DNA from: Aestuariivirga sp.
GTDB taxonomy: Bacteria; Pseudomonadota; Alphaproteobacteria; Rhizobiales; Aestuariivirgaceae
NCBI GenBank assembly: GCA_030680855.1
Contig: JAUXUN010000002.1
Location: 1-54,493 of the forward strand
Length of the DNA stretch: 54,493 bases
Direction of reading: 5' to 3'
Shown: positions 1 through 54,493 of the stretch, piece after piece
Position numbering within the stretch: the stretch's first letter is position 1
Layout: the number at the start of each line of letters is the position of its first letter
Notes under the pieces: model-generated
The model's input: the letters and a program-made list of their open reading frames with translations, nothing else
Told to the model about the DNA's origin: nothing
Database searches by the model: none
Program-made: the position numbers and the translations under genes

Positions 1-55
1 CCTCGACAAACGCAACAACACGCTCACGCAGATCGTTCGACAATGGGTGCGGCAT
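1..55 (-). CDS. IS630-family transposase, N-terminal fragment cut by window edge
   Basis: Reading leftward from an ATG at 55, the strand encodes MPHPLSNDLRERVVAFVE before the window ends. The block PLSNDLRERVV is the usual start of the helix-turn-helix of IS630-type transposases, which cut and paste at TA dinucleotides. A strong ribosome-binding site (GGAGGTG) lies just upstream of the ATG, which fixes the start. Only 18 codons are visible, so nothing can be said about the DDE catalytic domain or whether the element is intact. The element's end should lie in 56-215, but I could not identify an inverted repeat there. Confidence 0.6.
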   Translation of the reverse strand, partial: MPHPLSNDLRERVVAFVE

Positions 56-215
56 GGCAAATCACCTCCGCAAATCTTGAATCACATCTCAACTGATTTG
101 CAAACCCCATTTCGATTCAACCTGACAGCGCGACGCTCTAGGCAGGCCAAAACTATGTACCCAAAGGCCTCTTTTAATGCATTCCAGCCTGGAGCACCTG
201 AGATCGACCCTTGCA

Positions 216-743
216 TCACTTCCGCCGCGCGATCTCACGGTAAAGGGCTTCCGGGCTGGTGCCGATTTCCTGAGCAATCGCCTTCCAACTGCCTTTCTCT
301 GGCAGGTGCCCGTTGTCGGCCAGCCATGCGTCGAGCCGTTCGGCAACTGTCTTGAGCGTCAGGATTTCGGCGCGCAAACGGGCATCGCGGACTTCACCGG
401 CAAGGTGCACTGCCCATGCCTTTGCGAAGTCGTGACTGGTGTAGAACAATTGCTGCATTGCGGTTCTGGAGATCAGGCGTGCCACGACCGGCGATGTTGC
501 AATTGCGTCACAGTGGTACTTTGGCGTGAATAATGAAGCTTCCGCCAATATTGAGTCGGGTATTGCCCGCTGCAGGACAACCGCACTGCCGTTTGGATGA
601 TGCCTGATCAGTTGGGCAGTCCCGGTCTCGATCAGAAACATGGATTTCACACGGTCATCACGGTGAAAAAGATACTGGTCCTGACGAAAGGACCGTCTGA
701 TTTGATGCAAATTCCCGAGATGTTCCAACATGATCTTTATCAT
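216..743 (-). CDS. Crp/Fnr-family transcriptional regulator
   Basis: This 175-residue protein has an N-terminal cyclic-nucleotide-binding-like beta roll (about residues 5-95, including FLIETGTAQLIR) and a C-terminal winged helix (about 125-173, with WKAIAQEIGTSPEALYREI as the recognition region). It is shorter than classical Crp (about 210 residues) but similar to small Crp/Fnr members that often sit beside metal- or redox-related genes. I see no cysteine cluster of the Fnr type. It is transcribed away from the truncated secreted-protein gene at 804, with 60 bases between them, so it may once have controlled that gene. The effector cannot be told from the sequence. The start ATG at 743 has no strong ribosome-binding site; a second ATG lies at 731. 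Confidence 0.8.
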   Translation of the reverse strand: MIKIMLEHLGNLHQIRRSFRQDQYLFHRDDRVKSMFLIETGTAQLIRHHPNGSAVVLQRAIPDSILAEASLFTPKYHCDAIATSPVVARLISRTAMQQLFYTSHDFAKAWAVHLAGEVRDARLRAEILTLKTVAERLDAWLADNGHLPEKGSWKAIAQEIGTSPEALYREIARRK

Positions 744-803
744 GTGTGGAAACAGTTGCCCGTGGCAAGTTAAAGATTTTACGGTTAAAAAGGTTCAACA
801 CAC

Positions 804-1112
804 ATGAAAGCATTTCTCACAGCAATCGCCTTGGCAGTGTTCATTCCGTCTGCCGCTATTGGTCAAACGATGGACCACAGTCAAATGATACACGGCGGCC
901 AGCCGGGCATGATGATGCAGGGCATGCTGCCTCAGGAGACTGGTCAGTCTGCCTTTGCCGCCATTCAGGAAATCGTCGCCATACTAAGCGCCAATCCTGC
1001 CACAGACTGGTCCAAGATCGATATCGAGGCCCTAGTCAGGACAAGGCCTTCGAGTGGGCCCTTCCACACACACTCCACGGCTCGTGCCATCTCGGTCGAG
1101 GTGTCGCCCTAG
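804..1112 (+). pseudogene. Truncated Met/His-rich secreted protein
   Basis: The first 20 residues form a signal peptide (MKAFLTAIALAVFIPSAAIG). A Met/His-rich stretch follows (DHSQMIHGG, GMMMQGM), of a kind seen in small periplasmic copper-related proteins, and then an amphipathic segment ending near KIDIEAL at residue 76. From memory, proteins with this N-terminus continue for roughly another 100 residues. Here the reading frame leaves the family pattern at about base 1032 and runs through 25 unrelated, Ser/Thr-rich residues to a stop that overlaps the 3' end of the regulator gene on the other strand. I therefore call it a gene broken at a DNA junction near 1032. The function of the intact family is not settled; a role in metal handling is a guess from composition. 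Confidence 0.55.
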
Positions 1113-1834
1113 CGTTCGCCCTCCGTCAGCCGGCGATAAAGACTGTTGGCGCGGGTTAAATGAGCGCGAAGCGCCTGTTCGGCCATGTCGGCGTCGCGGC
1201 GCTTTATGCCTTCAAGAATTGCTGCGTGTTCGGTCAAGGTTAACTCCTCTGCCCCGATGATTCGTACGAGGTGCTGATAAAATTCTCCGAGCCAGCTTAT
1301 TAACGCTTCGCTAAGTACTGGAAAAATGGAATTACCGGTCATCTGAGCGATTTCCCGGTGAAACAGCATGTCATGGTGCATGAACTGGCTGAGATCGGAA
1401 AGGGAAGCCACATGCGCGGCATGGCGATCTTCCAGGCGCTCGATATTCTCTTTAGTGGCCCGTTCGGCTGCCAGTCGTACCATTTGGATTTCAAAGATCA
1501 GCCGCGCTTCCTTCAATTCTTCCAGACTGCGGTCCGAGTTGCGGAGGATGCCGCTTGTGGTAAGCGAGACGGTTTGCATTAAGTTGGTGAAGTTGGGGGC
1601 GGCAACGCTTGCACGTTCCCCCGGGTTCAGGGAAATCAGACCGATGCGTGCCAGGTTTTGCAGGGCCTCGCGCACGGCGGGGCGGCCGACTTTATAAAGG
1701 TTCATAAGCTCTCGTTCGGACGGCAAAAGGTCGCCGGGCTGAAGGCCTGTTTCCTTTACTACCGCCAGAATGCGCTCCATCACGTCCTGGTAGAGGCGTC
1801 GCCGTTTGATGGGTTCGGGTGTGAAGCTGGACAC
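1109..1834 (-). CDS. FadR/GntR-family transcriptional regulator (FCD domain)
   Basis: This 241-residue regulator has an N-terminal winged helix (about residues 12-80, with LLPSERELMNLYKVGRPAVR as the recognition region) and an all-alpha FCD ligand domain (about 95-235) containing the expected Asp/His metal or ligand positions, such as MHHDMLFHREIAQM. It is closest in feel to the NanR branch. The gene is the last of the minus-strand operon, four bases after a permease gene, so it is made with the transporter and enzymes it probably controls. The likely operator is the TGGTATACTA palindrome in the divergent promoter at 8633-8642. The inducer is probably the imported sugar or its oxidised product; this is inferred only from context. 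Confidence 0.85.
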   Translation of the reverse strand: MSSFTPEPIKRRRLYQDVMERILAVVKETGLQPGDLLPSERELMNLYKVGRPAVREALQNLARIGLISLNPGERASVAAPNFTNLMQTVSLTTSGILRNSDRSLEELKEARLIFEIQMVRLAAERATKENIERLEDRHAAHVASLSDLSQFMHHDMLFHREIAQMTGNSIFPVLSEALISWLGEFYQHLVRIIGAEELTLTEHAAILEGIKRRDADMAEQALRAHLTRANSLYRRLTEGER

Positions 1835-1838
1835 GGCG

Positions 1839-2822
1839 CTACTGTATAGGCCTGATGGTTCGCTTCAAGAGAGCGGTGGTGCGCTTGTCACGGATGCCGT
1901 CTACCAAAACCGCAAGGAAAATGATGAAACCCTGCATGATGGGCTGAGCATATAGATTGACCCCCGTGAAAACCAGCCCTAACTTGACTGTCTGGATCAG
2001 GATGGCGCCAACTGCCGCATTGAATACCGAACCCACGCCGCCGAACAGGCTGACTCCTCCCAACACCGCTGCGGCGATTACGTCGAATTCGCTGCCTTCG
2101 CCAAAACCGGCATCCAAGCGCCCGATCTGCGAGATCAGCATGTAGCCCGAAAGGGCAGCACATGCAGAGCACATCATATAGCAGCGGGCTTGTATCGATG
2201 CCGTTTTCAAGCCCGCCTTGCGGGCACCTTCTTGCGAATTGCCCAGCGCATAGACCTGCCGCCCGAAACCCGTGTGGGATAGCATGTAGTGGGCGAGTAT
2301 GAGGACAAGAGCGAACATCCAGATTGGCAGCGGTATATGGAACAGGCTTGAAAGTCCAAAGGCGCGAAACTCATCCGCAAAATCGAACTGTTTGGAACTG
2401 GTGAGCCAGGTTCCAAAACCACGAAACAGGAAGAGAGATGAGAGTGTCGCGATGAAGGGAACAATGCGGAGTACAACGATGAAAAAGGCGTTCAAGGCTC
2501 CGAGCACGCCGCCAACGGCAATGGCGATGAACAGCCCCATGGTTGGCGGAAGGTCCAGCGCCTGCATCAGAAGGCCGGCAATCAATGGCGCGACATACAT
2601 CACCGAGCCCACGGAAAGATCAATTCCCGCAGTCAGAAGTACAAAGGTCATGCCGATCGCTGCAATGCCGATGAACGAAGCCTGCTTGACGATATTTGCC
2701 ATGCTATCGGGCATCAAAAATGAGGTTTGCTGTACGCCGAAATAGAGGACGACGGCGCCAAACATGACGTAAGTCGCATTTTGCAGGAACAGATCCGTCA
2801 GACTTTTCTTTTTCAACATCAT
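1839..2822 (-). CDS. Ribose-type sugar ABC transporter permease (RbsC-like)
   Basis: A hydrophobic 327-residue inner-membrane protein of the BPD_transp_2 family, with about 8-10 membrane segments. The conserved family stretch GIDLSVGSVM (about residues 66-75) and the EAA-like region SEFDVIAAAVLGGVSLFGG near residue 245 mark it as a permease subunit of a CUT2 (ribose/xylose-type) importer. Its start overlaps the end of the ATPase gene by four bases (ATGA), so the two are translationally coupled. With the second permease at 4315, it would form a heterodimeric channel. The substrate is set by the binding protein at 5520, not by this subunit. Confidence 0.9.
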   Translation of the reverse strand: MMLKKKSLTDLFLQNATYVMFGAVVLYFGVQQTSFLMPDSMANIVKQASFIGIAAIGMTFVLLTAGIDLSVGSVMYVAPLIAGLLMQALDLPPTMGLFIAIAVGGVLGALNAFFIVVLRIVPFIATLSSLFLFRGFGTWLTSSKQFDFADEFRAFGLSSLFHIPLPIWMFALVLILAHYMLSHTGFGRQVYALGNSQEGARKAGLKTASIQARCYMMCSACAALSGYMLISQIGRLDAGFGEGSEFDVIAAAVLGGVSLFGGVGSVFNAAVGAILIQTVKLGLVFTGVNLYAQPIMQGFIIFLAVLVDGIRDKRTTALLKRTIRPIQ

Positions 2823-4318
2823 GCCGGTTCTTCCTTGAAGGCCATAGCCAGGATCTTTTCCTTCTCGAAGTCTGGCCGGGCGATCTCGCCCACAACTTCG
2901 CCCCTGTTCATCACAATGATGCGGTCTGCCATGCCCATAACCTCTTCAAGCTCTGATGAGATGAAGAGGACTGCACCGCCGGAGGCCGCCAATTGGTCGA
3001 TAAGGGTGTAGATTTCATACTTGGCGCCAACATCAACGCCGCGTGTCGGTTCATCCAGGATAAAGAGCCGAGGCTCACGCATCTTCCATTTGCCGATCAC
3101 AACCTTCTGCTGGTTGCCACCCGACAGCGCCTTGACTGGTTGGGTGGCAATGTTTCCTGCCTTGATCTGCAGCTCCGATCTTACCTCGGCAGCTCGAGTT
3201 GCGAGGCTTTCTTCCTCCACCACTCCCAATGGCCCCCTGCCGAAACTTTCCAAAGCCACGAGGGCCAGGTTGTCGGAGATTGAAGCATCCAGCATCAATC
3301 CTTCCTCCCGGCGGTTTTCGGTCACAAAAGCAAGGCCGCTGGCAATCCTCCCTTTGGCTTTTGCAGCGATTCCCTGGCCATCAATTTTAATAGCCCCGCT
3401 GGCATGGGGGTCTAAGCCAAAGATGACGCGTGCCAGTTCAGTGCGTCCCGCTCCCATTAGTCCAAAGAGTCCCAGGACTTCGCGCTGCCGAATGGTTAGC
3501 GACACATCCTCGATTACCCCCGGCTGCGATACACCCTCAAGTTCCAGTATGGCCCTTTCACCGGGAGTACATGAGCGTGGCGGATAATAGCCGCTTAGGT
3601 CACGGCCGATCATGGAACGGATCATGCGCGAGATGGTGAAATCTGCAGCATTGCCGTCATCGACAAGCCGGCCATCGCGCATCACCGCCACATGGTCGGC
3701 AAGACGCATCACATCGCCAAGGATATGGGAAATATAGATTATCGTGCTGCCGTCCTTGCGCAATGCGGCAATCGTATCGAATAGCCGGTTGACCTCGCGT
3801 GGCGTAAGTGAGGTAGTGGGTTCGTCAAAGATAATGAGGCTCGCCTCGTGGTGTAGTGCCTTGCCGATTTCAACTAGCTGGCGTTCGCCGGGCGAGAGTT
3901 GGCCCACCAGAACCTTTGGATCCAAATCAAGCGACAGGCGGCTCAGGATACCCCTGGCCCGATCATGCATAGTGGTTTTGTCCAGAAAGCCGCGTTTACG
4001 CGGGAAGCCGTCCACGAAGAGGTTCTCTGCAATTGAAAGATTGGTGAAGAGGTTCAATTCCTGATGGATGAAGCCAATGCCGGACTTGCGGGCATCGGCA
4101 GGTCCTGAGGGTGAGTAGGGCTGGCCGCGCCACTCCATACCGCCGGAACTTGGTTGCACCACCCCGCCCAGCATATTCATGAGCGTTGACTTGCCAGCGC
4201 CATTCTGTCCGATGAGACCGAGCAGGGTGCCTTCTTCAACCGATAGATTTACTTCCGAAACAGCCGGGACCCCAAACCAGGACTTGGCCAGATTCTCAAA
4301 TTTGAGAATGGCGGTCAC
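2819..4318 (-). CDS. Sugar ABC transporter ATPase with two fused nucleotide-binding domains (RbsA/MglA-like)
   Basis: A 499-residue protein with two tandem ABC domains, as in RbsA, MglA and XylG. The first domain has Walker A GQNGAGKST (about residues 37-45), signature LSPGERQLVEIGKAL and Walker B LIIFDEPTTSL. The second has the degenerate Walker A GLMGAGRTEL, signature LSGGNQQKVVIGKW and Walker B LFILDEPTRGVDVG. The degenerate second P-loop is normal for this family, in which one site hydrolyses ATP. It overlaps both flanking permease genes by four bases (4315-4318 and 2819-2822), showing a tight operon. It should power uptake of the sugar bound by the protein at 5520. Confidence 0.93.
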   Translation of the reverse strand: MTAILKFENLAKSWFGVPAVSEVNLSVEEGTLLGLIGQNGAGKSTLMNMLGGVVQPSSGGMEWRGQPYSPSGPADARKSGIGFIHQELNLFTNLSIAENLFVDGFPRKRGFLDKTTMHDRARGILSRLSLDLDPKVLVGQLSPGERQLVEIGKALHHEASLIIFDEPTTSLTPREVNRLFDTIAALRKDGSTIIYISHILGDVMRLADHVAVMRDGRLVDDGNAADFTISRMIRSMIGRDLSGYYPPRSCTPGERAILELEGVSQPGVIEDVSLTIRQREVLGLFGLMGAGRTELARVIFGLDPHASGAIKIDGQGIAAKAKGRIASGLAFVTENRREEGLMLDASISDNLALVALESFGRGPLGVVEEESLATRAAEVRSELQIKAGNIATQPVKALSGGNQQKVVIGKWKMREPRLFILDEPTRGVDVGAKYEIYTLIDQLAASGGAVLFISSELEEVMGMADRIIVMNRGEVVGEIARPDFEKEKILAMAFKEEPA

Positions 4319-5436
4319 GTCGTGCGCTCGCGCAAAAGTTTGGTCCGGAGTACGTCAAGAAGGGCCGCAGAAAGAATGACACCACCCTTCACCATGTCCA
4401 CCACGAAGGCCGTCAGGTTCATGAGATTGAGTGTATTGGACAGGAGCACAAAGAACAGGACGCCGAAAAAGGTCCACTTGATCTTGGCCTTGCCGCCAAA
4501 GAGGCTTGTGCCGCCGATGACTGCTGCGCCAATAACGTCAAGCAGAAATGTGCCTGCCCCAAGTGTGGGCCTGCCTGCCTCCAGGCGTCCGGAATAAAGG
4601 ACAGAGGCGAGGCCTGCGCATACAGCGGAAATGACAAATACCAGTATGATTATACGCGTGACAGGCACGCCCGAGATTTCAGAGGCTCGCCGGTTTGCGC
4701 CGACGGCCAACACTTGCCGCCCGAAGACAGTGCGGTTCAGCAGGACATGCGCTGAAAAGGCAACAGTCATCGAAATCAACATGGGATAGGTAAAAAGCGA
4801 ATAGATGACCCTACGCGAGATTTGGCTTTCCGATTTTGTTCCGAAATAAACTGAAACAATGTCACCCTTTCCCAGTGCGACATAGCTATCCGGTAATTGA
4901 TTGATGTTTTCCGAAAGGGGCAGGTAAATGGCCAGCGCACTGACGATCAGCATCATCACCAGAGTAGTCATGAAAGCTGGCATGCCCATCACCGCCACCG
5001 CAATGCCATTCAGCGCCCCAACGCCGGCGGCTACAAACAATGTCACAATAATTGCAAGTGGCACGGCGAGTGGCAATCCGTTGAGGAATCCGCCATCTTC
5101 ATTGATCACTAAGCCCCATATGGGTGCATTGCTCAAGACGTTGGGGTTGCCTGTCACGGCAATCAGCATCGCGCACAAAATGGACGTGAGACCAATAACA
5201 GCACCCTGGCTGAGATCTATGCCGGCAACGGCAAGCACAAAAGTCTGACCGATAGCTACAACCAGCAAGGGCCAGGTGTTGGACAGGACGTTCGAGAGAT
5301 TCTGCGGTGTCAGAAGTGTTGGAAGAAAAGGCGCCAACACGATCACATAGGCCAGCGACATATAGAGTACGAAATAGTCCGACAGAAAGATGTTTGTGAA
5401 ACGCCTGTTCAGTGAAGTGATCTGTGTTGCCATCAT
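4315..5436 (-). CDS. Ribose-type sugar ABC transporter permease, second subunit
   Basis: A second BPD_transp_2 permease, about 373 residues from the ATG at 5436; the open frame continues to a GTG at 5505. I prefer the shorter start because the extra 23 residues are polar and unlike the family, although neither start has a good ribosome-binding site. The motif AVAGIDLSQGAVIGLTS is the family's conserved segment, and DVIGAAVIGGTSLFGG near the C-terminus is the ATPase-contact loop. A longer periplasmic loop (around PIWGLVINEDGG and PLSENINQLPDSY) distinguishes it from the permease at 1839. It overlaps the ATPase gene by four bases. Two non-identical permeases with one fused ATPase is a common arrangement in rhizobial CUT2 importers. 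Confidence 0.9.
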   Translation of the reverse strand: MMATQITSLNRRFTNIFLSDYFVLYMSLAYVIVLAPFLPTLLTPQNLSNVLSNTWPLLVVAIGQTFVLAVAGIDLSQGAVIGLTSILCAMLIAVTGNPNVLSNAPIWGLVINEDGGFLNGLPLAVPLAIIVTLFVAAGVGALNGIAVAVMGMPAFMTTLVMMLIVSALAIYLPLSENINQLPDSYVALGKGDIVSVYFGTKSESQISRRVIYSLFTYPMLISMTVAFSAHVLLNRTVFGRQVLAVGANRRASEISGVPVTRIIILVFVISAVCAGLASVLYSGRLEAGRPTLGAGTFLLDVIGAAVIGGTSLFGGKAKIKWTFFGVLFFVLLSNTLNLMNLTAFVVDMVKGGVILSAALLDVLRTKLLRERTT

Positions 5437-5519
5437 GTGTGCCCGATTTGAATGCGTCCAAGCAGGCATTGCCGGCCGTAGGGAGAATCGGCCGGAAATG
5501 CCCACTGTTCTTGACTATA

Positions 5520-6512
5520 CTACTTGCCTGCTAGCAGTTTGCAGCCCCACATGCGCATCTCGTCCGTGCCGAGATTGGCCTGCGTAAGGGCAAAGCCCGG
5601 ATCAGGCATGATCTTGTTAGGCTGGGTTTCCTTGGCTTCGATTGCAGCAAGTATCGCGTTCATCGCTGAATCGGCCTCGAAAAAAAGATCCTGCACACCA
5701 GTCGCGTCCACAAAGCCTTCCTTGATCAGCTGACAAGCGGTTTTGTCGCCGTCGAGGCCAGCCATCAGCACATGACCTTCTTCGCCGCGTTTTTTCCACA
5801 TGCCACGTGGTTCAAATACGGAGCGGATTGTTGGGAAGAGAAAGTCAGAGGACGTAAATAGCAGATCAACCTGTGGATTGGCCGTCACGGCGGCCTCAAG
5901 ATTGGCCAGCGCCGTCGCAGCATCCCACTTGGAAGCTACTTCAATGACATTGAAGCGATCTTTGTTTTTGTTGATGGACGCATAGAAGCCATCCTTGCGG
6001 CCCACGGCATTCGGGTCACCCAGGTCGCCCACGATGATGATGGCGTTCAGCTTTTTGTCGGGCGGCGCCTTTGCGAGGGCCTCGGCGGTAACATAGTCCA
6101 CGGCCTGTTCAGCAATAGTCTTGTTGTCCGCAACGACTACAATACCTTTTGACGTGTCCGTCGGTGGGCGGTTGAATACAGCGATTGGAATGTCGGCAGC
6201 TTGCGATTCTTTCACAATCGTCACGGCACTTTCACCGTCCTGCGGGATGACGATGATGCCATCAACGTTCTGTGCGATGCAGTCCTTCACCTGTTCAAGC
6301 TGCTTGTTGGCGTCTTCATTCGCGTTACTTTCCAGCACTTCGTGGTTGGAAGCCTTCAATGTTTCAGTGATAGCTTTGTGGCCAGCAACCCAGAACTCCG
6401 TTTCGAGATCCTGGAAAGCGAAGCAGATCTTTGCGGCATGGGCACTGCCGGATGACAGCAGTCCGGCTGTCGTTAAGATGGCGGCTGCCATTGTGTATTT
6501 AAGCGATTTCAT
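5520..6512 (-). CDS. Periplasmic sugar-binding protein of the ribose/galactose type (RbsB-like)
   Basis: This 330-residue protein starts with a clear signal peptide (about residues 1-26, ending SGSAHA) after a strong AGGAGG ribosome-binding site. The mature part has the Peripla_BP_4 fold: KICFAFQDLETEFWVAG at the start of lobe 1, then VDGIIVIPQDGESAV and IPIAVFNRPPTD, typical of RbsB-type proteins. It would capture the substrate in the periplasm and hand it to the permeases encoded downstream. Proteins of this family were the starting point for finding D-apiose pathways, and the two dehydrogenases just upstream in the operon fit that substrate. The exact ligand cannot be read from the sequence. 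The 129-bp gap before it is the longest in the operon and may hold a secondary promoter or processing site. Confidence 0.88.
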   Translation of the reverse strand: MKSLKYTMAAAILTTAGLLSSGSAHAAKICFAFQDLETEFWVAGHKAITETLKASNHEVLESNANEDANKQLEQVKDCIAQNVDGIIVIPQDGESAVTIVKESQAADIPIAVFNRPPTDTSKGIVVVADNKTIAEQAVDYVTAEALAKAPPDKKLNAIIIVGDLGDPNAVGRKDGFYASINKNKDRFNVIEVASKWDAATALANLEAAVTANPQVDLLFTSSDFLFPTIRSVFEPRGMWKKRGEEGHVLMAGLDGDKTACQLIKEGFVDATGVQDLFFEADSAMNAILAAIEAKETQPNKIMPDPGFALTQANLGTDEMRMWGCKLLAGK

Positions 6513-6641
6513 TTGTCGTTCCTCCTGAACATGTTGTTTTAGGCTTCAGGCGCAACGTGTTTTCACATTGCGGCCTATCGAGACCATGGTGTGCCATGGA
6601 CTGGATATGGTGAGAGTGGCTTCGACAAGCCGGATCGTGCC

Positions 6642-7688
6642 TCATGCGGCCTGCTCCAAAGTTCTCTTGACTATTTGCGTTTGGTGTGTCCTTGACGATG
6701 CGGTTGCGGCAATCACCACGGCGAGCGTTTCAAGATTATGTGCGCCTGAAGGTGCTGCTTCCGCGGCGCCGTTCAGAACTGCAACAACGTGGGTCTGAAA
6801 GGCCCGGACAGATTCTTGCACCAGGTGCCAGGGCCTTTGACCCCAAGCCGGGACGCTGGGTTCACAGTTTTCATTGGTCACGCCATGGATTGACGTAATG
6901 CGGAGCTCATAGCCGGCCAACAATTCAATCGTGCCTCGCGTTCCTTCCAATTGCGCCAACGTCTGAGGGAAAGGATCGGGTTCCATGCGGCTGTAGAAAG
7001 AGCACTCGATACTGCCCACAGCGCCGGAGTGAAAACGTAGCAAAGCCTGGAAGGCATCCTGCCCCGCCACGCGCGGGTTAAGTGTCTGTGTTTCGCAGGT
7101 AACGCGTTCAATGTCCCCCATCAGGGAGCGGGCCAGATCGAAAAGATGAAGACCGACATCCGTGAGCGCCAAATCAGCAATACCGGCGAGGTATGGTTGG
7201 CGCGCATAAATATCGAAAGCATGGCGAAAGGAAAGCCGGAGGAATTGTGTTGGCCCAATCCTGCCTTCGTCGAGCAATTGACGCATGTGGCGGAAGGGCT
7301 TCTGCCACCGGAAGTTTTCATGCACGACAAGCTTGGCGCCTGTCGCTTCGCAGGCGCGCACCATCTCTGCTGCGTCTTGCAACGTCTCAGCAAAGGGCTT
7401 CTGGCAGATGACAAGTTTTGTATGCTTTGCTGCAAGTGTCACCAGCGCGTGGTGTGACGAAACAGTTGTCGCGATGTCAACAAAATCCGGTTTCATAGAT
7501 TCCAGCATAACCTTGGTGTCGGTAAAGGCCTGACAGCCGAACTGCTCAGAGAAATGCCTGGCTTTGGCTTCATCGCGATCACAAACAGCCACAATTGTCA
7601 CACTCGAAATTTCGGACCATGCATGCATGTGGTTCGCTGCGAAGAATCCGCAACCAATGAGAACACCGCGGTGCCTTTCGTCACACAT
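6642..7688 (-). CDS. Gfo/Idh/MocA-family NAD(P)-dependent sugar dehydrogenase, D-apiose dehydrogenase-like
   Basis: A 348-residue cytosolic oxidoreductase. The N-terminal Rossmann domain begins with GVLIGCGFFAANHMHAW, and the conserved catalytic-lysine motif CQKPFAETL lies near residue 100. The C-terminal substrate domain contains VHENFRWQKPFRHM and LTDVGLHLFDLARSLMG, with the usual active-site Asp and His. The motifs CGFFAxNHxHxW, VHENFRxQ, DVGxHxxDLAR and DPFPxTLxxxEG, as I recall them, match D-apiose dehydrogenase (ApsD), which oxidises D-apiose to D-apionolactone. The next enzyme in the operon resembles the D-apionate enzyme ApnO, which supports this reading. Family membership is certain; the substrate is an inference and could be another branched or furanose sugar. 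An AGGAG site precedes the ATG. Confidence 0.75.
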   Translation of the reverse strand: MCDERHRGVLIGCGFFAANHMHAWSEISSVTIVAVCDRDEAKARHFSEQFGCQAFTDTKVMLESMKPDFVDIATTVSSHHALVTLAAKHTKLVICQKPFAETLQDAAEMVRACEATGAKLVVHENFRWQKPFRHMRQLLDEGRIGPTQFLRLSFRHAFDIYARQPYLAGIADLALTDVGLHLFDLARSLMGDIERVTCETQTLNPRVAGQDAFQALLRFHSGAVGSIECSFYSRMEPDPFPQTLAQLEGTRGTIELLAGYELRITSIHGVTNENCEPSVPAWGQRPWHLVQESVRAFQTHVVAVLNGAAEAAPSGAHNLETLAVVIAATASSRTHQTQIVKRTLEQAA

Positions 7689-7721
7689 TGTCGCGCACTC
7701 CTGCTCTGTGCCGCTCTGGCG

Positions 7722-8567
7722 CTAAGAAATTTTCCCGTGCACGATCAGATCGGAAGCTTGGCGTATCACCTTGGGCGACAAGGCCTCGCGCCAGTTCGGC
7801 TGCATGATCTTTGACTTGCCGAATTGCAGCAGACGCAGGGCTGCATCCGAAGGAACCTTCGGTGAATAGCCAAACCACATGGCGATCTCGACATTGAGGT
7901 GGCCGATCAGGAAGTCCTTGGCCGCCTGACGGTCAATGCCATAACTTTTCTCGCATTCGTCCACGGCCTCGGTCATGACATCGACCATGCACATGGCCAG
8001 CATTTCCGATAAGCCGGGTTCGAGAATGGCAAGCTGTTCCACTGTGACCCGGTGTGTCTTGGTAACGGGCGACCACATGGCCTCGCAAATTTCGACGCCA
8101 ACAGCATAATGTTCTTCCGGGCCCTGCATGAGGGCGCAGACGATGGCCTGTTTTGCTACGCCACCATGATAGTCGCGCCGCGCGGCCCACTCTGTCTCAT
8201 CATTGTAAAGCGGTGGATGGCAGGGATGGCCTACAAAATAGGTAAGGTCTGGCCGGTTCTTCGGCAAGGCGTCGGCATAGGGCGCTGCTGCGTCAAGGAT
8301 CAAGAGCATTGTGCCTGATGCAAGTTGGGACTCGATTTCGGCTGCAACCGTTCCAATAATGTTATCAGGCAGCGCCATTACAACGATCTGCACATCTTTC
8401 AAGCCATCAATGATTGTGGTTGCTGCAAGGCCCGCCTCAGCCAGGCGTTTCCTGCCAAGGTCTCCGATTTCAATCGCTCGCAGGTCGTAGCCTGATTCAA
8501 ACAATTTCTTGGTGACGCGAAGACCCATTTTGCCGCCTGCACCGAGAACCGCAACTGATCGCGCCAT
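7722..8567 (-). CDS. PDGH_C-family NAD-dependent dehydrogenase, D-apionate oxidoisomerase (ApnO)-like
   Basis: About 281 residues from the ATG at 8567, which follows GGGAG and begins MARSVAVLGAGGKMGLRV; the frame continues to an ATG at 8606, but that adds 13 residues ahead of the nucleotide-binding fold. After the Rossmann domain come VILD/AAAPYADALP, VGHPCHPPLYNDETEW and a helical domain with ALMQGPEEHYAVG and HRVTVEQLAILEPGLSE. These stretches match, from memory, ApnO, which converts D-apionate to 3-oxo-isoapionate. It is the first gene of the operon and lies 33 bases before the ApsD-like gene. Seen: the family and the operon. Inferred: the substrate. A D-apionolactonase (ApnL), needed between the two steps, is not in this window. 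Confidence 0.72.
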   Translation of the reverse strand: MARSVAVLGAGGKMGLRVTKKLFESGYDLRAIEIGDLGRKRLAEAGLAATTIIDGLKDVQIVVMALPDNIIGTVAAEIESQLASGTMLLILDAAAPYADALPKNRPDLTYFVGHPCHPPLYNDETEWAARRDYHGGVAKQAIVCALMQGPEEHYAVGVEICEAMWSPVTKTHRVTVEQLAILEPGLSEMLAMCMVDVMTEAVDECEKSYGIDRQAAKDFLIGHLNVEIAMWFGYSPKVPSDAALRLLQFGKSKIMQPNWREALSPKVIRQASDLIVHGKIS

Positions 8568-8607
8568 TTCAAATCTCCCAAAAAACGAGGCTTTTTTTGT
8601 CTTCATG

Positions 8608-8652
8608 CCTCTTGATACAATGCTATGCTACCTAGTATACCATAATTGTCAA
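8608..8652. promoter_or_regulatory. Overlapping divergent promoters with a shared GntR-type operator
   Basis: On the minus strand, TTGACA (8647-8652), a 16-base spacer and TAGCAT (8625-8630) form a good sigma-70 promoter for the dehydrogenase/transporter operon. On the plus strand, TTGATA (8612-8617), 18 bases and TATACC (8636-8641) could serve the TIM-barrel gene. The near-palindrome TAGTATACCA (8633-8642; TGGTATACTA on the other strand) lies in the spacer of the first and covers the -10 of the second. It fits the FadR/GntR consensus TNGTN(0-3)ACNA and contains GGTATA, the element bound by NanR. The regulator at 1109 is the natural candidate to bind it, which would repress both directions at once. 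Confidence 0.5.
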
Positions 8653-8684
8653 TATGATTTATGGCTGAGGGAGAAGTCAGGGAA

Positions 8685-9542
8685 ATGAAAAGGCGCCACA
8701 TCAGCGTGTCGACGGTGGCCTATGAAGGCTATCCCATTGAAACAGCCTTCGGAGAACTGGTGAGACTCGGCATCCCTTTGGTCGAGCCCGCCTATATCAA
8801 GGGCTACATGTCCTTTTCCGAGGATGATTTCGAAGACGCCGCGATCGGAAAGATGCAGCAGCTGCTGCAACAACATGGGTTAAGCAGCATTGCGATCTCC
8901 GCGCACATGAACTGTGGTGCACCAGACGCGCAGGAGATGCTGGCCCGTCGGCTGCGCTTCACGGCGGGCATCGGTGCTCGCTACACAATAACCAATTCCT
9001 CGCCGATCGATCAACGCGAGACTTTGAAACGGACCATTGAGGCCAATATTCCCCTGGCGGAGAAACTGGGCGTGGTCATTGCTCTTGAAAACCCTGGGCA
9101 TGGCCCGACAAACCTCATGGTTGATGGCAAGGCTGCTGCAGCTTTGATCGGGCATTTCAATTCACCTTACGTCCGCATGAACTATGACACCAGCAACGCG
9201 CTTACCTGCACGGAGGGCAAGACGCGACCAGAGCAAGATATAGACTATGCGCTACCCCATTCCTGTCACGTGCATTTGAAGGACGTCGTCCGCAAGAACG
9301 ACCGTTGGGAATATGTGGCAATCGGTGCTGGAGAAATTGACTATGCACTTCTGCTTTCCAAGCTGGCCAATTGGCCGGACCTCCCGCTCACCCTTGAGCT
9401 GCCCCTGCGATTGCGAAGAACATTCCACCAAGATCCAGTGCGAAGACCTGACGTAATACCTTTGAACGAGATTGCCGCTGCCATCCAACAGTCCTGGGAT
9501 TGCTGTGCGCAGGCCATCGAAAATGTGGCGCCAGCAAGATAG
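8685..9542 (+). CDS. TIM-barrel sugar isomerase/epimerase-family enzyme, possible 3-oxo-isoapionate decarboxylase
   Basis: About 285 residues from the ATG at 8685, chosen because GAGGGAG lies upstream; an ATG at 8661 has no ribosome-binding site. The protein is an AP-endonuclease-2/xylose-isomerase-like TIM barrel. The four metal ligands of the family are visible: Glu in VIALENPGHG, Asp in MNYDTSNAL, His in HVHLKDV and Glu in LTLELPL. It is transcribed away from the dehydrogenase operon through a shared control region. In one oxidative apionate route, 3-oxo-isoapionate is decarboxylated to L-erythrulose (OiaC); this protein could be that enzyme, but the family also contains many epimerases and isomerases. 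The fold is certain; the reaction is a guess from context. Confidence 0.7.
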   Translation: MKRRHISVSTVAYEGYPIETAFGELVRLGIPLVEPAYIKGYMSFSEDDFEDAAIGKMQQLLQQHGLSSIAISAHMNCGAPDAQEMLARRLRFTAGIGARYTITNSSPIDQRETLKRTIEANIPLAEKLGVVIALENPGHGPTNLMVDGKAAAALIGHFNSPYVRMNYDTSNALTCTEGKTRPEQDIDYALPHSCHVHLKDVVRKNDRWEYVAIGAGEIDYALLLSKLANWPDLPLTLELPLRLRRTFHQDPVRRPDVIPLNEIAAAIQQSWDCCAQAIENVAPAR

Positions 9543-9656
9543 GTATCGCCACAGCGCTCGCCATTTGCATCGCCGCAACTGTCATCTTCTGGCTAGCGAA
9601 GATTGTTGTCGCGCTAAATGAGGTGCGATCAACACTTATGCTTAGACGTCCAAAGG

Positions 9657-9822
9657 CTTGGCGGAAACTTGGCGGTAAATGCCGTTTTGTCCCGTCTTCG
9701 AACGTACTTGGCGGTCCCCGAAAGTTCTCATAAGTATTTGAAATATGTCGATTTGTGCGTCACGGCCAGACCTTGACATGGTAGGGGCCACAGGTTCGAA
9801 CCCTGTACCGCCCACCATTTTC
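9657..9822 (+). repeat. Island attachment-site repeat, copy 1 (att with tRNA-Val 3' fragment)
   Basis: This stretch recurs at 19387-19542 with about 85-90% identity and one 10-base insertion here (9721-9730). It begins with three CTTGGCGG motifs (9657, 9668 and 9707), which look like integrase arm-binding sites, and ends with the tRNA fragment at 9771-9817 followed by a shared TTTTC. The layout, integrase arms followed by the displaced 3' end of a tRNA gene, is that of an island's attR. Sequence identity stops sharply after 9822, marking the junction between two neighbouring islands. Confidence 0.7.
9771..9817 (+). other. 3' fragment of tRNA-Val(GAC), not a functional tRNA
   Basis: The bases give an anticodon loop TTGACAT (anticodon GAC, valine), a 3' anticodon strand GGTAG, a T-arm ACAGG-TTCGAAC-CCTGT, an acceptor strand ACCGCCC, discriminator A and an encoded CCA. 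The matching 5' half (acceptor GGGCGGT, D-arm) is absent: the bases before CC do not pair. The fragment begins at the anticodon loop, a preferred crossover site of tRNA-targeting tyrosine recombinases. The 3' anticodon strand differs from copy 2 by one base (GGTAG against GGCAG). Confidence 0.75.
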
Positions 9823-10284
9823 CTAAGCAGTTCAGCATTCCTATCAGTTAGTTTTGGTTGGGTTTCTTGATGTTGGGCTTTCTGGTTCTTTTTTCGACTC
9901 CCGAATTTGGTTTTCGGGTCCAATTTGCACCTTGGGCACCGTTTGAACAATTGGGAATGCCATGCATTCGAGAGAAGTTTAGTGACAGTGCGGGCAGGCT
10001 GTGCCTTTGCATCAAAGCTTACGGGAACGTGGGTCCGGCATTCGCTGATTCTTTGCACTGGTGATACCAATAATCCGCAGTTGATTTACTTTTTCTGCTC
10101 AACGACCACTCAGCCAGCTCGTTGATCTCATAAAATACTCATCCGCCATGCTTCCTGAAACAGGGGTCCACCAAAGACTGCAGATTTGCAAACGCCGGGC
10201 AAGAATGGCCATCCGTGTTTTTGTTAAATCGAGGCGCACCGGCCCTCAAAGCGGATTTCGACATGGTTAAACTCTATTCTGACC
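9823..10284. other. Intergenic region at the left end of the 9.7-kb island
   Basis: This stretch lies between the attachment repeat and the LacI promoter. Reading frames exist on both strands, but none has a plausible start, ribosome-binding site or recognisable motif; the longest minus-strand frame merely runs through the tRNA fragment. No integrase gene or remnant is recognisable, which is notable because an island's integrase gene often sits next to an attachment site. Confidence 0.5.
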
Positions 10285-10318
10285 GTGATTGACGTACCTC
10301 ACCTCGGGAAACTATAGT
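10285..10318 (+). promoter_or_regulatory. lacI-type gene promoter with overlapping operator
   Basis: TTGACG (10289-10294), an 18-base spacer and TATAGT (10313-10318) form a promoter 20 bases before the LacI-family start codon. The 18-base near-palindrome GTGATTGACGTACCTCAC (10285-10302) covers the -35. On the other strand it reads GTGAGGTACGTCAATCAC, closely matching the operator at 11646. Autorepression by the LacI-type protein is the simplest reading. Confidence 0.6.
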
Positions 10319-10338
10319 CACGTTTTGAGGAAGCGCAA

Positions 10339-11373
10339 ATGACAAGGCCAACTGTACGGGATATTGCAAGGGAGGCGGGCGTCAGTTTGGCGACCGTTGA
10401 CCGTGTGCTGAACTCCCGGCCCCGTGTACGGGAAAACAGCATAAGGCTTGTCCAGGACGCTGTTGAGAAGCTGGGATATGTTCGTGACGTATCCGCGGCG
10501 AACCTGGCAAAGCGAAAGGAATATCGCTTCGCTTTCATCATTCCCGACAGCAGGAGCAAGTTCGTCGAGACAATCCTTGCGGCTTTGAACGAAGTAAAAC
10601 AGGTTCCTGGTCCCGATCGAATTTCAGTCGACACAATCCTTGCCCCGGCGGATGACGCGAATGCCACTGCGCGCATTCTGACCGGACTTGACGTGCAGCG
10701 ATTCGATGGCGTCGCAATCATGTGTCCGGAAACACCACAAGTGCGTGACGCCGTGATACGGCTCAAGCAAGCTGGACTGGCCGTGGTCGCATTGGTTTCT
10801 GATCTGCCCAGTTCCAGGCGTGACCACTTTGTGGGGGTTGACAACAAGGCCGCCGGGCGGACAGCGGGTGCTCTAATGGGCCGGTTTCTTTGTGGAAAAC
10901 AGGGAAAGGTCCTCGTGGTCTCGGGCTCACTTTTGTCCCGGGACAGCATCGAGCGGCGGTTTGGATTTGACGGTATCCTTGCAGAGCGCTTTCCGTCTTT
11001 GGTGGTTCTGCCGACCGTTGAGTCCCGCAATGACAACTATCGTCTGATATCTATTGTCAAACAAGTCATGACTGCTCACCGCGATATCTTGGGCATCTAC
11101 GCCCTGGGCAGCGGCAACTCCGCAATTCTGGATGCATTGAGGGCAACAGGAAGGATTCGAAGCTGCACTCTAATAATGCATGAGTTGACGGAAATAACGC
11201 GTGCGGCTTTGGAGGCCGACGAGGTGGATGTGGTGATCATGCAGAATGTAGGTCATCTTGTACGCAGTTCGATCCGTGTATTGCGTGCGTATTCGGACAA
11301 CACGCCAATAGTAGACTCACAGGAAAAGATCCGGATTGAAATTGTCACGAAAGAGAACCTCGTCGAGTTGTGA
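10339..11373 (+). CDS. LacI-family transcriptional regulator
   Basis: A 344-residue regulator with the classic N-terminal HTH and hinge (TVRDIAREAGVSLATVDRVL, residues 4-23) followed by a periplasmic-binding-protein-like ligand domain (about residues 65-340). GAGGAAG precedes the ATG. It stands directly upstream of the transporter operon in the same orientation. The same palindrome occurs at its own promoter and twice before the operon, so it probably controls itself and the operon; most LacI regulators repress until a sugar or sugar phosphate binds. The ligand domain resembles those that bind pentoses or polyols rather than lactose, but the effector cannot be named. Confidence 0.9.
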   Translation: MTRPTVRDIAREAGVSLATVDRVLNSRPRVRENSIRLVQDAVEKLGYVRDVSAANLAKRKEYRFAFIIPDSRSKFVETILAALNEVKQVPGPDRISVDTILAPADDANATARILTGLDVQRFDGVAIMCPETPQVRDAVIRLKQAGLAVVALVSDLPSSRRDHFVGVDNKAAGRTAGALMGRFLCGKQGKVLVVSGSLLSRDSIERRFGFDGILAERFPSLVVLPTVESRNDNYRLISIVKQVMTAHRDILGIYALGSGNSAILDALRATGRIRSCTLIMHELTEITRAALEADEVDVVIMQNVGHLVRSSIRVLRAYSDNTPIVDSQEKIRIEIVTKENLVEL

Positions 11374-11614
11374 AGGTTGATCTCGAAAATTGGGGCGATT
11401 GCGCCGATATCGAAATCTCCAACTAGTTGCTCCGGGCATATGATTGGCATTGATTGGCTTCAAGAAGCCAGGGTATAGGACTTATCCCAGTTCTCAGCGA
11501 GCGAGTGTCGTCGCCATCCATTGGCGAACCAAACGCAATGACTCGATTATTAACTATCTGATTCTAAACATTAAAACTTTCCACAAGTTGCGATCAGTGA
11601 AAGCGTACTTCCAA
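11374..11614. other. Intergenic region between the LacI gene and the transporter operators
   Basis: This AT-rich stretch after the LacI stop codon holds no credible gene. Short reading frames lack ribosome-binding sites. I saw no strong hairpin followed by a T-run, so a terminator for the LacI gene is not evident. Confidence 0.4.
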
Positions 11615-11669
11615 CTGAGATACGTAGCTAAAAAAACTTCTTGACGTGAGGTACGTAACTCACTAAATC
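11615..11669 (+). promoter_or_regulatory. Transporter operon promoter with two LacI-type operators
   Basis: TTGACG (11641-11646), a 17-base spacer and TAAATC (11664-11669) form a sigma-70 promoter. The near-perfect palindrome GTGAGGTACGTAACTCAC (11646-11663) fills the spacer. A weaker copy, CTGAGATACGTAGCTAAA (11615-11632), starts 31 bases upstream, close to three helical turns. The spacing suggests two repressor dimers bound on one face of the DNA. The core TACGTA lacks the central CG flanked as in CcpA/PurR sites but has the right length for a LacI-family operator. Confidence 0.65.
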
Positions 11670-11747
11670 TTGCTCCCGTCGTTTCCGGGCAAATTGCTTC
11701 CAATTGAACTAGCGGGGCATGCCCATCACAACGGGAGGAGACTAAAA

Positions 11748-13067
11748 ATGAAGATCAAGACCCTACTGAGTGCCACGGCGCTTGCGTGCTCATTATCCGC
11801 CTCGAACGCATATGCGGAAGACCTGACGCTGTGCTGGGCCGCTTGGGACCCCGCTAACGCGCTGGTCGAGCTGTCTAAGGATTTTGAGTCCAAATCAGGC
11901 CACAAGATGCATTTTGAATTTGTGCCCTGGCCCAACTTCGCCGACCGGATGCTGAACGAATTGAACTCGGGCGGCAAGCTTTGCGATCTGATGATCGGCG
12001 ACAGTCAGTGGATCGGCGGCGCAGCCGAGAGCGGACACTACGTCAAGCTGAACGATTTCTTCGATGCCAATGGCATCAAGATGGACGATTTCGTTCCCGC
12101 CACGGTCATCGGCTATTCGGAATGGCCAAAGAACACGCCGAACTACTGGGCCCTGCCGGCCTTTGGCGATGTCGTCGGCTGGACCTATCGCAAGGATTGG
12201 TTCGCACGGCCTGAACTGCAGGCCGAATTCAAAACAAAATACGGCCGCGAGCTTGTCGCTCCCGCAACCTTTGCTGAATTGAAGGACATTGCCGCATTCT
12301 TCCAGAACCGGACAATCGACGGCAAGACAGTCTACGGTGCCTCGATCTATACCGAGCGCGGCTCCGAAGGCATTACGATGGGCGCCATGGACGTGCTCTA
12401 CAGCTTCGGCTTCAAATACGACAATCCAAAAAAACCTTATGAGATGGCGGGGTTCGTCAACTCACCTGGTGCTGTTGCGGGCCTTGAATTCTATAAGGCG
12501 CTCTACGATTGCTGCACACCTCCAGGCTCCTCGAACGGCTATATGGGTGAAGGCATTGACGCTTTCAAATCCGGGCAAGTCGCACTGCAGATGAACTTTG
12601 CCTTTACCTGGCCGGGCTTCGAGGCCGATCCAAATGTCGGCGGTGGCAAAACCGGCTATCTGGTCAACCCGGCAGGCCCCAGTGGCGAAAAGTTCGCCCA
12701 GCTTGGCGGTCAGGGCATTTCGGTGGTGTCATACTCAACAAAGCAGGACGCGGCGCTTGAATACATCAAATGGTTTGCACAGCCCGATGTGCAGCAGAAA
12801 TGGTGGAAGGCCGGCGGTTTCTCCTGTCTGAGGTCAGTGGTTGAGGCAGCCGATTTTGCAACCAGCCAGCCCTATGCCCAGACCTTCCTCGACTCGATGG
12901 CTATCGTAAGGGACTTCTGGGCGGAGCCAAGCTATGCGACGCTGCTTCAGGACACGCAAAAGCGTTTCCACGACTATGTCGTTGCCGGGAAGGGCACGGC
13001 ACAGGAGGCACTTGACGGGTTGGTTGAGGATTGGGCCAAAACTTTCAAGGACGACGGCAAGGTCTGA
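11748..13067 (+). CDS. Sugar ABC transporter substrate-binding protein (MalE/UgpB-type, family 1)
   Basis: About 439 residues from the ATG at 11748, which follows GGGAGGAG; the open frame extends to 11670, but the signal peptide starts here (MKIKTLLSATALACSLSASN, cleaved near AYA-ED). The mature protein has the SBP_bac_1 fold, with LCWAAWDPANALVELSKDF and MHFEFVPWPNF at the start of lobe 1 and ALPAFGDVVGWTYRKDW in the hinge region. Unusually for the family it has several cysteines (CWAAW, LCDLM, YDCCTPPGS, FSCLRS), which could form disulfides in the periplasm. It is the first gene of an operon that also encodes two permeases, two ATPases and a DhaK-type kinase; a three- or four-carbon ketose, polyol or derived sugar is a reasonable guess for the ligand. 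Confidence 0.88.
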   Translation: MKIKTLLSATALACSLSASNAYAEDLTLCWAAWDPANALVELSKDFESKSGHKMHFEFVPWPNFADRMLNELNSGGKLCDLMIGDSQWIGGAAESGHYVKLNDFFDANGIKMDDFVPATVIGYSEWPKNTPNYWALPAFGDVVGWTYRKDWFARPELQAEFKTKYGRELVAPATFAELKDIAAFFQNRTIDGKTVYGASIYTERGSEGITMGAMDVLYSFGFKYDNPKKPYEMAGFVNSPGAVAGLEFYKALYDCCTPPGSSNGYMGEGIDAFKSGQVALQMNFAFTWPGFEADPNVGGGKTGYLVNPAGPSGEKFAQLGGQGISVVSYSTKQDAALEYIKWFAQPDVQQKWWKAGGFSCLRSVVEAADFATSQPYAQTFLDSMAIVRDFWAEPSYATLLQDTQKRFHDYVVAGKGTAQEALDGLVEDWAKTFKDDGKV

Positions 13068-13074
13068 ACCTTAG

Positions 13075-13120
13075 AGGGCTCTTCTGAATAGAAGGGCAAC
13101 AGGAATCCGCGCAGAGCCCT
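13075..13120 (+). other. Intercistronic hairpin after the binding-protein gene
   Basis: AGGGCTCT (13075-13082) pairs exactly with AGAGCCCT (13113-13120). A further GGGCCC palindrome follows at 13134-13139. There is no T-run, so this is more likely a stabilising or attenuating hairpin than a full terminator. Such structures often raise the level of a binding protein over its permeases, as between malE and malF. Confidence 0.45.
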
Positions 13121-13174
13121 GATACACTTCATCGGGCCCTGCGCGCGCATTCCAAATCAGTCGAAAGAAACCTT

Positions 13175-14122
13175 ATGTTGAACACCATGACGGAGCGCGT
13201 CGCAAAAGTCACGCCGCTGGCGGCCGTACGCCGTATCAGAGGCCTCAGCGACCGTACGATTGCCTGGATCTTCGTGGCGCCGACAATCTTTCTGCTGCTC
13301 GCGATCAATATCTTTCCCTTGGTTTGGACGATCCGGCTCAGCTTGACAAACTATCGGGCCAACCAGCCAAACCGACCGTTGCAATGGGTGGGTTTGGATA
13401 ACTACCGCCGAATCCTGAACGATTCCGATATCTGGAACACAATGCAGGTCACGGCGCATTTCCTTATCTGGACGATCGTCCTTCAGGTGCTCATCGGGTT
13501 CACACTTGCGTGGCTCATCAACCGCAAATTCAAGGGCAACGATCTGTGGACGACGATCATTGTGCTGCCGATGATGCTGTCGCCCGCGGTGGTTGGAAAT
13601 TTCTGGACATTTTTCTACCAGCCGCAGATTGGCATCTTCAACTATGTGGTGGCATTCTTCGCAGGCGCGGATCCGTCGTCCTTTACCATGATCGGGTCGG
13701 TCGATCTGGCGCCTTGGTCCATTGTGATCGTTGACACATGGATGTGGACACCTTTCGTAATGCTGATCTGTCTTGCTGGCCTGCGTTCGATCCCGAGCTA
13801 CATCTACGAAGCCGCGGCCATCGACCGGGCAAGCAGCTGGCGGCAATTCTGGACTATCACCATCCCTATGGTGATGCCGTTTCTGATGCTCGCGGTGCTG
13901 TTCCGCGGCATCGAGAATTTCAAGATGTTCGATCTTGTGGTTCAGTTGACGGGCGGCGGCCCGGGATCCACCACGGAGCTCACATCGATCAATCTGAAAC
14001 GCGAAGCCTTCGAGAAATGGCGCACCGGCTATGCCTCTGCCTATGCGATCATCCTCTTTGTTACCGTCTTTGGGTTGGCCTCGATTTACGTGAAGGCGCT
14101 GAACAAGGTGAAAGAAAGATGA
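13175..14122 (+). CDS. Sugar ABC transporter permease (MalF-type)
   Basis: A 315-residue inner-membrane protein of the BPD_transp_1 family with six predicted membrane segments. The first is IAWIFVAPTIFLLLAINIFP (about residues 29-48), the usual opening of CUT1 permeases. The EAA loop that docks onto the ATPase reads EAAAIDRASSWRQFWTITIP, about 90 residues from the C-terminus. It overlaps the next permease gene by four bases (ATGA at 14119). An ATG at 13187 is an alternative start. With the permease at 14119 it would form the transmembrane channel for the binding protein at 11748. Confidence 0.9.
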   Translation: MLNTMTERVAKVTPLAAVRRIRGLSDRTIAWIFVAPTIFLLLAINIFPLVWTIRLSLTNYRANQPNRPLQWVGLDNYRRILNDSDIWNTMQVTAHFLIWTIVLQVLIGFTLAWLINRKFKGNDLWTTIIVLPMMLSPAVVGNFWTFFYQPQIGIFNYVVAFFAGADPSSFTMIGSVDLAPWSIVIVDTWMWTPFVMLICLAGLRSIPSYIYEAAAIDRASSWRQFWTITIPMVMPFLMLAVLFRGIENFKMFDLVVQLTGGGPGSTTELTSINLKREAFEKWRTGYASAYAIILFVTVFGLASIYVKALNKVKER

Positions 14123-15060
14123 GCAGCTATTCGATCACCGCACCCTCATCGAGGCAGAAATGGATCGCCGGAACCATTGTCATCCTCTACGCGCTGATCA
14201 CCATCACGCCGCTGGTCTGGATTATCGCAACCGGGTTCAAGAGCGGTCCCGATTCGATCTCTTATCCGCCCAAGGTCCTGTTCCAGCCCACGCTTGAGGG
14301 TTATGTGAACCTCTTTACCACACGCACGCGGGCAAACGCCGAGGATCTGGCCGCGATGCCGCCGCCTGAGACCTGGTATGAACAGGTCGTACGCGACAAT
14401 GGCATGGTCATCGCCGGGCCATCGCGCTACGGCGAGCGCTTCCTCAACTCGGTGATCATCGGCTTCGGCTCGACTTTCCTGTCGGTCTTTCTCGGAACGC
14501 TGGCGGCTTATGCCTTCAGCCGCTTCAAGATTCCGCTCAAGGACGATCTCCTGTTCTTTATCCTGTCGACGCGCATGATGCCGCCGATCGCCGTCGCGAT
14601 CCCGATATTCCTGATGTTCCGCACGCTGGGGCTCAGCGACACGCATCTTGGAATGATCCTGCTTTATACTGCGGTGAATATCTCGCTTGCCGTCTGGCTG
14701 CTCAAGGGCTTCATCGACGAGATCCCCCGGGAATACGAAGAGGCGGCATTGATCGACGGCTATACGAGGTTCCAGGCATTCTACAAAGTCGTGCTGCCGC
14801 AGGCCGCCACGGGCATCGCCTCGACCGCGATCTTCTGCCTGATTTTTGCCTGGAACGAATACGCCTTTGCCGTGCTGCTGACCTCTGGCACGGCCCAGAC
14901 CGCACCGCCCTTCATCCCCACCATCATCGGTGTAGGCGGGAAGGACTGGCCGGCCGTCGCAGCGGGGGCCACATTGTTCCTCTTGCCGGTCATGGTTTTC
15001 ACGATCCTCCTGCGCAAACACTTGCTGCGGGGCATCACCTTCGGGGCGGTGCGGAAATGA
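14119..15060 (+). CDS. Sugar ABC transporter permease (MalG-type)
   Basis: The protein has 313 residues from the ATG at 14119, which overlaps the preceding stop; a longer open frame back to 13738 is a shadow of the first permease. Membrane segments begin with WIAGTIVILYALITITPLVW. A long periplasmic loop with EDLAAMPPPETWYEQVVRDN separates segments 1 and 2, longer than in MalG. The EAA loop is EEAALIDGYTRFQAFYKVVL. The stop overlaps the start of the small membrane protein gene by four bases, so the operon is continuous. Confidence 0.9.
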   Translation: MSSYSITAPSSRQKWIAGTIVILYALITITPLVWIIATGFKSGPDSISYPPKVLFQPTLEGYVNLFTTRTRANAEDLAAMPPPETWYEQVVRDNGMVIAGPSRYGERFLNSVIIGFGSTFLSVFLGTLAAYAFSRFKIPLKDDLLFFILSTRMMPPIAVAIPIFLMFRTLGLSDTHLGMILLYTAVNISLAVWLLKGFIDEIPREYEEAALIDGYTRFQAFYKVVLPQAATGIASTAIFCLIFAWNEYAFAVLLTSGTAQTAPPFIPTIIGVGGKDWPAVAAGATLFLLPVMVFTILLRKHLLRGITFGAVRK

Positions 15061-15245
15061 GCGAATTCGTGAACGGCTTGCTCCGCCTGCGCCGCGGCCC
15101 ATGGGAAATAGTCGCCTCGATCCTGATCGCCATCGGTGTCGTGATGTTGATGCAGGACGTGGCCCTCTGGCTATATACCTATTCCTTCATCGTTACGCTG
15201 GTGGGCACTGTCATGTTCATCGTTGTCAGTCATTTTCCGGAGTGA
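15057..15245 (+). CDS. 62-residue membrane protein inside a sugar transporter operon
   Basis: A small protein with two hydrophobic helices (about residues 17-36 and 41-58) and a basic N-terminal segment (LLRLRRGP), suggesting the N-terminus faces the cytoplasm. Four-base overlap with the permease gene and a three-base gap to the ATPase gene make it a true operon member. I do not recognise a named family. Rhizobial glycerol importers (GlpSTPQUV) also carry a small membrane protein, GlpU, next to two ATPases and two permeases, so an accessory role in transporter assembly or stability is possible; that is analogy, not homology I can show. Confidence 0.7.
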   Translation: MSEFVNGLLRLRRGPWEIVASILIAIGVVMLMQDVALWLYTYSFIVTLVGTVMFIVVSHFPE

Positions 15246-15248
15246 GCA

Positions 15249-16346
15249 ATGGCCGAGATCACAATTCGTAATCTTCGCAAGGAGTTCGGCGATTTCACCG
15301 CCGTCCAGTCGTCGTCCTTCAAGATCGAAGACGGAGAATTCTTCATGCTTCTCGGCCCCTCCGGCTGCGGCAAGACGACGACGCTACGGATGATCGCTGG
15401 TTTGGAGTTGCCCAGTTCTGGGGAAATCAAAATCGACGGCGAAGAAGTTGCCCAGAAACCCGCCAGTCAGCGCGATATTGCCTTTGTTTTTCAAATGTTC
15501 GCGCTCTACCCGCACATGAACGTCCGCAAAAACCTGAGCTATCCTCTGGTCAGCCAAGGCATGCCCCGTGTACAGGTGCGCGCCAAGGTGGCCGAGGTTG
15601 CGAAGATCCTCGGGATCGAAGCTATTCTCGAAAAACCCATCGGCTGTCTCTCCGGCGGTGACCGCCAGCGCGTCGCCCTTGGCCGCGCCATTGTTCGCAA
15701 CCCCAAGGCCTTCATGATGGACGAGCCGCTCGGCGCTCTGGATGCAGAGTTCCGCGAGCACATGGCAGTGGAACTGCGTGCCCTCCATGACCGCATGGGC
15801 GCAACCACAGTCTACGTCACGCATGACCAGCTGGAAGCCATGCGGATGGGTGACAAGATTGTCGTCATGAACCGTGGCACTATCGAACAGTTCGGCAAGC
15901 CTCAGGACATCTACGACAAACCCGCAACCATGTTCGTTGCCGATTTCATCGGTTCGCCCTCGATGAACTTTCTCCGGTTCCATGGCAATGTTGAAAGGGG
16001 CACTACATCCGTCAAGCTGCATCACCAGCCACTCGCCATTCCGGAAATGCGTGAGCCTTTCGAAGGAGATATGGTTTTTGGCGTGCGGCCCGAACACGTC
16101 CGGCTGACTGACTCAGGTGGCTATCGCGGTCAGGTGAAGGCGACGGAATATCTCGGCACAACACAGATCGTCACACTGAACACCGCGCTTGGCGTTATCA
16201 AGGCGCGGACGGCATCGGGTCAGGTAGCGCGGGTCGGAGAGACGGTCGGGCTGGAATTTGACGGCAAGACCGTGACATTGTTCGACAACCAAACCGGCCG
16301 TGCGCTGCGATCCGACCTGAATGAGGGGGTGCTTGCTCATGGCTGA
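15249..16346 (+). CDS. Sugar ABC transporter ATPase (MalK/UgpC-type), first of two
   Basis: A 365-residue cytosolic ATPase: Walker A GPSGCGKTTT (about residues 36-45), Q-loop VFQMFALYPHM, signature LSGGDRQRVALGRA, Walker B AFMMDEPLGALD, H-loop VYVTHDQ, and a C-terminal MalK-type regulatory beta domain with FGVRPEHVRL. The signature has Asp where most CUT1 ATPases have Gln. A second, different ATPase gene follows with an 8-base overlap, so the transporter probably uses an ATPase heterodimer, as in GlpS/GlpT-type systems, instead of the usual homodimer. Confidence 0.9.
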   Translation: MAEITIRNLRKEFGDFTAVQSSSFKIEDGEFFMLLGPSGCGKTTTLRMIAGLELPSSGEIKIDGEEVAQKPASQRDIAFVFQMFALYPHMNVRKNLSYPLVSQGMPRVQVRAKVAEVAKILGIEAILEKPIGCLSGGDRQRVALGRAIVRNPKAFMMDEPLGALDAEFREHMAVELRALHDRMGATTVYVTHDQLEAMRMGDKIVVMNRGTIEQFGKPQDIYDKPATMFVADFIGSPSMNFLRFHGNVERGTTSVKLHHQPLAIPEMREPFEGDMVFGVRPEHVRLTDSGGYRGQVKATEYLGTTQIVTLNTALGVIKARTASGQVARVGETVGLEFDGKTVTLFDNQTGRALRSDLNEGVLAHG

Positions 16347-17334
16347 GGTTTCACTTCGCAAGGCCAGCAAGTCCTTCGGCAAGGACATCGCCCTTGCCGA
16401 CGTCACGATGACGGTTCCGGACGGATCTTTCGTCGTGCTGCTGGGACCAACAGGTGCAGGCAAGACGACCACGCTCCGGCTGATTTCCGGGCTCGAACGC
16501 CCGGACAGCGGCGATATCCTGATCAACGGGCGATCAGTCCTGGGGGCAACACCGGCGCAACGCGATGTCGCCATGGTGTTCCAGCAGTATTCGCTATATC
16601 CGCACATGTCGGTGCGCGACAATCTGGCCTTTCCGCTGCGCTCGCCGATCCTCAAGACCCCCGAGGACGAGATCAGGCGCAAGGTGGCCGAGGTAGCGGA
16701 AGTGCTGCGCATTTCCGGCAAGCTCGACAACAAGGCGACCACACTTTCAGGTGGCGAGATGCAACGGGTATCCATCGGCCGGGCGCTGGTGCGCAATCCC
16801 TCGATCTACCTTATGGATGAGCCGCTGAGTTCGCTGGACGCCAAGTTGCGCGCCGACCTGCGGGTCGAACTTAAAAGCATCCAGGCCGATCTAGGCGCGA
16901 CATTCCTCTATGTGACCCACGACCAGATCGAAGCGATGACAATGGCGACGCATATTGGCGTCCTCGACCGGGGCCGCCTGGTGCAATTTGGCTCACCCCG
17001 CGACATCTACGAGAATCCGGTCAGTCTCTACGTTGCCAGCAGGCTTGGCATACCGCGGCTGAACGTTCTCCCGGCGAGTGTATTTGGCGGAGCACCTTAC
17101 GGTGCAATGACGATTGGTCTGCGTCCTGAACATATTTCGCAAGGCGTGGGCAAACCCGCCAGTGTGACCCGTGTCGAACATCTGGGCGACCAGACCCGAT
17201 TGCACTTGAGTCTGGAAGGCCACGACATCGTTACACTGACCGATGTGCACACAGGCCTTGAACCGGGCGATCATATTGCAATACAACCCCACAATCCGCT
17301 TTTTTTTGACGCTGGCGGCGCCCGTATCGCTTGA
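16339..17334 (+). CDS. Sugar ABC transporter ATPase (MalK/UgpC-type), second of two
   Basis: About 331 residues from the ATG at 16339, chosen over an in-frame ATG at 16321 because GAGGGGG sits 9 bases upstream and the protein then begins MAEVSLRKASKSFG. Motifs: Walker A GPTGAGKTTT, Q-loop VFQQYSLYPHM, signature LSGGEMQRVSIGRA, Walker B IYLMDEPLSSLD and H-loop LYVTHDQ, then a C-terminal beta domain with GLRPEHIS. It is clearly different from the upstream ATPase and not a recent duplicate. Ten bases separate it from the kinase gene. Confidence 0.9.
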   Translation: MAEVSLRKASKSFGKDIALADVTMTVPDGSFVVLLGPTGAGKTTTLRLISGLERPDSGDILINGRSVLGATPAQRDVAMVFQQYSLYPHMSVRDNLAFPLRSPILKTPEDEIRRKVAEVAEVLRISGKLDNKATTLSGGEMQRVSIGRALVRNPSIYLMDEPLSSLDAKLRADLRVELKSIQADLGATFLYVTHDQIEAMTMATHIGVLDRGRLVQFGSPRDIYENPVSLYVASRLGIPRLNVLPASVFGGAPYGAMTIGLRPEHISQGVGKPASVTRVEHLGDQTRLHLSLEGHDIVTLTDVHTGLEPGDHIAIQPHNPLFFDAGGARIA

Positions 17335-17344
17335 GGAAACCAAC

Positions 17345-18982
17345 ATGAGACAATTCATCAACACCAAGGAGAAGCTTGTCACGGAAGCAATCGATGGTGC
17401 CTTGCGCACTTCGGGCGGCCGTCTGGCGCGGCTCGACGGATATCCGCATATCAAGGTGGTGGTTCGTACCGACTGGGACAGGTCCAAGGTGGCACTCGTG
17501 TCGGGGGGTGGCTCGGGACATGAGCCGTCACATACCGGTTTCGTTGGACGGGGCATGCTCACCGCAGCCGTCTGCGGCGATGTGTTTGCTTCACCGTCAG
17601 TCGATGCCGTGCTTGCCGGGATACTTGCAGTGACCGGCGGCGCGGGCTGCCTGCTGATTGTCAAGAACTACACCGGGGACCGGCTGAATTTCGGGCTTGC
17701 GGCGGAACGGGCGCGTGCCTTCGGATTGGATGTCAGCATGGTCGTTGTAGACGACGATGTGGCGCTCCCGGGTCTGCCGCAGGCGCGCGGTGTGGCGGGC
17801 ACGCTCTTCGTGCACAAGATCGCGGGCGCGCTGGCGGAAGAGGGTGCCGATCTTGATACGGTGACGAAAGCCGCCAAACAGGTCATCGACGGCGTGATAT
17901 CCCTCGGCATTACGTTGGACACCTGCACAGTTCCGGGCTCACCAAAAGAGGATCGTATTGCCGATGGAAAAGCCGAACTGGGCCTTGGCATTCACGGCGA
18001 GGCCGGCGTGGAACAGGTGGATTTCGAAGGCGCGCGGCAAGCCATGGAGATGATTGTCGACCGGCTGGCCCGGAACATCGAAGCGGGCCCGCATGTTGCC
18101 CTTCTCAACAACCTCGGTAGTGCGACAGCGCTGGAAATGTCGGTCCTTGCTGAAGAATTGGTCCGGTCGCGGATCGGCAGTCAGATCAGCCATATGGTAG
18201 GTCCGGCAACGATGATGACATCGCTCGACATGCACGGATTCTCAGTTTCACTGCTGCCGCTGGCGGGCCAGGCGTTGGCGGGACTTCAGGCGGATGTCGC
18301 ACCCTGGGCATGGCCAGGATGCCATCCAGTATCCGAGGTCAATGTGCTGCCATTGCCCGATGGCCTGACACCCATTCAGCCGATGCCCTCGAAGAACAAA
18401 CATGCCGAAACGCTAATTCGCAGATGTTGCGAGATCCTGATTGCCGCCGAGGGTGATTTGAATGCCCTGGATGCGAAATCTGGGGATGGTGATACCGGAA
18501 CGACACTCTCAACCGCTTCGCGCGCCCTGATCAAGGCGCTCGATCGCCTGCCTTTGGCGGACTGGACGCAGCTCTACCGGGCGATTGGGCTGGAGCTCAG
18601 CCAGACGATGGGCGGCTCTTCCGGAGTACTGCTTGCGATCTTCTTTGCAGCAGCTGGCGACGCATCCGCCAGCGGGCTGAATGCCGTGGACGCCTTGAAA
18701 GCAGGTCTTAGCCGGATCCAGCAGGTCGGGGGTGCGGGTCCGGGCGACAGAACGATGATCGATGCGCTCGCCCCGGCGCTTCAAGCGTTGCCCTCAGGCT
18801 TGGCTGCCTCAGCTATTGCTGCCAGAAAAGGTGCCAACCACACCGCAACAATCACACGCGCCAAGGCCGGACGCGCCAGCTATATTTCCGAAAGCAACCT
18901 CGCCGGCCACAATGACCCGGGTGCAGAGGCTGTCGCGCGTTTGTTCGAAGAATTGCTCCAGCCCGACGACGTTTTCGTTTAG
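17345..18982 (+). CDS. Dihydroxyacetone-kinase-type enzyme (fused DhaK-DhaL), ATP-dependent
   Basis: The protein has 545 residues from the ATG at 17345 (GAGGAAA upstream). The DhaK half (about residues 1-330) has SGGGSGHEPSHTGFVG, which binds the substrate, and LGIHGEAG, whose His forms the covalent hemiaminal with the ketone. The DhaL half (about 355-545) has the ATP/Mg site: KSGDGDTGTT, MGGSSG and GPGDRTMID. Fusion of both halves is typical of ATP-using kinases, not the PTS-linked type. Possible substrates are dihydroxyacetone, glyceraldehyde or L-/D-erythrulose; several erythrulose kinases belong to this family. As the last transporter-operon gene, it probably phosphorylates the imported compound or a product made from it. 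Confidence 0.87.
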   Translation: MRQFINTKEKLVTEAIDGALRTSGGRLARLDGYPHIKVVVRTDWDRSKVALVSGGGSGHEPSHTGFVGRGMLTAAVCGDVFASPSVDAVLAGILAVTGGAGCLLIVKNYTGDRLNFGLAAERARAFGLDVSMVVVDDDVALPGLPQARGVAGTLFVHKIAGALAEEGADLDTVTKAAKQVIDGVISLGITLDTCTVPGSPKEDRIADGKAELGLGIHGEAGVEQVDFEGARQAMEMIVDRLARNIEAGPHVALLNNLGSATALEMSVLAEELVRSRIGSQISHMVGPATMMTSLDMHGFSVSLLPLAGQALAGLQADVAPWAWPGCHPVSEVNVLPLPDGLTPIQPMPSKNKHAETLIRRCCEILIAAEGDLNALDAKSGDGDTGTTLSTASRALIKALDRLPLADWTQLYRAIGLELSQTMGGSSGVLLAIFFAAAGDASASGLNAVDALKAGLSRIQQVGGAGPGDRTMIDALAPALQALPSGLAASAIAARKGANHTATITRAKAGRASYISESNLAGHNDPGAEAVARLFEELLQPDDVFV

Positions 18983-18996
18983 GAGACGCAACAGGG

Positions 18997-19080
18997 GTGA
19001 GCATTGTCGAGGCGAACCCTGCCAAAGGTGCCCGGAAAGCGGCCCCCAACCGCGAGATCGACGTCTTATCGCGAGTATAA
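18997..19080 (+). pseudogene. Possible 5' stub of a lost gene
   Basis: A GTG at 18997 follows AGGAG (18981-18985) at suitable distance and opens 27 codons (starting VSIVEANPAKGARKA) before TAA. It sits just behind the kinase gene where another operon member would be expected. The peptide is too short to assign, and I do not recognise it. It may be the start of a gene whose rest was lost when the island's right end was rearranged, or chance. Confidence 0.25.
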
Positions 19081-19386
19081 TTGCAACTGGCTTAAAATCT
19101 GCTGCTATTCCCGCCCTCGCGGCTGAATGAAAAAATCCGTCCAAAGGATTTAGCTGCACATCCAAAACAAAACCCGCAGGCGACCAGTTTGCCAGGGGGA
19201 TCCCGTGTTGGTGGAAATCGACACCAGATCGACGTACAATCCGCCCGCTTCGTCGATGATGAGCCAGATACTGCATTTGGCCCACAGCGTGTGATTTCGT
19301 CGCCAACAATCCGCTTGCCCTCTTAGTGCAAGTAGACTTCAGGCGGAAGGAGGAGCGACGTACACTTACGCATAGGCGACCACAGA
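19081..19386. other. Intergenic region at the right end of the island
   Basis: No intact gene is visible. A minus-strand frame spans the region but only continues through the tRNA fragment and has no ribosome-binding site. A short stretch around 19190-19260 could be decayed coding sequence on the minus strand, but I cannot identify it. Confidence 0.4.
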
Positions 19387-19542
19387 CTTGGCGGAAACTT
19401 GGCGGTAGATGCCGTTTTGTTCTGTCTTCGTTCTTACTTGGCGGTTTTCGTAAGTATCTGAAATATATCAATTTGTGTGTTGCGGCTAGACCTTGACATG
19501 GCAGGGGCCACAGGTTCGAACCCTGTACCGCCCACCATTTTC
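19387..19542 (+). repeat. Island attachment-site repeat, copy 2 (att with tRNA-Val 3' fragment)
   Basis: This is the second copy of the repeat at 9657-9822, in the same orientation. The three CTTGGCGG motifs lie at 19387, 19398 and 19437, and the tRNA fragment at 19491-19537 is followed by the shared TTTTC. It lacks the 10-base insertion of copy 1. It should mark the outer edge of the island array: after 19542 the sequence changes to the exopolysaccharide locus. Confidence 0.7.
19491..19537 (+). other. 3' fragment of tRNA-Val(GAC), second copy, not a functional tRNA
   Basis: It has anticodon loop TTGACAT, 3' anticodon strand GGCAG, T-arm ACAGG-TTCGAAC-CCTGT, acceptor strand ACCGCCC, A and CCA. 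The upstream bases (TAGACC) do not complete the anticodon stem, and no D-arm or 5' acceptor is present. The intact tRNA-Val gene should therefore lie outside the window, to the left if the island array is simple. Confidence 0.75.
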
Positions 19543-19652
19543 GGGCCATCCGAAACGTTGTTGAGGCAGCAGTCTCTGGACTCCCCAGCCGATGATTGAT
19601 AGCGTTCGATCCGCGACCTTAAGACTTTCTACAGCATGACGGGGGACTTGGC

Positions 19653-20501
19653 GTGAAAGCGTTTGTGGGGTTATTCGTGGCAGTTGCCACCTGTTCAGCT
19701 GTTAACGGGGCATTGGCGAGCGAGCCTATTGGCACGGTTCTCAATGCGGCCCAAACCGTGAAGGCGAGCGGGACGCAGGGAACGCGCGTTCTCTCCAGGA
19801 GTGACGATGTATTCTACCTGGACCGCATCAGCAGCAACGGCACGGGCAGCGGGGAATTCCAATTCAGCGATGGCACCAAATTGGCGGTTGGCCCAGGTGC
19901 AAACCTGGTGGTTGATGAATTTGTTTTCGCAAGCAAATCCCGCTTCCAGAAACTTGGCCTGGCTGCGGCCAAGGGCACATTCCGCTGGATAAGCGGGAAC
20001 AGCGGCTCATCAGCCTACAAGATAAGGACGCCTTATGGAACGATGGGCGTCAGGGGCACGGCATTCGATGTCACCATCCGCAACGGCCGCGTCTATATCG
20101 CGCTCATCAACGGAAGCGCCAGGTTTTGCAACGGATCATCATGCCGGACGCTGAAAAAATCCTGCGACTTTATCGTGGCGGATGGCCGGAAGATCTCCGA
20201 GCCGGCAAGGGTATCAACCGCCACCAGCAAAAATGAGACGGCGGTCCAGCTATTTCCCTATCTCGCCAATCCGGCGCGGCTCTCTTCGCGGTTTCGCGTG
20301 GGCGGCGGCAATTGCCTCGGCAGACTGGCCGCCATTGGCAAGAGCAAAGCCGCCACGCCTGCCGCCAGCGCTCCCGCGGCGGAACCGGAGCCAAGCCCAG
20401 CGGAGCCAACAGGAAAGTGCGGCGGTGGCAATTGCGGCAAGGGGAAAGGCAAGGGCGGCGGAAACGACACGCCCAACGAAGGCAACGGCAACAAAAAGTG
20501 A
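19653..20501 (+). CDS. Secreted FecR-domain protein with Gly/Lys-rich tail
   Basis: A 282-residue protein starting with GTG after GGGGGAC. Residues 1-22 form a signal peptide. The FecR domain (about 45-165) shows FSDGTKLAVGPGANLVVDEF and GTMGVRGTAFDVTI. Unlike FecR of siderophore signalling there is no membrane anti-sigma segment, so this is a free exported FecR protein of the kind found near surface-polysaccharide genes. The tail is low complexity: an Ala/Pro/Glu linker, then a Gly-, Asn- and Lys-rich segment with two CGGGN/CGKGK cysteines. Four more cysteines lie around residue 155-170. It is the first gene right of the island edge. Role unknown; ligand or polysaccharide binding is possible. 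Confidence 0.75.
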   Translation: MKAFVGLFVAVATCSAVNGALASEPIGTVLNAAQTVKASGTQGTRVLSRSDDVFYLDRISSNGTGSGEFQFSDGTKLAVGPGANLVVDEFVFASKSRFQKLGLAAAKGTFRWISGNSGSSAYKIRTPYGTMGVRGTAFDVTIRNGRVYIALINGSARFCNGSSCRTLKKSCDFIVADGRKISEPARVSTATSKNETAVQLFPYLANPARLSSRFRVGGGNCLGRLAAIGKSKAATPAASAPAAEPEPSPAEPTGKCGGGNCGKGKGKGGGNDTPNEGNGNKK

Positions 20502-20630
20502 CGGCAGCCATGCCGGATAAATCACGGAACTGAGCTGTTCTCTTTCTTGGGAGCAGCGTCGTTTTCCTGTGTCTCAACTTCATTTACCGAGAGGCTTTGA
20601 CGCCGGGGCAATTGCGCTTATACTGCTGGT

Positions 20631-20819
20631 ATGGATATTTTCAGGAATTACACATTCACCTGGTGGCAGGTGGGGCTTCTCAAGCTGGCCCTGCTTTCGC
20701 TCGGCATTGCCATTGGGGCCTATTGCCAGGCGGCATTCGCGCCATACGTTACGGTATTGGCCGTGCTCGGGCTTGGGCTCGGGGCCTATATCGGGTGGAT
20801 TTCATTCAAGCAGCGATAA
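20631..20819 (+). CDS. Small two-helix membrane protein
   Basis: A 62-residue protein with two hydrophobic helices (about residues 14-33 and 38-57) and a short basic end (SFKQR). The motif WWQVGLLKLALLSLGIAIGA near the start recurs, from memory, in small uncharacterised proteins of many Proteobacteria. The ribosome-binding site is weak, so the start is uncertain, but the hydrophobic pattern and stop position favour a real gene. It converges on the VPLPA-CTERM gene, with a strong hairpin between them. No function can be assigned. Confidence 0.5.
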   Translation: MDIFRNYTFTWWQVGLLKLALLSLGIAIGAYCQAAFAPYVTVLAVLGLGLGAYIGWISFKQR

Positions 20820-20835
20820 GAAGCCAACGGATAGA

Positions 20836-20862
20836 CAGTGCGTTGAGACTCTCAACGCACTG
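20836..20862. terminator. Perfect 12-bp hairpin between convergent genes
   Basis: CAGTGCGTTGAG (20836-20847) and CTCAACGCACTG (20851-20862) pair completely around an ACT loop. It lies between the ends of the small membrane protein gene and the VPLPA-CTERM gene, so a bidirectional terminator is likely, although neither side has a T-run. It could also act as an RNA-stability element. Confidence 0.55.
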
Positions 20863-20872
20863 CTAAAGTGAT

Positions 20873-21529
20873 TTAGGCTGCTGCGCCGGCTTTGCGAAAC
20901 CGGGCAAGAAATCCCAGTCCGCCAAGAGCGCTGATGAGAAGCAGGATGCCGGCTGGCAGGGGGACTTCTCCCACCGGAGGACTACAATTGCCTGAGGGGC
21001 ATGCACCTACACCTCGGACATAGACCGACACATGACTTATTTCCTTCGGATTTCCGTTGACGGAATTCGCAAACGGGGAGCTGTAGGTGCCGGTTGTTCC
21101 GTCAAAGATGTCAAACAGGTAACCTACATAGTTTGGCGGGATACCGTTGCCATCCTTGAATACAAGCATCACCATTTCATAGAGGCTGAATATTGTGCTG
21201 TTTATTGACCAAGTGCCAGCTAACGTACCACCCGTAAGGACAAGATTAATAGGGATTGAGGTGGTTCCCTCCTGACCGTCGAGGCCGTTGTCCCTCCCGG
21301 CAAATATCCAGTCGTTATAGGTAAACATGTTATCGAGGTTTACCTGACCTTCGTCGTTGTTAGTTGTTCCTACCTGGCAACCTGAGTTGGAACCCGACAG
21401 GTCCCCAATCACATCCAAGCTAATATCGGCCGAGCATACCGCCGCGCCGACAGCGCCAGACCAAAACAATACGCCCAATGCGAATGCCAAGCCAGCCGCG
21501 TATTTTTTAACCATTGTGTTAATTTTCAT
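20873..21529 (-). CDS. VPLPA-CTERM exosortase substrate, secreted protein of unknown function
   Basis: A 218-residue protein starting at an ATG after GGAGGG. Residues 1-29 are a signal peptide. The C-terminus is a three-part sorting signal: VPLPAG at residue 189, a hydrophobic helix (ILLLISALGGLGFL) and a basic end (ARFRKAG). XrtD at 48907 should recognise this and cleave near the VPLPAG, releasing or attaching the protein at the cell surface. The middle (about 30-180) is a beta-rich, Gly/Asn/Thr-rich region with a few cysteines and no known motif. Two further proteins with the same signal lie at 47924 and 53093, but their middles are unrelated to this one. Confidence 0.82.
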   Translation of the reverse strand: MKINTMVKKYAAGLAFALGVLFWSGAVGAAVCSADISLDVIGDLSGSNSGCQVGTTNNDEGQVNLDNMFTYNDWIFAGRDNGLDGQEGTTSIPINLVLTGGTLAGTWSINSTIFSLYEMVMLVFKDGNGIPPNYVGYLFDIFDGTTGTYSSPFANSVNGNPKEISHVSVYVRGVGACPSGNCSPPVGEVPLPAGILLLISALGGLGFLARFRKAGAAA

Positions 21530-21562
21530 TTCGCCCTCCAGTTGCTCCAGCCCCTTAAATTT

Positions 21563-21591
21563 TAGTTAATTAGATTGTTTGCGAGAGTCAA
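21563..21591 (-). promoter_or_regulatory. Promoter of the first VPLPA-CTERM gene
   Basis: On the minus strand, TTGACT (21586-21591), a 17-base spacer and TAACTA (21563-21568) form a sigma-70-like promoter 34 bases before the start codon. No operator-like palindrome is evident beside it. Confidence 0.45.
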
Positions 21592-21766
21592 GCCCCTGAA
21601 AAAAAGGGAAAAATCGGCCCGGTGAGGGCGAATTTGACCCCCGGACGGGCAGGCTTTGCTGGCTGGAATTGGTGCTTGCGTTAACCTTTTCTGGTCGCGA
21701 GACTGACTTATAGTAAAATTAGATTTAACATTTCTGAACCAGGCGGGTTCTGCACAGGATTATCTC

Positions 21767-22639
21767 ATGTATGAAAAGTTTTACGGCCTGACGACGCGGC
21801 CGTTTACGATGCTTCCCGACCCCTATTTCCTGTATTGGGGGCGGACGCACAGCCTTGCCTACAGCATGCTTGAATACGGCATTCTCAATGAGGCCGGCTT
21901 CACGGTGATCACCGGCGAAATCGGCAGCGGCAAGACCACGCTGCTGCGCCAGCTGCTTCACAGCATGGACGACCGGATCACGGTTGGCCTGATCTCAAAC
22001 ACCATGATGGGGCAGGGCAACCTGCTGGAGTGGATCCTTCTCGCGCTCAACCAGCCTTTCGACCAGGTGAAGTATGTGGGGCTGCTGCGCCAGTTCCAGG
22101 ACTTCCTGATTTCAGAATATGAGCAGGGACGCCACACGGTGCTGATGATCGACGAGGCGCAGAACCTTGATATCTCGGCGCTTGAAGAGCTTCGCATGCT
22201 GTCGAACATCAATACGGACGGGGCGCAGTTGCTGCAGGTCATCCTGGTTGGCCAGCCGCAATTGCGGGTCATGCTGCAGCGGCCGGAACTCGTGCAGTTT
22301 GCCCAGCGCATCGCTTCCGATTTCCATCTCGGCCCTTTGGCTGTGGAAGAAGCGGCGCAGTACATTCACCACCGCCTTGCGCTGGCGGGGGCCAAGGAAA
22401 ACCTGTTTTCGCGCGAGGCGGCCCTGATGATCGCCAATGCGAGCAGCGGAATCCCGCGGATCATCAATGCGGTCTGCGATGCAGCGCTCGTTTATGGCTT
22501 TGCCCTGCATGCGAAGAAGATCACCATCAACATTGTCCAGGAGGTTCTGGGAGATCGCGACAAATTCGGACTGGTGCCCTTGCGTCCCGCGGGACCGCCC
22601 CGCCTGGTCACGCAACCGCGGCCGGGCTCAGAAAAATGA
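21767..22639 (+). CDS. XrtA/PEP-CTERM-system-associated AAA ATPase (ExeA/GspA-like)
   Basis: A 290-residue AAA ATPase with N-terminal MYEKFYGLTTRPFTMLPDPY, the hallmark of ExeA-like ATPases found at exosortase exopolysaccharide loci. Walker A is GEIGSGKTT (residues 50-58), Walker B VLMIDEAQNL (D129, E130), and sensor-like Arg residues occur in SGIPRIINAVCDAAL. Members of this group are encoded beside chain-length and tyrosine-kinase genes and are thought to energise assembly or secretion of the polysaccharide; the direct action is unknown. It starts the plus-strand run that continues with the GDP-mannose genes. Confidence 0.85.
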   Translation: MYEKFYGLTTRPFTMLPDPYFLYWGRTHSLAYSMLEYGILNEAGFTVITGEIGSGKTTLLRQLLHSMDDRITVGLISNTMMGQGNLLEWILLALNQPFDQVKYVGLLRQFQDFLISEYEQGRHTVLMIDEAQNLDISALEELRMLSNINTDGAQLLQVILVGQPQLRVMLQRPELVQFAQRIASDFHLGPLAVEEAAQYIHHRLALAGAKENLFSREAALMIANASSGIPRIINAVCDAALVYGFALHAKKITINIVQEVLGDRDKFGLVPLRPAGPPRLVTQPRPGSEK

Positions 22640-22672
22640 CCGCCCCATCGTTTAGCGCTTCCCGCTCATAAG

Positions 22673-24148
22673 ATGCAGCCGCCCCGCCAGGACCTTACAG
22701 CAAATTCGCGTGACTGTGAGCGCTTGCCTTTGGTGAAAGCATCGGGATTCCGCGAATATGATGCGCGCTGGCTCATCGGCAGCGAAATCAACGCCCTGGG
22801 CTTTCGCGCGTTGGGGCTTGGCTTGGGCACCCTGCTTCACGCCCGGGGCGTGAGGCTGCACATCGTAGTGGGCCATGATTACCGCAGCTATTCGATGGAT
22901 GTGAAAAACGCCCTGATTACGGGGCTTCTGGGGGCCGGCTGCACGGTCTATGATATTGGCCTTGCAGTGACGCCGATGGCTTATTTTGCGCAATTCGACC
23001 TCGATGTGCCGGCGGTTGCCATGGTGACGGCTTCGCATAATGAGAACGGCTGGACCGGGGTAAAGATGGGGATGGAACGGCCCTTCACCTTCAGCCCCGA
23101 CGAGATGTCAGCGCTGAAGGATATTGTTCTTGGAGGCAAATGGGCGGAGCGGAGCGGCCGCCAACTCATTGATGCGCAAGACGTGGCGCAGCGCTACGTC
23201 AATGATCTCACAAAAGGACCGAGACTCACCCGTCGATTGAAAGTTGTTGTGGCCTGCGGCAATGGAACGGCGGGTGTTTTTGCACCACAGGTTCTTGCTG
23301 CAGTGGGCTGCGATGTTGTCCCGCTGGATTGCGAGCTTGATTACACATTCCCGAATTACAATCCCAATCCGGAAGATTTGAAGATGCTGTCGGCGGCGTC
23401 CCGCGCCGTGGCGCAGCACAAGGCGGACCTCGCCCTGTGCTTTGATGGCGATGGCGACCGCTGCGGCGTGATCGACAATGAGGGCAACGCGATTTTTGCC
23501 GACAAGGTGGGCGTTCTGCTGGCAAGGCATTTTGCCGCGGCGATCAAAGATGCGCTGTTCATTGCCGATGTAAAATCGACAGGATTGTTTGAGTCCGATC
23601 CGGTGCTCAAGGCATTGGGGGCGCGCTGCGAATTCTGGAAGACGGGCCATTCCTACATGAAGCGGCACACGGCGGAACGGGGCGCAGTGGCAGGCTTCGA
23701 GAAATCGGGTCACTACTTTTTTCAGCCGCCGCTTGGCCGGGGCTATGATGACGGGCTGCTCACCGCCCTTGAAATCCTGCGCATGCTGGAGCGTACGCCG
23801 GGGAAATCAATGGCCGATCTCTATAGGGAACTGCCGCAGACCTGGGGAACGCCCACCATGTCGGCGCATTGTGGCGATGGCATCAAGTATGAAATTGCGG
23901 AGAGGGTGACGGAGCATTTTCGCGCCGACACGGCGGTCACTGCCTTGATCACCATCAATGGCGTGCGGTTCAGCTTTGCCGATGGTTCCTGGGGGCTGGT
24001 CAGGGCCTCATCCAACAAGCCGGAACTGGTTGTGGTCTGCGAAAGCCCGATCAGCCGGAGGCGGATGATGGAGGTTGTCAATGCCGTCAGATCGCAGCTT
24101 GCGACCTATCCGGAGGTGGGCGCGTTGCAGCAGGTGCCGGAACCATGA
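22673..24148 (+). CDS. manB: Phosphomannomutase/phosphoglucomutase (AlgC/ManB type)
   Basis: A 491-residue alpha-D-phosphohexomutase that interconverts mannose-6-phosphate and mannose-1-phosphate (and probably the glucose forms). The catalytic phosphoserine loop is TASHNENGW (Ser121), the Mg site is DGDGDR (D258, D260, D262) and the sugar-binding loop is GFEKSGHYF. The conserved opening FREYDARW is at residue 26, so the first 20 or so residues are an unusual extension; a TTG or GTG near residue 20 may be the true start. It overlaps manC by four bases. Together the pair supplies GDP-mannose for the polysaccharide. Confidence 0.88.
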   Translation: MQPPRQDLTANSRDCERLPLVKASGFREYDARWLIGSEINALGFRALGLGLGTLLHARGVRLHIVVGHDYRSYSMDVKNALITGLLGAGCTVYDIGLAVTPMAYFAQFDLDVPAVAMVTASHNENGWTGVKMGMERPFTFSPDEMSALKDIVLGGKWAERSGRQLIDAQDVAQRYVNDLTKGPRLTRRLKVVVACGNGTAGVFAPQVLAAVGCDVVPLDCELDYTFPNYNPNPEDLKMLSAASRAVAQHKADLALCFDGDGDRCGVIDNEGNAIFADKVGVLLARHFAAAIKDALFIADVKSTGLFESDPVLKALGARCEFWKTGHSYMKRHTAERGAVAGFEKSGHYFFQPPLGRGYDDGLLTALEILRMLERTPGKSMADLYRELPQTWGTPTMSAHCGDGIKYEIAERVTEHFRADTAVTALITINGVRFSFADGSWGLVRASSNKPELVVVCESPISRRRMMEVVNAVRSQLATYPEVGALQQVPEP

Positions 24149-25476
24149 GCTTGGTCATTCCTGTCATCCTGTGCGGCGGATCGGGAACGCGCCTGTGGCC
24201 GCTGAGCCGCAGCAACCGGCCCAAACAACTGATTTCGGTTGTTGGCGACCATACGTTGCTGGAAGGAACTCTGATGCGCGCCAGGGTAATTGCGGGTGCC
24301 GGTAATCCCATTTGCGTGACGGCGGCGGCCTATGGGGCGGAAGTGCGCCAGTCGCTTGACCAGTTGGGGTTGCGCGGCAGGCTGCTGCTTGAGCCCGAAC
24401 CACGCAATACGGCACCAGCACTTTGCGCGGCGGCGCTTCTAGCAAGGCGGACTGATCCCGGGGCCATAATCGTGGCCTTGCCGGCCGACCATGTCATTGA
24501 GGATGGCGAAGCCTTTGCAGCGTCCATCGCCCATGCGGTCGCGGCAGCGGAAAAAGGCTGGCTTGCCATTCTGGGTGTCAGGCCGCGCCATGCCTCAACC
24601 GCGCTGGGTTATATTGTGCCGGGCGCGGCTGTTGACGGCTTGCCGCACATCACCCGTGTGAGCCGCTTCGCCGAGAAGCCGGAACCGGAGCTTGCCGAAA
24701 GCTTGATCGCTGCCGGTGCCTTGTGGAATGCCGGAATCGTTGTGGCGCGGGCCGATGCCGTTATCGAGGCAATGCGAAAACATGAGCCGGCTGTGCTGGC
24801 GGCGGTGGAGCGCTCACTTGAATCGGGTGCCGGCGAATTTGATGACGTGCACCTTGCCGCAAAAGGCTTTGCCAAGGCACCGCGCATTTCCTTCGACAAG
24901 GCCGTTCTGGAGCGGCACGAGGCTGTCGCTGTTACGGCGCTTGACGCCGAGTGGCGTGATGTGGGGACGTGGGCAGAGGTAGCCGAAATCCACCCCGCCG
25001 ATGGCGATGGCAACCGGCAAAGCGGCAGGATTCAACTCTCGTCGTCGCACAATTCATTTGTGCTCAGCCCGCATCGCCTGACTGTGGGCATCGGCCTTGA
25101 AGACCTGATCGTGGTTGATTCGCCGGACGCCCTGCTGATCGTTAACCGCAATGAACTCGGGCTGTTGCGGGGAGCGGTTGAGGCGATGACTGCGGCATCC
25201 TTTCCGGAAGTTGCTGTGGGGGATGATAGAATAAGCACGAAGCTGGTTTCTATAGGTGCGGGGAAGCTGCTGCATGTCGAACCTCGCCAAGCTTCGCTTC
25301 AATATTGGATTGTACTTCAGGGGAGAGTAGAGGTATCTATTGGCAACGAAACTTCCGCTTACGGAATGAATGAGAGTTTCCATATTCCTTCGGATGCAGT
25401 TCTCGCTTCAATCGATCCAGGTATTGAGCCAGCAAAGCTTCTGGAAGTAAGCCTGACCGCGACGCCTTTGACCTAA
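24145..25476 (+). CDS. manC: Mannose-1-phosphate guanylyltransferase with degenerate C-terminal cupin domain
   Basis: A 443-residue enzyme that makes GDP-mannose from mannose-1-phosphate and GTP. The N-terminal nucleotidyltransferase domain opens with GGSGTRLWPLSRSNRPKQL (residues 10-28) and has FAEKPE and WNAGI further on. Family members of this size normally carry a type II phosphomannose isomerase cupin with Q-x-H-x-x-R-x-EHW. Here the equivalent stretch reads EPRQASLQYWIVLQG, lacking the metal-binding His residues and the EHW, so isomerase activity is probably lost. Base composition also drops in GC from about 25215 onward, as if the 3' end was replaced by recombination. Another source of mannose-6-phosphate would then be needed. 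Confidence 0.85.
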   Translation: MSLVIPVILCGGSGTRLWPLSRSNRPKQLISVVGDHTLLEGTLMRARVIAGAGNPICVTAAAYGAEVRQSLDQLGLRGRLLLEPEPRNTAPALCAAALLARRTDPGAIIVALPADHVIEDGEAFAASIAHAVAAAEKGWLAILGVRPRHASTALGYIVPGAAVDGLPHITRVSRFAEKPEPELAESLIAAGALWNAGIVVARADAVIEAMRKHEPAVLAAVERSLESGAGEFDDVHLAAKGFAKAPRISFDKAVLERHEAVAVTALDAEWRDVGTWAEVAEIHPADGDGNRQSGRIQLSSSHNSFVLSPHRLTVGIGLEDLIVVDSPDALLIVNRNELGLLRGAVEAMTAASFPEVAVGDDRISTKLVSIGAGKLLHVEPRQASLQYWIVLQGRVEVSIGNETSAYGMNESFHIPSDAVLASIDPGIEPAKLLEVSLTATPLT

Positions 25477-25486
25477 GCCGATTGCG

Positions 25487-26449
25487 TCATCTCAAGTAGC
25501 GGCGGTCAATTTCCGTGATTCTCGGAAGAATCTGTGCGCGGACATCGCTTAAACCAAATCTTCGAGTAAGAAGCTCAAGCAACCAAAGTTTAATACCGTA
25601 ACGGGATATTCGAAAAGTATGCCTGTATATCCTATCTTGAATACTGAGTCCCATTCGCTCAATTCGACCCGGTTGGCGCGCCATTTTATGCAACGGCACA
25701 TATCCGTTACGCATCATGAGCGCCATCGTACGGCTTTCAATGAGGTTGATATCGTATGGGGATAATTTTCTTTTCCAAAGTTCAGAATGCTTCGTATCCA
25801 GCGGATAATACGTAGTGCCTTCGAGGGAGATCATTTTTGGATGGTATTCCACGCCGAGGAACGAGCAAACCAGAGACATCGAATGTTCGGGGGATTCAAT
25901 AACATCTTCATACTTGAGTTCGATGTAATTACTGACATGCAATAAAGGTTTGAGGCGCTCCCATGATTGTTCCGCCTTTAGCCAAAATTCAGTACCGTGA
26001 TAGACATTGCCGCTCCAGCCCATGCTAACTGCCGATTGTGAACAGTCTCTTGGATCTCGCACAATGTGAATAAACTTCGCATTTGGAAAGAACTCATGGG
26101 CGCTCATGAAATTACGGTGAATGAAAAGGACAAGAGTCTTTTTTTCAACAGTTAAACTATCCGCCAACGCCGCAACTCGGCTGGCAATGCCGCCTTCACT
26201 GGGAACCGCGATGTTCTTGTCCAGAAAAATTCGGTTAGATCGCAGAAATTTCTCAAAGATCTGAGGATCGAGAAATGCTGACTCCTCTGTTCCTGCATCG
26301 GTGCCAAGAGCATCAAATGCAAAATCAAACTCGCCTGGCGCGTTGATTAAGGAATTTCCACCCAACATAAGCCGGAGCATGGTCGTGCCTGAGCGTAAGG
26401 CACCGGCTACAAATACAATTGTGCTTCTGCGTTCCATTGGCTTGTCCAA
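25487..26449 (-). CDS. Sulfotransferase-family protein
   Basis: A 320-residue cytosolic enzyme with the PAPS-binding loop GALRSGTTMLRLML (residues 16-29) and the 3'-phosphate motif HIVRDPRDCSQSAVSM (about 135-150), the two hallmarks of PAPS-dependent sulfotransferases. It would move sulfate from PAPS to a sugar hydroxyl of the polysaccharide repeat or a lipid-linked precursor. The gene is markedly AT-rich compared with manB and the rfb genes, which suggests later acquisition. It converges on manC with a 10-base gap and is divergent from the glycosyltransferase at 26587. The exact acceptor is unknown. Confidence 0.82.
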   Translation of the reverse strand: MDKPMERRSTIVFVAGALRSGTTMLRLMLGGNSLINAPGEFDFAFDALGTDAGTEESAFLDPQIFEKFLRSNRIFLDKNIAVPSEGGIASRVAALADSLTVEKKTLVLFIHRNFMSAHEFFPNAKFIHIVRDPRDCSQSAVSMGWSGNVYHGTEFWLKAEQSWERLKPLLHVSNYIELKYEDVIESPEHSMSLVCSFLGVEYHPKMISLEGTTYYPLDTKHSELWKRKLSPYDINLIESRTMALMMRNGYVPLHKMARQPGRIERMGLSIQDRIYRHTFRISRYGIKLWLLELLTRRFGLSDVRAQILPRITEIDRRYLR

Positions 26450-26586
26450 GACTTACTGCAAAAATATGATTGCTGAGATAAGCTATAAGTAACCACATAT
26501 AGCAAGAAATAACACTAATATTTGTTAGGAACCGCATCGAAAATGATTTATCCAGCCCATTTTCTTGGCACGCGAGAGCTAGTTTG

Positions 26587-27555
26587 ATGAAAACGGGAGT
26601 TGTAGTCATTGGAAGGAACGAAGGAGAGAGGCTTGTTGCTTGTCTCCGGTCGTTGAGAAGTTCCCAATACCCAATAGTCTATGCTGACTCCGGATCGACG
26701 GATGGGAGTGTTGAGCGTGCCGCGAGCATGGGGGCGGAAGTCACAATACTCGATAGAGCCAGTCCCTTCACCGCCGCCCGCGCGCGAAACGCGGGCTTGG
26801 CACGATTGAATGAGCTGTGGCCAAACTTGCAGTATATTCAGTTTGTTGATGGGGATTGCGTCGTAGTCGGCGACTGGCTTGACGCTGCGTCGAGTTTTCT
26901 CGACAAACACGACGACGTGGCAGTTGTATGTGGGCGTCGGCGTGAAAAAAACCCGCAATCGACAATCTACAACTGGCTCTGCGATATGGAATGGGATACT
27001 CCAGTGGGTCAGTCCAAAGCCTGCGGCGGCGACGCATTAATGCGGGCCGCGGCCCTTGAGGAGACAAGCGGATTCAACCCCACACTGATTGCGGGGGAGG
27101 AACCAGAACTTTGCCTGAGACTGCGTGAAAAGGGCTGGAAGGTTTGGCGGCTTCCAGTTGACATGACCCTGCATGACGCCAACATCCAGCATTTTGGCCA
27201 ATGGTGGAAACGAACCCGCCGGGGTGGCTTTGCCTATGCCGCAGTTTCAACTCTTCATGCCAACTCGGAAAAAAGAATTTGGCATTTCGAGCTCCAACGG
27301 GCAATTTTCTGGGGTGCAGCGTTTCCAATTGCAGTCATTGCATTGGGTTTTTTCAATATTGCGGTTTTTGGGCTGTTTCTGGCGTATCCCTTGCAAATTG
27401 CCCGCATTGCGGTCCGCCGCGATGCAACCAATGTCATGTCTTGGAAATTCGCGCTATTCATGACAATAGCCAAATTTGCTGAAGCGGCCGGGGCGTTGCA
27501 GTTTTTTGCGTCCAAGATGCTGAGACGAAGAACTGTTCTCATCGAATACAAATAG
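26587..27555 (+). CDS. Glycosyltransferase family 2, membrane-associated
   Basis: A 322-residue GT-A enzyme: VVIGRNEGERLVACLRSL at the start, VYADSGSTDGS as the nucleotide-binding Asp, and the DxD-like FVDGDCVV near residue 87 for the metal. GEEPELCLRLREKGWKV carries the acceptor-side acidic residues. Two hydrophobic segments in the last 90 residues (around IFWGAAFPIAVIALGFFNIA) anchor it to the inner membrane. The ATG at 26587 is used; an upstream TTG is in frame. It adds one sugar to the lipid-linked repeat unit; donor and linkage cannot be deduced. It stands alone on the plus strand between two sulfotransferase genes. Confidence 0.83.
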   Translation: MKTGVVVIGRNEGERLVACLRSLRSSQYPIVYADSGSTDGSVERAASMGAEVTILDRASPFTAARARNAGLARLNELWPNLQYIQFVDGDCVVVGDWLDAASSFLDKHDDVAVVCGRRREKNPQSTIYNWLCDMEWDTPVGQSKACGGDALMRAAALEETSGFNPTLIAGEEPELCLRLREKGWKVWRLPVDMTLHDANIQHFGQWWKRTRRGGFAYAAVSTLHANSEKRIWHFELQRAIFWGAAFPIAVIALGFFNIAVFGLFLAYPLQIARIAVRRDATNVMSWKFALFMTIAKFAEAAGALQFFASKMLRRRTVLIEYK

Positions 27556-27571
27556 TTTTTTACCTGCTTAC

Positions 27572-28414
27572 TTATTTCAGTTCACGAAATGTCTCGCACC
27601 TGATTTTGCGGCCAAGCCATGAGTCTAGCTTCCCAAGATCGTCATCGAAGAGCTGGACAAGATCTTTGGCGACGGCCGCAGGCAAACTTGGCCGCTTCAT
27701 TATTGTCAATCGCGTCGCGATAAATTTGCGCAAAGGCTTGGGAACGAATGTGCGGCGCAGTGCCGTTGCTATCCCGGATTCGATGAGCGCGCCGTGGAAA
27801 GGAAGCTTGCGAATGCGCCGTTCCGAGATGTTTTCCCGAGTCAATTCATGCTGCCAAACCGGGGCTCCAGTGTAGCCGATGAAACGGCAGACGCGCTCCA
27901 GCTCCTTCTGCGGCGCAGCAGCAAGAGACTCGAAGAAAACAGGCAGCACCGCGTCCTTGCCGAACGCCTCAAAAAATGGCCCGAGCTGGTAGGCATAGCG
28001 GCTATAGGCCACCAGCTCCGGATGCTTCACGACCGCCTCCCCCAAACTGCAAACAATCTCCCGCTCAGACCACTGATGAATGTACTGGGACACAAGCCGG
28101 TCAATTGGATGCCGCATCACGTAGATTAGGCGCGGGCTGGAAAAATGCGCACTCATACGCTCGACGGTGTGGGGATAGGTCGGCAGTTTCGTGTAATGCG
28201 TGCTGGCCTCGCCGGTGATTTCAGCGCCATCAGCGAGGTCGAAGAGGCTGGAATACCAGCTGATGCCCTTTGCGAAAATCTCGTCGTTGCTGAAAAAATT
28301 TGGTTCCTTTGGATTACTCAGAAACATGTGGGGCTGCGCGGCGAGCTGTCGGTAGAGGGTCGTCGTTGCCGATTTCATGGAACCAATGATTATGAAGTCA
28401 GGCAGCCTGCTCAT
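27572..28414 (-). CDS. Sulfotransferase (heparan-sulfate NST-like domain)
   Basis: A 280-residue protein with the PAPS loop IGSMKSATTTLYRQL (residues 10-24), NPKEPNFFSNDEIF and the 3'-phosphate motif VMRHPIDRLVSQYIHQW. This is the Sulfotransfer_1/NDST pattern of bacterial carbohydrate sulfotransferases and is distinct from the enzyme at 25487. The gene overlaps the upstream glycosyltransferase gene by four bases and ends the minus-strand operon that begins at 33531, so it is very likely part of the polysaccharide pathway. Two sulfotransferases in one locus suggest two modified positions or residues. Confidence 0.83.
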   Translation of the reverse strand: MSRLPDFIIIGSMKSATTTLYRQLAAQPHMFLSNPKEPNFFSNDEIFAKGISWYSSLFDLADGAEITGEASTHYTKLPTYPHTVERMSAHFSSPRLIYVMRHPIDRLVSQYIHQWSEREIVCSLGEAVVKHPELVAYSRYAYQLGPFFEAFGKDAVLPVFFESLAAAPQKELERVCRFIGYTGAPVWQHELTRENISERRIRKLPFHGALIESGIATALRRTFVPKPLRKFIATRLTIMKRPSLPAAVAKDLVQLFDDDLGKLDSWLGRKIRCETFRELK

Positions 28415-29397
28415 TCGTCGCGCCCTTTTGCAGAAAGCGGATCATAAAAATTTGTCCAAATGTCTTTCCACGCCATACCCGGCAAATGGGGCTCCTTTGC
28501 GCCAAAGGCTTCACGCGTTTTTGAAATGATGCGTCCCACGGACCAGCCAATATTGGCGAGCGTGGGCCCAGCCACGCCATAGCACAGGCGAAAATAACGC
28601 GTCCGCGAAGCATAGTAATACCGGGGCAGTCGCTTCGCCGAATTGATTTTTTCTTTGACTGGCGAGCTTTTTCCACGCAGATGAATGATCCGTGCCTCTG
28701 GTACATAAACACTCTCCCAGCCGGCCCCTCGGGCGCGGTAACAATATTCGCAATCCTCGAAATAGAGGAAAAAACCCTCATCCAGCATGCCCGCCGATTT
28801 GAGTACGTCATCACGGACAAGCACGGCGGCAAATGATATCCAGGGCGGGCGCTGTCCGGCGTTTGCGGCGGGCAGGGGAACTTCATAGGGCCGCAGCAAT
28901 GCCGTGACATGGCGGGTCCGTGCGGCGGCGATCAATTCACCCAGCGGCGAGTGGTCGCGAAAACAGCTGTCCTGCGGCGTTCCATCGGGCCATTCCAGGC
29001 TTGGTCCAAATAGGCCGGCATCCGGATGTTTCGCGGCGGCTTCGAGGAGCTTGGCGATTGCGCCCGGGCGCACGACTGTATCGCTGTTGAGGAGAAGGTA
29101 ATAGTCCGCAGGCACAACCTTCATGGCGGCGTTGTAGCCGGCGGAAAACCCGCCATTGACGGGAAGCGCAATAAGCCTGCATCTGCCGGCGCCATCGTTG
29201 CCTTTCAGCCATGAGCCAATTTTCGCCATGGAGCCATCCTGCGAGCAGCTGTCAGCAATGACGACGGCGGCATCACCTGTCAGTTCCGGCAAGACTGATG
29301 CGAGGCAGTCGATCGCCAGCTGCGGTGTCTTGTAGTTCAAGATGCAAATGCTGAGGCTCGCTTTGACGGGGTTCTTCACAGCAGGGTTTCCATCCAT
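28411..29397 (-). CDS. Glycosyltransferase family 2, rhamnosyltransferase-like
   Basis: A 328-residue GT2 enzyme with SICILNYKTPQLAIDCLASV near the N-terminus, VVIADSCSQDGS for nucleotide binding and YLLLNSDTVVRPGAI as the DxD-equivalent. The LDEGFFLYFEDCEYCYRA block is typical of the WbbL-like rhamnosyltransferase group, and dTDP-rhamnose genes lie in the same locus. That makes rhamnose a plausible donor sugar, but similar enzymes use other sugars. It overlaps the flippase gene by 22 bases and the sulfotransferase gene by four. Confidence 0.83.
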   Translation of the reverse strand: MDGNPAVKNPVKASLSICILNYKTPQLAIDCLASVLPELTGDAAVVIADSCSQDGSMAKIGSWLKGNDGAGRCRLIALPVNGGFSAGYNAAMKVVPADYYLLLNSDTVVRPGAIAKLLEAAAKHPDAGLFGPSLEWPDGTPQDSCFRDHSPLGELIAAARTRHVTALLRPYEVPLPAANAGQRPPWISFAAVLVRDDVLKSAGMLDEGFFLYFEDCEYCYRARGAGWESVYVPEARIIHLRGKSSPVKEKINSAKRLPRYYYASRTRYFRLCYGVAGPTLANIGWSVGRIISKTREAFGAKEPHLPGMAWKDIWTNFYDPLSAKGRDE

Positions 29398-30755
29398 TGC
29401 AGAACCAGTTGGGCGGCAAAGCCGAGGGCCAGTCCCACAAGGATGAAGGGCAGCATGGCGATTTCGCGGATGGGATCAATCCAGCCCCTCCGATAGGCGC
29501 GCGCGAGAAGAACAACATTGGCGGGCCATCTGTAAAGCGCTACGGCCCAGATTACGCCTGTTGAGCCGGACATTGTGTATCCGATAAATGCGGCGGCGAA
29601 AAACGAGGCCGTGAGGATGAGCGAATTGACGGAAGAATTGCGCCACTCACTATTGGCAATAAAACACGCATTGATCATCTGGAACGGGAAGGAGGCCAGG
29701 GACAGACTGAGAATCTGCAAAATCCAACCCGCACCGGCATACCTGTCGTCATAGAGGAAATGGACGAGCTGCGGGCCGGCCATCCAGAGAAAACCGGTTG
29801 ATGTGAAAGCCAGAATGTCTATTGGCCTGCGGTACCTGTAATAGGCTTCGACCGCCCTTTCGGGCCGTGTCCGGAAGAGCTCCGACAGAACTGGCAGGGT
29901 GATGGAGCCATGGAGCCTCTGCAGAAAGGAGCGCGCCACATCGGCCAGGGTCCAGGCAATGGCATAAAGGCCCATCTGCGTGGCACTGAACAGGGTGGCC
30001 AGGATGAGTCGGTCGCCCTGGCTTACGAAAAATGTGCCGGCGGTCGATAGGGTGATCCACTTGCCGTCACTGAGGAGATCGCGGACATGGCGCCTGTCCC
30101 AGCGGAATTTCATGGGCGGGCCGGGGATCATGATGTGGGAGGACAGCGTCAAGGCAACCTGCGCCACCAGGGCGCCGGCAACGAGCGACCAGACCGAGGG
30201 ATAGAGCAGCGCCCAGATGACCATGACGGGCACGGGCAGAATCTTGCTGATGACGGTGCGCAGGACAAGCGGGCCGAATTTGATGTCACGTTCCTGCAGG
30301 AACAAGTTCACGGACGCGAAGGCGCCTACCGGCGCAAAAGCGCCCATTGCAGCCAGCAGAAAGGGGAGCTGGGGATGCAGCAGCAGGCTGCCTTCAGGCA
30401 TCAGTTGCCTGACCCGCGGCAGCAGAAAGAGGCCGGCGATGGCAAGCATGAAAAGCGACAGAAGCAGGCCCCGCACCACCTGCAGGGTCCATGCCGTCCT
30501 CAGGAAATCCGTTCCCAGGCGGCCACTTTTTTTGATGACGTTGCTGCGGATGCCCAGGTCCGACAGCATGGCCAGGCTTGCGGGGATGGTGAGGGCCAGG
30601 GCCATGAGGCCGAAATCACCGGGAACGAGCAGGCGCGTCATGACAAGGCTGGTGCCGAGCCTTACCAGGGTTTCCACCACATGGCCCGTCAGGGTCCACA
30701 TGCCGGCGTTCACAATCCTTGCGCGCAGGCCGGCAATGGGCGGGGCGTCAGCCAC
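29376..30755 (-). CDS. Wzx-like polysaccharide flippase (MVF/PST family)
   Basis: About 459 residues from a GTG at 30755, which follows GGGAGG and gives MADAPPIAGLRARIVNAGMW; the open frame continues 56 codons further, but only into the coding region of the polymerase gene. It has 12 or so hydrophobic segments with the family opening WTLTGHVVETLVRLGTSLVMTR and LLVPGDFGLMALALTIPAS. It should flip the lipid-linked repeat unit across the inner membrane for polymerisation. It overlaps the polymerase gene by 8 bases and the glycosyltransferase gene by 22, showing translational coupling. Confidence 0.87.
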   Translation of the reverse strand: MADAPPIAGLRARIVNAGMWTLTGHVVETLVRLGTSLVMTRLLVPGDFGLMALALTIPASLAMLSDLGIRSNVIKKSGRLGTDFLRTAWTLQVVRGLLLSLFMLAIAGLFLLPRVRQLMPEGSLLLHPQLPFLLAAMGAFAPVGAFASVNLFLQERDIKFGPLVLRTVISKILPVPVMVIWALLYPSVWSLVAGALVAQVALTLSSHIMIPGPPMKFRWDRRHVRDLLSDGKWITLSTAGTFFVSQGDRLILATLFSATQMGLYAIAWTLADVARSFLQRLHGSITLPVLSELFRTRPERAVEAYYRYRRPIDILAFTSTGFLWMAGPQLVHFLYDDRYAGAGWILQILSLSLASFPFQMINACFIANSEWRNSSVNSLILTASFFAAAFIGYTMSGSTGVIWAVALYRWPANVVLLARAYRRGWIDPIREIAMLPFILVGLALGFAAQLVLQWMETLL

Positions 30756-32304
30756 GGTGATTCCTCCCGCGGCCCGGAGCGCGGCGGACGGGGATGTTGG
30801 GACGCCGGATGGGACCAGGTTGTGCAGGGAATAGTTTTTCTGTCTCTGAGTTGACTGGGGTTTCAAGTTGCTGGTTTGCAACAACAATTGCAGCATTTGC
30901 CAGCGCCACCAAGATAAAGCCAAAGTGGATAATGAGATTTACGCCACTGACAGTGGATATTAAGGCGAGATAGCCCAAGATAAAGGCACCAAGGCTGGCA
31001 ATAAGAGTCCGGCTTTTCAGATCAACCGTTCTGGTTCGAAGTCTGAGAATTCCAACCAAGGATATCAAGAAAGGCGCAACGTAAAGCACGAGTCCAACCA
31101 GCCCAAATTGCAGGGCCATCTGAAGGTAGACGCTGACAACGTCAACAATACCTTCACCCTGTACAAGCTCATCAAATCTCCCGCTATTTAAGTAGAAAGG
31201 ATTGCCAAGAAAAGGTGCCGAATGGAACTGGTCCCAACTCGCTGCATACAATTGCTTTCGATAATCAAATGTTTGGAAGGGGTCCAAGTCTTGCGAGATG
31301 CCGGCACCGGAGAATACCAAGTACGCAAGACAAACGACGGATGACATGACGATAGCAACGATTACTGAACTTGATAATCGCGAATTCAAAAGAAAATAGG
31401 CGCTGATTGCAACAAAACCCGCAAGCCATGCACCGCGTGACATCGAGACGATAAATCCCATTGTCAGGAGCAATCCCATCAGCCAGCCATACTTGGGCAA
31501 CGTTCCCCATATTTGTTTGCGGCGAAGCAGCAATACAATTCCCACTGCTTCAATGAATCCAAACAGCACTGAATTGACAGTTGTATCTGTGCGAAGAATG
31601 CCATAGCGAACCTGGGCCGCCTTGAATATGCGTGCATCTGTATCCAGAAGGCTATAAAGGTTCCATCGCTTGAGCTGTGACATCAGGGCAATGCAGGCCA
31701 GAATCACGGTTGCTGTGTAGAGCGCCGTCATCGTCCGTTCCAGCACGCTTTCAGAAACTGCAAAGCGTAGTATCAACAGGTAGATCAGAAAAACACCCAG
31801 TATTGCCTCCACACCAAATCGCAGGGTGGCGGTAAATGGTAAAACGCGAAACATCAATAACGTCGTTGCAGTGAAATAAGCCAACATGAAAATGGTGCCC
31901 CAACCAATCGACTGTGGGATGGTTCTTTCCGGCCTTTGGCCACCAATCAATGCGGGCGCAACAGCGACCATTCCAATGAGCACCTGAAAATCCACATTGA
32001 AGAGATAGTTGATTGCGGGGAAAGGGATCGCTGCCTTTATCGCGACGGGCACGGCGAAAAAAATTAACACCAGAAAAGGCAGTTTTTGCTCAGGTGGCCG
32101 GGGCGTCAAGAAAACCAGCAATGCGACAAGCACAATGAGGGAAAATTCCTTTGAGCCCAGAAGCAAGAATAAGATTGCCGCAGAAACAAACCAAAGAACG
32201 AATCCGGCGTTGTGCCACCGTTCATTCGCTATTGATCTCGTCAGAAAATATGCCGCAGAAAGTGCTACAGCGACAAATGCGATTGCTGAGAGCTGGGCCT
32301 GCAT
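30748..32304 (-). CDS. Wzy/O-antigen-ligase-like polysaccharide polymerase
   Basis: A 518-residue, very hydrophobic protein with about 12 membrane segments and a large periplasmic loop (about residues 330-410, around GAGISQDLDPFQTF and FLGNPFYLNSGRFDELVQGE), the layout of Wzy_C-type polymerases and ligases. The stretch GFIVSMSRGAWLAGFVAI in the loop-flanking helix has the conserved SRGA-W of this family. As the only such protein in the locus and next to the flippase, it probably joins repeat units in the periplasm. The gene is AT-rich compared with the flippase, consistent with exchange of specificity genes. Confidence 0.8.
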   Translation of the reverse strand: MQAQLSAIAFVAVALSAAYFLTRSIANERWHNAGFVLWFVSAAILFLLLGSKEFSLIVLVALLVFLTPRPPEQKLPFLVLIFFAVPVAIKAAIPFPAINYLFNVDFQVLIGMVAVAPALIGGQRPERTIPQSIGWGTIFMLAYFTATTLLMFRVLPFTATLRFGVEAILGVFLIYLLILRFAVSESVLERTMTALYTATVILACIALMSQLKRWNLYSLLDTDARIFKAAQVRYGILRTDTTVNSVLFGFIEAVGIVLLLRRKQIWGTLPKYGWLMGLLLTMGFIVSMSRGAWLAGFVAISAYFLLNSRLSSSVIVAIVMSSVVCLAYLVFSGAGISQDLDPFQTFDYRKQLYAASWDQFHSAPFLGNPFYLNSGRFDELVQGEGIVDVVSVYLQMALQFGLVGLVLYVAPFLISLVGILRLRTRTVDLKSRTLIASLGAFILGYLALISTVSGVNLIIHFGFILVALANAAIVVANQQLETPVNSETEKLFPAQPGPIRRPNIPVRRAPGRGRNHRG

Positions 32305-32310
32305 GTGATC

Positions 32311-33531
32311 CTATTCTAGGCGTTTGCGTTGGGAGAATTGATCAATAACTTCAGCGTAGAAATCCACCGTTTGCTTGGCTATTTTCTCCGGAGAGTATCT
32401 ATTTGAGCAATCTATTTTCGCCTGTGCGGCAAGTTCGATTGCAAGTTGCGGGTTATCAAGAAGTCGGAGGCAAGCTGAAAACAACGCACCGGGGCTGTTG
32501 GGTTCAATCAGTATCGCGCTTCGCTCGCTCTCAAGTAATTCTGGTATTCCTCCCACTGATGTTGCTACAATGGGAGCCCCAATAGACATAGATTCACTTA
32601 CGGTATTTGGGAAATTTTCGTACCTTGATGCAACAATTGTCATCGCTGCGGTTTGCCTTAAGCTATCTATCTCGGAGCGTGGCAGCGCCCCCAAATAGTT
32701 GATACGGGCTGTGGCTTCACTCGATACTTCAGTCTGGACGAATTCTGCAAAACGGACAAACCTTCCGTTTTTCAATCTGACGCCCCTGTCAGGACCGACA
32801 AAGATCAACCGTAAATTGGGCCGTAATTTTACTAATTCTGAAAAGGCGCGAAGTACAATATCGCCGCCCTTGTGTTCGTCAAAGCGTCCGACGAAAAGTA
32901 TTGTTGATTTGTCGCATGACTGATAGTTCCAATCCTTCTCAGGTGGCGCAAGTGGCATGGGATTGGGAATAACTTTGCAAAGTGGTGTGATTTCTCCATA
33001 GAAATCCCGTGTCGATTGGAGTACCGCGTTTGATGGCGCAGTGACGGCAAGGGCGGAACGGATTGCCAGTCCCTCCCTATCAATACGTTTTATGTCGCGC
33101 TTTGGTGGGGTCTGCGAATACACTATCCCTGCATAGGTAAACCAGGGCCCGTGAAGGCGGGTGACAATAGGAATGGGTAGGTTTTTTGCGACCGTGTTTA
33201 CCCAGCCGTACGTCTCTTCCATTTGAAATATCTCAATTTTCCGATCGGAAATGAGTTTAAGCAACTGAGCGCGTATTACGGAGACGGAAGTATCATAAAA
33301 AATTCTTTCAAAATCGAACTTCCAGCGTAACCGGTCGAGCAGACCGCGCGCAGGTTGAGGCGTGATCACCAAAACACGGGGATCAGACACGTTATCGGCA
33401 AGATGCGGAGTTAAAAAGAAAACCTCATGGCCTAGTTGCTCCAGAGCTTCACTCAAGCGTCCCAGGGTTGCCACGATTCCGTTGGGCACCTTGTCTGGTG
33501 GCCAACCAGGAATGAAGTAACCAATGCGCAT
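32311..33531 (-). CDS. Glycosyltransferase family 4
   Basis: A 406-residue GT-B enzyme. The N-terminal domain opens with MRIGYFIPGWPPDKVPNGI, and the C-terminal domain has TILFVGRFDEHKGGDIVLRA and the E-x7-E region ESMSIGAPIVATSVGGIPEL that holds the nucleotide-sugar phosphate. The first gene of the minus-strand cluster, followed after 6 bases by the polymerase gene. Base composition is relatively AT-rich. The donor could be GDP-mannose, which this locus supplies, but the sequence does not settle it. Confidence 0.85.
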   Translation of the reverse strand: MRIGYFIPGWPPDKVPNGIVATLGRLSEALEQLGHEVFFLTPHLADNVSDPRVLVITPQPARGLLDRLRWKFDFERIFYDTSVSVIRAQLLKLISDRKIEIFQMEETYGWVNTVAKNLPIPIVTRLHGPWFTYAGIVYSQTPPKRDIKRIDREGLAIRSALAVTAPSNAVLQSTRDFYGEITPLCKVIPNPMPLAPPEKDWNYQSCDKSTILFVGRFDEHKGGDIVLRAFSELVKLRPNLRLIFVGPDRGVRLKNGRFVRFAEFVQTEVSSEATARINYLGALPRSEIDSLRQTAAMTIVASRYENFPNTVSESMSIGAPIVATSVGGIPELLESERSAILIEPNSPGALFSACLRLLDNPQLAIELAAQAKIDCSNRYSPEKIAKQTVDFYAEVIDQFSQRKRLE

Positions 33532-33599
33532 TCTCTAACTAGCCTGTCGCAGGATGTTTCGATTGACTTTATTCTTTTCGCACCGACCGGAAGTCTTGC

Positions 33600-34439
33600 T
33601 CATCTAATAAACTTGCGTTGGAGTTTCTTTATTGCCCGATAGAGGAGGGGTGGAGTGAGTTCCTGCAAAAACTCATCGCGCTTAACCTGATAGTCCTTCC
33701 TGTCAGCGCTGCCGGGGCGCGTTTGGAACTGGGTGGTGTGCCCGCGCTTCTCGTCAGACCATGTGGAGGTGTAATAGTAGAGAGCAATGGAGCGGCGGGG
33801 AATTCCCTGCGGATGGTTGATGACGTTCGGGTTTCCGTGATTGCTTGTGGATGTGGTGTTGAACACAACGCAGCGGTTGAACAGGGGCACAACCGATTGC
33901 TGGCAGGCTTTCATGCCATCGTCCCAGAGCTCGAGCTGGCCGCCGTATTCCTCTTTCCAGTCCTTGTTCAGATAGATCAGGACATTGATGCGGCGCTCGA
34001 GGTTCATCGGCTTGTGGTGGTTGAAATCCGCATGGACGGACAGATGGCCGCCGTTCCTGATCTCGTGAAAGCCTGCTCCCATGAAATAGGGATCGGGAAT
34101 AAGGCCCTTTATCCCCGTCAGGTTTTCGAGGAACCTGATGAAGGGCCTGGAATTGAGCGAGTAGAAGAAGCCACGAAGTGCTGCATCCAGATGATCGGGG
34201 TTAAAGCTCGATTTGAGCCGTTCCTGGGGGCGGTCAAAAGTCATGCCCGCTTTGTCCAAGACCTTTGGAAAGCGCTTGAGGCAGATTTCCAGAATCTCCG
34301 GCGGAAGGAAATCGTCGATCACGATGTGAGGATAAGGATTTGCAAAGTTGTATTGAGCGGTGAGTTCGAGGCCCTTCTTTTCGGTTGCTTCCGCATCGAA
34401 AAACCCAAGCTTGCTGTCGCTCATCTCAAGGTAGCTCAT
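33600..34439 (-). CDS. 2OG-Fe(II) oxygenase superfamily protein
   Basis: About 279 residues from the ATG at 34439 (GGGGAA upstream); an in-frame TTG lies 8 codons before it. The prolyl-hydroxylase-like core is visible: HADFNHH supplies His and Asp iron ligands, TSNHGNP the second His, and IPRRSIALYYY the 2-oxoglutarate-binding Arg. Such proteins appear in some exopolysaccharide clusters and may hydroxylate a sugar, lipid or protein side chain; the substrate is not known. It is transcribed divergently from the glycoside hydrolase gene at 34652, with 212 bases between them. An oxidative tailoring step on the polymer or its acceptor is a reasonable guess. Confidence 0.8.
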   Translation of the reverse strand: MSYLEMSDSKLGFFDAEATEKKGLELTAQYNFANPYPHIVIDDFLPPEILEICLKRFPKVLDKAGMTFDRPQERLKSSFNPDHLDAALRGFFYSLNSRPFIRFLENLTGIKGLIPDPYFMGAGFHEIRNGGHLSVHADFNHHKPMNLERRINVLIYLNKDWKEEYGGQLELWDDGMKACQQSVVPLFNRCVVFNTTSTSNHGNPNVINHPQGIPRRSIALYYYTSTWSDEKRGHTTQFQTRPGSADRKDYQVKRDEFLQELTPPLLYRAIKKLQRKFIR

Positions 34440-34651
34440 GGTTCCCCGTTTCCCCGTTCTCAACTCGCGGATACCGCAAAATCCCCTGATTTATGGGTAC
34501 CTACATGTTGTGATCATGCAACAATTCCAGCCAATTGGAAGGTGTTAATATACTTGGCGCCGCCGGTCGAGGGGCACGGGCGGTGGACACCCGGCGCGGG
34601 TCCGTTGTAGGGTTATTCAATGCGGTTTCGGCCTTTCCGGGGTGTGTGAAT

Positions 34652-37222
34652 ATGAAGGTTCTGCTGGCCGCGTTTGCCGCCCTCTGGGTGTCTTGCCTTC
34701 AGGCGATTGCGGCGCCCTCCGATACGGCGGCGCAATTTGACCCGAAAACCGGGCTTTTCGTGATCAGGCACCATACGGTGGAGGTGGCCAAGGCCAGCTT
34801 CGTTTTCTGGACCGGCAAATGGGAATGGGGCGGCTTGAAGCTTGCCAGCGAGATTCGCGCCCCGTTTGACTATGGGGTTTCGGGCGCAAACGAGAAGAAT
34901 GGCCTGGCCATCAAGGCCGTGGCCAGGCGGAGCGCCGGCAACCGCATGGAGTGGCGCATGCGGGTGGAGCCGGGGGCTGAAGCCTATGGCGGCCTCTCCA
35001 TCAAATTTAATCTCGCTGCCTTTGCCGGGGAGGCGTTTGTGCCGCAACCCGGCATTCTTCCGGGCGGGGAGGGATGGTCGCTCAAATTTGCGGCAGACGA
35101 GGAGCCGGTGAGGTTCGCGGTCTCGCCTGCGCCTTCAGATGTCCTTTTCGAAAGAGGCGGGAAGGGCGAAGTGCGGGTTTATCTTGCCAGGCCCGGGGAA
35201 AAGCTGGCGGCAGGCGATTATACGATGACGCTGGAGCTTCCTGCCGGATCGGCCATCGTGCCCACGCCAGCGGAACGGCTCGCGCCGCCAGACCAGTCCT
35301 GGTACAACGACCTTCTTGATGTCAATAACTCGCCGGTTGACCTGAGTTTCCTCAATGCGGCCGAGAAGCCGGCGGGAAAGCGGGGAACGCTTGGCGTTTC
35401 GGGCGATCAACTGGTGTTTGCGGATGGAACGCCGGCACGGTTCTGGGGCACCAATCTTACTGCCCATGCCCTGTTCCGGACGGGGTTGAGCGACACGGTT
35501 AACCAGGCAAAGCGCCTGTCGAAGCTGGGGTTCAATCTTGTCCGCATCCATCATTTCGATTCGGACTGGGTAAAGCCCAACATCCTCGGGGCCAAAACTG
35601 CCGCAGGCCTTGAACTCAATGCCGAGTCACTCCGCCGGCTGGATTGGTGGATCAAAGCGCTGGGCGATGAAGGCATCTACGTCTGGCTTGACCTCAATGT
35701 TGGGCGGATTTTTTCAGTGGAGGGCCTTACCGGCGCGGAGGAGATGATGGCCGGCAAGAAAGGCCCGACTGCAGCGGGCTATGCCTATTTCAACAGCGGC
35801 ATCGAAGCCCGGATGAAGGAACTGAACCGCCTGCTGCTGAAGCATGTGAACCCCTATACCAATCTCGCCTACCGTGACGACCCCCGCATTGCTTTCCTTT
35901 TGCTGACCAACGAGAACGACCTGACCCATCATTTCGGCAACATGTTCCTTCCGGACAAGAAGCGCCCGGTTCACAACCAGATCTACATGGCTGAAGCGGC
36001 GCGCTTTGCGGCAGAAAAGTCCCTGGATACCGAGCAGACCTGGCGGTCATGGCTGTTCGGGCCATCAAAATTGTTCCTCAGCGAGTTTGAGCACCGGTTC
36101 AATGAGCGGATGATCGCCGATATCAGGGCCAGCGGGAGCAAGGCCATTATCAGCACGACGAACACCTTTGGAAACATGACCGTGGCGGGGCTTCCTTCCC
36201 TCACCGATGGCGGAGTGGTGGCGGTGAATGCCTATGCGAATAGCGGCGTGCTGGAAACCGATCCGCGCTATGCACCCAATTCATTGAACTGGATTGCAGC
36301 GGCGGGAATGGCAGGCAAGCCAGTTGCCATTACCGAATGGAACATGGGCAAGCATCCGTCCCATGACCGGGTGGCCTTGCCGGCTTATCTCGCGGCAGTG
36401 GCCAGTTTTCAGGATTGGAACGCCGCCATGGAGTATGCCTATTCGCAGTCAGCGCTCGGCAGGCCAGGAAGGGTAACCCAATGGGAAATGGCGAATGATC
36501 CGGCGCTGCTGGCCATGATGCCGGCTGGGGCTCTCATCTTCCGCCAGCAGCACGTGAGGCCCGGGGACATAGTCCACTATTTGCGTCCCGGGATAGAAGA
36601 ATTCATTGACGCGGCGCTTTCGCCGATCACGTCGCGGACTATTCGCACCTTGACGGAAACAACGCGCTGGCGGCTGGCCCTGCCGGCCCTTAAGGAGCTG
36701 AACTGGTTCAAGCCGGCAGCGCCGAAGCACGACGGAAAAGTGATCACCGACATCAAGGCGGATTTTTCCGGCGGCGGCGATACAGTGTGCGCCGCGACGG
36801 GTGATTTCTGCCGCAACTGGCGGCGCGGCATTTTCACGGTGGACACGCCGCTGACCCAGCTTGCATCAGGCTGGATCGGCGGGGAGAGCATTACGCTGAG
36901 CAACGCCCGGGTTTCGCTGAAAACCGCCTATGCTTCCCTGGCGGTTCAAAGCCTCGATTCAAAGCCGATTGCGGAATCGCGCTCCATCCTCGTATCAATG
37001 GCGGCGCAGACGCTTCCACAGCAGAAGGGCGCCACCGCCATCCGCTCCGAACCCATCATCGGTGAGGTGACATTCAAGGCGCCGCCCGGACTGATGGCCC
37101 ATGCGCAGTTCGGCGACGGGCGGCAAAAACAGGTGCCTTCACGCTATGAAAATGGCAGCTATCATCTGGCACTGGATGCCAGCCTCGGGGCATATTGGAT
37201 CGCCTTTCGGGACGCGCCATGA
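34652..37222 (+). CDS. Secreted GH-A-clan glycoside hydrolase (cellulase/GH5-like)
   Basis: The protein has 856 residues from the ATG at 34652, where a signal peptide begins (MKVLLAAFAALWVSCLQAIA); the frame extends upstream to 34535 without support. Residues 30-220 are a beta-rich N-terminal domain, residues 245-600 a TIM barrel and the remainder a beta domain. In the barrel, RIHHFDSDW is the substrate-binding strand, TNENDL has the acid/base Glu (residue 421 after Asn420), and AITEWNMG the nucleophile Glu (about residue 562), all as in clan GH-A. It heads a glycosyltransferase operon and overlaps the next gene by four bases, so it probably trims or controls the length of the same polysaccharide in the periplasm or outside. 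Confidence 0.83.
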   Translation: MKVLLAAFAALWVSCLQAIAAPSDTAAQFDPKTGLFVIRHHTVEVAKASFVFWTGKWEWGGLKLASEIRAPFDYGVSGANEKNGLAIKAVARRSAGNRMEWRMRVEPGAEAYGGLSIKFNLAAFAGEAFVPQPGILPGGEGWSLKFAADEEPVRFAVSPAPSDVLFERGGKGEVRVYLARPGEKLAAGDYTMTLELPAGSAIVPTPAERLAPPDQSWYNDLLDVNNSPVDLSFLNAAEKPAGKRGTLGVSGDQLVFADGTPARFWGTNLTAHALFRTGLSDTVNQAKRLSKLGFNLVRIHHFDSDWVKPNILGAKTAAGLELNAESLRRLDWWIKALGDEGIYVWLDLNVGRIFSVEGLTGAEEMMAGKKGPTAAGYAYFNSGIEARMKELNRLLLKHVNPYTNLAYRDDPRIAFLLLTNENDLTHHFGNMFLPDKKRPVHNQIYMAEAARFAAEKSLDTEQTWRSWLFGPSKLFLSEFEHRFNERMIADIRASGSKAIISTTNTFGNMTVAGLPSLTDGGVVAVNAYANSGVLETDPRYAPNSLNWIAAAGMAGKPVAITEWNMGKHPSHDRVALPAYLAAVASFQDWNAAMEYAYSQSALGRPGRVTQWEMANDPALLAMMPAGALIFRQQHVRPGDIVHYLRPGIEEFIDAALSPITSRTIRTLTETTRWRLALPALKELNWFKPAAPKHDGKVITDIKADFSGGGDTVCAATGDFCRNWRRGIFTVDTPLTQLASGWIGGESITLSNARVSLKTAYASLAVQSLDSKPIAESRSILVSMAAQTLPQQKGATAIRSEPIIGEVTFKAPPGLMAHAQFGDGRQKQVPSRYENGSYHLALDASLGAYWIAFRDAP

Positions 37223-38424
37223 ACATCGCCTATCTGGTCAATCAATACCCAAAGACGAGCCACAGCTTTATCCGCCGAGAAATCGCGGCGCTGGAGTCAT
37301 TGGGGCTGATCATTCATCGCTACACATTGCGGCGGACCGCCGAGGTTCTGACGGATGAAGCTGACGCCCGCGAATTAGCAAAGACAGCTGCCGTGATTGC
37401 GCGGCCCTTTTTTCCTCGGCTTATGGATGCTTTGCGCACCATCGTTTGCCACCCGGTACGGTTTGCCAAGGCTTTTGTTTTTGCCATTCGTTGCGGGCTT
37501 AAGTCGGACCGGTCCGCCGCGGTGCATGTGGCTTATCTCCTGGAGGCTGCGGTTTTGGCCGCGTGGTGCAGACGTGACCGGATCACCCATCTCCATGTGC
37601 ATTTCGGGACGAATTCCGCCATGGTGGGGATGCTGGTGAACAGGCTCAGCGGCATTCCGTGGAGTTTCACAGTGCATGGCCCCGAGGAGTTTGACCGGCC
37701 GCTGGGCATAGGCCTTTCCGAAAAAATTAGAAGTGCAAATTTTGTTGTCGCCATTTCATCCTTTGGCCGTTCGCAGCTCTGGCGCTGGAGTGATCATCGG
37801 CAATGGAATAAAATTCATGTTGTCCATTGCGGGCTGGACGCGGCTTTCGTTGAAGGTGTAGCAAGGCCAATTCCACAGCAGCCACGGCTGGTTTGCGTGG
37901 GGCGGCTCTGCGAACAGAAAGGCCAGCTTCTGCTGGTGGAAGCAGCCCGCATTCTCAAGGGCAAAGGCATTGCTTTTGAAATCGTGTTCGCCGGTGACGG
38001 GCCGATGCGCGGCGATATTGAAACCGCGATTACTACGGAGGGATTGGACGATTGCATTTCGATCACGGGATGGATTTCCGGACAGCGCGTGCGCGAGGAG
38101 ATCGAAAAAGCAAAGGCACTCGTCCTGCCAAGTTTCGCGGAAGGCCTGCCTGTGGTTATCATGGAGGCGATGGCGCTTGGGAGGCCCGTGGTGTCAACGA
38201 CGGTCGCGGGAATTCCGGAACTGGTAACGCCGGGAGCAACCGGTTGGCTCGTGCCGGCAGGAGATGTCGCGGCCTTGGCACAGGCGATCATTGAGGTCTT
38301 GTCGCTTGCACCCGAAGCGCTCGCAGCCATGGGCGGACAGGCGCGAATCCGTGCGCTTGAACAACATAACGTTACGACCGAAGCCACCAAGCTCAAGCTG
38401 CTGTTTGAAGGGCAGGGCGCATGA
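37219..38424 (+). CDS. Glycosyltransferase family 4 (WcaL-like)
   Basis: The protein has 401 residues from the ATG at 37219, which overlaps the hydrolase stop. It starts MNIAYLVNQYPKTSHSFIRR, typical of the colanic-acid WcaL and exosortase-linked glycosyltransferases. HVHFGTNSAMVGMLV and FTVHGPEEFD are in the N-terminal domain; VCVGRLCEQKGQLLLVEA and EAMALGRPVVSTTVAGIPEL mark the donor-binding C-terminal domain. It is soluble or peripheral at the inner membrane. The gene is coupled by ATGA to the next glycosyltransferase. Confidence 0.86.
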   Translation: MNIAYLVNQYPKTSHSFIRREIAALESLGLIIHRYTLRRTAEVLTDEADARELAKTAAVIARPFFPRLMDALRTIVCHPVRFAKAFVFAIRCGLKSDRSAAVHVAYLLEAAVLAAWCRRDRITHLHVHFGTNSAMVGMLVNRLSGIPWSFTVHGPEEFDRPLGIGLSEKIRSANFVVAISSFGRSQLWRWSDHRQWNKIHVVHCGLDAAFVEGVARPIPQQPRLVCVGRLCEQKGQLLLVEAARILKGKGIAFEIVFAGDGPMRGDIETAITTEGLDDCISITGWISGQRVREEIEKAKALVLPSFAEGLPVVIMEAMALGRPVVSTTVAGIPELVTPGATGWLVPAGDVAALAQAIIEVLSLAPEALAAMGGQARIRALEQHNVTTEATKLKLLFEGQGA

Positions 38425-39608
38425 CTGTTGTGGGAACAATTCTGAGCCTGATTGCGATCATGTCCAGCCTTCCAGTGGGCATTGTGCTTACGGAAGTGCT
38501 GTGCGCGCTCACGGTGCGAAAGAAAAGCGGCTTGGCGCAACTGCGGCGGCCAGAAGGCCTGCGTGTTGCGGTGATCGTTCCCGCCCATGACGAGGAGGAC
38601 GGCATTGGCGCAACGGTTTCCGGAATAGCCAAGCAGCTCGGGGCTTCTGACCGACTCATCGTCGTGGCGGATAACTGCACGGATGGGACGGCGGAGCAGG
38701 CGCGGGCGGCCGGGGCCGAAACCATTGCGAGGTCTGAACTTCAGCGCCGCGGAAAGGGTTATGCGCTTGATTTCGGCGTAAAGCATCTTGAAAGCGATCC
38801 GCCGGATGTGGTGGTGATCGTCGATGCGGATTGCCGGCTGGGACCTGGAGCTATTGACGCACTTGTGGCCTGCGTCCAGCTGGACGGCGGCGCCGCGCAG
38901 GCGTTCTATGCGATGACCTTGCCGCCTGATGCGGATGCCAAGCGTAGGGTTGCCGCGTTTGCGTGGATCATTAAAAACGAGGTGCGGCCCACTGGCCTTA
39001 TGGCTTTGGGGCGTCCCTGCCAACTGATGGGAACGGGGATGGCCATTCCGTGGGTGGCGATCCGGCGCATCAATCTGGCCACGGGCAACATCGTTGAAGA
39101 TGTGAAAATGGGACTGGACCTCGCCGCTGCCGGGTGTGCGCCACGCTATTGCCCGGAGGCACGGGTAGAGAGCGACTTTCCGGCTACGGAGCGGGGGTTT
39201 TCTGTTCAACGGCAGCGATGGGAAGCTGGGTCAGTGGCAACGATGCTGAAGATTGCGCCTGCCATGTTCTTGCGCGCAGTGCTGGGTATGAATGTTCCGC
39301 TCATGATTATGGCCATGGACCTCATGGTGCCGCCGCTCATGATGTTGCTTGTTAGCCTGTTGCTGGGAGTGTTGGTGTCAGTAACCTTTGCACTTACCGG
39401 CGGCATCGCTTTTCCCGCCATGATTTTTTGTGCATCGTTACTGGCTCTGATTGTGGTACTTGCCCTGGCTTGGGTTCGCTTTGGCCGCAATGTCCTGAGG
39501 CCCCGTGATTTGTTGGAACTGCCGGGTGTTTTCTTCCGGAAGCTTGGCTTTTATCTCGCGATGTGGCGCGACCGGGGGGCGGGGTGGATCCGGACAGATC
39601 GCAAATGA
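38421..39608 (+). CDS. Processive-type glycosyltransferase family 2 with membrane segments
   Basis: A 395-residue protein with an N-terminal membrane helix (residues 5-27), a GT-A domain (VAVIVPAHDEEDGIGATVSG, IVVADNCTDGT, VVIVDADCRL as DxD, and QRQRWEAG as the QxxRW motif) and four more C-terminal helices. This architecture is shared with poly-N-acetylglucosamine and hyaluronan-type synthases and with ExoP-like enzymes. The QxxRW motif is usual in processive synthases, but single-transfer members are also known, and the flippase/polymerase pair in this locus argues for stepwise repeat assembly. It overlaps both neighbours by four bases. Confidence 0.83.
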   Translation: MTVVGTILSLIAIMSSLPVGIVLTEVLCALTVRKKSGLAQLRRPEGLRVAVIVPAHDEEDGIGATVSGIAKQLGASDRLIVVADNCTDGTAEQARAAGAETIARSELQRRGKGYALDFGVKHLESDPPDVVVIVDADCRLGPGAIDALVACVQLDGGAAQAFYAMTLPPDADAKRRVAAFAWIIKNEVRPTGLMALGRPCQLMGTGMAIPWVAIRRINLATGNIVEDVKMGLDLAAAGCAPRYCPEARVESDFPATERGFSVQRQRWEAGSVATMLKIAPAMFLRAVLGMNVPLMIMAMDLMVPPLMMLLVSLLLGVLVSVTFALTGGIAFPAMIFCASLLALIVVLALAWVRFGRNVLRPRDLLELPGVFFRKLGFYLAMWRDRGAGWIRTDRK

Positions 39609-40351
39609 ACTATACAAATGTACTTCTCATGACGTCCACAATCGCTCCAGCGGATGACGTTTTCATGCTTGTGCGGAAAGATCCGGAGTTGCGGCTTGCC
39701 GATTATAAGGCGTCGTTTGAATTTCAGATCAATTTGCTGAAGTCGGATACGATTGACGCCATTGTCTATGCGGATAATTCGGGCTTCCCACTCGATCATT
39801 TGAAGAACATTTGTGAAAAGGCAGGAGTCTCCGACAGAGTTGAATTCATTTCCTACAAGTCGGATGCGTTACCCAGCTTGGGCCGGTATTTCCTCGAAAT
39901 CAATTTGATTGGACGAGCCATCGCTGTATCGAAGTTGCTATCGGCCGACGTGCCACTGCGGATATGGAAACTTACGGGGAGATATATCGTCACGAACATC
40001 GGAAAAATAATCCGGGAAGCCCCCGATTGTGATCTTTACATCAATTGTCGAAACCATCCTGAACCGTGGGCCGATTTCTATCTGGCCGCTTTCACCATGA
40101 GAGGATATACGGAAATTCTTGCTAAAGATCCGGAAAAATACAGAGATACGATAGTAGGCGAAAGGATTCTTCGTGAAATAATTGACACAAAATCTTTTTT
40201 AGGCTGCAAGATTGTCAAACGCTTCACCCGGGTACCCTGGATTTTTGGAGTACGGGGCTTGGATGGTGTGCAATACTCCAGTTTCTCTGGCACAATGAAG
40301 TATTATATCCGCATCGCGGCAAACCGCATTATGCCGTCCCTTTGGATTTGA
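39605..40351 (+). CDS. Unrecognised protein in glycosyltransferase operon
   Basis: The protein has 248 residues from the ATG at 39605, which overlaps the preceding stop. I do not recognise the family. It has no signal peptide or membrane helix. The order of elements, an N-terminal strand (NVLLMTSTIAP), an Asp-rich middle (DTIDAIVYADNSG), the block IWKLTGRYIV and a C-terminal basic-aromatic segment (KRFTRVPWIFGVRG), is reminiscent of small GT-A-like glycosyltransferases, some of which carry a K-x-(S/T)-GRY element. It sits between two glycosyltransferase genes and is AT-rich. A new or divergent glycosyltransferase is the best guess, but this is not shown. Confidence 0.5.
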   Translation: MNYTNVLLMTSTIAPADDVFMLVRKDPELRLADYKASFEFQINLLKSDTIDAIVYADNSGFPLDHLKNICEKAGVSDRVEFISYKSDALPSLGRYFLEINLIGRAIAVSKLLSADVPLRIWKLTGRYIVTNIGKIIREAPDCDLYINCRNHPEPWADFYLAAFTMRGYTEILAKDPEKYRDTIVGERILREIIDTKSFLGCKIVKRFTRVPWIFGVRGLDGVQYSSFSGTMKYYIRIAANRIMPSLWI

Positions 40352-40361
40352 GATCGGCAAT

Positions 40362-41687
40362 ATGGATACAGGAACTGCTCAGGCAAGTCAGAGCATTGCA
40401 CCGGAAGGAACCAATTCGCGGATCCTGATTGTTGCGGAGCACGCCTCCGCAAAGTTCGGCGGCGAGGCGATACTTCCTCTGCACTATTTCCGGTTTTTGA
40501 GGGAAGCAGGGTTTGAAGCATGGCTGCTGGTTCACGCGAGAACGCGGAATGAACTTTCCACAGTTCTAGGATCCGATGTTTCTCGAGTATTCTATATTGA
40601 GGACAGTTTTTTGAATATTGCGTGCCATCGGCTTAGCCGGTTTGTGCCTGCAAGGATTGCGGACTTTACCCTTGGCGCAATAAGCCAATTGCACAATCAA
40701 TTGCGTTTACGCAAGGTCGCAAAGCAACTTGTCACAATTCTTGGTGTTACAATTGTCCATCAACCAATTCCGGTGTCGCCCAAATTGCCTTCTTTTATGC
40801 ACGGCCTGGGAGCGCCAGTTGTAATTGGCCCCATGAATGGCGGCATGGACTATCCGCCCGGTTACCGGAAATCGGGGTCAATTGAGGAAGTCGCGATTGC
40901 AATCCTTCGATCTACGGCCAATTTAATGAATCGCATGATTCCTGGAAAGTCGAAGGCAGCGTGCCTGTTGGTCGCCAATGATAGAACGAGGGCGGCGCTG
41001 CCGGACAGCGTGAAGTCGGCCCCGGTCAGCACTTTGGTCGAGAATGGCGTCGATCTGAGGTTGTTTGAAGGTGCTGACAGCCGGGCTACGCCTGAGACAA
41101 CAGAAGCAAACATCATTTATGTCGGGAGGCTTGTTGACTTCAAGCGCGTGGACCTTCTCATTGATGCTTGTTTATCTCTGCGGGGCCGGGAAGATGTGAA
41201 ACTCCATATCGTCGGCGATGGACCGTTGCGGGCGCAACTTGAGGCACGGGCAACACTGCTTGGCGACAAGGTTGTTTTTCATGGGCGATTGCCGCAGGCT
41301 GACGTTGCAACACAGATGGCGCGTTCTACGGCTCTTGTATTGCCAAGCATGAGGGAATGTGGAGGTGCGGTCGTTCTTGAGGCGATGGCGAGCGGCTGCC
41401 CGGTTATTGCAGCTGCTTGGGGTGGACCTCTCGATTATCTAACTGACGAATGTGGAACCCTAGTTGCTCCATCGACACCGCAGCAATTCGTTGTAGAGTT
41501 GGCTGGTGCAATTTCACGTTTGGTCAGGTCGCCCGAATTGGCCAAAAAACATGCCACGGCTGCCCGGAAGCGCGTTGAGCTGCACTTTGATTGGCGCCAC
41601 AAGACAAGGCAGATTCTTGTCATCTATGCGACAATACTAAAACAGGACGAACAGGCTGGGTCTAAGACTATGCCTGATCGGGTATAG
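40362..41687 (+). CDS. Glycosyltransferase family 4
   Basis: A 441-residue GT-B enzyme. The N-terminal domain contains ILIVAEHASAKFGGEAILPL, and the C-terminal domain has IIYVGRLVDFKRVDLLIDA, LHIVGDGPLRAQLEA and the E-x7-E-type loop PSMRECGGAVVLEAMASGCP. AT-rich relative to the rfb genes that follow. Ten bases separate it from the unrecognised gene. It is the last of the plus-strand glycosyltransferase run; a 165-base gap with its own promoter then precedes rfbA. Confidence 0.85.
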   Translation: MDTGTAQASQSIAPEGTNSRILIVAEHASAKFGGEAILPLHYFRFLREAGFEAWLLVHARTRNELSTVLGSDVSRVFYIEDSFLNIACHRLSRFVPARIADFTLGAISQLHNQLRLRKVAKQLVTILGVTIVHQPIPVSPKLPSFMHGLGAPVVIGPMNGGMDYPPGYRKSGSIEEVAIAILRSTANLMNRMIPGKSKAACLLVANDRTRAALPDSVKSAPVSTLVENGVDLRLFEGADSRATPETTEANIIYVGRLVDFKRVDLLIDACLSLRGREDVKLHIVGDGPLRAQLEARATLLGDKVVFHGRLPQADVATQMARSTALVLPSMRECGGAVVLEAMASGCPVIAAAWGGPLDYLTDECGTLVAPSTPQQFVVELAGAISRLVRSPELAKKHATAARKRVELHFDWRHKTRQILVIYATILKQDEQAGSKTMPDRV

Positions 41688-41795
41688 TTTTTGAAGGGCA
41701 TGCCGATTTCGGGTGCGCTTGACTCTTCCAGCCGTGATTTTCACAAGAAGGCTGCGTAAGGCTCAGATTGAACCAATGCCTCTATTAGCTGTTGT

Positions 41796-41825
41796 TTGAC
41801 CATAACGACAGGTAAAGGCTATGGT
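41796..41825 (+). promoter_or_regulatory. Promoter of the rfbACBD operon
   Basis: TTGACC (41796-41801), an 18-base spacer and TATGGT (41820-41825) lie 28 bases before the rfbA start. This is the only sizeable gap in the long plus-strand run and makes separate expression of dTDP-rhamnose synthesis likely. Confidence 0.45.
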
Positions 41826-41852
41826 TCCAGCTTAATTATGGTGTGACTGGAC

Positions 41853-42731
41853 ATGCGCGGGATCATTTTGGCGGGCGGCAGCGGGACACGGCTTTATCCG
41901 CTGACCATGGTGGTTTCCAAGCAGCTTCTGCCGGTTTACGACAAGCCGATGATCTATTACCCGCTGTCGGTTCTCATGCTGGCGGGGCTGCGCGACATCC
42001 TGATTATCTCCACGCCGCATGACCTTCCGAATTTCCGCAGCCTGCTGGGCGACGGCTCGGTTTTTGGCCTCAATCTCTCCTATGCGGAGCAGCCGCAACC
42101 CGGCGGGCTGGCCCAGGCCTTTCTGATCGGCGAAAAATTCCTCGGCGGCGGCCCCGCCGCGCTGGTCCTCGGCGACAATATTTTCCATGGCGACATGCTT
42201 GGGGCCCGGTGCCAGAAGGCCGCGGCGCGCAAGAGCGGCGCCACAATCTTCGCCTATCATGTTTCGGATCCGGAGCGTTATGGCGTGGTGGAATTCGACA
42301 GACACGACATGGCCAAGAGCATTGAGGAAAAGCCTGCGGCGCCCAAGTCAAGCTGGGCGGTGACCGGGCTCTATTTTTATGACCGTGACGTGGTGGACGT
42401 TGCCAAGTCAATCAAGCCTTCGGCGCGGGGCGAGCTTGAGATCACCGACGTGAACCGGGCCTATCTCAAACGGGGCGACCTTCATGTGGAGAAACTGGGC
42501 CGGGGCAACGCCTGGCTCGACACGGGCACCCATGACAGCCTGCATGATGCCAGCTCCTATATCCGCACCATCGAGACGCGCACGGGCAGCAAGATCTGCT
42601 GCCCGGAGGAGATTGCGCTGAACTGCGGCTACATCACTGCAGATACGGTGCTGAAGCGGGCCGCTGCCATGGGCAAGACAGGATATGCCGCCTATCTTCG
42701 GCGGATAGTAGCTGAGCATAGCCAGGAATGA
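41853..42731 (+). CDS. rfbA: Glucose-1-phosphate thymidylyltransferase
   Basis: A 292-residue enzyme that makes dTDP-glucose from dTTP and glucose-1-phosphate, the first step to dTDP-L-rhamnose. The nucleotidyltransferase signature [20 protein letters not shown] is at residues 8-27, followed by [25 protein letters not shown] and EEKPAAPKS, and the C-terminal [13 protein letters not shown]. Length is normal for RmlA. It overlaps rfbC by four bases and begins a gap-free four-gene set for dTDP-rhamnose. Confidence 0.95.
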
Positions 42732-43294
42732 CAATGGAATTGCGCCCCCTTGGCATTGATGGCGTCATAGAGATCATCCCGAAGAAATTCGGCGATGCGC
42801 GGGGCTATTTCGCCGAGACCTATGCGCGGGCGGACTTTCAGGCGGCGGGCATTTCGCAGGACTGGGTTCAGGACAATCAATCCTTCTCGATGGAAAATGG
42901 TGTGTTGCGGGGATTGCACTTCCAGGTGGCCCCCTTTGTCCAGGACAAATTAATCCGTGTGCTGAGGGGATCGATCTTTGACGTGGCCGTTGATATCCGA
43001 AGAGGCTCGCCAACTTTCGGGCGCTGGGTTTCCTGCACCATCTCGGCTTCCGCCTTCAACCAGCTTTTGGTGCCGAAGGGTTTTGCCCATGGGTTCGTGA
43101 CGCTCCAAGCGGAAACGGAGGTGTTTTACAAGGTTTCCGCGCCCTATTCATCGGACTGCGACCGGAGCATCTTCTATGCGGACCCCGCGATTGGCATAGC
43201 ATGGCCTTTGCCAACTTCGGGAGCCAATCTTTCCGACAAGGACCGTAACGCGCCGATGCTTTCCGACATCATCGCCGATATTTCATTCGACTGA
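42728..43294 (+). CDS. rfbC: dTDP-4-dehydrorhamnose 3,5-epimerase
   Basis: A 188-residue cupin-fold epimerase. RGLHFQ carries the catalytic His near residue 60, [14 protein letters not shown] the conserved Asp/Arg segment, and [10 protein letters not shown] the loop around the active site. It acts third in the pathway, converting dTDP-4-keto-6-deoxyglucose to dTDP-4-keto-rhamnose. A second ATG at 42734 (MELRP) is an equally good start. It lies between rfbA (four-base overlap) and rfbB. Confidence 0.94.
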
Positions 43295-43311
43295 TTTGGG
43301 GATTGCCTGAC

Positions 43312-44370
43312 ATGAAAGTGATGGTCACGGGTGGATCGGGGTTTATCGGATCGGCGGTCTGCCGTCATTTAATCCGGGATCTGGGACACGCAGTTGTCAA
43401 TGTCGACAAGCTTACCTATGCTTCAACTGCGGGTTCCACCGCCGTGGTCTCGGCAAGCCCGCTCTACCGTTTCCACAAGCTCGACATCTGCGGCCGCGAT
43501 GCGATGCTCGAGGTCATGCGGAATGAGGCCATCGACGCGGTGATGCATCTGGCGGCGGAAAGCCATGTGGACCGCTCGATCAATGATCCCGGCGCATTCA
43601 TGCAGACCAATATCCTGGGAACCTATTCGCTTCTGCAGGCGGCGCGCGCCTATTTTACAACCCTGACACCTTCCAAGAAAATGACGTTCCGTTTCCATCA
43701 CATCTCGACCGATGAAGTTTTTGGCGACCTGCCGCTGGATGACAGCCTCTTCACCGAGGACACGGCCTACGCGCCCTCGTCGCCTTATTCGGCTTCCAAG
43801 GCCGCTTCCGACCATCTGGTGATGGCCTGGCACAAGACCTACGGGCTGCCGGTTGTGCTGTCCAACTGCTCCAACAACTATGGCCCCTATCATTTCCCGG
43901 AAAAGCTCATTCCGCTGATGATCATCAATGGACTCGAAGGGCTGGCGCTGCCGGTTTATGGCAAGGGGCAGAATGTGCGCGACTGGCTGCACGTTGAAGA
44001 CCACGCAAGGGCGCTGGCCCTTGTACTGACAAAGGGCGCGCCCGGGCAATCCTACAACATCGGCGGAAGGAACGAGCGCAGCAACCTTGCGGTCGTTGAG
44101 GCGATTACCGATACGCTTGATGCGGTGAGTCCGGTTACGGGCCTTAACCGGCGCTCGCTCATCCAGTTTGTCGAGGACAGGCCGGGGCATGACCTGCGCT
44201 ATGCCGTCGATGCCAGCAAGATTGAAGCGGAACTGGGCTGGCGGGCGCAGGAGACTTTTGAGTCGGGTCTCAAGAAAACCGTTGAATGGTACATCGCAAA
44301 CCGGGAGTGGTGGCAGCCGCTGCGGCAGACGCGCTATGCGGGGCAGCGGCTTGGCACAGTAAGCAAATGA
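43312..44370 (+). CDS. rfbB: dTDP-glucose 4,6-dehydratase
   Basis: The protein has 352 residues from the ATG at 43312 with GGGGA upstream; the frame reaches a TTG three codons earlier. An extended SDR enzyme: [10 protein letters not shown] binds NAD at the N-terminus, [12 protein letters not shown] and STDEVFGDL carry the catalytic Thr, Asp and Glu, and [10 protein letters not shown] holds Tyr and Lys. It catalyses step two of dTDP-rhamnose synthesis. The stop overlaps rfbD by four bases. Confidence 0.95.
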
Positions 44371-45248
44371 TGCGGCTGCTGGTTACGGGAACGAACGGCC
44401 AGGTGGCGCAGGCGCTGGCGGAAAGGGCAGGACAATTTCCGGAGATCACTGTTATCGTGGTTGGCCGCCCGCAGCTTGATCTTGAAAATATCGCAACGGT
44501 ATTTCCGGCCATTGCGGAGGCTGGCGCTGATCTTGTCGTCAATGCGGCGGCCTATACGGCGGTGGACAAGGCAGAGCAGGAACCGCAACGGGCTTTTGCC
44601 ATCAACCGGGATGGCGCCGCTGCGGTTGCCGCCGCAGCCCAGACCTTGGGAGCTCCCCTCATTCATCTGTCTACGGATTATGTGTTTTCGGGCAGCAAGG
44701 CCACAGCTTACGTGGAAAGCGATGAAACGGGGCCATTGGGCGTATATGGCCAATCGAAACTTGCCGGTGAACTGGCAGTGCGCTCGGCAAACCCGAGTGC
44801 GCTGATTTTCCGCACCTCATGGGTCTACAGTCCCTTTGGCAGCAATTTCGTGAAGACAATGCTGCGCCTTGCCGGCGAAAGGCGTGTGTTGCGTGTGGTG
44901 GAAGATCAAGTGGGCAGTCCCACAAGCGCGCTCGACCTGGCGGAGGCGATCTTGCGGATTGCGTCTTGTGCCGGGGTTGGGTCTGGGGCCACATTTCATG
45001 TTGCGGGCAGCGGCTCCGTGAGCTGGTGCGGACTGGCCAGGCATGTTTTCGAAGTGAGCAGGCTGGCGGGGGGGCCGACCGCCAAGGTCGTGCCGATTTC
45101 GACGTCCGAATATCCAACGCCGGCGCGGCGACCTGCCAACTCGCGTCTTGACACGTCGGCATTCGAAGCCTGTTTCGGCCGCTCCCTGCCGGATTGGCGC
45201 TTGGGGGTGGAAGCGACCGTGCGCCGGATTATAGCCGGCGTGAACTAG
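44367..45248 (+). CDS. rfbD: dTDP-4-dehydrorhamnose reductase
   Basis: The protein has 293 residues from the ATG at 44367, which overlaps the rfbB stop; the longer frame back to 44286 is a shadow of rfbB. The NADPH-binding opening [38 protein letters not shown] and YGQSKLAGE (Tyr and Lys) identify the last enzyme of dTDP-L-rhamnose synthesis. Order A-C-B-D is one of the common arrangements. A short GC-rich inverted repeat with a T-run follows at 45262-45280. Confidence 0.94.
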
Positions 45249-45261
45249 ACTGGGTTTCCGA

Positions 45262-45280
45262 CCGCCGTGGCGGCTTTTTT
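45262..45280 (+). terminator. Possible weak terminator after rfbD
   Basis: CCGC-CGTG-GCGG (45262-45273) followed by C and six T residues (45275-45280). The stem is only 4 base pairs, so termination may be partial, allowing read-through into the chain-length gene. Confidence 0.4.
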
Positions 45281-45388
45281 AGGGTAACCATGATTGGGGC
45301 TACCCCAAATATTCATTCAACTTCTCGTCAAATGCGGGCAATATGTTGGAGCCAAAGGAATTGGCGAATTGGGGTTCTGGACGGCGCC

Positions 45389-46993
45389 ATGCAGCAAAGC
45401 GACGACATACGATATTACCTGGGCATTCTGCGGCGGCGGTACCCGTATTTCCTTGGGGCCTTCCTTGCAGTGCTCGGCGTGTCGGTCATTGTCGCTGTTG
45501 TGCTGCCTCCGATCTATCGCTCCGAGGCAAAGATTTTGGTGGAATCCCAGCAGATTCCATCGGAACTTGTCCGTTCCACCGTGACGGGCCTTGCGGCGGA
45601 ACGCATCGAGGTGACGCGGCAGCGCATCACGGCGCGCGAAGGACTTATTGCGATTGCTGACAAATATTCCCTTTTTCCCGATGAACGAAAAAAATTGTCG
45701 GTCACCCAGCTGGTTGACCTCATGCGAGAGCGCATTTTCATCCTGCCCTTCGACCTAGCGCTCGCGGGCCGACGCCCTCGGGAAGGAGCGCTGACCATCG
45801 CCTTCACTGTGGGGTTCGAATATGAGCGCGCCGACATAGCGGCAAGGGTTGCCAATGAGCTGGTCACGCTGATCCTGAATGAAGATATCCGCAGCCGCAC
45901 CAACAGGGCATCGGAAACCACGCAATTCCTCGTCCGGGAGTCAGACCGGCTGCAGGATGAATTGGTGAAGGTCGACAAGATATTGTCCGATTTCAAGCTG
46001 CAGTTCAGGGACGCCTTGCCGGAGCGCATTCCGTTCCAAATGGCGGCGTTGGAGCGGGCCGAGAGCAATCTGAAAGATATTGACCGGGAGATCAGCGGGC
46101 TCTCGGAGTCTAAACGCCTGCTGGAACTTGAAATGTCGTTACGCAATGCCTCGCTCATTGGCAGCGCGGGTGACAATGCTCAGAACAATCCATTTCGCCA
46201 GCTTGAGGTGCTGCAATCAGAACTGGCGCAGAAGTCGGCCATATATTCCGACAGCCATCCCGAAATCAAGGCTTTGAAGGGACGGATAGCAGCGCTTGAA
46301 AAACAGCTCGGGCCAGTGGATGCGAAGCCTGCCGGAGACGCGCCGATGTCCCCGAATGATTTGAAGAAACTTGATCTGAATTCGCGCATTGTCGCGGAAA
46401 AAATGGATACGATCGAGCGCCAGCTCAAATTGTACACGTCCCAGAAGACAGCAATTGCCGCCGGGGTGGCCGAACTCAACAAGGTTCTGGGACAGGCGCC
46501 TGAAGTGCAGATCAATCTTTCCCTCATCGAGCGCCAAAGGGAGGGACTGCAGAAAAGCCTTGAGGAGATCAGCGAGAAGCTGACCACCGCCCGGCTTGGC
46601 GAGCAGATGGAAAAGGACCAGCAGGCTGAACGCTTTCAGGTCATTGAACAGCCCATTATGCCGCAGGAGCCGGTTCGGCCAAACCGCGCGAGGATCCTGA
46701 CGCTGGGATTCTTCCTGGCGGGATTGGCTGGCGCCGGTTCGGTCATGGGCCTGGAACTGTTGAATCAGAGCATCAGGACCAGCAATGACATCATCAAGGC
46801 GCTAAACCGGCATCCGCTTGTGGTTATTCCTTACATTACGACCCAGGAGGAAGGGCGCCGCAAGGTCGGCCGTCTTGTGCTGGCTGCCATTCTTGCCCTG
46901 ATCTTTGCCGTCCTGGGGCTCCTGTCGGTGCATTTCCTTTATATGCCGCTTGACCTTGTTTTTGCGAAAATACTTATGCGACTGAACTTCTGA
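45389..46993 (+). CDS. Polysaccharide chain-length determinant, Wzz/PEP-CTERM-locus type
   Basis: About 534 residues from the ATG at 45389, giving MQQSDDIRYYLGILRRRYPY directly before the first membrane helix (about 20-42); an ATG at 45290 with AGGG upstream would add 33 unlikely residues. The long periplasmic region (about 45-430) is rich in predicted coiled coil, for example around DRLQDELVKVDKILSD and LERQREGLQKSLEEI. The second helix follows QEPVRPNRARILTLGFFLAG, and a third hydrophobic stretch lies at the C-terminus. It matches the Wzz family subgroup found in exosortase exopolysaccharide loci and lacks a fused kinase; the kinase is the next gene. Confidence 0.87.
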   Translation: MQQSDDIRYYLGILRRRYPYFLGAFLAVLGVSVIVAVVLPPIYRSEAKILVESQQIPSELVRSTVTGLAAERIEVTRQRITAREGLIAIADKYSLFPDERKKLSVTQLVDLMRERIFILPFDLALAGRRPREGALTIAFTVGFEYERADIAARVANELVTLILNEDIRSRTNRASETTQFLVRESDRLQDELVKVDKILSDFKLQFRDALPERIPFQMAALERAESNLKDIDREISGLSESKRLLELEMSLRNASLIGSAGDNAQNNPFRQLEVLQSELAQKSAIYSDSHPEIKALKGRIAALEKQLGPVDAKPAGDAPMSPNDLKKLDLNSRIVAEKMDTIERQLKLYTSQKTAIAAGVAELNKVLGQAPEVQINLSLIERQREGLQKSLEEISEKLTTARLGEQMEKDQQAERFQVIEQPIMPQEPVRPNRARILTLGFFLAGLAGAGSVMGLELLNQSIRTSNDIIKALNRHPLVVIPYITTQEEGRRKVGRLVLAAILALIFAVLGLLSVHFLYMPLDLVFAKILMRLNF

Positions 46994-47025
46994 GCGTGGC
47001 GCAGCGCGCCTTGAGGGATGCAATT

Positions 47026-47856
47026 ATGGAACGTATCAAAGAAGCCGTTGAGATTGCCAAAGCGGCTCGCAGCCGCCTAGGAGAAGGGGAGCCGCGTGAA
47101 CTTCGAACCACCCGGCCGGCGGATGGTAAGGGGAAGCGAAAATCCGGATTCGTGCCGGGAGACGGCGAGCCTGCCCATCTGGAGCCAAAGCAGCTGAAGG
47201 CGATGCGCATTGTTGCCGATGATGTGGCCGATCCGCGAAGCCGCGGCTTTGAAATGCTGCGAACGCAAGTCTTCCGCAAGATGAGCGATGCCAGCCATCA
47301 GACGCTTGGCATCACTTCGCCATCAGCGGGCTGCGGGAAAACGGTGTGCATCCTGAACCTGGCGCTGAGCATTGCCCGCCTGCCGGAAAGATCTATCACG
47401 CTGGTTGATCTGGATCTACGAAAGCCGCAAATTGCCAGTTGTTTGGGGCTGCCTGCCGGGCCTGGCGTGGATGATGTGCTGCGGGGTAGGGCGCCCCTTG
47501 AGGACATTGTGGTTGTGCCTGAAATTGGCAAGGGGCGCTTCCGGATACTTCCCATTTACCACGCCAGCCGCAATGCGGCCGAGCTTATTGCCTCCAGCCA
47601 GATGGCGGAACTGGTCCAGTTGCTTCGGGCGCAGGACCCGACTGGGATCATTCTTTTTGACCTGCCGCCGGTTCTGGCGGTGGACGATGTCATTTCGTTC
47701 CTGCCGCAGCTAGACAGCGTGTTGCTGGTGGTGGCGTCAGGGCAAACCACGGTTTCCGACATCAGCAACAGCGAACGCCTTCTCGGCGCCACGGAAATCA
47801 TGGGCATCGTGCTGAACAAGTCCGAAGAGGGCGCCGAGGCCGGGTACCCCTATTGA
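47026..47856 (+). CDS. Exopolysaccharide tyrosine autokinase (CpsD/CapB type)
   Basis: The protein has 276 residues from the ATG at 47026, which follows GAGGGA; a GTG at 46996 is in frame. After a basic N-terminal region the BY-kinase domain has Walker A SPSAGCGKT (residues 98-106), Walker A' LVDLDLRKPQ and Walker B IILFDLPPVLAVDD. The C-terminus ends in AGYPY, a short tyrosine tail of the type autophosphorylated in this family. It partners with the chain-length protein encoded 32 bases upstream to control polymerisation and export. Matches the PEP-CTERM-locus subgroup of these kinases. Confidence 0.87.
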   Translation: MERIKEAVEIAKAARSRLGEGEPRELRTTRPADGKGKRKSGFVPGDGEPAHLEPKQLKAMRIVADDVADPRSRGFEMLRTQVFRKMSDASHQTLGITSPSAGCGKTVCILNLALSIARLPERSITLVDLDLRKPQIASCLGLPAGPGVDDVLRGRAPLEDIVVVPEIGKGRFRILPIYHASRNAAELIASSQMAELVQLLRAQDPTGIILFDLPPVLAVDDVISFLPQLDSVLLVVASGQTTVSDISNSERLLGATEIMGIVLNKSEEGAEAGYPY

Positions 47857-47877
47857 TGGGGCATCCCTGAAATCAAA

Positions 47878-47900
47878 GAGGACGCCTTGTGGGCGCCCTC
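47878..47900. terminator. Hairpin between convergent kinase and VPLPA-CTERM genes
   Basis: GAGGACGCC (47878-47886) pairs with GGCGCCCTC (47892-47900) around TTGTG with one A-C mismatch. On the minus strand it is followed by a T-rich run (CTTTGATTT), which would terminate the VPLPA-CTERM transcript; for the plus strand it is weaker. Confidence 0.5.
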
Positions 47901-47923
47901 AAAACTTGACGCAAAAAACGTGC

Positions 47924-48622
47924 TTACGCAGACTTGGCGCGGGCGCGGCCAAGGAATCCAAGTCCCGCCAAACCGCTTAGCAGCAAGATCAAACCTGCTG
48001 GCAGGGGAACAACCGGCTCAGAGCTATTTGGAAACGCGCGAACATTTGAAAACTCAAATGCATTTTGGCCAATCGAATAGAACCTCACGGTGTCATAAAC
48101 AAATCCATTCAGCAGGCTCAGAATAACGAAGTTGATGCCGTACGCTTGGCCACCGACATCAGAGCCACTCAATGATGCAACTTCATTGTCCTCGAAGAAA
48201 AACCTGATCCAGTTATAACTGTCAGGTGAACCCCAAGCGATAGCGAGGCCCGTTTTCTCGGCACCAAGTCCATAAAAAATTTCACCGCTGGAATTGGCTT
48301 GAACTGACGTATAGGCACCATCCGGCTCATATGGATTGCCCAAACCATCTTCTGTATACTGCCAGGGCGAACGATACTGGCCGCCAACTGACGGACTACC
48401 TGGAGGCGGGTCTATGTACAAAATAGTTCCAGAGAGAAGGTTTAAAACGGGGGATGCGGCATCGGGACCTTCGGGAATTGCTACCAACCCTGAAGGCGCG
48501 TTAACCGTACCTGATTGATAGTGGAGGTCTTGCGAAACCAAAACATTAATCGGTATAGCGATAGCTGGTGTTGCAATCAGCATCGCAGCCAATACAATAG
48601 ACAGTCTCAATGGTTTTGACAT
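47924..48622 (-). CDS. VPLPA-CTERM exosortase substrate, secreted protein of unknown function
   Basis: A 232-residue protein with a signal peptide (residues 1-22, ending TPAIA) and a C-terminal sorting signal: VPLPAG at residue 205, hydrophobic LILLLSGLAGLGFL, then basic GRARAKS. The central part is beta-rich and carries no recognised motif (for example YNWIRFFFEDNEVASLSGSD). It lies between the polysaccharide control genes and the exosortase that should process it. It is unrelated in the middle to the proteins at 20873 and 53093; only the C-terminal signal is shared. Confidence 0.82.
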   Translation of the reverse strand: MSKPLRLSIVLAAMLIATPAIAIPINVLVSQDLHYQSGTVNAPSGLVAIPEGPDAASPVLNLLSGTILYIDPPPGSPSVGGQYRSPWQYTEDGLGNPYEPDGAYTSVQANSSGEIFYGLGAEKTGLAIAWGSPDSYNWIRFFFEDNEVASLSGSDVGGQAYGINFVILSLLNGFVYDTVRFYSIGQNAFEFSNVRAFPNSSEPVVPLPAGLILLLSGLAGLGFLGRARAKSA

Positions 48623-48906
48623 GATAGCCTCTTCCCCGTTTGATTCCGAAACCTGTTAGTCCCGGTTATGCCGACAGCCCCTATTAAGGTTAATTTGTGA
48701 CATTGGGTTAACAGGGAGTCAACGACATTGAATGAGTTTTCAGTAACAAAATGAACTTTTGGGGGAGTGTTGCATTTTTTCAACCCGGCCGAGAACCCAA
48801 ATTAAACCCTTTGTTTCGTTGGGTTATTTTCCATAAGGCTCGGGAGGGCAGTCTCCGCTGTTCCCAATAGTTGAGTCTGGTTGTGGACCAAAACCAATGA
48901 TGCGGT

Positions 48907-50532
48907 CTACTCTGGAATGTAGTCCGGAATGATCTTAATAACGGACTCCAGGAAGGCCGAGAGACGTTTGTCGGCGGCAGTTTCCGGCTCGCCGGGTTCT
49001 AGGGACGTTACGAACCGGACAAGTGCGCCGTCAGCCCGCGACTTGGTTAACGAGTCCCACACGGTATAGACTTTCGCTTCGTATTCGCTGGAAAAACGCC
49101 GGCCGCGCATGTCGAACCAATAATACACAAGCTGCTTTCTTTGGCCCTTCTGAATTATCGCGCGATTGACGGTGAAGGGGGGGATTGCGGCATTGCCAGT
49201 TGATACCTGCACCTGCCGCCAATTTGAAACTTCCCAGCCGCCACCAGGAATGCAAACTTCCGGCGAGTGAATGCCCGGGCCACCGGTGGTCGAATTGTAA
49301 AATGAAATAAACAGATTTACCGAAGCCCGTTGGCTGGCAGCACCATAGTCCGCCAGCAGATAATCGTCGGCTCCGAGAACTTTTTCGATGGTGGGATCGA
49401 GCTTGGGTCCCGGTTGCCCATTCCAGCCATCGAACTCCATGGGAAATGCCGCGAGTGGCTGACGGTCAAGGACCGGGGCTTCCTTTGCGGGAATCAACTG
49501 CCACGCGGCGCCACTGAAGAGAAGAAGCACGGCCGCAGCGGCAAGCGCCTTGCTGGCCAATATGTTCCTCGCAGAGTGGAGCAGACGGAGCATTCCGCCT
49601 GTTTCGAGGTCAAGAATGCCCAGCACCGGTTGAGGCTTTGACGCGAAGCGCTGCAACAGGATGGCTTCAAGATAGAGCAGGGCGGTGCAGGCCACAAAAA
49701 TTATCCACCCCTCAAACCAGTGCAGAAACCCCTCTGCCTGTTCAATGCCATAGGAATTGACCAGGACGCCGATCACGCCAATGCGAAGACTGTTCATGAG
49801 AATGGTGATCGGCATGCTCGACAGGAAAAGGATGATCTTGTGCCAGAAGGGCCCGCGGTAAAGGGCGGCAAACAGAAATCCAAAACTCATCAAGGGAAAG
49901 AGGTATCGCAGTCCGCTGCAGGCTTCGGCAACCTGCAGCTTGTAGACGCCCAGATCGATGACATTGCCATCAAGATAAACCGGAATCCCCATCGTCTGGA
50001 TGAATTCCACGCCGAGACGCGAGGAGATAAACTGCAACTGAGCGGAGACTTGCCAATAGAGGATATTGGGCAATGGTAGCATGAAGAAGAGATAAACCCA
50101 TGCAGCCCAGAAACGGATGCCACACTTTGCACCAGCCACGAGCATAATCAAACCGCCGACCACGATGATCAGGCCATAGGTAATGACATCGGGAATTTGG
50201 GTCAGGTTGCCGAGCAGACCCACAAGAATGCCGAATGCCGTGACAGCCAGCCCCGGAACACGACTGCCTGGGTCCGCCAGGGGTGGCCGGTTTTTGATCT
50301 CGCGCAGAAGCAGGAAGCCGGCGATGATCGGGATGAGCGGCCCGTGGCTGTATTCGGGCCGCGACCAGGCGTCAAAGAGTGAGGTTAGCCCGTCCCAGAA
50401 AAAAGCCACGCAGCCCGCAACTGCCAAGGTAATCCACAACAGCCCGCTAGCTAACGGTGCAGCCTCTGGCGTTCGGCCTCTAGTGTTTTCCGTGCCTTTC
50501 GCCACCGCCATGACTTTTGTCTTCCCGGCCAC
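48907..50532 (-). CDS. xrtD: Exosortase D fused to EpsI domain (VPLPA-CTERM-specific)
   Basis: A 541-residue inner-membrane protease/transpeptidase. Residues 25-295 form the exosortase with about eight membrane helices and the catalytic triad expected of the family: Cys205 in VAEACSGLRYLFP, Arg250 in LMNSLRIGV and His271 in GFLHWFEGW. A membrane segment near 325 leads to a periplasmic EpsI domain (about 345-541, with SPEVCIPGGGWEV). The partner substrates are the three VPLPA proteins in this window, which fits exosortase type D. The start is GTG at 50532; an ATG at 50511 is an alternative and would shift numbering by seven. The gene lies eight bases after prsT and shares its operon. Confidence 0.88.
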   Translation of the reverse strand: MAGKTKVMAVAKGTENTRGRTPEAAPLASGLLWITLAVAGCVAFFWDGLTSLFDAWSRPEYSHGPLIPIIAGFLLLREIKNRPPLADPGSRVPGLAVTAFGILVGLLGNLTQIPDVITYGLIIVVGGLIMLVAGAKCGIRFWAAWVYLFFMLPLPNILYWQVSAQLQFISSRLGVEFIQTMGIPVYLDGNVIDLGVYKLQVAEACSGLRYLFPLMSFGFLFAALYRGPFWHKIILFLSSMPITILMNSLRIGVIGVLVNSYGIEQAEGFLHWFEGWIIFVACTALLYLEAILLQRFASKPQPVLGILDLETGGMLRLLHSARNILASKALAAAAVLLLFSGAAWQLIPAKEAPVLDRQPLAAFPMEFDGWNGQPGPKLDPTIEKVLGADDYLLADYGAASQRASVNLFISFYNSTTGGPGIHSPEVCIPGGGWEVSNWRQVQVSTGNAAIPPFTVNRAIIQKGQRKQLVYYWFDMRGRRFSSEYEAKVYTVWDSLTKSRADGALVRFVTSLEPGEPETAADKRLSAFLESVIKIIPDYIPE

Positions 50533-50540
50533 TGTTTAAT

Positions 50541-52955
50541 CTAGTTGCCGGAATCGAGATCGGCCAACGCCTTGCGGACTTTTTCCTTTAGCAGAGCATC
50601 GTCTTTGAGCAAAGCTTCGGTCTTGGTTAACTGGGCTTTTGCGTCAGCATTGCGCTTGAGCGCCACATAGGTCATTGCCAGATGGTATTTCACGAGGGCG
50701 AGGCCGGGCAGCTTTTCGGCGGCCTGCTCGAGATTCAAAAGTGCTGTGCGGTAATCGCCCTTGCGATAGGCCACCCAACCCAGCGTGTCCTTGAACTGGG
50801 GGACATCAATGGAGTCGAGGCGCTGCGCAAGCTGATAGGCCCGCTCAAGGCTTTCTGTATCGGTGCGGTAGTCGGCGAGCAGGCTCGAAAGATTGTTAAT
50901 GACGATGAGGGCATCGGGGGTTGCCTTGAGCTGTTCGTCATAAATGGCAATGGCACCGTCGAATTCTTTTTTAGTTTCAAGCAGACCAGCAAGCACAAGG
51001 TTGAGGCTGAGGTCTCTTGGCGCTTTTTCACGACCGGCTTTGAGCAGAGCCTCGGCGTCGGTTACCTTGTTCTGCGACAAATAGTGTTTCGAAAGCGCCA
51101 CATAGCCCACAGGACTTGCGGGCTGGCGCTCGATTGCCAGCTTGAAAGCGGCCTCCGCTTCATCGGGCTGCTTCTTCATCATCTTGAGCGCACCCATCAG
51201 AACGTGAGCATCGGCGTTATTCGCGTTTGCCGTCAGAATTGATTGAAGGAACGCTTCCGCCTCGTCCAGTTTGCCCGCTTGCACATAGGCGACAACGAGG
51301 GAGTACATCGGCTGCACAGCATCGGGAGCAGAACTGTAGGCGCCTTTCAGCGCTTCAATTCCTTCGTCGTACTTTTTTTGCCCAAGGAGCACCGCTCCCG
51401 CAATCTGCTCGCTGGCACCCGACGGATCGCTGGTCTTTTTCAAGGCATCGGCAGCCGCCTGAGCGCCCACCCAATCCTGTTTGCTGAGCCTGAGTTGGGC
51501 GAGCGCCCGCAAAAGGCGCGGATCGTTTGGATTGCGGGCTGCGGCCTCATTCAGGACCGTCCCGGCATCCGCGGCCTTTCCCCGGCGGCCGAGAAAGGCA
51601 ATATAGTCCAGAGCAATTTGCGGACCGTAGTTTGAGGTCTTGAGGGCTTGCGCAAGCCGGTCGTTTGCGAGTTCGACGGCACCCTGGCGTTCATGGGCTC
51701 TCCCCAACAGCATCAGGAGGGCAACCGAGTTTGGTTGCTGGTTTAGGGCTTCGCGGAGATCGGCAACGGCGCTGTCCGTTTCCCCGGAATCGAGGCTGAG
51801 ATTGGCGCGCAACGACAGAGCATCGGCATTCTTGGCGTCATCGGCAAGAACACCATTGAGGAGGGTCTTTGCCTTATCTGCCTGGCCAAGCTGGATATTC
51901 ATGCTGGCGAGGAGGATCTGGGCACGGACAACATCTTTCTTTGGTTCGCCCTTAGCTATGATAGTCTCAAGACTTGCGGTCGCGGCATCAGCCTTCTTTT
52001 CGGCAAAATCCAGTTGGGCAAGAGCGAAAGCGTAGTCAACGGCATCGGGTTTGGCAGTAGCCAGCTTTTCAAGCTCCGAGCGGGCCTCTGCCGGCCCCTT
52101 AATAGAGCCAAGGAAGCGGACGAGGTCGAGCGCACGGACCGTATCATCGGGGTCAGCGGCAAGCATAGCGCGCATTTCCAATTCGGCATCGGCAGTCCGC
52201 TTCCGGCTTAACAGGAACGCCAACAGGGCCTGGTGCATTTCCTTAATTTTTGGATAGGCAGCTACGGTCTGGCGCAGCACTGCTTCGAGCTTTGGATCAT
52301 CCTTGGCATCCTCGAAGATCTTCATCTTGAACATCAGCAGACCAAGATTGTTCGGATCTTTGACCAGGCCCCGGTCGATGAATTGCAGTGCCGCCGCCGT
52401 GTTGCCACTCATCATCTGGTCAGCGGCGAGAACCGCATGAGCATCTGGATTGTCGGGGTTGAGAGAGAGGGCGCGTTCGGCATCTTTTCGGGCGCCATCA
52501 CGGTCATTGAGGCGCAACAGGATGGCGGCGCGCAGGGCCAGCACGTCCGTATCGTCCTGCTTGAGGTCGTAGGCATCGTTGACGAGCTTGAGCGCCTGGT
52601 CCAGCTTGTTTGCGGCCAACTGCAGTTTTGCAAGCTTGACGCGGGCTTCGGAATTGCTGACGTCCAGTTCAACAACCCGCTGCAGGCTGTCAAAGACCAG
52701 GGGCCAGTTTTGTTTCTGCTCCTCGACAGTTGCAAGTCCTGCCCAGGCATCAGCGAGTTTGTCATTGAACTTGATCGCGTTGCGGAATTCCAGTCCCGCC
52801 TTGATGAAATCGCCTGAATCAAGCAGGACCTTGCCGCTCTCATTGTGGGCACGGGCGCGTTCCTCCGGCGAAGAACAAGCCGTAACGGCAAAGCCCAGCG
52901 CCAGGATCAACATCCAATTTAACCAGGAAGTGGGAAACGCGAACTTGTGGGTCAT
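50541..52955 (-). CDS. prsT: PEP-CTERM-system TPR-repeat lipoprotein PrsT
   Basis: An 804-residue lipoprotein. The signal sequence ends in lipobox VTAC with Cys27 as the lipidation site. The rest is a long array of tetratricopeptide repeats (about residues 35-795), with typical spacing such as AEAAFKLAIERQPASPVGYVAL. Proteins of this type accompany exosortase and exopolysaccharide loci and are thought to scaffold polymer export at the outer membrane, in the manner of AlgK or PgaA. No beta-barrel domain is attached, so an outer-membrane channel must be encoded elsewhere. Its operon also contains xrtD; a palindrome lies 22 bases before its start. Confidence 0.87.
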   Translation of the reverse strand: MTHKFAFPTSWLNWMLILALGFAVTACSSPEERARAHNESGKVLLDSGDFIKAGLEFRNAIKFNDKLADAWAGLATVEEQKQNWPLVFDSLQRVVELDVSNSEARVKLAKLQLAANKLDQALKLVNDAYDLKQDDTDVLALRAAILLRLNDRDGARKDAERALSLNPDNPDAHAVLAADQMMSGNTAAALQFIDRGLVKDPNNLGLLMFKMKIFEDAKDDPKLEAVLRQTVAAYPKIKEMHQALLAFLLSRKRTADAELEMRAMLAADPDDTVRALDLVRFLGSIKGPAEARSELEKLATAKPDAVDYAFALAQLDFAEKKADAATASLETIIAKGEPKKDVVRAQILLASMNIQLGQADKAKTLLNGVLADDAKNADALSLRANLSLDSGETDSAVADLREALNQQPNSVALLMLLGRAHERQGAVELANDRLAQALKTSNYGPQIALDYIAFLGRRGKAADAGTVLNEAAARNPNDPRLLRALAQLRLSKQDWVGAQAAADALKKTSDPSGASEQIAGAVLLGQKKYDEGIEALKGAYSSAPDAVQPMYSLVVAYVQAGKLDEAEAFLQSILTANANNADAHVLMGALKMMKKQPDEAEAAFKLAIERQPASPVGYVALSKHYLSQNKVTDAEALLKAGREKAPRDLSLNLVLAGLLETKKEFDGAIAIYDEQLKATPDALIVINNLSSLLADYRTDTESLERAYQLAQRLDSIDVPQFKDTLGWVAYRKGDYRTALLNLEQAAEKLPGLALVKYHLAMTYVALKRNADAKAQLTKTEALLKDDALLKEKVRKALADLDSGN

Positions 52956-52976
52956 GTATCAGTCCTGTCTGCTCGC

Positions 52977-52991
52977 TTTAAACTGTTTAAA
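52977..52991. promoter_or_regulatory. Palindrome before prsT-xrtD operon
   Basis: TTTAAACTGTTTAAA is a perfect 7+1+7 inverted repeat 21 bases upstream of the prsT start codon. The position suits an operator or a structured leader. No matching copy was noticed before the other exosortase-system genes. Confidence 0.4.
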
Positions 52992-53092
52992 AGTGTAATC
53001 TTTAGCGCATTTTGAGCGGGTTTGTAATCACACAAAACGATTGCGGCGGAAGATTAACTCCCGCTGCCTGTTAACTAAGTTTAGTTTCCAGA

Positions 53093-53887
53093 TTATGCTG
53101 CAGCTTTGCTTTTGGAGCGATTGAAAAAGCTCAGGCCCGCAAGCGCACTGAGCATAAGCACGAGGCCAGCGGGCAAGGGAACTTCTGGTGTAGTTTGAGG
53201 TGGCGTGTAGTCTACCGTCACGGAAGCCAGCTTGAAGCTGTCGAAGACCGTGTAGCTGTTCCACTCCTTGCAATTTCCGTATCTGTAGCGGACGCATTCC
53301 TGATACACAGCATCGAAAATCGCGCCAATTCCGAAAAACTGGCCGAAGTACGTGCCGCCGTATGCACCAGTGGTGAAATTATAGTACCCCGTACCATTTG
53401 TCCCAATGATATCCTCGCTCGAGAAGATCATGTCGCCGGCGACGCTGCCGTCATTGGTGGGGGAGGCGAAGAAGGCGAAATCGTCGAAGCTGTTATTTAA
53501 CACCCCCGCGTAAGTGAATGTGGCCGAGAGGAACGTCACGCTGCTGGAGAAGGCCAGCACGAGCAGGTCGTTGAGGCCGTAACCATCAATTGTATGGCTG
53601 TTGTCAGTGGATGAGTTCTTGATTCCCAAGCCAAGTCCACTCCATTGACCAACGCCGTAACTCGTGACCGGCGTTACTACCGAACCGTCGGTGCTGACAG
53701 TGTTGGCCGAGACGGTGAGAAGTGGATTGCCAAGTCCGGATGTAAAGTCCTTGGTCAGTGTGTATCCGGTTGTGGCGCCGGTGAAATCGTAGGTAACCGT
53801 TGCCGCAGGAGATGCGCTCACAAACCCTGCGCAGAGAAGCCCGACCGCCGCAAAAGCAGTCCGGGCCGATAAAGTCCTCGAAACCAT
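53093..53887 (-). CDS. VPLPA-CTERM exosortase substrate, secreted protein of unknown function
   Basis: About 264 residues from the ATG at 53887, which follows GGTGGAG; a GTG at 53917 is in frame but adds ten residues ahead of the signal peptide (MVSRTLSARTAFAAVGLLCA). The C-terminus has VPLPAG (residue 236), hydrophobic LVLMLSALAGLSFF and basic NRSKSKA. The middle is beta-rich with repeated aromatic-Gly patterns, for example TVTYDFTGATTGYTLTKDF and TTGAYGGTYFGQFFG, suggesting a beta-sandwich surface protein. It is encoded beside prsT and an RTX protein gene. Function unknown. Confidence 0.82.
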   Translation of the reverse strand: MVSRTLSARTAFAAVGLLCAGFVSASPAATVTYDFTGATTGYTLTKDFTSGLGNPLLTVSANTVSTDGSVVTPVTSYGVGQWSGLGLGIKNSSTDNSHTIDGYGLNDLLVLAFSSSVTFLSATFTYAGVLNNSFDDFAFFASPTNDGSVAGDMIFSSEDIIGTNGTGYYNFTTGAYGGTYFGQFFGIGAIFDAVYQECVRYRYGNCKEWNSYTVFDSFKLASVTVDYTPPQTTPEVPLPAGLVLMLSALAGLSFFNRSKSKAAA

Positions 53888-53959
53888 GCTCCACCCCAAT
53901 CTGTCTGCCGACCACACCCCGTGAGCGTATTGCCAGTCAATTTAGCCCGCCTCTATCAG

Positions 53960-53989
53960 GATTTAGACAGATATTGAACGGCGAGTCAA
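53960..53989 (-). promoter_or_regulatory. Promoter of the third VPLPA-CTERM gene
   Basis: On the minus strand, TTGACT (53984-53989), an 18-base spacer and TAAATC (53960-53965). A second TTGACT occurs 50 bases nearer the gene. The first VPLPA-CTERM gene has the same TTGACT -35. Confidence 0.4.
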
Positions 53990-54036
53990 TTTGCAGTTTT
54001 GCGAGGATTTTAGGGTTTTTCAAGGGTTGCAGTCGG

Positions 54037-54493
54037 TTACACCAGAAAATCACCGGCACTGGTCAGCGTATCTTCGAGAGTTGCAATCAAGACGGGGCCA
54101 CCTGCGCCGATGCCATCTACGTCAATGTAGATTCTCGTATCCAGGGTGGTGGCGCTGTTTGAGGAGAGCCCGGTGGCGAAGAAGCCGGTTTCGAGGATGA
54201 GGTTGCCCTGGGACATGAGGGTTGCATAGTCAAGGCCTCCTAGCCCGGCCGAGTCGAGAAGGTCAATCAGGTCAATTTTATCGGTGCCGGTTGTAAAGTC
54301 GGTGATGATGTCGCTGCCATCCATCAAGGAGGAGAAATCGAAGGTGTCCGCGCCTGCGCCGCCGTTGAGGATATCATTGCCGGCACCACCGTGGAGGATG
54401 TTGTTACCTGAGTTGCCGGTAAGCTTGTCGTTGAAGGCGGAGCCTGTCAGGTTCTCAAAGCCTGACACTGTGTCGGAGCCTGCGCCGATTGTG
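54037..54493 (-). CDS. RTX-type calcium-binding protein, C-terminal part, cut by window end
   Basis: The visible 151 or so residues begin outside the window. Two nonapeptide blocks (GNSGNNILHGGAGNDILNGG) bind calcium in a beta roll; an upstream GAGSDTVSG and GSAFNDKLTG show that more repeats precede. The segment DTFDFSSLMDGSDIITDF and the last 80 residues match the C-terminal target domain of type I-secreted proteins, which leave the cell without a signal peptide. The N-terminal function (protease, adhesin, glycosidase or other) is not visible. It would be a separate secretion route next to the exosortase-anchored proteins. Confidence 0.82.
   Translation of the reverse strand, partial: TIGAGSDTVSGFENLTGSAFNDKLTGNSGNNILHGGAGNDILNGGAGADTFDFSSLMDGSDIITDFTTGTDKIDLIDLLDSAGLGGLDYATLMSQGNLILETGFFATGLSSNSATTLDTRIYIDVDGIGAGGPVLIATLEDTLTSAGDFLV

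Follow-up and report, generated by a model that had tools for sequence, protein, structure and literature searches.

CIMEs are described as elements stripped of their integration and transfer genes that have kept their ends and share one att site with another element in a tandem arrangement (PMC5704250). The Dehalococcoides islands at ssrA, as presented in parts of PMC3146451, are likewise arranged in tandem, bounded by the target gene and by displaced repeats of its 3' end, and carry catabolic cargo; 15 of them lack an integration module. The microcin H47 island of E. coli, 13 kb long, has extensive imperfect direct repeats and no recombinase genes, and its excision and integration using functions encoded elsewhere in the cell have been shown (excerpts of PMC3191183).

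Here we describe two small islands that belong with these precedents, in a window of 54,493 nucleotides (the whole stretch of DNA analysed) from the genome of an Aestuariivirga sp. As in the CIME accretion of ICESt1-related elements of Streptococcus thermophilus, the elements lie in tandem at one att site, with right ends and cores kept; unlike in that system, both tandem members lack an integrase, no ICE neighbour was found, the host is an alphaproteobacterium, and the att sites are predicted from sequence. The likeness to the ssrA islands extends to the tandem arrangement, the displaced 3'-end repeats, the catabolic cargo and the presence of members without an integration module, whereas the Dehalococcoides system combines a serine recombinase with a tmRNA gene and the window combines tRNA-Val(GAC) and tyrosine-type relatives with about 150 bp of conserved right end beside the tRNA part. 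The microcin H47 island is also small, recombinase-less and framed by imperfect direct repeats; the repeats in the window, however, end in a tRNA 3' part, the cargo is devoted to sugar use and not to a microcin, and the islands are known from sequence alone. In our literature searches, no title or abstract opening was found that names this locus or island family.

The most probable reading, to which we give a probability of about 0.75, is that two related elements inserted successively into the 3' part of tRNA-Val(GAC), by site-specific recombination of the tyrosine-recombinase type, and that both are now CIME-like and most likely stranded. The predicted order would be the intact tRNA on another contig (C75), a left end, island 1, a P arm with the displaced 3' end at 9770-9817, a second left end, island 2, a P arm with the displaced 3' end at 19490-19537, and the flank. 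Island 2 is 9,720 bp long (9818-19537), and island 1 would measure about 11 kb if a single insertion sequence (IS) copy spans the contig break. The integrating enzyme was presumably a tyrosine recombinase, and island 2 would be the older of the two, given the one mismatch in its displaced end and its outermost position. Both islands appear to have lost their recombination genes, except for excisionase-like traces, and to have retained genes for sugar uptake and catabolism; they could move only with an integrase provided by a neighbour or in trans. The locus gives the impression of a commonplace accumulation of genomic islands, stranded or hitch-hiking, and it is a clear case of catabolic gene gain via small islands stacked at one tRNA gene.

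Repeats, shared ends and the intact tRNA gene

The claim of the earlier note that the LacI/ABC/kinase genes are framed by direct repeats ending in a tRNA 3' part is borne out by alignment. Positions 9657-9822 align with 19387-19542 as an imperfect direct repeat, with 140 identical positions, 16 mismatches and 10 gap positions, and both copies terminate in tRNA-Val(GAC) positions 28-75, the final 48 nt, from the anticodon stem and loop to CCA. The arms alone (9657-9769 and 19387-19489) align with a score of 136.5, compared with a maximum of 29 reached in 1000 mononucleotide shuffles, and the homology begins further left than first noted, at about 9617 and 19347 (Table 1). A repeat search (seed of 12, minimum of 30 nt) yielded two families, one for each half of this repeat pair, and no other pair. 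A genome-wide search (85 contigs, 3.73 Mb) at E <= 0.001 matched the repeat four times: at the two window copies, at the intact tRNA and on contig C35, where the tRNA part is degenerate. The repeats are therefore not scattered through the genome. Base composition does not mark the islands (54.4% and 56.5% versus 57.1% and 55.7%), and the window is without an Rfam match.

Table 1. Coordinates of island features in the window (box distances are from TTGACAT)
Feature	Position	Strand	Basis
One end of an insertion sequence; the opposite end of such an element closes contig C75 past the intact tRNA-Val(GAC)	1..141	+	match to complete IS copy on C33
Island 1 cargo: cNMP-binding (Crp-like) and GntR regulators, ABC transporter (two permeases, ATPase, binding protein), GFO/IDH/MocA dehydrogenase, PGDH_C protein, xylose-isomerase-like protein	216..9542	.	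Pfam
Right-end (P-arm) sequence, island 1	9617..9769	+	repeat search, alignment
CTTGGCGG box, -116, island 1	9657..9664	+	pattern match
CTTGGCGG box, -105, island 1	9668..9675	+	pattern match
CTTGGCGG box, -66, island 1	9707..9714	+	pattern match
Displaced tRNA-Val(GAC) 3' part, predicted att site 1 core	9770..9817	+	48/48 versus intact tRNA
Island 2 left end, homologue of the island 1 left end on C75	9818..10169	+	320/350 identical
19-codon remnant of HTH_17 (excisionase-like) frame, island 2	10109..10165	-	89% identity to C75 version
Island 2 cargo: LacI regulator, binding protein, two permeases, two ATPases, Dak1-Dak2 kinase	10339..18982	.	Pfam
Right-end (P-arm) sequence, island 2	19347..19489	+	repeat search, alignment
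CTTGGCGG box, -106, island 2	19387..19394	+	pattern match
CTTGGCGG box, -95, island 2	19398..19405	+	pattern match
CTTGGCGG box, -56, island 2	19437..19444	+	pattern match
Displaced tRNA-Val(GAC) 3' part, predicted att site 2 core, outermost right boundary seen	19490..19537	+	47/48 versus intact tRNA

ARAGORN detected no intact tRNA in the window. The search of the whole genome for the intact gene proposed in the earlier note, which was made by DNA match and pattern, with ARAGORN run on fetched loci, found a single intact tRNA-Val(GAC), located on contig C75, 602 bp from the contig end. In a global alignment, the DNA 3' of this tRNA is identical to 9818-10169 at 320 of the 350 aligned positions, with 3 further gap positions, and the DNA match gives 91.6% identity over 9826-10169. 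Islands 1 and 2 thus share both end types, the left ends being 9% and the right arms 18% divergent. This shared left end and the CTTGGCGG boxes go beyond what had been observed originally.

The C75 terminus and the start of the window are the two ends of one type of insertion sequence, which we take to be IS630-type, and their orientation is compatible with a single IS in between. The complete copy, 1057 bp long, is on C33, with more diverged copies on C37 (87%) and C26 (82%). It is likely that C75 joins the window directly across one IS copy; this is the simplest possibility, although other partners exist and the join is not unique, because near-identical IS ends are found at two further contigs for each end (C10 and C64; C29 and C11), for a total of three contig ends of each kind terminating in this IS. 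With this join, which is inferred, island 1 has the intact tRNA at one end and the displaced 3' part at the other, across the contig break; for island 2, the displaced end of island 1 is the left core.

The cargos of the two islands show no similarity in blastn, and the first six tblastx matches between them, five of which lie in ABC ATPase genes, cover 13-64 residues at 33-54% identity. Shared end types combined with dissimilar cargos are, as far as sequence can tell, what two related elements arranged in series would show. The common right ends, the common left ends and the tRNA-Val(GAC) on C75 together support the proposal that at least two islands entered one tRNA gene, and the left-hand operon can be upheld as a further island (island 1), its far end being separated from the tRNA by the contig break inside the IS.

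No integrase was identified by Pfam among the 26 scanned ORFs of 1-19549, and tblastn with the integrases of the same genome, the integrase of genome G022, the remnant from genome G006 and the F. pinastri fragment (see below) produced nothing better than E 0.25 in 1-19542. The nine PF00589 matches in the genome are all on other contigs, with none on C28 or C75. These results agree with the earlier note that the enclosed island has no integrase gene. In the sequenced DNA, neither island carries a recognisable integrase gene of its own, as an autonomous element (ICE, IME or prophage) does, and, as in CIMEs, both integrase and transfer genes are missing from these 26 ORFs. A 45-aa frame in the island 1 left end, on C75, matches HTH_17, presumably an excisionase domain, at 27.9 bits against a cut-off of 27. 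PF00589 is blind to the G022 integrase-like protein and to the G006 remnant, so that the lack of a Pfam match to an integrase proves little in this group.

Arm boxes and integrases at related loci

The CTTGGCGG boxes of the arms are candidate integrase arm sites. Their -116/-105/-66 spacing is identical in island 1 and in the third arm copy, on C35, and in island 2 all three boxes are displaced by 10 bp relative to island 1. In G006, a genome of the same genus in which the displaced tRNA end is preceded by the same arm, merely 73-78% identical, two CTTGGCGG boxes and one CTTTGTGG box occupy the -116/-105/-66 places; CTTTGTGG was entered into the box pattern only after this third box had been spotted by eye. 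The double box occurs three times in the genome, at the arms of island 1, island 2 and C35 only, and its reversed control does not occur. In a sample of 397 genomes from the order, which does not include G006, the double box was found in three, namely, this genome, F. pinastri and G357, the last of which was dropped because its 3-kb locus lacks a tRNA. Exact CTTGGCGGAAACTTGGCGG is absent from the viral_contigs collection. Among the seven genome_contigs stretches, one is the G006 contig, with both the remnant and the tRNA present, and one is F. pinastri, adjoining tRNA-Val; the remaining five were set aside as unrelated, as ARAGORN found no tRNA-Val on the fetched DNA. Such fixed box spacing could serve as a signature for integrase-less islands that are overlooked by integrase-based searches.

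The retained parts of the att sites are the right ends and the cores; left ends exist but have no recognisable arm boxes. GGCGG boxes are absent within 320 bp of the core on C75 and within 500 bp of the core in the window, unlike in G022, G003, G036, G006 and F. pinastri, where the left ends have them, so that the attL sites of the two islands may be chimeric or built on another motif.

The C35 arm is 86% identical to that of island 1 and 89% identical to that of island 2. Next comes a core that lacks the T-arm half of the tRNA, and after it a 448-aa ORF for a tyrosine recombinase, with Phage_integrase and Arm-DNA-bind_3 domains, the stop of which is about 50 bp from the core. This site looks like another, degenerate island junction. 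Relatives of the recombinase occur at nine loci in eight other genomes (35-41% identity), and none of these loci has tandem CTTGGCGG. We found no evidence that C35 is part of the array in the window: it is absent from the matches to the IS ends, and a search of C35:1-59999 at E 1e-3 did not find the shared left end. To the left of the third arm and integrase, PADLOC detected RmrA-like, QatC-like and Fic/SoFic-like defence-like genes (L008 4742-9625).

A displaced tRNA-Val(GAC) end is present in at least five of 36 same-genus genomes (G001, G004, G006, G026 and G027), and PF00589 integrases were located close to the tRNA or to the displaced end in three of the 11 genomes searched (G001, G004 and G027). 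In G006, a C-terminal integrase remnant adjoins the tRNA (a 141-aa ORF within a 204-codon frame). A search of 120 genomes with this remnant matched four, G006 itself, G022, G003 and G036, and had no match in the genome of the window. In G022, G003 and G036, the match adjoins tRNA-Val(GAC) and is accompanied by two TTGTGGCGG boxes 11 bp apart; the G022 frame is open over 493 codons (L139 1480-2958 (-)), and those of G003 and G036 extend past the fetched locus. The G022 protein and the G006 remnant go unscored by PF00589; in tblastn, the G022 protein matched five of 50,697 phage records at 25-36% identity, four of which are annotated as integrase or tyrosine recombinase. In F. pinastri (Hyphomicrobiales), an integrase C-terminus is lined up with tRNA-Val(GAC) and CTTGGCGG boxes. 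The integrase at tRNA-Val(GAC) is thus found as an open frame, as a remnant or not at all, and these states may form one decay series; same-genus relatives provide the open frame and the remnant, and the genome of the window has neither.

Two further loci concern integrases. The integrase on contig C78 of the same genome was rejected as a helper, as neither an arm nor a tRNA core scored usefully on the 20 kb fetched around it. About 4 kb from this integrase, which is 31-37% identical to those adjoining tRNA-Val in G001 and G027, there is a stop-interrupted excisionase-like frame (L129 14201-14326 (-)) that is 64% identical over 42 residues to the C75 frame. The other, which counts in favour of the successive-insertion reading, is in Acetobacter phage phiAX1, where a sequence 89.6% identical to the 48-nt core lies about 80 bp from the integrase gene.

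Origin and mobility of the islands

It is very improbable that the repeats are a non-mobile repeated sequence, left by a duplication or as an IS by-product, that contains a tRNA fragment by chance. The C35 arm, one of three such copies in this genome, does lack a complete tRNA end; against this, the displaced fragments span the anticodon stem to CCA, as tRNA att sites should, the opposite (left) ends are shared as well, and the same arm precedes a displaced tRNA end in another species. A joint arrival of the two islands, as a composite formed elsewhere and not through separate insertions at this site, is unlikely but has some points in its favour, given that both islands have the same pair of end types and that CIME-ICE tandems, in excerpts of PMC5704250, are able to move as a unit. 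The divergence of the left ends and right arms, together with the one-base drift in the island 2 core, counts against a recent duplication and not against such a joint arrival.

Whether the islands still move is a separate question, on which the earlier note offered movement in trans and stranding as alternatives; the evidence leans to stranding. Continued mobility, with the C35 tyrosine recombinase or an incoming element acting on the retained att sites, is about as unlikely as a joint arrival. It would fit the position of the C35 integrase next to an arm with the island 1 box spacing, the conservation of the box positions in G006, and the single spacing change of 10 bp, about one helical turn; the mobility published in PMC3191183 also concerns an island that lacks an integrase and has extensive imperfect direct repeats. 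However, the C35 core is incomplete, the nine loci with relatives of its integrase are devoid of tandem CTTGGCGG, and the integrases that adjoin both tRNA-Val and tandem GGCGG boxes (G022, G003 and G036) are of a different family, unmatched in this genome. The excisionase-like frame is short, with 45 codons on C75 and 19 in island 2, and the left ends have no GGCGG boxes. Comparably doubtful, and offered as speculation, is the idea that the islands form a family of cassettes without an integrase, in which the catabolic cargo can be exchanged while the tRNA-Val core and a standard P arm, with its three boxes at set distances, are retained. Tyrosine recombinases of neighbours or visitors would move these cassettes in trans, and one such enzyme, that of G022 adjoining tRNA-Val, is missed by the Pfam integrase model. 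Successive insertion of two related elements followed by stranding remains the preferred reading.

Flanks of the array and other tRNA-Val loci

The upstream genes and the tRNA are conserved in relatives, and no empty site with the right flank of the window was seen in the relatives compared. DNA downstream of tRNA-Val is common to 12 genome pairs among 22 genomes, none of which includes the C75 stretch. The FecR gene of the right flank has a sole match among 18 loci, on a G026 contig without tRNA-Val. When the junction 9600-10180 was compared with plasmid and phage collections, the matches were to the tRNA core alone (two of 72,556 plasmid records and one of 50,697 phage records). To the right of the array, where the window contig has no further tRNA-Val end, positions 19653-52955 encode the FecR protein, an AAA_22 ATPase, polysaccharide synthesis genes, an exosortase/DUF3485 gene and a TPR protein.

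In G001, a displaced tRNA-Val end (L069 229-276 (+)) and an intact tRNA-Val (L070 479-553 (-)) are oppositely oriented and 20 kb apart on contig C20, which suggests an inversion or an assembly error. The G006 contig C14 was set aside, as by eye it begins within a different tRNA-like 3' part. On another G006 contig, C117, the region outside the displaced tRNA end (L066 1366-3221, L114 4308-8948) encodes MocA and PGDH_C proteins that are 43% and 51% identical, respectively, to the products of the island 1 genes, along with a sugar kinase, an isomerase-like protein and dehydrogenases; these genes are possibly a second catabolic island in that genome.
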